The notes beneath the pieces were generated by a model, which was not told the DNA's origin, did no database searches, and saw only the letters and a list, made by a program, of their open reading frames with translations. Positions 1-38,058 of a stretch of DNA of 38,058 nucleotides are shown in pieces. The translations under genes were made by a program, and so were the position numbers. Source of the DNA: Sphingomonas sp. Lineage in GTDB: Bacteria > Pseudomonadota > Alphaproteobacteria > Sphingomonadales > Sphingomonadaceae. Each line of letters starts with the position of its first letter. Within the stretch, counting starts at the first letter, position 1. The DNA lies in NCBI GenBank assembly GCA_002707985.1, contig PAOI01000041.1, forward strand, positions 1-38,058, in the 5' to 3' direction.

Positions 1-421
1 GCGCAGCCGGCAGGGGAAGAAAGTTTGACGCGGCTGTTGCGGCATAGGCGATCGAGGCGAAGCCGGTCTTCGGCCAGATCAGGCCATTGGAGAGACCGTT
101 TGGAGCGGTCGGGATCGGTCAGACAACGGAGGTGATGGCGGCCTCCCGCACCGAAAAGACGGCGCCACGGCAGGATTCAGCGGCTTCGTATCCCGTCGAC
201 AGGGCATCGCTCCTGCATCTCCGTTCATCGCTACCGCAAAGGCCTCTGCCTTCGGGTCAAGAACGGACGCGCTGGCGGCGCTGTCCCAAGTGCTCTGACG
301 CGGGTCGCTTTCAGGGACGGTTGTCGGTCCGTAGCACGCTGCTCATCCGCAATCTCGGAGGCGAAGGGACGCGGTGCTCGCCACGTTGCTCTGTCCTCCG
401 CAACCACGACGACGACGAATG
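1..421. other. Left-edge stretch with no supportable gene
   Basis: I see no convincing gene here. An open frame on the plus strand (87-431) has no ribosome binding site, recognisable domain or natural composition. On the minus strand about 40 codons are open from position 1 to about 120, but with no start codon in the window, so this could be a gene remnant or chance. Low confidence in any function. Confidence 0.4.
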
Positions 422-865
422 TCAGGCTTGAACAAGATCCCGGCCGGATGGGCCTGGGGTCGTCGCCATTCCAGCGACCCGAACGAAAGCGGTGATCCCG
501 ACCGCGACGGCGCCGATGATCGAGAAGGCGATCTGCCACGCCTCGGACGGCATCAGATGCTTCACGATGCCATGAGTGGCGTGGAAACCCGCGATCGCCG
601 CCGGGGCGACGAAGGCGATCGCCACGACGAGCTTCAGCCACATCGGACGGACGAAGGCGATCAGAAGGTGCCCGATCACGAGCGTCATCGCGGCCGCGAT
701 CGCGCCGACGACGATAGCGCCGGCTATGCCGGCGCCGCTGTCGTGGGCCCATGCGCCGGCGGTCACGCCGACGAAGGCGGGCAGCGCGAAGACCGCCAGG
801 GTGAACAACAGCCAGCAGAGCAGGCCGATGGCGACGAGGGATGCGAGAATGGCGAGGATGATCAT
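422..865 (-). CDS. Small four-helix membrane protein, unknown function
   Basis: A 147-residue, strongly hydrophobic protein. The frame is open further upstream, but the start at 865 is preferred because it begins directly with a hydrophobic helix (MIILAILASLVAIGLL) and has a GGAG about ten bases upstream. I see about four membrane segments: residues 2-37 (one long or two short helices), about 44-70, 75-96 and 108-130. A short Gly/Pro-rich tail follows. No catalytic motif or family is recognised. It lies at the left of the accessory region next to other small unknown genes on both strands, a pattern typical of the backbone of integrative elements. The inner membrane is the likely location; function is unknown. 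Confidence 0.6.
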   Translation of the reverse strand: MIILAILASLVAIGLLCWLLFTLAVFALPAFVGVTAGAWAHDSGAGIAGAIVVGAIAAAMTLVIGHLLIAFVRPMWLKLVVAIAFVAPAAIAGFHATHGIVKHLMPSEAWQIAFSIIGAVAVGITAFVRVAGMATTPGPSGRDLVQA

Positions 866-1002
866 GGCGGTGGTCTCCAATCGTTCAGGTCTGACGATCG
901 CGCCTTCCACCACCACCACGACGCACCGCGACCATAGCCGAAATGCGCGCGCGCCGGGAGCGGAAATCGCTGGCAATCTCCGCCCGGCGTGGGATCGCTC
1001 CG

Positions 1003-1170
1003 TTACGGGGCGAAGGGATCGATCTCATGGATGATCTCCGAGGCCTCGCCGTCATATTCGCTGGCGGGCGTCACCGAGAGGGTGCCGTCGCCGGCCTGGA
1101 AGATGACGATGGCGGCCATCAGGGTGGTGGCGAGGCTGAAGGCGAAGGCGTGAGCGTCGTTGAGGGACAT
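1003..1170 (-). CDS. Small single-pass membrane or exported protein, unknown
   Basis: A 55-residue protein whose start at 1170 is set by an AGGAG seven bases upstream. The longer open frame reaching 1275 lacks such a site. Residues about 8-25 form a hydrophobic segment suited to an uncleaved membrane anchor or signal sequence. The remainder is acidic and polar (several Asp/Glu) and ends in DPFAP, so the tail probably faces the periplasm. No family is recognised. The ribosome binding site can be folded into a hairpin with upstream sequence (1177-1190), which may limit translation. The good ribosome binding site and sensible topology support a real gene. Confidence 0.5.
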   Translation of the reverse strand: MSLNDAHAFAFSLATTLMAAIVIFQAGDGTLSVTPASEYDGEASEIIHEIDPFAP

Positions 1171-1176
1171 TGCTGG

Positions 1177-1207
1177 GCTCCTGCTGGAGCGGGGGACCAT
1201 CCCCCGC
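1177..1207 (-). promoter_or_regulatory. Overlapping hairpins covering the ribosome binding site of the 55-residue protein gene
   Basis: Two perfect inverted repeats lie immediately upstream of the start at 1170. GCTCC (1177-1181) pairs with GGAGC (1186-1190) around a four-base loop, and this stem contains the gene's AGGAG. GCGGGGGA (1189-1196) pairs with TCCCCCGC (1200-1207) around three bases. The stems share two bases (1189-1190), so they compete at their junction. The arrangement could control access to the ribosome. That role is inferred; the repeats are seen directly. Confidence 0.45.
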
Positions 1208-1482
1208 CGACAGGCGCCCGAAGTGTTCGGCCGTGGACTGCAATCACCGCGCAGGCGCAGCCGCAGCGGCGGCATGCTCGCATAGCCGACCCTTTATGGG
1301 TTGATGGCGACAAGTCCGCGGCTGGACCAAGGATCAGCGCTGATAGGCGGAGGTGGTTCTCGCATCAGGAGACCAGCGTCCTTGGTCACGATGCTTGCTC
1401 CGTCGCATTCTCACCATGTCCTGCTAGGCCGGGACTTCGGCTATGTTGCCGGCCAGAGGTTTGGAGTCGTGAAGGACCGAAG

Positions 1483-1692
1483 ATGGCGGAATTCACCGGC
1501 AGGGACTTGCATCTCGTGAAGAAAGCGCTCGCGATCGCCGTGCTGGCCATCGAACGTCAGCCGGGTCCGTTTCAGTCTTCCTCCGACCAGTCGGACATGA
1601 AAGCGTTGCTCGATGCGCTGATTGAGAACGATACAGAGCTTGCCCACTATGCGCGCTCGGCCCGGATCGCCGTAACGGGCGAGCCGGACTGA
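1483..1692 (+). CDS. Small cytoplasmic hypothetical protein
   Basis: A 69-residue protein starting MAEFTGRDLHLVKKAL. The frame is open upstream, but the start at 1483 has an AAGGA about seven bases before it, and the reading before it looks non-coding. The sequence is amphipathic and helical, with an N-terminal LVKKALAIAVLAIE stretch and a later acidic helix (LLDALIENDTEL). There is no membrane segment or known catalytic motif. Its composition resembles small conserved hypothetical proteins carried by alphaproteobacterial plasmids and integrative elements, although I do not recognise a named family. It converges on the DUF2493 gene, with 74 bases between the two stop codons. Confidence 0.6.
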   Translation: MAEFTGRDLHLVKKALAIAVLAIERQPGPFQSSSDQSDMKALLDALIENDTELAHYARSARIAVTGEPD

Positions 1693-1758
1693 AAGGCGAT
1701 TCTGCGGAAATACGCCGATGCGCCTTTGCGTGAACATGGGCGTGCGCAGGAAGGTGAA

Positions 1759-1778
1759 GGCGGCGCTCACGCGCCGCC
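1759..1778 (-). terminator. GC-rich hairpin across the end of the DUF2493 gene
   Basis: GGCGGCGC (1759-1766) and GCGCCGCC (1771-1778) form a perfect eight-base-pair stem around TCAC, which includes the stop codon of the minus-strand gene. There is no T-run after it, so it is at best a weak or Rho-assisted terminator, or an mRNA-stabilising stem. Confidence 0.3.
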
Positions 1779-2690
1779 GTGCTTCCAGACCGGGATGCCG
1801 AGCTTCCTGGCCTTGTCGGCAAGGTTGTCGTCAATGCCGGTGCCGGGGAAATGCATCACACCCTTGGGGACGATCTCCAGCATCTGGTCGTTCCGCTTGA
1901 ACGGCGCCGCGCGACCGTGCTTGGTCCAGTCGGGGGCAAAGCCGATCTGAGGCACGTTGCGGTTCGTCGCCCACAGGGAGGCGATCTTCGGTGCGCCCTT
2001 GGGCGACTTGCCGTGGACCAGCACCATGTCGGGGTGCTTGTGATGCACCTGATCGAGCTTGGCCCAGATCAGGCGGTGATCGTTGAAGTCCAGCCCGCCG
2101 GTGACGACGATCTTCGGTCCGGGGGGCAGAAGCACCTCCTGCTCGGCGCGCTTCTTCGCCATCAGGAAATCGCGGCTGTCGATCATCGCCGAGGTGAGAT
2201 TGCGATGGTTGACCTTCGACCCGCTGCGCGGGAGCCAGACTTTGCCGATCTGGCGTTCATAGTGTTCGGCGGCCTGGTCGCGCATCAACTCGAAGGCGTT
2301 CTGGCGTTCGATCAGGGTCTTGCCCTCGGCGATCAGGCGTTCGAGCTCGACCGACTTGACCTCGCTGCCGTCCTGTTCGCGCTGCCCGCGCTTCTGGGCC
2401 TGCTCATTGTCGTCCAGCTCGCGTCCGATCCGTTCGGTCGCCCGTTGGAAGAGATTGACCGTCGACCAGAGGAGGTCGTCGAGGTCGGGTTCGAGGCGTG
2501 TATCTTCCAGTGTCCCGATCAGGGCGTCGAAGATGTCGGCAACGGCGCCCGCCACTGCGTTGCCATCGGGCAGAAGCCGCTGATCCGGTTCGTCGGCGAA
2601 AGGCCGGTAGCCGTGGAGCTGAAGTTCGTTGAGGACATGGTCGGTGGGTGAGGATTCGTGATGAGGTTCGAAGTCGTCGTGCGTGTCCAT
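1767..2690 (-). CDS. DUF2493 (SLOG-fold) domain protein
   Basis: A 307-residue protein. The start at 2690 is chosen because GGAG sits about seven bases upstream and the protein then begins with an acidic MDTHDDFEPH stretch; the frame is open further upstream to 2975. Residues about 110-185 are a charged helical linker. Residues 191-290 match the DUF2493/YspA family, a branch of the SLOG nucleotide-binding Rossmann fold: KIVVTGGLDFND (193-204), LVHGKSPKGAPKIASLWA (224-241) and the FAPDWTKHGRAAPFKRN signature (251-267). Such domains are thought to bind or process nucleotide-derived ligands. The family is common on plasmids and integrative elements beside Toprim and strawberry-notch proteins, as here. 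It lies 297 bases downstream of the Toprim gene on the same strand, so it may share its transcript. The ligand is unknown. Confidence 0.85.
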   Translation of the reverse strand: MDTHDDFEPHHESSPTDHVLNELQLHGYRPFADEPDQRLLPDGNAVAGAVADIFDALIGTLEDTRLEPDLDDLLWSTVNLFQRATERIGRELDDNEQAQKRGQREQDGSEVKSVELERLIAEGKTLIERQNAFELMRDQAAEHYERQIGKVWLPRSGSKVNHRNLTSAMIDSRDFLMAKKRAEQEVLLPPGPKIVVTGGLDFNDHRLIWAKLDQVHHKHPDMVLVHGKSPKGAPKIASLWATNRNVPQIGFAPDWTKHGRAAPFKRNDQMLEIVPKGVMHFPGTGIDDNLADKARKLGIPVWKHGGA

Positions 2691-2987
2691 GGGATGCTCC
2701 GTCGATAGGACCGCGACCGTCGCGGCCTTCATGGCGACGAAGCCCACGGGCCGGACGGCCGGGCACCCGGAGCGCAAGCGCAGGGCTCGATGGCTAAGGC
2801 CGGCTATTTTGCCTCGCGATGGAAAGCGGCCTTCAGGCCGCGCCGGAAAATAGTCGGCCGCCGCCATTGCCCGGTTGGCCGGCTTGTGGGCCGATCGCCC
2901 TCTCGAAGGCCGAGGCGCGGTCCTTTCAAACGGAACGATGCATCCGGACGCGGCACGTCGACAGCGCGCCGCCATCCTTCCTGCCGG

Positions 2988-4025
2988 CTATGCCGCAAGC
3001 GCCATAAAGCGTGCGACGTCCTGCGGGCCGATCTGCACCCGTGTCTGGCTGCGGAGGGTGTCGCGCCCGAAAGCGCGTAGATCCTCGTTGAAGTCGCCGA
3101 GCTGGGGCGAGATCACGATCGCCTCGATCCCGGCCGCGTTCGCCCGTGCGACGAGACTGTCGCGCGCGCCGTCGCCCGCCGGATCGTTGTCGCGAAGGAT
3201 GTAGAGCCGCCGCAATGTGTCCGGGAACAGGATGGCGGCGAGATGGGCTGCCGAGAGCGCCGCCATCATTGGCATTTCGGGCAAGACCTGTCGGATTGAT
3301 AGTACGGTCTCGATGCCTTCGCCGGCCGCCATCACTTCGCTGCCATGGCCGAAACGGACCGCATTGCCGAGAAGATCGCCCATCGCCCGCCTCGGCGTGT
3401 CGAGAGGCGCCTTGTCCTTGCGTCGGGGATCGAGCCATGTGCGATGCGCCCCGGTGATCCGGTCGCGCAGGTCGGTCACGGCCGCGATCATCGCGGGCCA
3501 GGTCTCGGTCGGGGAATGCTCGTCGGGCCGGTAGTAGCAACGCGGGTGGAAATGCAGGCTTCCGGTTCCGCGTAAATCCGTAATGCCGCGTTCGCGCAGA
3601 TACGATTGCACGAGTGTGCCGGTGATCATCTGCGACATGGCGACCAGGCGACGGGCGGCCTCCGGTGAGCCTTGCGGCGCCGGGCTCTGTCGCTGGTGCT
3701 CGCGGGCCTCCGGCTCGGGCGGTGGCATGCTGAGGAAGGTCCGCGCCTCGCCGGCGACGTCCTTGAAGTCGACTAGGCCGCAGCTTTCGCGGATGACGTC
3801 TAGGAGATCACCATGCTCGCCCGTGGCGGCGTCGGTCCACTTCCCCGCGGGGCCTTTGGGCGAATCCTTGAGCCGGACATACATGGAGCGGCCCGGTGTG
3901 TTGCGCACATCGCCGACCAGCCAGTAGCGGCCCTCGCGCCGCCCGCTCGACAGATAGTGGCGGCACACGGCCTCGGCCTGACGGCCGAGACGGTGCGCGA
4001 GATCGGAAGCGTCCTGACGGGGCAT
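2988..4025 (-). CDS. Toprim/DUF7146-type protein
   Basis: A 345-residue protein. Its start codon at 4025 overlaps the stop codon of the upstream helicase gene by one base (TGATG), with GGGAGG just before it inside that gene, so translation is coupled. The N-terminal third (about 20-100) resembles the DUF7146 region found in plasmid primase-like proteins. The Toprim part follows, with the acidic GEGIET (235-240) and the DNDPAG motif (279-284), which are the expected metal-binding residues. No CHC2 zinc finger or RNA-polymerase-like primase core is evident, so it is probably not a complete primase. It may act in primer-like or nuclease chemistry during element DNA processing. The precise reaction is unknown; the fold assignment is firm. 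Confidence 0.85.
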   Translation of the reverse strand: MPRQDASDLAHRLGRQAEAVCRHYLSSGRREGRYWLVGDVRNTPGRSMYVRLKDSPKGPAGKWTDAATGEHGDLLDVIRESCGLVDFKDVAGEARTFLSMPPPEPEAREHQRQSPAPQGSPEAARRLVAMSQMITGTLVQSYLRERGITDLRGTGSLHFHPRCYYRPDEHSPTETWPAMIAAVTDLRDRITGAHRTWLDPRRKDKAPLDTPRRAMGDLLGNAVRFGHGSEVMAAGEGIETVLSIRQVLPEMPMMAALSAAHLAAILFPDTLRRLYILRDNDPAGDGARDSLVARANAAGIEAIVISPQLGDFNEDLRAFGRDTLRSQTRVQIGPQDVARFMALAA

Positions 4026-7000
4026 CACGCGGCCTCCCGATCGGAGATGCGGGCCACCGGATAGGTGTCGAGCAGCTTGGCCAGCACCGCAGGGCCGCTG
4101 GCGTCGACTGGAACGAAGAAGCGCAGCTTCCACGAGATAATCTCGCTGAAGAGGCCATAGGCACGCAGCCGGTCCCGCATCGCTTCGGTGAAGCCGGTCA
4201 GCTCGAGGCGATGGGCGCTCATGACGCGAGACCGGCGAAGCTGAAGCCCTTCGATCAGATCGATCGTCGTCTTGCCGTCCATGAGCGCGGTGAAAGCCTG
4301 CTCCGGTGCCAGCGACGCGGCCCCCGTCGTCGTGGCGTTCGCCGCCCAGGCGGGCGAGACGCGGCGCCCGATAATGCGCTCACCGGCATCCGTCTGGAGC
4401 CGATAGACGCGCGTCGACTCGTTCGGCAGCCGCTTCCAGATCGGCAACAGCAGGCCGGCGACGACATGGATGGTGCTGTCCGAGAATTCCGGCACGTCGT
4501 TCAGCTCCGCCGACCATGCGGCGGCGAAGGCGGTCCGGTCAGTCTCTTCCCAGTGGGTCTCGCCCATCATGCGCAGCGGGGCATAGTGCTGCTCCATCGG
4601 ACGGATGAGGCAGATGCGGCGCTCGATCTCGCCATCGTCGAGCATGATCGACGGGGCGGGAACCTGCACGGCGGCGCGGCCGGAGCGACCGTTGACCAGC
4701 AGCCGTGCGCGTGGATCGGAGAGATGGTCGAGCGCGTCGGCGAGAGCGGTCGGCCGATTGCGTTCGCGCCGGGTGATGGTGAGCAGCCGGGTCTCGGCGC
4801 CGGTGCCCGGATGGGTATGGATGACCTGGCTATCGGTGACGGCGAAGCTCTCGGCCTGAAGCGTCTCCAGGCCCACGTCATAGACGCCGCTGCGGATCGC
4901 GCCTTCGACCTTTGCCGTCAGGAGCTGCTCGAACGCCGCGAAGAGAATGCCCTGAAGCTCGATGGTGAGCGCCAGGAGGCGGTTGAGGAAGGTCGTGATG
5001 GGCGGCAGATCGTCCTTGATGCCGTTGTCGTCCGTCAGCTTGAGGCCGGTGGCGGATTCGAAGCGATCGAGCGTGCAACCCCCGACCTTATTGCGGATGA
5101 GCAGCAGGTAGAGCTGGCTCAGCGCATCGCGGGCGTATGGACTTTCCAGATTGTCCTCGGGCCGGAACAGGCCCTGGCCTCCGGTCTGGCGCTGCCCGCG
5201 CGTGATGGCGCCGAGCGTGTCGAGACGGCGCGCGATCGTCGAGAGGAAGCGCTTTTCCGCCTTCACATCGGTGGCGATCGGCCGGAACAGCGGCGGCTGC
5301 GCCTGATTGGTGCGATTGGTGCGGCCAAGACCCTGGATCGCGGCATCGGCCTTCCAGCCCGGCTCCAGCAGATAGTGGATGCGTAGACGCTGATTTCGGG
5401 CAGCGAGATCGGCGTGATAGCTGCGTCCCGTGCCGCCGGCGTCGGAGAAGACGAGGATGCGCTTCTGGTCGTCCATGAAGGCGGCTGCTTCGGCGAGATT
5501 GGCCGACGCCGCCCGGTTCTCGACGGCAAGGCGCTCGCCCTTGCGCACCATGCGGCGCGACCGGCCGGTCACCTCGGCGACGATATCGGTGCCGAAGCGC
5601 TGGACGATCTGATCGAGGGCGCCGGGAACCGGCTCAAGCGATGCCAGTCGCTCGATCAGCTCGTCGCGGCGGGCGACGGCTTCCCGGCTTTCGACGGGCT
5701 GGCCATCCCGGAATACCGGCCGCGAGGAGAGATTGCCCTCGCTGTCGGAGAACGGCTCGTAGAGTTGCACAGGGAACGAGTGCTGGAGATACCCCAAGAC
5801 GTACTCACGAGGCGTAATGTCCGCCCTGACGTCGTTCCATTCCTCCGTCGGGATTTCGGCCAGTCGCCGCTCCATCAGGGCTTCGCCGGTCGAGACGATC
5901 TGGATGACGGCGCTGTGCCCGTCGGCGAGGTCCTGCTCGATCGAGCGGATCAGCGTCGGGGTCTTCATGCTGGTCAGCAGATGGCCGAAGAAACGCTGTT
6001 TGGCGCTCTCGAAGGCCGAGCGCGCGGCCGACTTCGCCCGACGGTTCAGCGTGCCGCTGTCGCCGGTGATGTTGGCGGCCTGCATCGCCGCATCGAGATG
6101 ATTGTGGATGATGGCGAAGGCGCCGGCATAGGCGTCGTAGATGCGGGTCTGCTCGGTCGTGAGTTGGTGCTCGACCAGTTCGTATTCGACGCCGTCATAG
6201 GAGAGCGACCGGGCCGTGTAGAGGCCGAGCGCGCGCAGGTCGCGGGCGAGCACTTCCATGGCCGCGACGCCGCCATTGTCGACGGCTTCGACAAACTCGG
6301 CGCGATTGACGAAGGGGAAATCCTCGCCGCCCCACAGGCCGAGCCGCTGGGCATAGGCGAGATTGTGGACGGTGGTCGCGCCGGTCGCCGAGACGTAGAC
6401 GACACGGGCGTTCGGCAGCGCGTGCTGGAGCCTGAGCCCCGCACGACCCTGCTGCGAGGGGGCAACATCGCCCCGTTCTCCCTTGCCGCCGCCGGCGTTC
6501 TGCATCGCGTGGCTTTCGTCGAAAATGATCACTCCGTCGAAATCGGAGCCCAACCACTCGACGATTTGCTTGACGCGCGAAAGCTTCTCCCCACGGTCGT
6601 CGGACCGTAGCGTAGCGTAGGTGGTGAATAGGACGCCTTCGCTGAGCCGGATCGGCGTCCCTTGCGGAAAGCGCGACAGCGGGGTTACCAGAAGGCGCTC
6701 CATGCCGAGGGCCGACCAGTCACGCTGCGCGTCTTCGAGCAGCTTGTCCGACTTGGAGATCCAGACGGCCTTGCGCCGACCCTGGAGCCAGTTGTCGAGG
6801 ATGATGCCGGCGGACTGGCGGCCCTTGCCGGCGCCGGTGCCGTCGCCAAGCATGAAGCCGCGGCGAAAGCGGACGGCGTTCGGTGCGTCGTCGGGCGCAG
6901 CACTGACAAGATCGCCGATCTCGTCCACCGTCCAGGCGCCGGCGAGATAGTCGCCATGGGCCTCGCCAGCATAGATCAGCGTCTCGAGCTGGGCGTCGGA

Positions 7001-8347
7001 GAGGACGCCGTCGGCGACGATGGGGTGGGGAAGCATTGGGCGATAGCTCGGCTTGGGAGGCGCGACCGAGGCCATGGAGGCCGATTGCACGAGCTTGGTG
7101 GGATGCGGCTGACCGTCCGGGATGCGGATCGACTGGAGCGCATAGGGCTCGTAGATCGAGTCCGAGAGACGGCCTCCTTCGGGCGGCATCCAGTCCACCG
7201 TCTCATAGTCGAGCGGGACGCCTTCAATTTCCGCCATTCGCCGGGCGGGCGTGGCGGCCGCAGCTCCGGCGATATAGCCGCGAACGGTGCGCGGCGCGGC
7301 GTCGGGCGCGGTCTTCGGGAGCGCGACGGCCATGCGCGGCGGGACGTCCCGCTCGATCCAGGCAAGCAGCGTCGCCACGTCAGGCGCGATGCCGGCGGAG
7401 GGAGGGAAGCGCGCAGCGTCCTCGGCGAGCGCCTTGTCGATGACGGTCAGGCGCGTTTCGATGGTCGTGCCGTGCTTAGCATAGACCGAGCCTGCGATCG
7501 CCGCGGTGAACACGACGCGGCCGCGCTCCTGCAGCCGGACGAAGCTGTCCCGCCAAGCGGGCAGCTCGGGCGAGAAATTCGCGCCGGTGATCGCCACCAG
7601 GCGGCCGCCCGGCGCCAGCCGTGCCAGCGCCGAGGCGATGTGGCGATAAGCGGCGTTGGCGACGCGTCCGGAGACGTTCGCCATTGCCGAGAATGGCGGG
7701 TTCATGATGACGACGCTGGGAATGGCGCCGCGATCGAGATGATCGTCGATCTGGGCGGCGTCGAAGCGCGTGACGGCAATGGCCGGAAAGAGAGAGGCGA
7801 GCAGATCAGCGCGGGTCTCGGCCAGCTCGTTCAGGATGAGGTCGGACGCGGCGATCTCTGCGAGAACCGCGAGCAGGCCCGTGCCGGCCGAGGGCTCAAG
7901 GACCCGGTCGGCCGGTGTGAGCGATGCGGCGGTCAAGGCCGCCAGACCGAGCGGCGTCGGCGTCGAGAACTGCTGAAGAGCTTGGGCTTCCTCGGACCGG
8001 CGCGTGTGGGCCGGCAGCAGGGCGACGACCTTGGTGAGTGCGGAAAGGCGTGAAGCTGGCGATGCGGCTTTGCGGAAAAGCGCCTTTCCGTATTTTCGCA
8101 AGAACAGGACAGTCGCGACCTCGCAGGCGTCATAGGCCGTCTTCCAGTCCCAGGCACCGGACGCGTCAGATGCGCCGAAGGTTGCCTCCATGGCGACGCG
8201 CAGAGTTGCGGTATCGATTTGTCGGCCCTTTTCAAGATGAGGGAGGAGATGCTCGGCGGCGGTCAGCACGGCGGAGGCCGCAGGGATCGCGGGCGCGAGC
8301 GGAAGCGAGACTGCCGGGACGGCAGCCGGAAGCGGAGTGCGGGGCAT
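4025..8347 (-). CDS. Methyltransferase-strawberry notch helicase fusion (DarB-like)
   Basis: A 1440-residue protein; the start at 8347 (MPRTPLPAAV) has a GAGG upstream. Residues about 120-310 form an S-adenosylmethionine-dependent methyltransferase with EPSAGTG (151-157) and NPPF (216-219), the motif of N6-adenine enzymes. After a linker comes a strawberry-notch type superfamily 2 ATPase: Walker A GDGTGAGKGR (501-510), Walker B DESH (610-613) and SATG (653-656). The second helicase lobe has LVFSDAGGTGRS (965-976) and arginine-finger motif GLGRTNRTNQ (1006-1015). The C-terminal 350 residues are unassigned. The domain order recalls the DarB antirestriction protein of phage P1, so protection of transferred DNA is a reasonable inference. 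It heads an operon with the coupled Toprim gene and has the leader shared with the ParB and DUF932 genes. Confidence 0.85.
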   Translation of the reverse strand: MPRTPLPAAVPAVSLPLAPAIPAASAVLTAAEHLLPHLEKGRQIDTATLRVAMEATFGASDASGAWDWKTAYDACEVATVLFLRKYGKALFRKAASPASRLSALTKVVALLPAHTRRSEEAQALQQFSTPTPLGLAALTAASLTPADRVLEPSAGTGLLAVLAEIAASDLILNELAETRADLLASLFPAIAVTRFDAAQIDDHLDRGAIPSVVIMNPPFSAMANVSGRVANAAYRHIASALARLAPGGRLVAITGANFSPELPAWRDSFVRLQERGRVVFTAAIAGSVYAKHGTTIETRLTVIDKALAEDAARFPPSAGIAPDVATLLAWIERDVPPRMAVALPKTAPDAAPRTVRGYIAGAAAATPARRMAEIEGVPLDYETVDWMPPEGGRLSDSIYEPYALQSIRIPDGQPHPTKLVQSASMASVAPPKPSYRPMLPHPIVADGVLSDAQLETLIYAGEAHGDYLAGAWTVDEIGDLVSAAPDDAPNAVRFRRGFMLGDGTGAGKGRQSAGIILDNWLQGRRKAVWISKSDKLLEDAQRDWSALGMERLLVTPLSRFPQGTPIRLSEGVLFTTYATLRSDDRGEKLSRVKQIVEWLGSDFDGVIIFDESHAMQNAGGGKGERGDVAPSQQGRAGLRLQHALPNARVVYVSATGATTVHNLAYAQRLGLWGGEDFPFVNRAEFVEAVDNGGVAAMEVLARDLRALGLYTARSLSYDGVEYELVEHQLTTEQTRIYDAYAGAFAIIHNHLDAAMQAANITGDSGTLNRRAKSAARSAFESAKQRFFGHLLTSMKTPTLIRSIEQDLADGHSAVIQIVSTGEALMERRLAEIPTEEWNDVRADITPREYVLGYLQHSFPVQLYEPFSDSEGNLSSRPVFRDGQPVESREAVARRDELIERLASLEPVPGALDQIVQRFGTDIVAEVTGRSRRMVRKGERLAVENRAASANLAEAAAFMDDQKRILVFSDAGGTGRSYHADLAARNQRLRIHYLLEPGWKADAAIQGLGRTNRTNQAQPPLFRPIATDVKAEKRFLSTIARRLDTLGAITRGQRQTGGQGLFRPEDNLESPYARDALSQLYLLLIRNKVGGCTLDRFESATGLKLTDDNGIKDDLPPITTFLNRLLALTIELQGILFAAFEQLLTAKVEGAIRSGVYDVGLETLQAESFAVTDSQVIHTHPGTGAETRLLTITRRERNRPTALADALDHLSDPRARLLVNGRSGRAAVQVPAPSIMLDDGEIERRICLIRPMEQHYAPLRMMGETHWEETDRTAFAAAWSAELNDVPEFSDSTIHVVAGLLLPIWKRLPNESTRVYRLQTDAGERIIGRRVSPAWAANATTTGAASLAPEQAFTALMDGKTTIDLIEGLQLRRSRVMSAHRLELTGFTEAMRDRLRAYGLFSEIISWKLRFFVPVDASGPAVLAKLLDTYPVARISDREAA

Positions 8348-8445
8348 AATAGAGACCTCGGAGAGCGTAGACAGGACGAGCCGCCCCGGCGCTCTCTCTC
8401 GACCGGACGGGCTCAAACCCGTCCCGGCCTTGCTCTCACTCTGTC
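8348..8445 (-). promoter_or_regulatory. Structured GAGAG-type leader of the helicase gene
   Basis: The 5' leader contains, in transcription order, AGAGTGAGAG (8433-8442 region), a perfect hairpin of GACGGG with CCCGTC (8406-8423) and a CGAGAGAGAGC tract (8391-8401). These elements recur before the ParB gene (11634) and the DUF932 gene (13000). The repeat of an arrangement, not only of short words, argues for a shared regulatory RNA or operator. Confidence 0.5.
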
Positions 8446-8520
8446 GCGGACCAGGCCGGCTCATCGCGGCGCCTCAGATCACCGGAGTTCACCGTGCCGC
8501 GTACGAAGGAGGCGGGCGAG

Positions 8521-8634
8521 ATGAAGGGAAGGGTGATCGGCATCGTGGCGGCGGGTTGCCTAGTGGTCGGGTCCGGCACAGGATTCGTCCTCCGGCCTTT
8601 GATTGCGCCGGTGTCCGTTCGCCCGCTGTCGTAG
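8521..8634 (+). CDS. Candidate 37-residue membrane or exported peptide
   Basis: A short open frame with an almost ideal ribosome binding site, AAGGAGG at 8506-8512, eight bases before the ATG. The product begins MKGRVIGIVAAGCLVVGSG: two basic residues followed by a hydrophobic run of about 15 residues, as in a signal peptide or single membrane anchor, and ends with a short basic/hydrophobic tail. A Cys at residue 13 lies in a weak lipobox-like context (VAAGC). It is divergent from the helicase gene. No homologue is recognised. It could instead be the remnant of a longer secreted protein. The strong ribosome binding site is the main support. Confidence 0.4.
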   Translation: MKGRVIGIVAAGCLVVGSGTGFVLRPLIAPVSVRPLS

Positions 8635-9100
8635 CCCGGGTCGCGCAGCCACTAAGGACGAGGCGACTGGCGCGGTTCGGCGTCACCGCCTGTTCACGGG
8701 ACCGCTAGCCAATGCGACGCTGAAGCTCGGCGACTGTTCACCAGCGGAGTCAGCCCGGGCGTGACCTGTATGACGCAAGTTGTGATGGATTCGACGACGC
8801 CGAACGCGATGCCACAGAGTTGGCCGATCGGATTTGCTTGCGTCAACGACCAATGGGGTCGCGGTTTGGTAGTTTGCGTGACGCCGAACCTTGAAAGGTC
8901 TACGTGCGAGCTCCATATCCTGGGCGATTCAGGGTCACCGCAAATAACGCGGCATTGAGAAGAACCGCCTGCAGCGAGAGCTGTAGTAGCTGAACTGCCC
9001 GGTCAACGGGCCGCCGCTGATCTGTCCCGCGACTGCGCGGGCGGGTCTCGGCTGCGCGGTTCACCGATCCCCTAAACACCATCGAACCGCTTCACTAGCG
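8635..9100. other. Intergenic stretch with small hairpins, no convincing gene
   Basis: Open frames here on both strands are short and lack ribosome binding sites. Two GC-rich inverted repeats lie near its right end: GCCCG/CGGGC (8997-9011) and CCCGCG/CGCGGG (9026-9041). They could be leader structures for the gene at 9113. Confidence 0.4.
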
Positions 9101-9112
9101 AAGGAGGTTCTG

Positions 9113-9451
9113 ATGGCTCAGATCCTAAAATTTCCATCTAAGAAAATTGAACCGGTCACCGTCAGGTCTCGGTTGAAGCATCGCATCGCTGTCGAAATTC
9201 TTGACGACGTGCGGCTCAGACGCACGCGCTGGATTGTGCAGTTCGAGATCCAGGAGGCTGGAGGCTACGACGCCCTCAAAGGGTTCAAGGATGCCGCGGT
9301 TGCCGCTGGATATCGTCACCGTTTCTGGGTGAGCGGGACGCATGTCTTGCGGCAGTTCGTGGCGGAGACGGCTGGACTTGTCGCAACTGGGAAGGTCGCC
9401 GTCTGGATTGACGGTGTACGGGTGCAGCCGCGCGTTAAGCGCAGCGCATAA
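9113..9451 (+). CDS. Conserved-looking hypothetical protein, 112 residues
   Basis: A 112-residue soluble protein with an excellent ribosome binding site, AAGGAGG at 9101-9107, five bases before the ATG. It starts MAQILKFPSKKIEPVTVRSR, continues with a basic helical region, and then has an alternating alpha/beta pattern with aromatic residues (YRHRFWVSGTHVLRQFV at about 63-79). The C-terminus is basic (RVQPRVKRSA), which would suit nucleic-acid binding, but no known domain is recognised. It is the only rightward gene between the helicase and ParB operons and converges on the ParB gene, sharing the hairpin at 9457-9488. Its gene neighbourhood suggests an element maintenance or regulation role, which is only inference. 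Confidence 0.7.
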   Translation: MAQILKFPSKKIEPVTVRSRLKHRIAVEILDDVRLRRTRWIVQFEIQEAGGYDALKGFKDAAVAAGYRHRFWVSGTHVLRQFVAETAGLVATGKVAVWIDGVRVQPRVKRSA

Positions 9452-9456
9452 AAAGA

Positions 9457-9488
9457 GGGGCTGGAGCGACACTCGTCGCTCCAGCCCC
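9457..9488 (-). terminator. Intrinsic terminator of the ParB-like gene
   Basis: A perfect 13-base-pair stem, GGGGCTGGAGCGA (9457-9469) with its complement (9476-9488), closes a six-base loop. Read on the minus strand it is followed by TCTTTTT, a proper terminator tail for the leftward ParB gene. The same stem follows the stop codon of the rightward 112-residue gene, so it may also act in that direction, though without a T-run. Confidence 0.85.
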
Positions 9489-9492
9489 TAGC

Positions 9493-11634
9493 TCACTCGG
9501 CCGCTACGAGGTGGCGTTCGTCGTCTTCGCCATCGGCTGTGATTTCCTCGTCGTCGTCGGCGAGGAAGTCGGGCAGCTCAGCCCCTTCGTCCTTGCCGCT
9601 GGCGTCGGTGTCCGGTGTGGCCGCGTCGGGCTCAGCGACCAGACGCAACGGCTCCGGCAACCAGCCGGTGTCCGCCAGCAGTCGTTCTGCCTCCTTGGCC
9701 ATATCGCCCTTCTTCAGATGGTCAATGAGCTGCGCAGCCTGTTCGCCGGCGCCTTCGCGGACTGCCTGAAGGATGCGGGGCTTGGTGACGCGGCCCAGAT
9801 AGTTGCCAACCGTTGGACGCCAGCCCACGTCCACCATGTCGAGGCCGGTGGCGCGCGCCAGTCGGTCCGCCTGGCCAAGCCGCATGTCGAGGCCATGCTG
9901 CGAGACGCCGTTGCCGCCGTAAGGGTTCGGCTTCTCGTAGAGCGCGTTGACGCCGTAGCTCACGCAATGCGCCAGGAGCGCCATGCGGCTGGCGTCATCG
10001 AGCGCCGCCAGCCAGTCCCAGAGCGCGTCGTCCTCGGCGGGAATGTCGCCCGCCCAGGCCTCGTGACGACCGTGAACTGCGCGAGCGGACGGGCTGTCGT
10101 TCAACGCATTGTCCTGCACCGGGAAGAAGACGTGGCTGACGGAGGCCTCCATCGCGCCCTTGTACATGCGGTGCTGGAAGGTGTCGGAGACCAGCTTGTG
10201 CAGGAGCGCGGTCATGGCGACGTGCGGATTGTCGGCCAGCGCATTGCGCAGCGCCAGCGTGCGATGGGCCGTCAGCTCGGTGAGGAGGCGATCTGGCAGC
10301 GGCTTGATCGCATCGTCCTCCTCCGGCTCTGCGGGCTGGCCGCCGATCGTGATGACGGTCCGCTGCACGGTCGGTTCGGCCGGATCTCCGCCGACTTCCA
10401 CATCGCCGCCCGCTTCCACGCCAATCTCGCCCTCGGGGACGATCGGCGCTTCATCCTCCGAACGGACATAGCCGCGATCGATGTCGAGACTGCCGTCATG
10501 GCTGATGCTGATGAAGACGCCCGCACGGGCGATATCATCGGTCTCGTAGCGGACCGGTCGCGCCTCGAGGGCGGCGAGCGCCGTCTCGATCTCACCGAGC
10601 CGCTGGTCGATCTCGTCCGGCAGCTCGTCGGCGTCCTGATATTCGGCCTCGAGCTTCTGTTGCTCGGCGATGAGCGCCTCAATCGTTGCCTGTTCCTCCG
10701 CGGTCAGGTCGAGGGCCTCGCCCTGCAGTTCGCGCAGGCCGCGGGTCGCGTCATAGGGGAAGCTGACAGCGACCTCGATCCACTTCCACCCTTCGGCGGC
10801 GACCTCGTCGGCCGTGGCCTTCAGCTTCTCAGCGGCCAAGCGGTCGAGCAGCGGCGGATCCTGCAGCCAGCCGCCATCGTCGGACTGGAAGAGGTCGCGC
10901 ATGGTGACGCCGCCGGCGGCCTCGTACGCCCCGATGCCGACGAAGACGGCCCGCTTGTCCGAGGCGCGCACCGTAGTCTCGGTGAGCATGCGCCGGATCT
11001 GATACGGCTCCTTTGACCAGGCGTCCTTGATCGCATCCCAGACCTGGTCCTGACGGGCGTGATCGGACGACACCGTGAATGCCATCAGCTGCTCCAGCGT
11101 CATGCCATCCTCGGCATAGACTTTCAGCAGCGCCGGCGATGCGGCGGCCAGGCGAAGCCGCTGTTTCACGACCTGAACCGGCACGAAGAAGGCGGCTGCA
11201 ATCTCTTCCTCGGACATGCCCTTGTTGCGCATGTTCTGAAAGGCGCGGAATTGATCGAGCGGGTGCAACGGCGCGCGTTCGATGTTCTCCGCCAACGACA
11301 CCTCCTCGGGGAGGATCGCGCCGGCGCGCTCGCGTAACACACACGGCACGGGCGCGACCTTGGCGAGACGCTTCTGCTTCACCAGCAGTTCGAGCGCGCG
11401 GAAGCGGCGGCCGCCGGCGGGCACCTCGAACATGCCGGTCTCCACGCCCTCGGCGTCAACGACGGGAAAGACGCTGAGACTCTGGATCAGGCCGCGACGC
11501 GCGATCGAGGCTGCCAGGTCCTCGATCGAGATGCCGGCCTTCACGCGCCGGACGTTGGACTGGCTGAGCACCAGCTTGTTGAAGGGGATGTCGCGCGAGG
11601 ACGACAGGATGATCTTCTGAACGGCAGTAGCCAT
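9493..11634 (-). CDS. Large orphan ParB/RepB/Spo0J-family protein
   Basis: A 713-residue protein. Residues about 10-115 form the ParB N-terminal CTPase domain, with GGRRFRAL (74-81, the GERRxRA-like motif) and ENIERAPLHPLDQ (116-128). A helix-turn-helix follows (about 137-165: GMSEEEIAAAFFVPVQVVKQRL). The rest is far longer than in chromosomal ParB (about 300 residues): a charged coiled-coil-like part at about 305-355, an acidic Gly-rich linker, and a helical C-terminal region ending in an acidic tail. No ParA lies in the window, so it may act as a DNA-loading or regulatory factor of the element instead of in classical segregation. The gene has a structured leader of the shared type and an intrinsic terminator, so it is probably a single-gene unit. 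Confidence 0.85.
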   Translation of the reverse strand: MATAVQKIILSSSRDIPFNKLVLSQSNVRRVKAGISIEDLAASIARRGLIQSLSVFPVVDAEGVETGMFEVPAGGRRFRALELLVKQKRLAKVAPVPCVLRERAGAILPEEVSLAENIERAPLHPLDQFRAFQNMRNKGMSEEEIAAAFFVPVQVVKQRLRLAAASPALLKVYAEDGMTLEQLMAFTVSSDHARQDQVWDAIKDAWSKEPYQIRRMLTETTVRASDKRAVFVGIGAYEAAGGVTMRDLFQSDDGGWLQDPPLLDRLAAEKLKATADEVAAEGWKWIEVAVSFPYDATRGLRELQGEALDLTAEEQATIEALIAEQQKLEAEYQDADELPDEIDQRLGEIETALAALEARPVRYETDDIARAGVFISISHDGSLDIDRGYVRSEDEAPIVPEGEIGVEAGGDVEVGGDPAEPTVQRTVITIGGQPAEPEEDDAIKPLPDRLLTELTAHRTLALRNALADNPHVAMTALLHKLVSDTFQHRMYKGAMEASVSHVFFPVQDNALNDSPSARAVHGRHEAWAGDIPAEDDALWDWLAALDDASRMALLAHCVSYGVNALYEKPNPYGGNGVSQHGLDMRLGQADRLARATGLDMVDVGWRPTVGNYLGRVTKPRILQAVREGAGEQAAQLIDHLKKGDMAKEAERLLADTGWLPEPLRLVAEPDAATPDTDASGKDEGAELPDFLADDDEEITADGEDDERHLVAAE

Positions 11635-11725
11635 CGGGATTTACTCCGTGACGGGCGGCCGAGAGACTCTCTCTCAACCTCCGACCCGTCACGAAGCGAA
11701 GCGCCGCCCTCTTCCTCTAAAGGGG
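11635..11725 (-). promoter_or_regulatory. Structured GAGAG-type leader of the ParB-like gene
   Basis: GTGACGGG (11648-11655) pairs with CCCGTCAC (11685-11692), enclosing a second hairpin of GAGAGA (11661-11666) with TCTCTC (11668-11673). Further upstream in the transcript lies an AGAGGAAGAGGG stretch (about 11708-11720). The order matches the leaders of the genes starting at 8347 and 13000. The ribosome binding site (GGAG) follows the outer stem directly. Confidence 0.55.
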
Positions 11726-11806
11726 ACAGCGCCACGGAACGGAATTGGGACACGCGGAAGCGCAAAGCCGGAGACACGGAAAACCGCATCCCCGGCTTCG
11801 CGGAAA

Positions 11807-13000
11807 TCAGGCGGCTCGATCGAGTAGCTTCTTGGCCTTGCCCTCCATGTCGAGGCGGGCGTCCTGATGCGGCTTGTCGCGCGCGACGGCAGTAATACCC
11901 TGCACGAAATCGAAGATGGATTCAGGCGGGCGACCTTCCTCTGCCAGCACCCTGTCGATGATCTTGCCGGTCTCGGCCTTGGAGAAGCCACGCCGACGCA
12001 AGAAGTCAGTGCGGTCTTCGTCCGTTCTGGCGACGATCCGCTCGCGGGCCGCCTTGATGCCGTTGACGAATGGCAGGGGCGAGGAGTTCGCGAAGTTCAG
12101 CAGCGCCGGGGCCGCCTCGTGCGCGAAGCGGTTGGCAGCATATTTGGAGTGGCGGATGGTGATTTCCTCGAAATCCTCCACGCCCCACAAATTGCGGTTC
12201 TGGCAGACGGCCCGGAGATAGAAGCTCGCCATGCCGAGCGTCTTGGCGCCGACCTCGGAATTCCAGCAATAGAAGCCCCGGAAATAGAGGTCGGGCGATC
12301 CGTCCGGCAGTCGGCCGGCCTCAATCGGATTCAGGTCATCGACTAGGAACAGGAACACGTCACGATCGGAGGCGTAGAGCGTCGTCGTGTCCTTGGTGAT
12401 ATCGATGCGCGGATTGTAAATGCCGGTCGACCAGTCGAGCACGCCGGGGACTTTCCATCGGGTGTCGCCCGTGCCGTTGCCGGCGATGCGCTGCACGGCT
12501 TCCACTAGCTCCGCGTCGAATATCCTCCCGTAATCCGGGCCGGTGACGGCGCGCAGTTCCGTGCGGCCGTCGTCGGTTTCTAGCGTCTTGATCTGTTCGG
12601 CGCGATTGGAGGTCAGGCCATATTGGAGATTGATGGCGGCGAGCGGGGCCGGAAGTTGGCGTAAATAGGCGGCGGGAGCGCCGACGAGCCCGGCGAGCTG
12701 GCCGAAGGACCAGTGTGTCGGCGCAATAGCCGCATCGGTGCCGGGCAGGATCAGGGCCAACCGCTCCGGATCGTTACGGTTTGCCTCGACATGGATCAGC
12801 GCGCTTTCGACCACGCGGGTCCGGCTGCGATCGGCGCGGTCGCGCACCGACCTGGCCAGTTCTGACAGTGAAAGGTAGCGCTCGTCGGCCGGACGCGAGA
12901 ACCATTCGGACGAAACGCGGCCGATCCGCTCGCCACGGCTAACATCCACCTTATAACCGCCACGCGTATCACGGCGCGCATCGAGAACCTGCATGATCAT
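11807..13000 (-). CDS. DUF932 (plasmid/phage-type) protein
   Basis: A 397-residue protein assigned to DUF932 by overall pattern: an N-terminal segment resembling the family's SSEWFSRPADERYLSL opening, then THWSFGQLAGLVGAPAAYL and the conserved centre with LDWSTG and FRGFYCWNSEVGAKTLGM. The family is carried by phages, plasmids and integrative elements and lacks an agreed function. The start at 13000 has GGAG nine bases upstream. A GTG at 13015 and an ATG at 12994 are alternatives. The gene lies upstream of the ParB gene on the same strand, separated by 172 bases containing a leader, so the two are probably transcribed or regulated in parallel. Its own leader is of the shared GAGAG type. The assignment is good; the role is unknown. 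Confidence 0.8.
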   Translation of the reverse strand: MIMQVLDARRDTRGGYKVDVSRGERIGRVSSEWFSRPADERYLSLSELARSVRDRADRSRTRVVESALIHVEANRNDPERLALILPGTDAAIAPTHWSFGQLAGLVGAPAAYLRQLPAPLAAINLQYGLTSNRAEQIKTLETDDGRTELRAVTGPDYGRIFDAELVEAVQRIAGNGTGDTRWKVPGVLDWSTGIYNPRIDITKDTTTLYASDRDVFLFLVDDLNPIEAGRLPDGSPDLYFRGFYCWNSEVGAKTLGMASFYLRAVCQNRNLWGVEDFEEITIRHSKYAANRFAHEAAPALLNFANSSPLPFVNGIKAARERIVARTDEDRTDFLRRRGFSKAETGKIIDRVLAEEGRPPESIFDFVQGITAVARDKPHQDARLDMEGKAKKLLDRAA

Positions 13001-13090
13001 GGGACCAATCTCCACGACGGGCGCGGGAGCCTCTCTCCCAGCTTTTCACCCGTCACGGAAACGGGTCCGCACTCTCACTCTCAAGGGGCG
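13001..13090 (-). promoter_or_regulatory. Structured GAGAG-type leader of the DUF932 gene, with alternative stems
   Basis: In transcript order: GAGAGTGAGAG (about 13072-13082), ACCCGT/ACGGGT hairpin (13048-13066), then GTGACGGGTG pairing with CGCCCGTCGTG (13013-13056) around an inner hairpin GGGAG/CTCCC (13025-13039). The middle ACGGGT segment can pair with either side, so the two stems exclude each other. One of them ends at the ribosome binding site. This resembles a switchable leader. Confidence 0.5.
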
Positions 13091-13272
13091 TTGCGGGGTC
13101 TCCCCGCAGAAGGGGTCGGTCGAGACCTCGGGCTCGGCCGCAGGGGAAGGCTTTCCCCCGCATTTCTCGTCACTTTATCGCAGGCGTCCGCGCAGGTAGT
13201 TATCCTCACCGACGAGGGAGCGAGCCGGAAGCCGCGCTCGGGTTCGCAACACCATTCGGCATCGGTCTCCAT

Positions 13273-13989
13273 TTAGAGCAACTCGCGCTCCAACTCATCC
13301 TTCCGGCTGCGCCAGTCGGGCATTATCCGGCTCAACAAGTCTTGCCATCCCGGGCCGTGATCCGGATGCAAGGCATGTGTAAGCTCATGGGCAATGACGT
13401 AATCGATCAACGAAGGCGAAGCGCGGATCAGCTCAAGATTGAGAACGAGCGCGCCTTTGGCCGTGAAGCTACCCCATCTGTGCGTCATTTGGCGAACGAC
13501 CAGCCGAGGTCGCTCAATGCCGAGCCTTTCGAACGGTGGCAGCACGGCGGCCAGCCGCTCGGGGAACACGCGATGGGCGTGGAGGGCGTACCAGTGCCGC
13601 AACACCGTGCGACGGAATATCAAACCCTTGTCCTGTGGTAGCCTGAGGATGATCCGGTCGCCGTCGATAGTCACGTCAATCGTCGCGCCCGGCTGACAAA
13701 GAAGCCGATACGGTCGTCCGAGCAGGAGGTGCGTCTCGCCGCTTTCGTACTGCCGCAGGGGCGTGCGGGGCCGCCACCGGTCGAACCGGGCTTGCTGACG
13801 AACGATCCAGGCGCCGCGCCGCCGCACCCGGCTGACGATGTCGGCGTCTTGCGCGTGTGTCGGGGCGGAAACGACGACTTCACCGTCGGGCGTCACCGCA
13901 ATACGCAAAGTACGCCGCTCGGACCGTTCCACCGAGAATGCGATCGAAGCTCCACCCCAATCAAACGCAAGGTCACTGGATCCGGCCAT
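13273..13989 (-). CDS. YgjP/DUF45-type M48 zinc metallopeptidase
   Basis: A 238-residue protein with the YgjP-like fold. The active site is HELTH (201-205), whose two His bind zinc and whose Glu is catalytic, with a downstream His in DHGPGW (His211) as likely third ligand. The preceding RWGSFTAKGALVLNLELIRA stretch is the usual strand-helix context. The start at 13989 overlaps the 3' end of hsdR by 17 bases and gives a normal N-terminus (MAGSSDLAF). A start at 14025 is possible. The gene is thus translated with hsdR as the last gene of the type I restriction operon. Peptidases of this family are often found next to hsdR, where they may control restriction subunit levels. That role is inferred. 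Confidence 0.88.
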   Translation of the reverse strand: MAGSSDLAFDWGGASIAFSVERSERRTLRIAVTPDGEVVVSAPTHAQDADIVSRVRRRGAWIVRQQARFDRWRPRTPLRQYESGETHLLLGRPYRLLCQPGATIDVTIDGDRIILRLPQDKGLIFRRTVLRHWYALHAHRVFPERLAAVLPPFERLGIERPRLVVRQMTHRWGSFTAKGALVLNLELIRASPSLIDYVIAHELTHALHPDHGPGWQDLLSRIMPDWRSRKDELERELL

Positions 13990-16900
13990 CGTCCGCCATC
14001 CGCACGCGCGCTGAGGCAATGACATCGTCCATGATCGCGTCGAGCACTGCCGGATCGACTGCGAGTTTCCGTCGTCCGATCACCTCATCGAAGAAGAAGT
14101 CGTCGATATCGTTCCGAATTCGGTTCTCAGTGTCCCGATCGCTCTGCCAGCCAATCACGCGGTGCTGAGCAACGATCCGGGTGACCGCTTCCGCGATATC
14201 GACCGCGACTCCGTCGCGATCGAAGCCAGCCTTCGCGAGCTCGCGGCGTGCGATACCCCAGAAGGCGGTTTCGTGGCTCTTACCGCGAATCGCTTCCGGT
14301 GTTGGGTCGTCGGCGTCCTCGCGCCGTTCGGCGGAATCCCGGAGCCGGCGCACTTCGGCCAAATAAGCCTTCTCTTCCAGACGGCCTCTCCGGAACGCGT
14401 CGATAGCGTCCCGGATCAGTTTGGAAAATTTCTCGAAGAAGACGGGATCCTGCTCCCATTTCTCTTCGATTACCTGCAGGGCACGGTGGGCAATCTCGTC
14501 GGCGATGGAAGCGTCGGAGCGAGTTTTGCCCGCGCGTGCCGCCTCGATCGCGCCTTCGTCGAACACATTCAGCGGCTCGACGACCGTGATCACCTCGTGC
14601 GCAGTTACGTGCTGATCAAGCAGCGTCCGAACGCGGTGCTCATAGTCTGACCAATCTACCTTTTCCGCATAACGGGCCCGGACATGCTCCCTGAGCGCTA
14701 CGAAACGTTTTTCGTCAGTCCGCCATCGTTGGAGACGCTCGGGCGGAGTTTCCTCCTGGAAGGTGCGCGACGACAGCGCAACGGTGAGACAGCGCGAGAA
14801 CTGGCCAAGCCTGCGGTAGAACTCTTCCCGCAGCGCCTCGTCGATCAACGCCTTGGCGTAGGCCTCCTCGTCGAAGCGGTTCGTGATCCCGCTGAACAAA
14901 TCGAGGAGCGCTGCGTGCAGCGACGGCAGACGACGGGCCTCATCTGCCACATCGGTCAAAGCTTTCGCCAATTCCTCATCGTCAAAGGCCGCGAGTGCGT
15001 CGTTCGCGCTCAGGGCGTCGCCCAGACTTCTGAGAACCCCACAATAGTCGATGATGTAGCCGAAGGGTTTCGGCGGTGCGCCCTCTTCGTCGAAAATACG
15101 GTTCACGCGGGCGATCGCTTGCAGCAATCCATGCTCTTTCAGAGGCTTGGCGAGGTAGAGGACCGTGTTGCGTGGCGCGTCGAAGCCGGTCAGCAGCTTG
15201 TCGACCACGATCAGGAGATCAGGGTCACCTGGTCCCTTGAACGCGTCGATGATTCCTTTGTTGTAGGTTTCCTCGCCTCTGTAACGCGCCATCATGCGAC
15301 GCCAGAATGCGACGACAACATCGTCTACCCCCTCATCAATGTCCGTGTCGCCTTCTCTCTGATCGGGAGCGGAGATGATGACTTCGGCGCTGATCTCACC
15401 GAATTCGTCGATCAGACGCTTCAAAATGATGGCGTCCCGTTTGGAGGGTGCCACGAGTTGCCCTTTTAGGCCCGAACCCTTGAAGTGTTCGGTGAAGTGC
15501 TGGCTGACATCGAACGCGATGCATTTTAGCCGCGACGCGACGCCGGCTATTGCGCGCGGACGGCTCATCTTGCGCTTCAGGTCATTAGCCTGGGCAGAGG
15601 ACAGTCCACGGGTAACGCGGTCGAACCAGATGTCGATCGCCTGTCCATCGACGTCCTCCTCGACGTGTCGGCCTTCATAGAGGAGAGGAACAACGGCGCC
15701 ATCGCCCACGGCGTCGCGCATCGAGTAGACCGGGTCGAAGAGCGGTCCGAACTGGCGAAAGGTGTTCCGCTCGCGCTTGGCGATCGGCGTGCCGGTGAAG
15801 CCGATGAAACACGCTTGCGGGAAGACCTCACGCATGCGGGCGTGGAGGCTTTCAAGGTCGCCGTACTGGCTCCGATGGCTCTCGTCGACGAGTACGAATA
15901 TGTCGCTGCTTCGGTCGACAACCCGCCGCTTGCCGAGCGCCGCACGGAATTTGTGAATGACTGTCGTGATCACTCGGGCGCGCTCCTCAATCAACTCGAT
16001 GAGGTGCTCGCCGGTTCGGGCGCGGTGAGGGGCAAGTCCGGTGGCTGCGAAAGTGCGGGCAATTTGGTCGTCGAGGTCAGTACGGTCCGTTACGAGCACG
16101 AGGCGCGCGCCGTTAACGGCGGCGGTCAGAGTGCGGGCAAGCATGACCATGGTCAGCGACTTGCCCGATCCTTGCGTGTGCCAGACGACGCCGCCGGCCC
16201 GGCGCCCGTTTTCGAGCTTCTGGACGCGGCCGAGCACGCTGTTGATCGCAAACACCTGCTGGTGGCGCGCGACCTTCTTCACTGGTCCATCGAACAGGGT
16301 GAAGCGCCGCGCCATGTCCAACAGGCGTTCCGGCCGGAAAAGGGCGACGAGGGTCTCGTCCAGTCGCGTAGCTTCGCGGCCTTGTTCAGCTAGGGCTTCG
16401 AAACGCCGACGGTGCGGGGCGAAGTCGTCGAATATCTGCTTGGCTTCGATGGAGTCGAGCGGACGGGCGACCACTTTCCTCGTGAAGTCGGGAGCGTCTT
16501 CCCGCTCTCTCCAACTCGACCAGAACTTTAGCGGCGTGCCGACCGTTGCGTAGCGCGGCTCATGAGGGTTCGCCGCAAGGACGAGTTGGACCGAGAAGAA
16601 CAGATTCGGGCAGCCTACGTCGGCCTTTTGGTTGCGGATGGTCTGCGTGATACCCTGTTCGGTCTTCTCCCGTGACGATTTGACCTCGATAACGGCGAAC
16701 GGGATGCCGTTTACGAAAAGGACGAGGTCGGGCCGAATTGAACCGCCGCCGGGCCACTCGACCGGATACTCGGCCGTCATATGGAAGGCGTTCGCGCGCC
16801 AGTCGTCCCAGTCGATATAGCGGAAAGGCCATTCGCGAGCCGTGTCGTCGATTGTCTGCGGCAGAGCGATGCCGAGCTGAAGGAGGTCTGTCACCACCTC

Positions 16901-17188
16901 GTTTGTCCGAAGCACACCATCATACCTGACGCCAGACAGCCGCCGGATCGCCGTTTCGATGTTTGCTTCCGAGAACAGGTGGCGTCGATCACGCCAACTG
17001 ATGTGGTTCAGTCGTGCCAACTGTTTGCGCAAGATGTCATCTAGGAGCACATGGCTACGTCGCCCTTGACGCATCCTATCGACGTCGGCGCGGTTGATAT
17101 AATGCCATCCTAACGATGACAGAGTCCCTAGGGTCGCGAGCTGGGCTCCGCCGGCCTCTGAAAGCGCAAACTCGGGGGAGGTGCTCAT
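13973..17188 (-). CDS. hsdR: Type I restriction endonuclease, R subunit
   Basis: A 1071-residue motor-nuclease subunit. The N-terminal PD-(D/E)xK nuclease has Asp154 and EVK (168-170). The superfamily 2 translocase has Walker A HTQGSGKS (337-344), motif DESH (435-438), FTGTP (464-468) and, later, LLTGFDAP and the arginine motif QAIARVNRIF. A helical C-terminal region follows, which in this family binds the methyltransferase. The protein cleaves unmodified DNA at a distance from the recognition site after ATP-driven translocation. Its ATG overlaps the hsdS stop codon (ATGA), and the zinc peptidase gene overlaps its own end, so all are translated in concert. All motifs look intact; no frameshift is seen. 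Confidence 0.95.
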   Translation of the reverse strand: MSTSPEFALSEAGGAQLATLGTLSSLGWHYINRADVDRMRQGRRSHVLLDDILRKQLARLNHISWRDRRHLFSEANIETAIRRLSGVRYDGVLRTNEVVTDLLQLGIALPQTIDDTAREWPFRYIDWDDWRANAFHMTAEYPVEWPGGGSIRPDLVLFVNGIPFAVIEVKSSREKTEQGITQTIRNQKADVGCPNLFFSVQLVLAANPHEPRYATVGTPLKFWSSWREREDAPDFTRKVVARPLDSIEAKQIFDDFAPHRRRFEALAEQGREATRLDETLVALFRPERLLDMARRFTLFDGPVKKVARHQQVFAINSVLGRVQKLENGRRAGGVVWHTQGSGKSLTMVMLARTLTAAVNGARLVLVTDRTDLDDQIARTFAATGLAPHRARTGEHLIELIEERARVITTVIHKFRAALGKRRVVDRSSDIFVLVDESHRSQYGDLESLHARMREVFPQACFIGFTGTPIAKRERNTFRQFGPLFDPVYSMRDAVGDGAVVPLLYEGRHVEEDVDGQAIDIWFDRVTRGLSSAQANDLKRKMSRPRAIAGVASRLKCIAFDVSQHFTEHFKGSGLKGQLVAPSKRDAIILKRLIDEFGEISAEVIISAPDQREGDTDIDEGVDDVVVAFWRRMMARYRGEETYNKGIIDAFKGPGDPDLLIVVDKLLTGFDAPRNTVLYLAKPLKEHGLLQAIARVNRIFDEEGAPPKPFGYIIDYCGVLRSLGDALSANDALAAFDDEELAKALTDVADEARRLPSLHAALLDLFSGITNRFDEEAYAKALIDEALREEFYRRLGQFSRCLTVALSSRTFQEETPPERLQRWRTDEKRFVALREHVRARYAEKVDWSDYEHRVRTLLDQHVTAHEVITVVEPLNVFDEGAIEAARAGKTRSDASIADEIAHRALQVIEEKWEQDPVFFEKFSKLIRDAIDAFRRGRLEEKAYLAEVRRLRDSAERREDADDPTPEAIRGKSHETAFWGIARRELAKAGFDRDGVAVDIAEAVTRIVAQHRVIGWQSDRDTENRIRNDIDDFFFDEVIGRRKLAVDPAVLDAIMDDVIASARVRMADDGRIQ

Positions 17189-18387
17189 GCTGAGGCCGCC
17201 AGCTCCGGTTCGGCTTTGTCGTGGACGGCGCCATTTGGCAGGAGCCGTTGAAGGACAGCCCGCTTTTCCTTGGCTAGGAACTCCACCGTGCGGAGCGCCT
17301 GCAGTTGCTCACGCGTCGCGGCGTCGAGAATTTGAACAATCGAATGCTGCTCCGTTATGGCCGGGAATGAGACCGGTAGCGCCTCGAGCACGTCGGTTGC
17401 TAGCCGGCCCGTCCCGTGACCGGCACTGTCGACTCGATCCATCAACGCCTTGCGGCTCGCCTTGAGAGCGTAGGCCAAAAAGCGCGGATCCAGTCCCGGT
17501 TTGGGCAATAAGGCTTTCACATCTTGGTTGAAGGTCAGGTCGCGCATGGCGACCCCAATGGGAAGATCTTTGAACAGGCCCATACCGCGGACCAGGATCA
17601 GAACTGCACCAGCCTGCACACGGGTGATCTTCGCTGCGCCTTCAACTGTGAGCCGCTCGACTGAGTTCTCTAGCTCGAAACTCTTCAGGTCCTTCGCCGA
17701 GATCCAAGGTACATCGCCGCTCCAGAATGACGCGCGGCCACGGTCAGGGGTCCCGCCAGACTTGAAGGTGGCGAGCGCGCCCAGCTCGTCTCTTTTCCAG
17801 CCATCGGTAAGCGGGCCAGATTGGTGGACACCAATCAGGCGGGCGAGCAGGCCATAGAGGCGCTGCTCTTTCAGAACCACCAATCGCCGCGCCTGTGCGA
17901 TCGCCGCGTCCCACCGAAGCAGGGCCTGCCCGATGCTCCTTTGCAGCGGAAGGTCGGGAAGCGTCACGGGTATTGAACTGAAGTCGTCGAAGTAGAGGCG
18001 TAGTCGATCCTCGGTCAAGCCATGCGAATAGGCCCAGAGCAGATGAAGGACACGCTCGGACTTGAACAATTGGTAGGCAAAGGCGGGGTCAACGTTCGAC
18101 TTCGGCCGCAAAACCACGTAGGCGGGACTTACCATGGCGTCGCAATCGGCCAGCCCGCACGCGCCTTGCCACATGCGCATCATATTATAGGCAATGTCGC
18201 CGGCTCGGACGAGCAAATGATCCTCGGGTCCCAACGTGGACTCGGTTCGGCGATCGATTGCGTTGCGAAGGACCAGCCCGTCGTTCTGCGTGACGGACAT
18301 CACAGGCAGCCCGGCGCGACCCGGTTCCTGCCGATTGTCGAAATAATCTCCCAACGTGCGTGGATTGGTGGAGGAGAGGCGCTTCAT
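17185..18387 (-). CDS. hsdS: Type I restriction-modification specificity subunit (two-domain)
   Basis: A 400-residue subunit that chooses the DNA sequence for the complex. It has two target recognition domains, about 1-142 and 196-345. Each is followed by a conserved helical spacer: LPDLPLQRSIGQALL (143-157) with the helix to about 187, and FPAITEQHSIVQIL with the last helix. The second domain has the typical WISAKDLKSF element. Both halves are present, so this is a full-length subunit. The start at 18387 overlaps the hsdM stop codon by four bases (ATGA), and its stop overlaps hsdR likewise. The recognition sequence cannot be read from the protein alone. Confidence 0.93.
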   Translation of the reverse strand: MKRLSSTNPRTLGDYFDNRQEPGRAGLPVMSVTQNDGLVLRNAIDRRTESTLGPEDHLLVRAGDIAYNMMRMWQGACGLADCDAMVSPAYVVLRPKSNVDPAFAYQLFKSERVLHLLWAYSHGLTEDRLRLYFDDFSSIPVTLPDLPLQRSIGQALLRWDAAIAQARRLVVLKEQRLYGLLARLIGVHQSGPLTDGWKRDELGALATFKSGGTPDRGRASFWSGDVPWISAKDLKSFELENSVERLTVEGAAKITRVQAGAVLILVRGMGLFKDLPIGVAMRDLTFNQDVKALLPKPGLDPRFLAYALKASRKALMDRVDSAGHGTGRLATDVLEALPVSFPAITEQHSIVQILDAATREQLQALRTVEFLAKEKRAVLQRLLPNGAVHDKAEPELAASA

Positions 18388-19943
18388 ACTCGCACCCCCA
18401 GATCTGCGAGGCACGCATCAATCACCTCGCGGGTTGCCGCCAAGTCCTGCTCGATGGCTCGGATCTCCTGTTGAACGGTCGCAAGGTCGATTTCCGCTTC
18501 CGGCTCGAACGTATCAACATAGCGTGGGATGTTGAGATTAAAGCCATTGCTCTCAATCTCGGCGAAGGACGCCTTGTGGGAGTATTTCGTAACTTCGATG
18601 CGTGTCTGGTAAGTGTCGACGATCGCCGACAGATGGCCTTCATCGAGTTGGTTTTGCTTCTTTCCAGGGGTGAAGCCGCGGCTCGCATCGATGAAAAGGA
18701 CATCCTTTTCATGCTCGCGCAGTCCACCTGTCTCCCGGGAGCGGTCAAACACCATAATGCAGACGGGGATGCCTGTGGTTGGGAACAACTGCGCCGGCAA
18801 TCCAACTACGGCATCCAACAGATTGTCCCGCACGAGACTCTCTCGGATGCGGCCCTCCGCGCCACCCCGAAATAGCACCCCGTGCGGCGCAACGACCGCG
18901 ACGCGTCCTTCTCCCGGACGGGCCACGGCGATCATGTGGAGGATGAAGGCGTAGTCGGCCTTAGTCTGCGGCGGCAAGCCGCGCGTAAATCGACGATGGG
19001 CATCGGCCTTCACGCCGTCGCCCACCCACTTATCCAGGCTGAAGGGCGGGTTTGCGACGACGACGTCAAAACGCATCAGATGGTCTCCCTCGAGGAGGAG
19101 GGGATTGTTGAGCGTGTCGCCCCACTCGACGCGTGCGCTGTCCTGTCCGTGCAGGAACATGTTCATCCGCGCAAGCGCTCGCGTCTGGCCGTTCGATTCC
19201 TGACCATACAAGCGGAAGTTCTTGCTTCCGACCTCTTCGCCAGCGCGCAGCAAAAGTGCGCCGGAGCCACAAGCGGGGTCGCAAATACGAGCGCCTTCCT
19301 TGGGCGCAGCCAGCTTTGCCACCAACTCCGACACCCGACGTGGCGTGAAGAACTCACCCGCCTTCTTGCCGGCGTCAGAGGCGAAACGCTCGATCAAATA
19401 GATATAGGCCTCACCGATGATGTCTTCTTTGACGTCACGCAGATCGAGGGCAGCTTTGCCAAAATCTTTCAGCAGCGTTTCGAGGCGCCGATTACGGTCT
19501 TTGGTCTGGCCGAGATTGGCCTCCGAGTTGAAATCAATGTTGCGAAAAACGCCCTTCAGCTTGGGATCGTTGGCTTGTTCAATGCCGTCCAGCGCGATGT
19601 TGATCAGCTCGCCGATGTTATCGTTCGCGCGCCGCTCGAAGAGGCTGTCAAAGGAACTGAGAAAACGGTCGATCACCTCGCCCTTGCTGTTGCGGACCTC
19701 GACTTCCTTCAGTTTGAACCGCTCACGCTCAAGCTTGCGACGGATCCTCAGTTCGCGGACATCCGCGGGATCGTCACGATACTCTTCAGAAAACTCGTCA
19801 TAGTGCTTCTTCCAGATGTCGCTGATGTACTTCAGGAATAGAAGAGCAAGGATATAGTCTTTGTACTGAGTCGCATCGATCGTTCCACGGAAGGTATCGC
19901 AGGCAGACCAGACGGAGTTCTTAATGTCGTCAATGGTAGGCAT
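18384..19943 (-). CDS. hsdM: Type I restriction-modification N6-adenine methyltransferase
   Basis: A 519-residue methyltransferase. It has the HsdM N-terminal helical domain (about 5-150), the S-adenosylmethionine motif DPACGSG (222-228) and the catalytic NPPF (298-301). It methylates adenine within the sequence chosen by HsdS and protects host DNA; with HsdS it also forms part of the restriction complex. The start at 19943 (MPTIDDIKNS) matches the usual HsdM beginning, although the ribosome binding site is weak (GAAAG). The stop codon of the preceding half-specificity gene is only four bases upstream, which suggests coupling. No disruption is seen. Confidence 0.95.
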   Translation of the reverse strand: MPTIDDIKNSVWSACDTFRGTIDATQYKDYILALLFLKYISDIWKKHYDEFSEEYRDDPADVRELRIRRKLERERFKLKEVEVRNSKGEVIDRFLSSFDSLFERRANDNIGELINIALDGIEQANDPKLKGVFRNIDFNSEANLGQTKDRNRRLETLLKDFGKAALDLRDVKEDIIGEAYIYLIERFASDAGKKAGEFFTPRRVSELVAKLAAPKEGARICDPACGSGALLLRAGEEVGSKNFRLYGQESNGQTRALARMNMFLHGQDSARVEWGDTLNNPLLLEGDHLMRFDVVVANPPFSLDKWVGDGVKADAHRRFTRGLPPQTKADYAFILHMIAVARPGEGRVAVVAPHGVLFRGGAEGRIRESLVRDNLLDAVVGLPAQLFPTTGIPVCIMVFDRSRETGGLREHEKDVLFIDASRGFTPGKKQNQLDEGHLSAIVDTYQTRIEVTKYSHKASFAEIESNGFNLNIPRYVDTFEPEAEIDLATVQQEIRAIEQDLAATREVIDACLADLGVRV

Positions 19944-19947
19944 AGAT

Positions 19948-20505
19948 TTATCTTTCGGTTGAAACGCGTAGCGCTTCCAGGATCTGAAGATCAGCCGCCG
20001 TCGCATGGCGCTCAGCCAGTTGGATCAGCAGCTCGCGATGGGTTCGATGCGCGCGTGCGAGCTGACCGATGGCGCGCTGCCGTTCGAGCGGAAGGTCGGG
20101 CAGGTCGAGTTGGGCAATATCATCACGGGCGATGCGGGGCAGAGAGGCGCCGGCGGTCGACGCGCGCAGTCTGACGCCCGTTTGAGGTAACAGGAGAAAG
20201 GCCAGCAGAAATGAAGGGTCAAGTCGGGTCGCTTCCGGCCGAACCAAGTATAGATCGAGGCTCGCATAAGCGCCGAAAAGATCCTCATCAGCCTCGGCGG
20301 CAAGCGTTCGCTCGCCTCGTGCGGCGACCAAGATGTCACCCGCTTGAATGGGTAGCGCACGGGCGACGAGCGGCCGCTCCCCAATTGTGAGGTCTTTCCG
20401 AGCGCCAGTGAGATCGCGAATCTGAACGAAACGGACGGGGTCGTCCCGCAACTTGTCCGGAGCAACACCGGTAGCGATTAACGCGAACTTTGAGAGAGCG
20501 ACCAT
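19948..20505 (-). CDS. Half-length type I specificity subunit (single recognition domain)
   Basis: A 185-residue protein with one target recognition domain (1-135) followed by one conserved spacer helix. LPDLPLERQRAIGQL (136-150) closely matches LPDLPLQRSIGQALL in the first half of the neighbouring HsdS. The start at 20505 (MVALSKFALI) has AAGG about eight bases upstream. It is the first gene of the operon and ends four bases before hsdM. Half subunits can dimerise to rebuild a symmetrical specificity unit, as shown for naturally truncated HsdS proteins, so it may give the single HsdM/HsdR set a second target. It could also be a relic or a regulator. The intact frame and tight spacing argue that it is expressed. 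Confidence 0.85.
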   Translation of the reverse strand: MVALSKFALIATGVAPDKLRDDPVRFVQIRDLTGARKDLTIGERPLVARALPIQAGDILVAARGERTLAAEADEDLFGAYASLDLYLVRPEATRLDPSFLLAFLLLPQTGVRLRASTAGASLPRIARDDIAQLDLPDLPLERQRAIGQLARAHRTHRELLIQLAERHATAADLQILEALRVSTER

Positions 20506-20758
20506 GGCAGCAACCTTACGCCGTCGCGAGAAAAAATCAAGCGAAATCCAGTAAGAGGGCTTCTCATACAAAAAAAGTCTATTGCAATCTGGTTGCGGCC
20601 GCTTCATGCTGTGCAAACGAAAACGGGCCCGGCGTTGACGCGCCGAGCCCGCTGGTCCCCAGCCGCGGCTTTGGGGCCGCTGACGCATGGGTGGTCGAAC
20701 TCCTTATGTGCGTCGTGCTTCGTACTTGGTCAAGCCGCGCGAATCATGAGGACTACAA
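20506..20758. other. Divergent intergenic region between the restriction operon and the DUF1508 gene
   Basis: No gene is seen. The part next to the half-specificity gene is AT-rich by local standards (runs of A at about 20531-20537 and 20570-20577) and probably holds that operon's leftward promoter, but no hexamer pair is convincing. An imperfect GC-rich stem lies at about 20628-20653. Read leftward it is followed by GTTTTCGTTTG, as in a weak terminator. Confidence 0.4.
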
Positions 20759-20923
20759 ATGTACTACGAAAAGTATCGCACCGACGGCTGGCGCTGGCGC
20801 CTGGTCGCATCCAACGGCCGCATCATCTCGATGTCGAGCGAGGCATATGTCGCCGAAGGCGATTGTGATCGCTCGATCGAGATCAACAAGGGCTCGTCGT
20901 CGGCTCCTGTTCGCCGGGCTTGA
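20759..20923 (+). CDS. DUF1508 (YegP-like) small protein
   Basis: A 54-residue protein starting MYYEKYRTDGWRWRLVASNG. This matches the DUF1508/YegP repeat: a short beta strand, the WRWRLVASNGRII core, a Ser-rich turn and a helix with Cys and Ile (CDRSIEINKG). The family forms a small alpha-beta unit, commonly of unknown function. One repeat is present; E. coli YegP has two. A GAGGA lies about six bases before the ATG. The gene stands alone between two defence operons and is followed by a clear intrinsic terminator at 20930-20959, which supports a real short transcript. Its role is unknown. Confidence 0.75.
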   Translation: MYYEKYRTDGWRWRLVASNGRIISMSSEAYVAEGDCDRSIEINKGSSSAPVRRA

Positions 20924-20929
20924 CGGAGG

Positions 20930-20959
20930 GGGCGCGGGCAATGTCCGCGCCCTTATTTT
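20930..20959 (+). terminator. Intrinsic terminator after the DUF1508 gene
   Basis: GGGCGCGG (20930-20937) pairs with CCGCGCCC (20945-20952) around a seven-base loop and is followed by TTATTTT. It begins seven bases after the DUF1508 stop codon. Confidence 0.85.
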
Positions 20960-21144
20960 GTCGGCAGCGGACCAGATGACGCAAGAGATCCGCTTGATCA
21001 CGACTGCTTCGACACCGAAAGCAACGGCCTTCGTCGATTTCTGATTTCAGGTAAGCGACTGCCGCTATCCGTCGAAGAAAGGTATAACGCGAAAAACGAT
21101 ATGCGGATGTTGTAACCGCAGACCGGGGTTGGGGGACGCTGGCA

Positions 21145-23532
21145 GTGCATATTGAATTCTTAGAGATCGCCAATTTCAGGAAATTGTTGTCGACGCGGGT
21201 CGATCTTTCGACCACGACCACACTCTTCGTTGGAGCGAACAATAGCGGCAAGACATCGGCGATGCTTGCGCTACGGCGCTTCCTGTCGCCGCGCCGCTGC
21301 CCATTCGAGATGCACGATTTTACGTTGTGCCATTGGCCCACGATTATCGCCTTGGGCGAGGCGTGGATCGCTGCCCGAAACGCTGAGGAAATCGTCGACC
21401 TCGTCGTTGATCCCTGGGTGAGCGCGTTGCCGACCCTGGATCTGTGGCTGCATGTCGAAGCGGGGGAGATGCATCACGTGCGCGACCTCATCCCGACCTT
21501 GGATTGGGAGGGGGGACGACTCGGCGTCCGATTGCGCTATGAGCCGAAGGATCTTGCGCTCTTGTACAAGGAGTACATGGGTGCGGTGAGCGATGCCGAG
21601 ACGATGAGGGCAGCAGCCGTCGCGGCTGCTGCAGCGGAGAATCCTGACGCTGATCCACCCGCTACTCCGCCTAAGCTGACGATCTGGCCCGAGAGTCTGG
21701 TCGATTTCCTGAGCAAGCGTTTGTCCACGCACTTCACCATTCGGGCCTATTCGCTGGATCCGGGTCAGCTTGTCGCCCCGGCAAAATCTCTGGCGCGTCC
21801 GCAGGTCCTTCCGCGCGGCTCTCGGCCGATCGACGGCGACCCGCTGAGCGGCTTGATCCGTGTCCATGACATACCGGCGCAGAGGGGCTTTGGTGAGGAG
21901 CAGCGAGGCGCGGAGGAGGACGATGCCCCTGTATCAGCGAGTGGCAGTCGGCTGTCCGATCAGCTCAGAAGCTACTACGCCAAGCACCTCGACCCGACGA
22001 AGGGGCCTGATCCGAAGGACCTCGGCGCGTTACAGGCGATAGAAGCCGCCCAGGACGCGTTCGACAAGCGGCTGACCGAGAGTTTCAAGGCGGCGTTCAC
22101 CGAGGTTGAGGGTATGGGATACCCTGGCGTGACCGATCCGCGTCCGCGCGTCTCGACGCGCTTGAAGGCTATCGACGGTCTCAACCACAATGCGGCGATT
22201 AGCTTCGAGGTCGACGTCATTGCCGAGGACGGCGCGGCGACGCCCGTGTTGCGGTTGCCCGAGGCGAATAACGGCCTCGGCTATCAAAACCTGATCTCGA
22301 TGATATTCCGGTTGATGAGCTTCCGTGACGCCTGGATGCGCGTCGGGAAGGCATCAACCGGTGCGACGGTGACCACGACCGAGCCTCTCCATCTCGTCCT
22401 GGTCGAGGAACCGGAAGCGCATTTGCACGCGCAGGTCCAGCAAGTCTTCATCAAGAAGGCTTATGCGGTGCTGCGTGCGCACGAGGACCTTGGTGACAGC
22501 CAAAAGCTGCGCACGCAATTGGTTGTCAGCACCCATTCGAGCCATGTAGCGCATGAGACGTCGTTCTCTTGCCTGCGCTACTTCCGGCGGCTGCCTGCGG
22601 GTATGGCCGCGAAAGTGCCGGTCTCCACTGTTATCAATCTGTCGGAGGTTTTTGGTCCCAGCAGTGAGACCGAGCGTTTTGTGACCCGATATCTTCGGGC
22701 CCAGCACGCGGATCTGTTCTTCGCCGACGCGGCCATTTTGGTGGAGGGTCCAGCGGAACGTATGCTCGTCCCCAATTTCATCCGGGCGCACTATGACGAG
22801 CTCAACCAATGCTACATCACCCTGCTTGAGATTGGAGGAAGCCACGCGCATCGTCTCAAGCCTTTGATTGATCATCTCGGCTTGCTGACCCTGATTATCA
22901 CTGACTTGGATACGCTGGATAAAACGGGGGGCGCCTCCGTCCCACCCGCGAAAGGCGCTGGTCAGAAAACCGATAATGCGACGTTGAAGACATGGGTGCC
23001 AAAGCTCGACGACGTCGATGAGCTGATGCGAGCTGATGCCGCGACGAAGACGCTACATGAGGACGACGACCCGCTATTTGCTGTGCGGGCCGCGTATCAG
23101 ATCCCGTTGGGTCTGACGTCCCCGGGTATTGTCGGACCGGAGGTCGCATATCCTTATACGTTTGAGGACGCACTGGCGTTCGAGAATCTCAGCTTCTTCG
23201 CCGAACTGGAGGGCACCGGCCTGGTCCGCAAGTTTCGCGATGCGATCGCTGATGGTGGTGGGGCGTCCGCGATCGGCGGGAAAATATACCTCGCTCTCAA
23301 GAACGGCAAGAAAGCTGAGTTTGCGCTTGACGTGATGGAGGTTGAGAACTTCGACACGATCGTCGTGCCGCGCTACATCGCCGAGGGACTTGAATGGCTA
23401 CTCGCGCAGCTCAAGAAAAAGCAGGTTGAGATTCTGCCTCTGGTCAAGGAGGCACCGCCCGAGGAGGAGATTGAGGCTGACTCGCCGGTCGAAGAGCATG
23501 TCGTCGCTGAAATCGAGGGGGCCGACGCATGA
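21145..23532 (+). CDS. OLD-family ATPase-Toprim nuclease (Gabija A-like)
   Basis: A 795-residue protein starting with GTG at 21145, with GGGGGA about eight bases upstream. The ABC-type ATPase part has Walker A GANNSGKT (30-37), signature NNGLGYQN (375-382), Walker B LVLVEEPEAHLH (417-428) and H-loop STHSSH (462-467). A long insert separates Walker A from the signature. The C-terminal Toprim nuclease has VEGPAE (533-538, Glu534), the Gly pair at 564-565 and DLD (587-589), so its metal-binding residues are intact. Pairing with a UvrD-like helicase makes this a class 2 OLD nuclease, the Gabija arrangement. GajA proteins described so far are about 580 residues, so this one is markedly larger. By analogy it would nick or cut invading DNA when cellular nucleotide levels fall. 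This is inference. Confidence 0.88.
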   Translation: MHIEFLEIANFRKLLSTRVDLSTTTTLFVGANNSGKTSAMLALRRFLSPRRCPFEMHDFTLCHWPTIIALGEAWIAARNAEEIVDLVVDPWVSALPTLDLWLHVEAGEMHHVRDLIPTLDWEGGRLGVRLRYEPKDLALLYKEYMGAVSDAETMRAAAVAAAAAENPDADPPATPPKLTIWPESLVDFLSKRLSTHFTIRAYSLDPGQLVAPAKSLARPQVLPRGSRPIDGDPLSGLIRVHDIPAQRGFGEEQRGAEEDDAPVSASGSRLSDQLRSYYAKHLDPTKGPDPKDLGALQAIEAAQDAFDKRLTESFKAAFTEVEGMGYPGVTDPRPRVSTRLKAIDGLNHNAAISFEVDVIAEDGAATPVLRLPEANNGLGYQNLISMIFRLMSFRDAWMRVGKASTGATVTTTEPLHLVLVEEPEAHLHAQVQQVFIKKAYAVLRAHEDLGDSQKLRTQLVVSTHSSHVAHETSFSCLRYFRRLPAGMAAKVPVSTVINLSEVFGPSSETERFVTRYLRAQHADLFFADAAILVEGPAERMLVPNFIRAHYDELNQCYITLLEIGGSHAHRLKPLIDHLGLLTLIITDLDTLDKTGGASVPPAKGAGQKTDNATLKTWVPKLDDVDELMRADAATKTLHEDDDPLFAVRAAYQIPLGLTSPGIVGPEVAYPYTFEDALAFENLSFFAELEGTGLVRKFRDAIADGGGASAIGGKIYLALKNGKKAEFALDVMEVENFDTIVVPRYIAEGLEWLLAQLKKKQVEILPLVKEAPPEEEIEADSPVEEHVVAEIEGADA

Positions 23533-25436
23533 GCGCGGTCGACGACAAATTCGATTCCGAAGCCGATGAAACGATCCTCGCCTGCCTGAACGTCGAGAAG
23601 CCAAGGAGCTTCTTTCTCTATGCTGGCGCCGGATCGGGCAAGACGCGGTCGCTCGTCGAGGCGATCCGCACGGTGTGTAAGGAGCAGGGCCGGCGGTTGT
23701 CGCTATCCGGTCAGAAGATCGGGGTGATTACCTACACCAATGCCGCCTGCGACGAGATCAAGCAACGGCTCGAGTTCGATCCTCGCGTGGAGGTGTCCAC
23801 CATTCACGCGTTCGCGTGGTCGCTGATTGCGGGCTACGACAGTGATATTCGAGGGTGGCTGTCGACCCGGCTCCTAGCGGATATCGAAGAGCTGGAAGAA
23901 GCACAGGCGAAGGGTCGGGCAAACAGCAAAGCCGCGTCGGACCGCGCTCGCTCCATAGAAAGCAAGCGGCGTCGCCGCGAGAACCTCGCCGAAATTACGC
24001 GATTCGTTTACAGCCCGACGGGCGACAACCGCACGAGGGACTCCCTGAGCCACGCAGAGGTCATCGCCATGACCGCCGATTTCCTCGGCGCGAAGCCTGG
24101 TTTGCGCCGGCTGTTGGTGACCAGCTTCCCCATTCTGCTGATCGACGAGAGCCAGGATACGAGCCGGAGGCTCATGGACGCGCTGCTCGATGTCGAGGCG
24201 GGATACCGCGAGGCTTTTTGCCTGGGACTCTTTGGCGACACGATGCAGCGTATCTACGCCGATGGTAAGGAGCGTTTAGCGGAGGCGATCCCGCAGGCCT
24301 GGGCCAGGCCGAGGAAGCGGATGAACCATCGTTGCCCCACGCGGGTCATCACGCTCATCAATAAAATTAGACGAGACGAGGATGGCGAGGAACAGCAGCC
24401 ACGCAGCGATGCAAAACAGGGCGTTGTTCGGCTGTTCGTCATCTCGCAGGCAATGGCCGACAAGAGCGCGGCCGAGGCCACCGTAGCGGCACGAATGGCG
24501 GAGCTCACGGGCGATCCCAGTTGGGCGGAGGGGGCCGAAGCGATCAAGACTCTGGCGCTGGAGCACCTGATGTCCGCACGCCGGTTTGGCTTCGAACAAT
24601 TCTTCGAGCCTCTCTATACGGTCGAGCGCATCCGCACGAGCTTTCTACAAGGGACGGGGGCGGGCATCGGGCTTTTCACGCGCGAGATACTGCCGCTGGT
24701 CACGGCCCTGCGCGCGGGAGATCGGTTTGCTGTCGCTGCGGTCGTTCGGCGCACATCTCCACTCCTCGAGCGCAAGGCGCTTGAAGCTGCAGGCGAGAAG
24801 CAGGTTGGCCTTCTCAGCGAGGTCAAGGCTGCTTGCGATGGCCTGCTGGCCTTGGTGAACGAGGATGAGAAGCCGACCGCGCGCTCGGTCTTGCGCTATG
24901 TCGCCGAAGCTAACCTCTTCACGATACCAGAGGTGCTCGTTCCGTTTTCCGCCGCCGATGCCGTCGTCGTGGAAGGCGAGGGTGACGCAGCCGGCGACGC
25001 CGACGACCAGGAAGAAGAAGTCGATGTCAAAAGCGAGTTGGGCGGTTGGCGGTTGGCGCTTGAGGCGCCGTTTGACCAGATCGAGCGATATGATCGCTAC
25101 GTTCGGGGCGTCTCTCAGTTCGACACGCACCAGGGGGTGAAGGGGCTGGAATTTCCAAGGGTGATGGTCGTCGTCATCGACGATGAGGCTCGTGGTTTCA
25201 TGTTCGCCTATGACAAGCTGTTCGAGACCAAGGAGAAGAGCAAGACGGATCTTGAGAATGAAGCGGCAGGCAAAGAGACGACGATCGATAGGACGCGGCG
25301 GCTGTTTTACGTGACCTGCAGCCGCGCTGAAGAGAGCCTTGCCGTTGTGTATTACGCAACTGATCCCGCGCTCGCGCGCGACGCAATGATCAGACAAGGT
25401 TGGTTCGAAGCCGGTGAGATAGAATTGATCTCATAG
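23529..25436 (+). CDS. UvrD/Rep-like helicase (Gabija B-like)
   Basis: A 635-residue superfamily 1 helicase. Motifs are Walker A GAGSGKT (33-39), TYTNAACDEIKQRL (68-81), DESQD (206-210), GDTMQRIY (236-243), NHRCP (266-270), THQGVKGLEF (533-542) and RRLFYVTCSRA (590-600), so the motor is probably active. Its ATG overlaps the stop codon of the OLD gene by four bases, and the two proteins almost certainly work together. In Gabija the helicase partner senses or feeds DNA ends to the nuclease. Compared with described GajB (about 500 residues), this protein carries an extra charged region (about 480-505, many Asp and Glu) and a longer middle. The assignment of the fold is firm; the system name is by analogy. 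Confidence 0.9.
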   Translation: MSAVDDKFDSEADETILACLNVEKPRSFFLYAGAGSGKTRSLVEAIRTVCKEQGRRLSLSGQKIGVITYTNAACDEIKQRLEFDPRVEVSTIHAFAWSLIAGYDSDIRGWLSTRLLADIEELEEAQAKGRANSKAASDRARSIESKRRRRENLAEITRFVYSPTGDNRTRDSLSHAEVIAMTADFLGAKPGLRRLLVTSFPILLIDESQDTSRRLMDALLDVEAGYREAFCLGLFGDTMQRIYADGKERLAEAIPQAWARPRKRMNHRCPTRVITLINKIRRDEDGEEQQPRSDAKQGVVRLFVISQAMADKSAAEATVAARMAELTGDPSWAEGAEAIKTLALEHLMSARRFGFEQFFEPLYTVERIRTSFLQGTGAGIGLFTREILPLVTALRAGDRFAVAAVVRRTSPLLERKALEAAGEKQVGLLSEVKAACDGLLALVNEDEKPTARSVLRYVAEANLFTIPEVLVPFSAADAVVVEGEGDAAGDADDQEEEVDVKSELGGWRLALEAPFDQIERYDRYVRGVSQFDTHQGVKGLEFPRVMVVVIDDEARGFMFAYDKLFETKEKSKTDLENEAAGKETTIDRTRRLFYVTCSRAEESLAVVYYATDPALARDAMIRQGWFEAGEIELIS

Positions 25437-25494
25437 TGTAATAAGCGCGTGCGGACGGAAGCGCCGAGAATGGCGTGAGACGCACCGATGCTCC

Positions 25495-25936
25495 TCAGCG
25501 GGCGGCGGGAGTCCAACCCGCCGCGATCGCTTCCGCCGCGCTGCAGAACCAGCGCTCGCCGTGCGCGGTATCGATCACCGTGACGCCATAGTCTCGCTGG
25601 CCAGGTGTGTGAAAGATCTTGCGACCTTTGGCGTTGATGTTGCCCTTCGGCGTGGCCCGCGACTTTGCACTGGGCGACCATCCGGCCATAGCCGTCTCGG
25701 TCTTTCTGCCGGCAATCCACGGATCGGCCGCCGATCAGGGCGATCCGGCGCTCACGCGCCATGAAGCCACGACCAGCGGCGTCTTGGCAGATCTGGAGAG
25801 CTTCGGGTGCATCTATGCCCCACAGCCGAACGCGCTCGCCGCCGAGCGTGAAGGTGTCGCCATCAATGATGTGCGTCGCGGGCGAGGCGGCGATGAGACC
25901 GAGAGCGAGCAAGGGAGGGCAGTGGCGAAGCCGCAC
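25495..25936 (-). pseudogene. Thermonuclease-like (SNase) gene broken by frameshift and probable deletion
   Basis: The GTG at 25936 lies two bases after the stop of the HEPN-like gene. The first frame encodes a short hydrophobic N-terminus, then the nuclease core: THIIDGDTFTLGG, RLWGIDAPE and KDRDGYGRMVAQC. These include the Arg, Glu and Arg expected at the active site. Near 25645-25660 the reading becomes nonsense. The proper C-terminal accessory domain, starting TPKGNINAKGRKIFHTPG and ending in CSAAEAIAAGWTPAAR, appears in another frame to the stop at 25495. The middle of the nuclease fold (about 50 residues in relatives) is missing between the two, so a deletion with frameshift is likely. 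The product is unlikely to be active. Sequencing error is an alternative for the frameshift, but not for the missing part. Confidence 0.75.
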
Positions 25937-25938
25937 CG

Positions 25939-27102
25939 CTAGATGTTTCCAGCCGGTCGTGTGATCCGGGGGCGGCGCGTGCCTGGAATGGGCGGCGGCT
26001 GCGTCGCGGTTAGTAATCCCTCTTCGGCCGCTTTCTGCGGGTCCATGAACGTCATGCGATCGGCGATGTATTCGCCCAAGGCTTCAGGGTTCTCCTTTGA
26101 CGGAATCGGCTCGTCGTATGCGAGCGGCAGGAAGGCTGTGAGCGCGATCCTGTAGAGCGGCGCGGCGTACTCGAAGATGGTGCGCTGAGGCGTGGCGAGC
26201 AGCAGCGTGCTCCGGTCCACAGGATTGCCGTGAAGGAAATCGTTTCGGCAAACATAGAGCGTCTCGACCAGCCATGACGCCAGAGTCCGTTTCACCTTCG
26301 TCTTCCCGCCGGTGTCATGTGCGAGCTGGCCGCTGGCCGGAATCGCCCACCGCGTCCGCTCGATCAGCTCGAACACCTTTTTACGATCCGCCTGACCGCT
26401 TCCGCCCGGGTGAACCAGAATTTCAAAAGCGCTGACCCAGAGCGAGACGATCCGGCCGACATCATAGAACGTCGTGTCGGTCCCGGCGGGCAGCAGCGAA
26501 GCCTGGTAGGCCATGTTGAGTGAACGCATCAGCGCCACGTCCTCCCATGCCGGCTCATGGGCCTCATATCGGCGGCGCCAACGTGCCAACAGCGCCCTGA
26601 GCAGTGGCTCGTCGATGTCGCTCGCCGCGAGCGGCGGGCGGAAGATGGTCGGTGATGACTGGCCTCGGAAGCTAGACACCATATGCGTGCCGAGGATGGC
26701 CGGTGTGCTGCCGATGACGTCCTTGTAGTGCCGGTCGAGCATCCACGGGTAGATCGCGAAGGCCTCGCCGAACAGAACGCGGTGCCCGCGCGGATAGCGA
26801 AGCTCCATAGCGCGTCCGTGGGTGATGGCCGACAGTGCGATGGTGTCTCGGAAACTTCCCAGGGCGGCGACGTCGCGGAAGCTCGGTGGCGCATCGGCAT
26901 CGAGCAGGAGGACGGCCGGCTCGAACTTCTCTCCGAAATTATCCGAGAAGCGATTGAGGAATTGCTTGAACGTCGGATGGGCGCGCTTCAGGGCTTTGAC
27001 GCGAGGGTCATGAGCCGGCGCGATCGCCGCGATCTCGCAATCGACGGCCTGGTCGACGGGCACGTTGGGCAGGACGAACACCGGCGTCCATTCGACGGTC
27101 AT
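25939..27102 (-). CDS. HEPN-like protein of unknown system
   Basis: A 387-residue soluble protein. The C-terminal half resembles the ApeA/HEPN class: SLWVSAFEILVHP (220-232) is the usual helix, and RNDFLHG (286-292) provides the Arg-x4-His motif that forms the active site of many HEPN ribonucleases. The N-terminal half (1-190) has no recognised domain. A GAGGA lies eight bases before the ATG. It is separated by 23 bases from the upstream Cys/His-motif protein gene and by two bases from the broken thermonuclease, so all three are one unit. HEPN proteins in defence islands often degrade RNA to stop phage growth. That is the likely role, but activity cannot be proven from the sequence. Confidence 0.7.
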   Translation of the reverse strand: MTVEWTPVFVLPNVPVDQAVDCEIAAIAPAHDPRVKALKRAHPTFKQFLNRFSDNFGEKFEPAVLLLDADAPPSFRDVAALGSFRDTIALSAITHGRAMELRYPRGHRVLFGEAFAIYPWMLDRHYKDVIGSTPAILGTHMVSSFRGQSSPTIFRPPLAASDIDEPLLRALLARWRRRYEAHEPAWEDVALMRSLNMAYQASLLPAGTDTTFYDVGRIVSLWVSAFEILVHPGGSGQADRKKVFELIERTRWAIPASGQLAHDTGGKTKVKRTLASWLVETLYVCRNDFLHGNPVDRSTLLLATPQRTIFEYAAPLYRIALTAFLPLAYDEPIPSKENPEALGEYIADRMTFMDPQKAAEEGLLTATQPPPIPGTRRPRITRPAGNI

Positions 27103-27125
27103 ACGCTATTCCTCAGATGGCAGGC

Positions 27126-28271
27126 CTAGCCGCGGGGCTGTTCGCTCTTCCCTAGGCGATGCTGCTCGCGCAGCTCCGCCTCGATGGCCGCTAGCCGGGC
27201 CCCGTAATCCAGGCCGTTCGGGCTTCTGGCGGCGACCTCGGAGGACGCAATGACGAGACGCCACGCGCCATAGTCGTGAAAGGGATTGAGTCCAATGACG
27301 TTGCCGAGCGCGAGATCGCTGGACGGCGGCGCGGCCAACAGCTTCGCGAAGGCTGTGGTCGCGGCGTTCATGTTCCAATCGGAGACGAACAACACCAGCG
27401 CGCAAAGGGCAAGCAGAACGGGTGGAGCGCCTTTCCATCGATAAATTTCGGGATGTCGCTTGCCGAAATCGATGCCGCCGTTCGCAGCGACGAAGGTGCA
27501 GAGCGAGATCGCGGCCTCATAGTAGGGCTGGAGTTTGGTGGCGTCGAAAACCTCGCGCCCATGGTTTTTCCGGGCGAGCTCGGCCGCCTGTCGCCACGTC
27601 GCCTCTTCGAAAGGCAGGATGCCGCCTTTCACCAGATCGAACAGATCGAGGTGCTTTTCGGTGAATTGCTTCTTCGCGGCGGCTTTCCAATCGAAGGCCG
27701 GCATGTCGCCGTTGGAGGGGTGGAACGGCCAGCGCTGATGGTAGGGATGTCGCTGGAGCGCCTGTGTCCATGGGATCGCCTCTAGCGGCAAGGACACCGT
27801 GAAGCGGGTGGCGGACTTGAGATCGAAAAACCACTGCCGCATGTCCCGGATGCGACGTTGATCAAAGATACCCTGCTCTATGCCCTTGCAGACGAGAAGC
27901 CGGATCGCGCGCGTTTCCGCGCTTTTTTCTGATCCGAAGTCGAGAAGGCTGTCCTGAGTCGAGCGCGTTTCGTCGTCGCCGTAGAATTCACAGAACGGAT
28001 GATGGGCGTCGCCGCCGCTGGGATCGACAAATCTGAAATGTGTCTGTCGGAGAACCGCCTTAGAGGCCCGCGATCTTGCCGATCGAACGACGCCAGCACC
28101 GAATTTGCCGCACGATGAGCATTGAATATCGGCGCGGATCGCATCGCCAAACCCGCTTAGAAGTTCAGCTCCGTCGCGGTCCTGCGTTGGTTGTGCGCCG
28201 GTCATCAGGGTCGCGAGCTGGTCAACGTCGAGTTCGCGCGCGAACCTTATAGAAAATGCAGTTGCTGGCAT
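27126..28271 (-). CDS. Unrecognised protein with a Cys/His cluster, partner of the HEPN-like protein
   Basis: A 381-residue protein, start at 28271 with GGGGGA upstream. Near the N-terminus it has CSSC (51-54), THFRF with His78 and HHPFC (90-94). The spacing could bind one zinc ion and faintly recalls CoiA-like nuclease zinc parts, but I do not assign it to that family. Later it has helical regions and a hydrophobic helix at about 288-304 (APPVLLALCALVLFVSDW), possibly buried or a membrane segment. No catalytic motif is clear. The gene is the first of a tight cassette with the HEPN-like gene and lies in a defence island. A sensor or targeting role is plausible but speculative. Confidence 0.6.
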   Translation of the reverse strand: MPATAFSIRFARELDVDQLATLMTGAQPTQDRDGAELLSGFGDAIRADIQCSSCGKFGAGVVRSARSRASKAVLRQTHFRFVDPSGGDAHHPFCEFYGDDETRSTQDSLLDFGSEKSAETRAIRLLVCKGIEQGIFDQRRIRDMRQWFFDLKSATRFTVSLPLEAIPWTQALQRHPYHQRWPFHPSNGDMPAFDWKAAAKKQFTEKHLDLFDLVKGGILPFEEATWRQAAELARKNHGREVFDATKLQPYYEAAISLCTFVAANGGIDFGKRHPEIYRWKGAPPVLLALCALVLFVSDWNMNAATTAFAKLLAAPPSSDLALGNVIGLNPFHDYGAWRLVIASSEVAARSPNGLDYGARLAAIEAELREQHRLGKSEQPRG

Positions 28272-28359
28272 TTGCTTCCCCCGGCGCCTTGATCGTATGC
28301 GCCGATCGAACGACGCGATTACACACTACTTATCAATATTGGTGTTCTTCGTGGAGTGG
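28272..28359 (-). promoter_or_regulatory. AT-rich gap before the Cys/His-HEPN cassette
   Basis: These 88 bases separate the end of the YhcG-like gene from the cassette start. A local AT-rich stretch (about 28316-28345) stands out against the GC-rich surroundings and may hold a promoter that lets the cassette be expressed apart from the integrase. No clear -35/-10 pair could be fixed. Confidence 0.3.
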
Positions 28360-29706
28360 TCAGTCATCGGCGGTTATTGTCCTGAGATCAGCAAGGAAAG
28401 CCGTGCCGATTTCCACGGCCCGCTTGGCCGCGTCCGAGTCGACATCCACGCCGTGCGATGCCTCGAGCATGGATTGCAGGACGCCTTGCATTTGCCTGAT
28501 GCTGGCCGGAGAAATCCCCAGGCCTTGCAGTTTGCCGAGCATCTGCGAGATGCCCATCCGACGCGGATCGATGCCCTTAGCGACGACGAGTTCACGCAGT
28601 GCGCGCTCGATTTCGATACGAAGCTTGACGACCGACATGAGCGGGAATTCCCGCCCAAGCTCCTCGACCGTCGGGAGAACTTCTTGGAGCTGAGGAGGGA
28701 GCGCCTGCGAAAGTTGATATTGAGCCACCCCCATCGGCTTGCTCGAATCTCGCAAGGAGTACTCGACGATCACCTCGTTGCGTCCCTTGCACAGGATGAT
28801 GCCGATCGTCGGCTTGTCGTCGGGATGGCGCAATTGCTCGTCCACGGCCGACAGATAGAAATTCATCTTGCCCGCGAACTCGGGTTTGAAATCCTCGATC
28901 TTCAGCTCGATCACCACGAAGCAGCGCAGTCGCAGATGGTAGAACAGCAGGTCGAGGTAATAATCCTGCCCGCCGACTTCGAGATGGTACTGGCTGCCGA
29001 CGAAGGCGAAGCCCTTGCCGAGTTCGAGGATGAGCGAGCGGAGGTGTTCGATCAGGCCGCGTTCGAGATCGCGCTCCAGCATTTCGGGGCCAAGCGAGAG
29101 GAAGTCGAACGTATAGGGGTCTTTGAGAATCTGCTGGGCCAGCTCGGATTGCTCGGCCGGAAGAGTCCGCGAGAAGTTGCTCAGCGCGCTTCCTTGACGG
29201 GCGAAGAGATTGCTTGCGATTTGGTTGGCGAGAACGTTCCGGCTCCAGCCGTGCTCGATTGTCTGCCGGGCATACCAAGCGCGTTCTTCAGATGCCTTCG
29301 TGGCATCGAGAAGGAGCATGTTGTGGCCCCATGGCAATTGTGCAGCAAGCTGCTGCACAAATTCGCCGTCGGGCCAGGCGTCTGCGAAGGTGCGCATATA
29401 TTTCAGGTTTCGGGCTGAAAGTCCGGTCATCTCGGGAAAGGCTTGGCGGAGGTCCTCCGACAGCCGGTCGATGACCTTGGCGCCCCATCCCTCGCGCTCC
29501 TGCCGACTCAGAATATCGCGACCGATGGTCCAATAGAGCACTACCAGCTCGCGATTGACGGACAGGCCGGCCCGGTGGCGGGCAGCGGCGATCTTCTGCT
29601 TCAGGTCTCCGACGAACGCGGCGTAGGTGTGTGCATTGACCTCGGTCGAGGGAGCGGAAGCCTTCGCTCGCCGAGAATGGACGGGTTTCGGCGGCCGAGA
29701 AGTCAT
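28360..29706 (-). CDS. YhcG/DUF1016-type PD-(D/E)xK nuclease
   Basis: A 448-residue protein. Residues about 25-170 match the DUF1016 N-terminal domain (TYAAFVGDLKQKI, LYWTIGRDIL, ARNLKYMRTFADAWP, LPWGHNMLLLD). Residues about 190-340 form the nuclease core, with YYLDLLFYHL (249-258, Asp252) and VVIELKIEDFKPEFAGK (264-280, Glu267 and Lys269). A C-terminal extension of about 100 residues goes beyond the usual length and has no recognised domain. Relatives are common in defence islands and on mobile elements, and some have been linked to phage resistance. The start codon overlaps the integrase stop by four bases (ATGA), so it is translated with the integrase. The nuclease assignment is firm; the biological target is unknown. 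Confidence 0.88.
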   Translation of the reverse strand: MTSRPPKPVHSRRAKASAPSTEVNAHTYAAFVGDLKQKIAAARHRAGLSVNRELVVLYWTIGRDILSRQEREGWGAKVIDRLSEDLRQAFPEMTGLSARNLKYMRTFADAWPDGEFVQQLAAQLPWGHNMLLLDATKASEERAWYARQTIEHGWSRNVLANQIASNLFARQGSALSNFSRTLPAEQSELAQQILKDPYTFDFLSLGPEMLERDLERGLIEHLRSLILELGKGFAFVGSQYHLEVGGQDYYLDLLFYHLRLRCFVVIELKIEDFKPEFAGKMNFYLSAVDEQLRHPDDKPTIGIILCKGRNEVIVEYSLRDSSKPMGVAQYQLSQALPPQLQEVLPTVEELGREFPLMSVVKLRIEIERALRELVVAKGIDPRRMGISQMLGKLQGLGISPASIRQMQGVLQSMLEASHGVDVDSDAAKRAVEIGTAFLADLRTITADD

Positions 29707-30944
29707 GCGGCCGCCTTCAGGCGCTTCTTCGCCAGCATGGCGCGGACGAATTTATCCCATTTCGCCATGCCGGCGCGTTTCTCGACCATGTAGTGCCAGC
29801 GGTCGTAGTGCTTGGAACTGACATCTTGCAGCGCGTGGTTCTGCAGGCGATCGCGGATTTCCTTTGGCACGCCTGCCTTGCCGGCGAGCGTCTTGAACGT
29901 GCGGCGAAGATCGCGGTTTGTCGCATACGGGATCACGCCGCGATCTCTTTGCCGCCAGACAAAGCTGTACAGAGTGCCGTGGCTGACCGGCTTGGACGGG
30001 TCCTTCGCGGAGGGGAAGAACCAGCCGTACTCGTTCGGCTTGATCGATTCGATCAGTTCAGCGGCGAGCAACGGTACAGGGACGGCGTGCGGCTGGAGGT
30101 TCTTAGTTTTCGACCAGTCTATGATCCGCTCCTTGGCGTCCCATTGATCGACATGAAGCCGCGCAATCTCCTCGACGCGTTGGCCGGTCAGCATGATGAG
30201 TTGCACTGCTCGTGGATAGGAGGGGTGAACCGGCGTGTCGGGGTGGTCCAGCCAGCGATAGAGCTGCACAAACTCGTCTTCGTCGAGCCAACGCGTGCCT
30301 TGGACCTTCGGCTCGGTAGGAATGCCGGTTGCCGGGTTGAACGGAAGCCGGAAGCGTCGAGAAGACTGCTGCCGATAGTCGTTGTCGGACTTCATGCCCC
30401 AACTGAATGCCGCATGGAGATAGGAGCGGACATGGTCGGCCATTGATTTCGCGCCGCGCTCGTAAATCGGCCGTATCAGCTCGATGATCTCCTCGGCCTC
30501 GATCTCGCGGGCAAGGCGGTTACGTCCGAGCGTATCGGCGATCTTGTTGAGGCCCTTTTCCGTTTCCTTCCAGGAAGGCTTCCCCGCGTCCTTGAGCGCG
30601 GCAACATAGCCTTCGAACAGATCGGCGACCGTGCCGGGACGCGTATCGGTCGCAATCTTGATGCTCCGGCCCTTCTGGATGACGTCGGCGAAGTCGCGCT
30701 TGAATATCTCGCGCGCCTGGGCGAGCGACATGGAAGGGCACGCGCCGAGCTTCTTTTTGGTCCGCTTTCCGTCACGCCACTGCTGCGCCATCCAGTCCGC
30801 TGTGACGCGCCTCGGCATGGGCTTGAGGACAAGCACGAGGCGACCGGTGCCGCGGCCTTCGCCATCGGCGAGATTTTCCTGCTTCTGGCTTAGTTCAACC
30901 CGCTTCAACGCATGTCGGATCGCGGTGTCGGTCAGGCTTGGCAT
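29703..30944 (-). CDS. Tyrosine recombinase integrase (P4-like)
   Basis: A 413-residue site-specific integrase. The start at 30944 (MPSLTDTAIR) has AGGAG nine bases upstream; the longer frame to 31070 lacks support. The N-terminal arm-binding domain (1-95) is of the DUF4102 kind (SLTDTAIRHALKR, ADGEGRGTG, KKLGACPSMSLAQAR). The catalytic domain carries LTGQRVEEIARL (Arg256), a Lys in KTKN (279-281), RDLRRT (344-349, the His-x-x-Arg box with Arg in place of His), His370 and Tyr380. The RDLRR variant is known in active plasmid and island integrases. It lies at the outermost edge of the accessory DNA beside the damaged radC, so it is very likely the enzyme that inserted the element. Confidence 0.93.
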   Translation of the reverse strand: MPSLTDTAIRHALKRVELSQKQENLADGEGRGTGRLVLVLKPMPRRVTADWMAQQWRDGKRTKKKLGACPSMSLAQAREIFKRDFADVIQKGRSIKIATDTRPGTVADLFEGYVAALKDAGKPSWKETEKGLNKIADTLGRNRLAREIEAEEIIELIRPIYERGAKSMADHVRSYLHAAFSWGMKSDNDYRQQSSRRFRLPFNPATGIPTEPKVQGTRWLDEDEFVQLYRWLDHPDTPVHPSYPRAVQLIMLTGQRVEEIARLHVDQWDAKERIIDWSKTKNLQPHAVPVPLLAAELIESIKPNEYGWFFPSAKDPSKPVSHGTLYSFVWRQRDRGVIPYATNRDLRRTFKTLAGKAGVPKEIRDRLQNHALQDVSSKHYDRWHYMVEKRAGMAKWDKFVRAMLAKKRLKAAA

Positions 30945-31084
30945 GGCGTTTTCTCCTGTTCCGCAACTGGGATCGGTCGAGGAGAAACGGGGATCGTTTG
31001 CTGGGATCGGAAAGCCGCTTTCAACCCTTCTAACCGCTCCCAATTTGCCATAACCGCCTCCTGTACGCAATGCGCGAAAAGCGG

Positions 31085-31155
31085 CTATTTAATTGATGAT
31101 TCGGCGGTATTGAGCGTGATCGAACGTGATCATTGAGGGGGTAGTGGGATGGTTG
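31085..31155. other. Probable attachment-site junction between element and radC
   Basis: Coding similarity to RadC ends at the HNHP motif (about 31145-31155), and unrelated sequence follows down to the integrase. A short direct repeat, CGTGATC, occurs twice about 11 bases apart (about 31108-31126) and could be part of the recombinase binding sites. The exact core cannot be fixed without the other element end or an empty-site genome. Confidence 0.5.
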
Positions 31156-31682
31156 TGCACCAGAATCACTGCCGCGGAACCCAGATCGATCGCGCGGCGG
31201 ATCACTTCGCGAACATAGACCGGCGCCTCGTCGATCGACCCTTCGTGCATCAGCTCGTCGCGGATCAGCATGTTGCGCGTGTTGAGGTGCAGGACGCGGA
31301 CCCGCTCGATGGCATGATGCGCCATGTCGGCGCGCAGATAATCGAGCAATGCCTGCCAATTGGCGAGAACGGGGCGCTCGGCAACTTCCGCGCGCAACAG
31401 GCGCAGCGCGGCGGCATGCGCGGTCTTGAGCGCGGCGGCAGAGGTTTCGCCCATGCCGGGCACGCGCGCAATCGCTTCGGCATCGGCGGTCAGCAGCCCG
31501 GCAATCCCGCCGAATTCGGTCAGCAATGCCTTGGCGAGCGGTTTGGTGTCGCGGCGCGGAATGGCGAGCGCCAGCAGATATTCGACCAGTTCATGGTCGA
31601 GCAGCGCATCGGGCCCACCTTCGAACAATCGTCGGCGCAGACGGGCGCGGTGGCCGTTATTGTCTGGTTCGGAAGCGCTCAT
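31089..31682 (-). CDS. radC: RadC/JAMM-family protein with replaced C-terminus
   Basis: A 197-residue protein. The helix-hairpin-helix part (about 55-85, ARVPGMGETSAAALK) and the JAMM-like domain to VILVHNHP (172-179) are normal for RadC. After HNHP the family continues with SGDPxPSxxD and about 40 more residues that supply a metal ligand. Here the protein instead ends with 18 unrelated residues (TTPSMITFDHAQYRRIIN). The position of this change next to the integrase indicates that element insertion fused radC to element DNA. The metal site is therefore probably lost and the protein inactive, although it may still be made. RadC is not essential in bacteria studied. It could also be annotated as a truncated gene. 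Confidence 0.85.
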   Translation of the reverse strand: MSASEPDNNGHRARLRRRLFEGGPDALLDHELVEYLLALAIPRRDTKPLAKALLTEFGGIAGLLTADAEAIARVPGMGETSAAALKTAHAAALRLLRAEVAERPVLANWQALLDYLRADMAHHAIERVRVLHLNTRNMLIRDELMHEGSIDEAPVYVREVIRRAIDLGSAAVILVHNHPTTPSMITFDHAQYRRIIN

Positions 31683-31780
31683 GCAGTGATGAGGTTAGGC
31701 AAGCCGCTGGCGCCGCGCAACGGACCATGCGTAGGATGGTCGCTTGCGCAACGAATGGGTTGTGCCGGAGTTGAGGACGC

Positions 31781-34700
31781 GTGACCGACGAAGCGACGAA
31801 CGACGTGCAGAAGCGCAAGGGCGGACGGCGCGTCGTAAAGGCGCTCGTCGCGCTGCTGATCGTGATTGCGGTCGCGGTGATCGTCGTCTGGACGCAGCGC
31901 CGCAATATCGCCGATGATTTTCTGGCGCGCGAGCTGGCACGGCGCGGCGTTGCCGCAAGCTATGCCGTCGATCGGATCGGGTTTCGTACCCAGCGGCTGA
32001 GCAATGTCGTGATCGGCGATCCGGCGCATCCCGATCTCGTCGCCGACTGGGTGGAAGTCGATATCGGCCTCGGGTTTTCGGGCGCCTCGATTTCGGCGGT
32101 GCGGGTCGGCCCGGCACGGCTGTTCGCGCGGTTGCAGGGCGGGGCGGTATCGTTCGGCCAGATCGACCGGCTGATGCCGCCGCCATCGGGCAAGCCTTTC
32201 TCGCTTCCGGAACTGCGCGTCGATATCGCCGATCTGCGCATGCGGCTCGACACGCAATATGGCGTTGTCGGGATGAAAGTGGCCGGCAAGGGTCGGCTCG
32301 ACGACGGATTTCGCGGGCGGCTGGCGGCAGTGGCGCCGCAGCTCTCGCTCGACGGCTGTACTGCGCGCAACGTCCGGATCGTCGGCGATCTGGGCATCGC
32401 ATCGGGTGCCCCTGCTATCCGAGGGCCGGCGCGGGTTGGTGCACTCGATTGCGGAACCACCCATGCGGAGGGGCTGCGCGCCGATCTGCAACTCGGGCTG
32501 GATGCAAAGTTTGCGCATTGGCGCGGCGACACGCGGTTTGCGCTCGACAGGATTGCGACCGAAACCGCTGCAGGGCGCGATCTGGGCGGGCGCGTGCGGT
32601 TCGACGGCGATGCGGCGCTGACGGGCGGCAGCTTCGATCTGGATGCCGCATCGCTTTCGGGCGGGCCGGGAGAGGCACGCGATGTGCGGTTGCAGGGCAG
32701 CTTCCGGCTGGGCGATCGCACCGTGGTCGCCGGTTCGCTGGGGGCGGATCATATCGCACCGACGCAGGAAATGCTCGCCACGCTTGCCGGATTTGCTGAG
32801 GGCGGTGCCGGTACGCCCGCAGAACCGCTGCTGAGAAAACTTTCGGCGGCGCTGGTGGTGGCGGGGCGTTCCTCGCGCGGCAACGCCCAGTTCTCGCTGG
32901 CGATGGAGGGGGAGCGTGCCGCGCTGGCCGTCACATCGCTCGCGCTCGATGCCGATAGCGGTGCACGCGTTCGCATGGACGGGCGGCCGGCGATCGGCTT
33001 CGATACCGGCACCGGCATGCGCCTCAACGGAACGATCACGATGACGGGCGGCGGCTTGCCCGATGGCCGGATCGATGTGGCGCAGGCGGCGCCGGGCGCA
33101 CCGGTGACCGGTCGTGCGCGCTTTGCACCCTATGCCGCCGGTTCGGCGCGGCTTGCACTCGATCCGGTCGATTTCCGGGCGGCACCCGGCGGCGGGACGC
33201 AGATCGCGACGCGTGCAACGCTTTCCGGGCCGCTATCGGGTGGCGCGGTCGATCGGCTGACGCTGCCGATCGTCGCGCAATGGGACGGCAAAGGCGGTCT
33301 TTCGGTGAATGCCCGATGCGTCCCGGCGTCGTTTCAGAAGCTCACGGTTTCGGCACTGACGCTCGATCCCGCGCGGTTGCAGCTATGTCCGGAGGGCGGG
33401 GCGATGCTGCGGCTTGCGGGCGGGCATATGTCGGGCGGGATAGGGACGCGCAACCTCGCTTTGTCGGGTAAGATCGGTGGTACGCCGCTGCAATTGCGCG
33501 CCGCAACCGGGCGGTTCGGCCTTGCTGCAGCGGATTTCACGCTGACCGGGGTCGAAACGCGGATCGGCACGGGTGACAGCGTCACGCGGCTGGATGTCGC
33601 GAATCTTGCCGGGGCGATCGACGCAGGGCGCGTGGGAGGCACTTTTTCCGGCGCGGCAGGGCAGATCGGTCAGGTCCCGCTGCTGCTGAGCGATGGCAAG
33701 GGCGACTGGACGCTGCGCGACGGCAAGCTGACTCTCCAGGGCGGGTTGCAGGTCGCCGATTCCGCCGAAGCGCCGCGGTTCAATCCGCTGGTGAGCGACG
33801 ATGTAGTGCTGACGCTCGACGGCAGCAGGATCGATGCCGGGGGAACGCTGCATGTTCCCGGCGACGACCGGATTGTGACGGCAGTCACGCTGACTCACGA
33901 CCTGAGTGCCGGCGCGGGGCAGGCGGTGCTCGATGTGCAAGGCCTGGCGTTCAGTCCGCAGGGATTTCAGCCGGATGCCGTCACCCGGCTCACCTATGGC
34001 GTGATCGCCGACGTCAAGGGAACGGTGTCGGGACAGGGCACGATCCGCTGGAACGGCAATGGTGTCACCAGCGAAGGCAAATTCCGCACGCGGGATACCG
34101 ACCTGTCGGCGGCGTTCGGCCCCGTCACCGGACTTTCGACCGAAATCGAATTTGGCGACCTGCTCGGCATGACGACGCCGGAGGGCAAGGTGCAGACGGC
34201 GACGGTGACGCTGCTCAATCCCGGCATTCCGGTGGAAAACGGCACCATCCGATACCGGCTGCTCAGTGCGCAGAAAATCGCGATCGACGACGGGCGCTGG
34301 CCCTTTGCCGGGGGGGAACTGATCCTAGAACCAACGGTGCTCGATTTCGGGCAGCAGGTGGAGCGGCATATGACGTTCCGCGTCGTCGGCGTCGATGCCG
34401 CCCGGTTCCTGCAGGAAATGAGCTTCGACAATGTCGATGCGACCGGGATGTTCGATGGCGTTCTGCCGATGGTATTCGATGCCAAGGGCGGCAAGATCGT
34501 CGGCGGCGAACTCCATTCGCGCGACGGCGGGACGGTCGCCTATGTCGGCGAGCTGACGCAGGAGGATCTCGGCTTTTGGGGCAATTACGCGTTTCAGGCG
34601 CTCAAATCGCTGCGCTATCGCAGCCTCGATCTGTCGATGGACGGCCCGCTCGACGGCGAAATGATCACGCGCATCCGCTTTGCCGGCGTTCGGCAGGGCG

Positions 34701-34927
34701 AGGGCGCCAAAACGAACTTCATTACCCGTCGTCTCAGCAATCTCCCCATCGTGTTTAACATCACCATCCGCGCCCAATTCCGCCAACTCGCCCGGTCGAT
34801 CCAGAGCTGGTACGATCCGTCGATATTGATCGAAACCCAGTTGCCCGACCTGCTGGAGCAACAGCGCCGCGAGATGGAGCAGGAACAACCATCCGTTCAG
34901 CCTGAAGAAAGCGAAGAAATGCCATGA
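31781..34927 (+). CDS. ydbH: YdbH-family intermembrane lipid transport protein
   Basis: A 1048-residue AsmA-like protein starting with GTG at 31781, with GAGGA upstream. A single membrane helix at about 20-38 (VKALVALLIVIAVAVIVVW) anchors it in the inner membrane. The rest is a long repetitive beta-rich region with conserved YdbH-type C-terminal sequence (LTQEDLGFWGNYAFQALKSL, LPIVFNITIRAQFRQLARS). In E. coli YdbH (about 880 residues) works with TamB and YhdP to move phospholipids from inner to outer membrane and pairs with the lipoprotein YnbE. The following two genes are exactly those partners, so the role is well supported. The Q/E-rich tail after residue 1025 is variable. It is divergent from radC across 98 bases. 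Confidence 0.88.
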   Translation: MTDEATNDVQKRKGGRRVVKALVALLIVIAVAVIVVWTQRRNIADDFLARELARRGVAASYAVDRIGFRTQRLSNVVIGDPAHPDLVADWVEVDIGLGFSGASISAVRVGPARLFARLQGGAVSFGQIDRLMPPPSGKPFSLPELRVDIADLRMRLDTQYGVVGMKVAGKGRLDDGFRGRLAAVAPQLSLDGCTARNVRIVGDLGIASGAPAIRGPARVGALDCGTTHAEGLRADLQLGLDAKFAHWRGDTRFALDRIATETAAGRDLGGRVRFDGDAALTGGSFDLDAASLSGGPGEARDVRLQGSFRLGDRTVVAGSLGADHIAPTQEMLATLAGFAEGGAGTPAEPLLRKLSAALVVAGRSSRGNAQFSLAMEGERAALAVTSLALDADSGARVRMDGRPAIGFDTGTGMRLNGTITMTGGGLPDGRIDVAQAAPGAPVTGRARFAPYAAGSARLALDPVDFRAAPGGGTQIATRATLSGPLSGGAVDRLTLPIVAQWDGKGGLSVNARCVPASFQKLTVSALTLDPARLQLCPEGGAMLRLAGGHMSGGIGTRNLALSGKIGGTPLQLRAATGRFGLAAADFTLTGVETRIGTGDSVTRLDVANLAGAIDAGRVGGTFSGAAGQIGQVPLLLSDGKGDWTLRDGKLTLQGGLQVADSAEAPRFNPLVSDDVVLTLDGSRIDAGGTLHVPGDDRIVTAVTLTHDLSAGAGQAVLDVQGLAFSPQGFQPDAVTRLTYGVIADVKGTVSGQGTIRWNGNGVTSEGKFRTRDTDLSAAFGPVTGLSTEIEFGDLLGMTTPEGKVQTATVTLLNPGIPVENGTIRYRLLSAQKIAIDDGRWPFAGGELILEPTVLDFGQQVERHMTFRVVGVDAARFLQEMSFDNVDATGMFDGVLPMVFDAKGGKIVGGELHSRDGGTVAYVGELTQEDLGFWGNYAFQALKSLRYRSLDLSMDGPLDGEMITRIRFAGVRQGEGAKTNFITRRLSNLPIVFNITIRAQFRQLARSIQSWYDPSILIETQLPDLLEQQRREMEQEQPSVQPEESEEMP

Positions 34928-35136
34928 TCGCCAATGTGAAGAAAATGAGGTGGAGCGAGATGATGCCCGCCGCCGCGATCGCAGCTCCGGCCTTGCTGCT
35001 GGGCGGCTGCATCAACATCACGGCGCCGGACAAGCCGATCGTTATCGATCTCAATATTTCGATCACGCAGGAAGTGGTCTATCGTCTGGACAGCAAGGCC
35101 CAGTCGGTGATCCAGCAAAATCCAGGGGTTTTCTGA
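34924..35136 (+). CDS. ynbE: YnbE-family outer membrane lipoprotein
   Basis: A 70-residue lipoprotein. A signal peptide ends in lipobox LLGGC with the modified Cys29; no Asp follows it, so it should go to the outer membrane. The mature part, with the short beta-strand IVIDLNISITQEVVYRLD, matches YnbE. In E. coli this protein binds the periplasmic end of YdbH and completes the lipid bridge. The start codon overlaps the ydbH stop by four bases, and the stop overlaps the ydbL start by one, so the three are coupled. An alternative start at Met8 or Met13 would give a shorter signal peptide. Confidence 0.88.
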   Translation: MIANVKKMRWSEMMPAAAIAAPALLLGGCINITAPDKPIVIDLNISITQEVVYRLDSKAQSVIQQNPGVF

Positions 35137-35540
35137 TGAAATTCGTCACCAAGATCGCAATTGCCGCTCTGATCGCGGCAGGAACCGCCACCGCGGCGGG
35201 GGCGATGATGCTGCCGCAGGATCGCGACCCGGCCTATGCCGCCGCGCGCGCCGCAGGTCAGGTGGGCGAGCAGCCCGACGGCTATCTGGGCATCGTCGGC
35301 GAGCCGACGCCAGCGCTCCGCGCGCTGGTGAGCAACATCAATATCCGCCGCAAGACGCTCTATACCCAGGGCGCGACCGACGAAGGTTCGACGGTGGAGC
35401 AATTCGCGTTCGTCACCGGATGCCGCCTGATCCTGGCGACCGAACCGGGCGAGAAATACAAGACGCCCGATGGCCGATGGCTGACGCGCGATTCGTCGGC
35501 GCCGGTTCGCGACGCGCGCTGCATCTCCGCCGGACAATAG
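35136..35540 (+). CDS. ydbL: YdbL-family (DUF1318) periplasmic protein
   Basis: A 134-residue protein with a signal peptide (1-21, MKFVTKIAIAALIAAGTATA) and the DUF1318 domain: VSNINIRRKTLYTQGA (about 68-83), a region containing EQFAFVTGCRLI, and a final DGRWLTRDSS. In E. coli YdbL is the third member of the trio and is thought to act as a periplasmic chaperone limiting YnbE-YdbH oligomers. The ATG is fused to the ynbE stop (TGATG). A GC-rich stem follows the gene. Export to the periplasm is predicted; a Cys pair in the mature protein could form a disulfide. Confidence 0.85.
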   Translation: MKFVTKIAIAALIAAGTATAAGAMMLPQDRDPAYAAARAAGQVGEQPDGYLGIVGEPTPALRALVSNINIRRKTLYTQGATDEGSTVEQFAFVTGCRLILATEPGEKYKTPDGRWLTRDSSAPVRDARCISAGQ

Positions 35541-35554
35541 GAAATCCGGGTATA

Positions 35555-35584
35555 GCGGCGGGGCGGAGGGTGCTGTCCCGCCGC
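35555..35584 (+). terminator. Possible terminator after ydbL
   Basis: GCGGCGGG (35555-35562) pairs with CCCGCCGC (35577-35584) around a 14-base loop. There is no T-run afterwards, so it may need Rho or may only protect the mRNA end. Confidence 0.4.
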
Positions 35585-35625
35585 TTCGTGCATTCCCCGA
35601 GTCGCAACGCGCCGCACCACAGATG

Positions 35626-35654
35626 TTGACTCGGCTTTAGAGCCTTCCTAAACG
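35626..35654 (+). promoter_or_regulatory. Candidate promoter of the atp F0 operon
   Basis: TTGACT (35626-35631) and TAAACG (35649-35654) are separated by 17 bases, a good match to a housekeeping promoter. Transcription would begin near 35661 and leave a leader of about 80 bases before the proposed atpI start. Confidence 0.5.
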
Positions 35655-35740
35655 GGCGCCGCGTCGCAAGCCGGGTGGCTGTGATGTTCCTGTCGCTGCC
35701 CAGTCGCGGCGGCTTTTTTCATATCTGGATCGCGCGAACC

Positions 35741-36043
35741 TTGTCCGACGACAAAAACTCCGACGACCTCGACCGCCGCATCGCTGAAGCAAAGGCGGCG
35801 CATGAGCATGGCATCTCCAACGCCGAAGGGCGGGCGGAAAGCCGCGGCTGGGCCGTGGGTATCGAATTCGTCGGCACCGTGCTCGTCACTGCGTTCATCG
35901 GCTGGATGATCGACCGCTGGGCCGGAACCGGTCCGTGGGTGATGATCGCCCTGCTGATCCTGGGTTTCGTCGCTGGCGTTTATCGCGCGATGAAGACCTC
36001 GGCACAGTTCGACGCCGATCCTGCCACCGGTAACAGAGAGTAA
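35741..36043 (+). CDS. atpI: ATP synthase subunit I (AtpI)
   Basis: A small membrane protein of the alphaproteobacterial AtpI kind. It has an acidic polar N-terminus (SDDKNSDDLDRRIAEAKAA) and two membrane helices (about 38-58 and 64-83) separated by a short turn (DRWAGTGP). Glycine-rich helices are typical. AtpI helps assemble the c-ring and may affect magnesium uptake. Start: TTG at 35741, giving 100 residues, fits relatives, which begin with a short charged segment. GTG at 35675 or ATG at 35684 would add a region (FLSLPSRGGFFHIWI) that looks untranslated and follows the promoter candidate closely. The choice is not certain. It is the first gene of the F0 operon and ends six bases before atpB. 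Confidence 0.8.
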   Translation: MSDDKNSDDLDRRIAEAKAAHEHGISNAEGRAESRGWAVGIEFVGTVLVTAFIGWMIDRWAGTGPWVMIALLILGFVAGVYRAMKTSAQFDADPATGNRE

Positions 36044-36049
36044 GACCCC

Positions 36050-36799
36050 ATGGCCGGTCCGATGGAACAGTTTGCGATCAAGACGCTGCAGCCGATCGAG
36101 GCCGGCGGCTATGATCTTTCGTTCACCAACTCCTCGCTCTGGATGCTGATCGCGCTTGCGATCGTTTCGGTGTTCCTGATCGCCGGCACGCGTTCGCCCA
36201 AGCTGGTGCCGAACCGGATGCAGGCGGCCGTGGAGTATGTGTACGATTTTGTGCGAAACATGCTCGACGAAAATGTCGGGCCGGAGGGGCGCCGCTATGC
36301 GCCGCTGATTTTCGCGATCTTCATCTTCGTGCTCGCCTGCAACCTGCTGGGCCTGATTCCCTGGGTCGGTGCGTTCACGCCAACCAGCCATATTTCGGTG
36401 ACGCTGGGCCTCGCATTTCTGGTGTTCGTCGTGGTCTGCATCGTCGGTTTCGCGCGGCACGGGCTGCACTTCTTCAGCCTGTTCTGGCCGAAGGACACCT
36501 TCTTCCTGCTCGCAGCGTTCGTGGCCCTGATCGAATTCGTCAGCTTCCTCAGCCGTCCGTTCACGCTGGCGATCCGACTGTTCGCCAACATGACTGCCGG
36601 CCACGTGCTGCTGAAGGTGTTCGGTACCTTCGTCGTGTCGCTCGGTTCGTTCGGAGCGCTGCCCTATGTCTTCGGTATCCTGCCGCTGTCGATGAACATC
36701 GCGCTTTCCGCGCTCGAAGTTCTGATCGCGGTGGTTCAGGCCTATGTGTTCGCCCTGCTTGCGTCGATCTATCTGAACGACGCCGTCAATCTCCACTAA
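36050..36799 (+). CDS. atpB: F0 ATP synthase subunit a
   Basis: A 249-residue membrane protein, subunit a of the proton channel. The family motif SRPFTLAIRLFANMTAGH (168-185) contains the essential Arg (Arg176), which faces the c-ring carboxylate. The last helix (ALEVLIAVVQAYVFALLASIYLND, 221-244) is also diagnostic. About five or six membrane helices are visible, and the N-terminal FAIKTLQPIEAGGYDLSFTN segment is typical of alphaproteobacteria. The start at 36050 (MAGPMEQFAI) has AGAGAG upstream. It forms the half-channels with the c-ring for proton flow. No oddity is seen. Confidence 0.97.
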   Translation: MAGPMEQFAIKTLQPIEAGGYDLSFTNSSLWMLIALAIVSVFLIAGTRSPKLVPNRMQAAVEYVYDFVRNMLDENVGPEGRRYAPLIFAIFIFVLACNLLGLIPWVGAFTPTSHISVTLGLAFLVFVVVCIVGFARHGLHFFSLFWPKDTFFLLAAFVALIEFVSFLSRPFTLAIRLFANMTAGHVLLKVFGTFVVSLGSFGALPYVFGILPLSMNIALSALEVLIAVVQAYVFALLASIYLNDAVNLH

Positions 36800-36830
36800 A
36801 CCTGCATTTCGCTAACGAAAGGGAATACCC

Positions 36831-37055
36831 ATGGATATCGCAACTGCTGCCAAGATCGGCGCCGGCCTCGCGGCGATCGGTGCCGGCCTCGCCGCCATCG
36901 GCGTGGGCACCATCTTCGGCATGTATCTCCAGGGCGCGCTGCGCAATCCGGAAGCCGATGCCAAGATGGGCGGCCGCCTGATCTTCGGCTTCGCCGTGAC
37001 CGAAGCGCTCGGCCTGATCGCGGCCGTTGTCGCGCTGGCTCTCGCCTTCTCCTAA
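36831..37055 (+). CDS. atpE: F0 ATP synthase subunit c
   Basis: A 74-residue hairpin of two helices. The first helix has the Gly/Ala pattern (GAGLAAIGAGLAAIGVGTIFG), followed by the polar loop RNPEADAK (38-45) and the second helix with the proton-binding Glu58 in FAVTEALGL. No Na+-type ligand pattern is apparent, so the ring should be proton-driven. Start at 36831 with GAAAGGGA upstream. The gene is separated from atpF' by 85 bases holding a stem-loop. This probably helps give more c subunits than the single-copy partners, as the c-ring needs about ten copies. Confidence 0.97.
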   Translation: MDIATAAKIGAGLAAIGAGLAAIGVGTIFGMYLQGALRNPEADAKMGGRLIFGFAVTEALGLIAAVVALALAFS

Positions 37056-37072
37056 GTCCAGCTCGCGCCGGA

Positions 37073-37105
37073 CCGGTCGGAGAGGCATTGGCCTCAAGCG
37101 ACCGG
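37073..37105 (+). promoter_or_regulatory. Nested stem-loop between atpE and atpF'
   Basis: CCGGTCG (37073-37079) pairs with CGACCGG (37099-37105), and inside it GAGGC (37082-37086) pairs with GCCTC (37091-37095). No T-run follows. It most likely stabilises the upstream atpE message or lowers downstream expression, as known at this position in other bacteria. The effect here is inferred. Confidence 0.5.
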
Positions 37106-37140
37106 CCGGCATGAGTGGAAACCGATAGTTCGGAACGGCC

Positions 37141-37623
37141 ATGCCTCAGTTCGATTTCGCGAACGTATTTCTGCCCCAGCTCGTCTGGCTGGCGGTGTTC
37201 TTCGCCATCCTCTACGTCGTCGTCCTCGCCACGTTGCCGCGTCTCGGCAAGGTGATGCAGGCGCGTGAGGATCAGGTGTCCGGCGATCTGGACACTGCCG
37301 AAAAGGCTAAGGCGACTGCGGACAAGCTGCAGGCCGATTACGATGCCGGTGTCGCGTCGGCGCAGGATGCGGCGCGCGCCCGACTGGCCGAAGCGCGGAC
37401 TGCGGCGGCAAAGGCGCTCGACGCAAAGCTCGCCGAATCGAATGCGGCAATCGCGGCACGGGCCGATGCGGCAGAGGCCGATCTCAACGCTGCCCGTACC
37501 GCGGCGATGAGCGAAATCGAAACCGTTGCCGCCGATGTCGCTTCCGACATCGTCGAAAAGCTGACCGGCAAGCGCCCGACACCTGCAGCGGCTTCCAAAG
37601 CTGCGCGTTCGGCGCTGGCCTGA
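37141..37623 (+). CDS. atpF': F0 ATP synthase subunit b'
   Basis: A 160-residue subunit b', with one membrane helix (about 11-32, LPQLVWLAVFFAILYVVVLATL) and a long Ala/Glu/Asp-rich coiled-coil helix that forms half of the peripheral stalk. Separate b and b' subunits are typical of alphaproteobacteria, cyanobacteria and chloroplasts. Of the two, b' comes first here. The start at 37141 is just after the stem-loop region. The next gene starts nine bases after its stop. The chain ends in a flexible Ala-rich tail. It works with AtpF, delta and the alpha/beta head. Confidence 0.93.
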   Translation: MPQFDFANVFLPQLVWLAVFFAILYVVVLATLPRLGKVMQAREDQVSGDLDTAEKAKATADKLQADYDAGVASAQDAARARLAEARTAAAKALDAKLAESNAAIAARADAAEADLNAARTAAMSEIETVAADVASDIVEKLTGKRPTPAAASKAARSALA

Positions 37624-37632
37624 GGACTGACC

Positions 37633-38058
37633 ATGGCATTGCACGCTCCGCCCGCACATGAAGACGTGGTCGCGCTGACCGAAGCCCCCGGCGGTGCTCC
37701 GCATGAGGGCGATCATCCGACGCTGCTCGGCCTCGACGCCGAGGGGTGGGTCTATGTCGGCATCACGATCTTCCTCGTCCTCGCCTTCGTGTACGGCAAG
37801 GCGCACAAGGTGATCGCGTCGAAGCTCGACGAGCGCATTGCCGATACGCGCAAGGAACTCGATCGCGCCTATGCGATCCGCCAGGAAGCCGAAGCGCTGC
37901 TCGCCGAAGCCAAGGCGCGCAACGCCGCGAGCGCAGGCGATGCCGAAGCGATCGTCAAGCACGCCGAGGAGGAAGCCGCCGCGCTGCTGGCCAAGGCCGA
38001 AGCCGACGCGACCGAATTGATGGGTCGCCGCGCCAAGATGGCAGAGGACAAGATCGCC
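37633..38058 (+). CDS. atpF: F0 ATP synthase subunit b (runs off the window)
   Basis: The first 142 codons of subunit b, with no stop before the window ends. The start at 37633 has GAGGA about six bases upstream. The N-terminus (about 1-36) is polar and variable. The membrane helix lies at about 38-55 (GWVYVGITIFLVLAFVYG), and a long Ala/Glu-rich coiled coil follows (residues 60 onward). Together with b' it forms the peripheral stalk. The remaining part should be another 20-60 residues. No anomaly is visible in the part present. Confidence 0.93.
   Translation, partial: MALHAPPAHEDVVALTEAPGGAPHEGDHPTLLGLDAEGWVYVGITIFLVLAFVYGKAHKVIASKLDERIADTRKELDRAYAIRQEAEALLAEAKARNAASAGDAEAIVKHAEEEAAALLAKAEADATELMGRRAKMAEDKIA

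Follow-up and report, generated by a model that had tools for sequence, protein, structure and literature searches.

The closest precedent for the leaders described here appears to be EGeRS1 of the pLS20-family plasmids of Bacillus, a repeated conserved sequence with inverted repeats found right before the probable ribosome-binding site of several establishment operons, ardC's among them (PMC8708921). EGeRS1 spans 420–750 bp, is 62–95% identical within pLS20 and, by prediction, folds when single-stranded, be it DNA or RNA; as described there, its mechanism is stated to be unknown, evidence for action as ssDNA or RNA is said to be lacking, and an ssDNA promoter is deemed highly unlikely (PMC8708921). 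The EGeRS2/Reg system of p576 is an establishment-gene regulon, also including ardC, that is defined by a common upstream sequence and uses a promoter and a protein repressor acting on DNA (PMC8708921). The Frpo/ssi sequences of F-like leading regions are folded, stand before anti-defence and establishment genes and are reused on several genes; Frpo, which has −35 and −10 elements, is active while the transferred DNA is single-stranded (PMC11541004).

How conjugative elements keep anti-restriction genes silent and later turn them on abruptly has been answered for F (ssDNA promoters) and p576 (a DNA repressor). The radC RNA stands before radC, antirestriction and DNA-modifying genes. It is a structured leader in Proteobacteria and corresponds to Rfam family RF01754 (PMC2864571).

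We analysed a 38,058-nucleotide stretch of DNA (the window) in which a strawberry-notch type helicase gene, a ParB-like gene and a DUF932-like gene each follow a leader with recurring parts (Table 1). The leaders stand where a sequence-only reading of this DNA had placed them, on the minus strand, though the genes it called unlinked are neighbours on one strand and belong to one module. In two annotated plasmids, the gene preceding ParB carries the name DUF932. Comparison of related loci showed that unrelated genes of the same module are repeatedly preceded by either of two leader types, and the gene set looks like the establishment (anti-restriction) set of conjugative elements, on the leading side of oriT. 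The genes with a common leader are probably a mobile element's means of settling in a new bacterial cell.

The placement on the leading side follows from the position and strand of the motif TTTATC[CT]TGCC, which we take to resemble the RP4 nic site. It occurs once in each of four plasmid stretches of 50 kb, each time shortly ahead of the relaxase gene and on the other strand, and five times in total in 2.1 Mb of collected sequence; the four plasmids examined are part of eight collected, and two of them are 89% identical at the site. The strict motif [CT]ATCCTG[CT] was present in one of the four and the relaxed motif in all four. The nic-like site places the module's transferred strand as the template, an identity that hangs on the assumed nic consensus.

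Table 1 Genes and leader elements of the module, in window coordinates.
Feature	Position	Strand	Basis and details
Strawberry-notch type methyltransferase/helicase gene	4025–8347	−	Pfam AAA_34, Helicase_C_4; start ATG at 8347
Type B leader, helicase gene	8348–8442	−	Model R2 match at 8342–8452, 99.1 bits (seed); alignment A5; pair counts
CGCTCTCC, then ribosome-binding site GAGG (8356–8359), helicase leader	8356–8367	−	CTC pairs with tag in consensus fold
Conserved core GGCCGGGACGGGTTTGAGCCCGTCCGGTCGAGAGAGAGCGCC with GAGAGAG loop, helicase leader	8388–8429	−	Type B alignment A5
Tag AGAGTGAGAG, helicase leader	8433–8442	−	Exact-tag search
ParB-like gene	9493–11634	−	ParB_N 24.2 bits, just under Pfam cut-off of 26.3; tblastn relatives
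Type A hairpin, ParB-like gene	11644–11696	−	Apical loop AGAGT 11666–11670; ribosome-binding site GGAG 11644–11647 in stem; fold z −3.48
Tag AGAGGAAGAG, ParB-like leader	11709–11718	−	Exact-tag and pattern search
DUF932-like gene	11807–13000	−	Weak Pfam PF06067, 17.4 bits, under cut-off of 23
Type A hairpin, DUF932 gene	13010–13060	−	Apical loop AGAGG 13030–13034; ribosome-binding site GGAG 13010–13013 in stem; fold z −3.00
Tag AGAGTGAGAG, DUF932 leader	13072–13081	−	Exact-tag and pattern search

The ParB-like and DUF932 leaders form one structured family, type A, in which a tag, AGAGNNAGAG, is followed by the hairpin GTGACGGG...AGAGN...CCCGTCRYGGAG, with the ribosome-binding site inside its stem. 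The outer stem noted earlier in two of the three leaders hinted at this fold, which in the window is found before ParB and DUF932 only. Three exact tags occur in the window (both strands), precisely in the three leaders; since 8 of 100 shuffles reach three (0.88 expected), the count alone is weak evidence, though the positions are not. The combination of AGAGKRAGAG with GACGGG 10–30 nt further on has two matches in the window, at ParB and DUF932, against 0.02 expected, and the motif was absent from the 20 largest families of a generic repeat finder. The hairpin covariance model R1 was built on 15 seeds from 16 pattern matches; the sixteenth, L003, was judged a chance match (19-aa frame, no fitting ribosome-binding site). 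Both window leaders are themselves seeds, and they scored 79.5 bits (E = 6.7e-25, ParB) and 69.2 bits (E = 3.4e-21, DUF932).

Type A has the marks of a conserved RNA. A structure-blind alignment of 100 dereplicated leaders (A6) retained pairing in 96.8% of cells, with both partners varying in 12 of 14 pairs; two-sided cells numbered 136, compared to 45.4 (sd 9.4) in shuffles, and none of 500 shuffles reached that value. The RNAalifold consensus on this alignment is the same hairpin. Wobble pairs were G-U in 516 and A-C in only 13 of 2352 type A cells (208 and 23 of 1391 in the structure-blind alignment), and type B gave 103 and 10 of 948, with nine two-sided cells against 4.2 (4 of 500 shuffles reach nine); all these counts are of cells rather than independent events. 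A6 derives from 200 collected matches, of which 100 remained after dereplication at 88% identity; the 200 leave out three matches of a first set (two helicase leaders and one divergent ArdC leader, L070) and ten of a second set (reverse-strand or non-leader places and one cut-off leader). All A6 sequences are matches to the hairpin model, which favours paired sequences and to which alignment A3 was fitted; the leaders found by protein are those of the 80 ParB loci described below and of the helicases. Since the pairs covary and wobble appears as G-U and hardly ever as A-C, the structure acts as sense-strand RNA rather than as a DNA operator; as read from aligned sequences, the two leader types are both shown to conserve a sense-RNA structure, strongly in type A and moderately in type B.

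The placement of type A on the ribosome-binding site (SD) is equally regular. The element ends on GGAG 7–9 nt from the ATG in 98 of 100 leaders, and in 140 of 153 leaders of ParB, ArdC, DUF932 and a gene for a 182-residue protein the tag keeps a near-constant offset from the hairpin, −25 to −27. The likeness goes beyond GAGAG tracts: the stem around GAGAG has 48 sequence versions in 100 leaders, 82 of which have a loop beginning with AGAG. In predicted folds the SD is paired, with a mean probability of 0.88 compared to 0.54 after shuffling the upstream letters (single letters, ten shuffles per leader); pairing was higher than in shuffles in 97 of 100 leaders and at least 0.5 in 97 of 100. A leader peptide was rejected because the spacing between the GTG of GTGACGGG and the ATG keeps no fixed frame (1, 0 and 2 modulo 3 in 45, 30 and 25 of 100 leaders).

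The helicase leader belongs to a second, related family, type B, with the common tag and the GACGGG and GAGAGAG parts, another fold and a mostly free ribosome-binding site. It scored only 13.6 bits (E = 0.36) against the type A model and, folded alone, did no better than most shuffles (z = −1.16). The three leaders had been read as containing the same ordered parts, and the parts are indeed in all three; the common structure is that of ParB and DUF932 and does not extend to the helicase. In the consensus fold the type B segment CGCTCTC can take the tag as its partner; in the window fold it can pair with the GAGAGAG loop instead. Alignment A5 holds 56 of 68 distinct helicase leaders, dereplicated at 93%; leaving out two without a recognised site, mean SD pairing was 0.43 compared to 0.645 in shuffles, higher in only 13 of 54 leaders and at least 0.5 in 25. 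Since the type B site is less paired than in shuffles, and thus not sequestered in the predicted fold as in type A, we rejected a single locked-site mechanism for both types. The exact tag is present in 60 of the 68 leaders, and in 27 a run of at least five T, terminator-like in those read, ends 12–28 nt before the tag.

These leaders recur in elements of several alphaproteobacterial orders. A first pattern search matched 9 of 147 genomes, compared to one with a reversed control. Besides the window, type A preceded the ParB-like gene in 80 of 80 protein-anchored loci (the best 80 of at least 575 tblastn relatives). Across 164 type A model matches, window included, the next gene was ParB-like in 81, ArdC in 46 and DUF932 in 23, followed by the 182-residue protein (5), RadC (3), helicase (2) and others (4); scores were weak before the three RadC-like genes (16–21 bits) and the two helicase genes. 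Helicase relatives (tblastn) were found in 76 of 83 sources, and type B precedes the helicase in the 68 distinct leaders. Type B also precedes an ArdB-like gene in four loci, none a seed (55–97 bits; Pfam run on one of the four), and, in two non-seed loci (49.5 bits), a gene that resembles PAPS reductase by eye, with no Pfam match. Later loci added 61 tag places, before ParB (26), DUF932 (12), ArdC (12), helicase (8), RadC (1) and other genes (2); a rough automatic typing of these places, which labelled three of the eight helicase leaders A and the RadC leader B, was set aside. Of 241 exact tags counted on both strands of 1.28 Mb of loci, 217 lay inside leaders, one of them inside a hairpin and 12 sorted by eye. 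Since the leader has already marked ArdB, RadC-like and further uncharacterised genes as likely members of the set, it may be used to find new anti-defence genes.

The repeated-leader observation is thus confirmed and larger than first described, and its interpretation partly supported. Of the two explanations offered with it, an RNA structure is strongly supported by the structure-blind covariation, the G-U/A-C asymmetry and the placement on the ribosome-binding site, and a repeated operator is disfavoured at the DNA level by the same asymmetry. Neither of the refuting conditions set with the observation applies, as the stems covary and the likeness is not limited to GAGAG tracts. Of coordinated control by an RNA structure, the structure stands; coordination we infer because the leaders turn up again before many genes, and the fold of the helicase leader differs. 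To judge from the sequences, a common leader suggests genes that are switched on and off together.

We consider it rather likely that the leaders act in cis within the mRNAs of an establishment (anti-restriction) regulon in alphaproteobacterial conjugative elements, exerting translational control via one putative AGAG-recognising factor. In type A, the ribosome-binding site would be locked in the base of the predicted long hairpin and translation would be off by default; in type B, the site would be mostly free. A single trans-acting RNA-binding factor may open the type A leaders, or close them further, by reading repeated AGAG units, two in the tag and one in the apical loop. Because the DNA would enter a new cell on transfer while the donor's stock of factor stays behind, factor levels would differ between donor and recipient, which could set off a burst of synthesis of the ArdC, ArdB, ParB-like, DUF932 and helicase proteins as the element arrives. 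A more specific version is tentative: an AGAG-binding protein encoded by the element (or host) might keep the anti-defence regulon translationally silent in established cells and be absent or scarce on entry, forming a zygotic RNA switch in which two leader types with opposite default ribosome-binding-site states set the order of helicase/ArdB and ParB/DUF932/ArdC.

Other explanations account for parts of these data. An element protein that binds the inverted repeat and tag as a double-stranded DNA operator and controls transcription of all copies, like Reg on p576 (PMC8708921), would suit the near-palindromic GTGACGGG/CCCGTCAC and the highly conserved tag and arms; it is nevertheless quite unlikely, given that at the two positions where the 3′ arm varies (G 70, A 27, C 2, gap 1; C 70, T 29, G 1) nearly all changes preserve pairing as RNA, that the inner stem covaries although its letters change, and that G-U so far outnumbers A-C. 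Ending on GGAG at a near-constant distance from the ATG is also unusual for an operator. An ssDNA promoter like Frpo/ssi, carried by the transferred strand and allowing early transcription before second-strand synthesis, draws on the likeness of the gene set to leading-region anti-defence genes (PMC11541004) and on the nic-like site, by which the module lies on the leading side and has the transferred strand for its template. Yet that strand is the complement, so each sense G-U is an A-C mismatch there, and antisense ssDNA, folded with DNA parameters, is less stable (mean −16.7 kcal/mol, against −21.3 for sense; the sense fold is the stronger in 98 of 100), the strand identity again depending on the assumed nic motif. 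Such a promoter would need a transcription start inside the leader, and a sigma-70-like scan of window positions 8300–13400 found no TTGACA/TATAAT-like pair (0.8 in shuffles). We regard this explanation as very unlikely.

As a passive insulator, comparable to the fold-back inhibition of IS10 transposase, the hairpin would merely silence translation of read-through transcripts; no trans factor would act, and transcription from the establishment promoter would begin within the leader or beyond it. The predicted locking of the SD in type A, the T runs before helicase tags and the reported block of read-through expression by EGeRS1 on pLS20 (PMC8708921) agree with this reading; we regard it as unlikely, since it leaves the strictly spaced tag and the AGAGN loop unexplained, the SD is free in type B and the scan just described found no promoter-like site. 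A riboswitch or RNA thermometer, by which the leader itself senses a small molecule or temperature, would explain conserved internal-loop and loop letters and an SD in a stem. It is highly improbable: no Rfam riboswitch or thermometer model exceeded threshold in the sequences scanned, the stem is very stable for a thermometer (about −50 kcal/mol for the whole leader), and the target genes have a situation, element entry, in common rather than a metabolite. DUF932 and ArdC leaders are alike further upstream too (in the rows shown), suggesting some copying between genes, but chance GAGAG likeness or recent duplication of one leader is already contradicted by covariation, loop conservation and the reversed-control search, and its probability is close to nil.

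In the sequences scanned, the leaders matched no catalogued RNA family above threshold. An Rfam 15 search listed no family in the window at E up to 5, sub-threshold matches only in 12 + 12 loci and, in small stretches around the three leaders, a top score of 18.3 bits where the threshold is 80. For the radC RNA (149-position model, gathering score 40 bits), none of ten genomes had a match over cut-off, no place listed up to E = 10 was a leader and none appeared in the window at E = 5; membership was rejected, the likeness being that of a structured leader in Proteobacteria. The dauA RNA (RF04311, gathering score 45 bits) reached 17.3 bits (E = 1.4) over the leader of DUF932 when 181 bases alone were scanned; in ten genomes with these leaders no match exceeded the cut-off and none of six weak places was a leader, and this membership was rejected too.

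As in Frpo/ssi, folded sequences are reused before anti-defence and establishment genes; here, however, it is the sense strand, opposite to the one used by Frpo, that the pairing suits, and the element ends on the ribosome-binding site. The p576 EGeRS2/Reg system likewise has an ardC-containing establishment regulon with a common upstream sequence but acts by DNA promoter and repressor, as opposed to RNA here. With EGeRS1, the leaders have in common that a conserved, structured sequence recurs immediately ahead of the ribosome-binding site of several genes, ardC among them. Set against EGeRS1 by description rather than by sequence, they are short (~100 nt), alphaproteobacterial, of two types and marked as RNA by covariation, and small enough for direct probing.

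Three genes of the window are preceded by the exact tag AGAGNNAGAG, which is absent elsewhere in the window. A sequence-only reading had described these genes as unlinked and sharing one structured leader; they are neighbours on the minus strand, and the helicase leader shares parts with the other two leaders but not their fold. A long hairpin with the ribosome-binding site in its base is predicted in the ParB (z -3.48) and DUF932 (z -3.00) leaders (type A), while the helicase leader (type B), whose fold reaches a z of only -1.16, forms a conserved family of its own. Elsewhere in the window, the nuclease/integrase region is probably one end of an integrated element, since its genes lie close to chromosomal-looking genes.

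Leader-bearing genes and neighbouring features of the window
Feature	Position	Strand	Remarks
Strawberry-notch methyltransferase/helicase gene	start 8347	-	neighbour of ParB-like and DUF932-like genes
112-aa frame	9113-9451		convergent; end marked by hairpin 9456-9489
Strong terminator-like hairpin	9456-9489	-	15 pairs; directly 3' of ParB-like gene
ParB-like gene	start 11634	-	neighbour of DUF932-like and helicase genes
DUF932-like gene	start 13000	-	neighbour of ParB-like and helicase genes
Further conserved stretch 5' of tag (CTTCTGCGGGGAGACCCCGCAACGCCCC, small hairpin)	about 13083-13120		common to DUF932 and ArdC leaders; absent from ParB leaders in alignment rows examined
YgjP-like metallopeptidase	13273-14025		adjoins type I restriction set
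Type I restriction set	13973-20006	-	HsdR-like, specificity and methylase genes
Gabija-like defence pair	21145-25436	+	GajA 927 bits, GajB 831 bits (PADLOC)
YhcG-type PDDEXK nuclease and tyrosine-type integrase genes	28360-31070	-
YdbH-like gene	31781-34927		chromosomal-looking; near nuclease/integrase pair
ATP synthase A gene	36050-36799		chromosomal-looking; near nuclease/integrase pair

The type A hairpin pattern matched 16 times in 9 of 147 genomes of the order (reversed control pattern: 1 genome), and a covariance model was built from 15 of these matches, the remaining one being judged chance. A ParB protein query gave at least 575 relatives; when the 80 nearest to the query were scanned with this model, the hairpin stood before ParB in 80 of 80 loci. 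The genera named for these relatives belong to Hyphomicrobiales, Sphingomonadales, Rhodospirillales and kin, Caulobacterales and Rhodobacterales, and a few records, such as a Salinicola MAG, come from other groups. Across 164 hairpin matches, including the window's, the next gene was ParB-like (81), ArdC (46), DUF932 (23), an unknown 182-residue protein (5), RadC-like (3), helicase (2, weak) or other (4); ArdC, RadC and the 182-residue protein were assigned by sequence pattern, and Pfam confirmed two of the ArdC examples, by ArdcN and MPTase-PolyVal, and one of the RadC examples. An improved model at E 0.001 detected 28 of 385 genomes of the class, one (G506) at only 31.3 bits; the original model reached 44 of the 385 at E 0.01, the weakest likely by chance. 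At E 0.001 it matched 28 of 299 phylum genomes, a set that includes genomes of the class itself; 27 were the window's own genome or from its genus or class, and one match, at 22.2 bits, lay outside the class. Within the window's own genome the two window copies scored strongly and the next best 20.9 bits.

The protein of about 182 residues follows a full type A leader in five relative loci (L095, 11573-12121; also L086, L094, L069 and L070); its L095 copy had no Pfam match, and it is a candidate new establishment gene. A variant hairpin in loci L118 (1971-2050) and L121 (1945-2024) keeps GACGGG/CCCGTC and has lost the GAGAG parts. The gene after it encodes 120-128 residues, and the 120-residue protein had no Pfam match.

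Either an RNA structure or a repeated operator bound by a protein had been proposed to explain the leaders. In a structure-blind alignment of 100 dereplicated type A leaders (every one found with the hairpin model), RNAalifold recovers the hairpin, and in 12 of its 14 pairs both partners vary; two-sided cells number 136, against 45.4 (sd 9.4) in shuffles, 0 of 500 of which reach 136, and this signal is lost when pairing partners are slid. The similarity is not confined to GAGAG tracts, as the inner stem alternates GC, AU and GU in 48 versions and pairs covary around an apical loop that begins AGAG in 82 of 100 leaders. Among non-Watson-Crick cells, G-U outnumbers A-C by 516 to 13 (of 2352) in an alignment fitted to the model (the top 150 among 201 matches; 118 distinct), 208 to 23 (of 1391) in the structure-blind alignment and 103 to 10 (of 948) in type B, all pair figures counting cells rather than independent events. 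A DNA operator would treat both kinds alike and the opposite strand would show the reverse ratio, which argues for RNA read from the sense strand. Function at the RNA level is thus well supported, and the operator alternative is disfavoured.

Helicase leaders were anchored by protein: tblastn matched 76 of the 83 sources and gave 68 distinct leaders. Their order is tag, GGCCGGGACGGG-TTTGAGCC, CGGTCGAGAGAGAGCGCC, GGCTCGTCC, CCGCTCTCC, GAGG, ATG, with the tag exact in 60 of 68 and relaxed in 68 of 68, and GAGAGAG in 67. The RNAalifold consensus has four helices, in which 96.1% of cells pair and 6 pairs vary on both sides; the 9 two-sided cells (4.2 in shuffles, 4 of 500 of which reach 9) give covariation moderate support. 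A type B model built on these leaders and scanned over 48 sources gave unseeded matches upstream of an ArdB-like gene in L043 (checked with Pfam Antirestrict), L045, L048 and L051, and in L057 and L134 upstream of a gene that by eye is PAPS-reductase-like and had no Pfam match. Lower matches (18-24 bits) comprised 23 type A leaders plus a single further position (L135, 39736). At E 0.001 it found 15 of 385 class genomes, all within the 28 having type A. Of the 68 helicase leaders, 27 (e.g., L047, L087) have a T run (at least 5), terminator-like where inspected, that ends 12-28 nt 5' of the tag and so leaves little space between for an ordinary promoter.

In type A, GGAG is paired to a pyrimidine-rich stretch with a mean probability of 0.88, versus 0.54 with upstream letters shuffled (exceeding shuffles in 97 of 100), and translational control of type A genes is likely. 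Type B shows the opposite, with ribosome-binding site pairing of 0.43 versus 0.645 shuffled (higher in 13 of 54). In the window's helicase leader, CGCTCTC lies 5' of the ribosome-binding site; the single-sequence fold pairs it with the GAGAGAG loop, the consensus fold with the tag, and these alternative predicted pairings could possibly constitute a switch. We infer one common AGAG-reading factor and induction on element entry.

Eight annotated plasmid stretches (L134, L135, L161-L166) were compared. The order ArdC and/or DUF932, ParB, helicase, toprim, DUF2493 occurs on one strand in five (L134, L135, L163, L165, L166); gene tables are incomplete, lacking helicase in L162 and toprim in L164, and L161 has ParB alone. 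Four stretches (L134, L163, L165, L166) combine the full order with a MOBP relaxase, and in these the genes found downstream of the module are those for replication, signal peptidase, lytic transglycosylase, relaxase and TraG, followed by trb genes in three (L166 ends too soon). The motif TTTATC[CT]TGCC, which resembles the RP4 nic site, occurs exactly once in each of the four, between transglycosylase and relaxase and on the other strand from the relaxase; all 2.1 Mb of collected sequence contain it 5 times. L163 and L165 are 89% identical at this site, leaving about three independent cases, and a stricter motif occurs in one of the four. The check covered these four MOBP stretches; among the remaining four plasmids, some carry Ti-type relaxases. 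If this site is nic, the module would enter the recipient first and the transferred strand would be its template.

Among the papers listed from an open-access library, no title or abstract opening gave an account of either leader type, and that library yielded nothing joining DUF932 to an RNA motif or on a 'radC motif'; a term search of PMC11963761 and PMC8627217 found no mention of ArdC, ParB or antirestriction. We regard an RNA leader family of two types on an establishment gene set as real and, as far as scanned, outside Rfam. One study discusses several leader-bearing families (ArdC, RadC, ParB domains) among the conflict proteins with which phages and conjugative elements act early (PMC5512222), and R388 ArdC is reported to be required in the recipient (PMC7213743).
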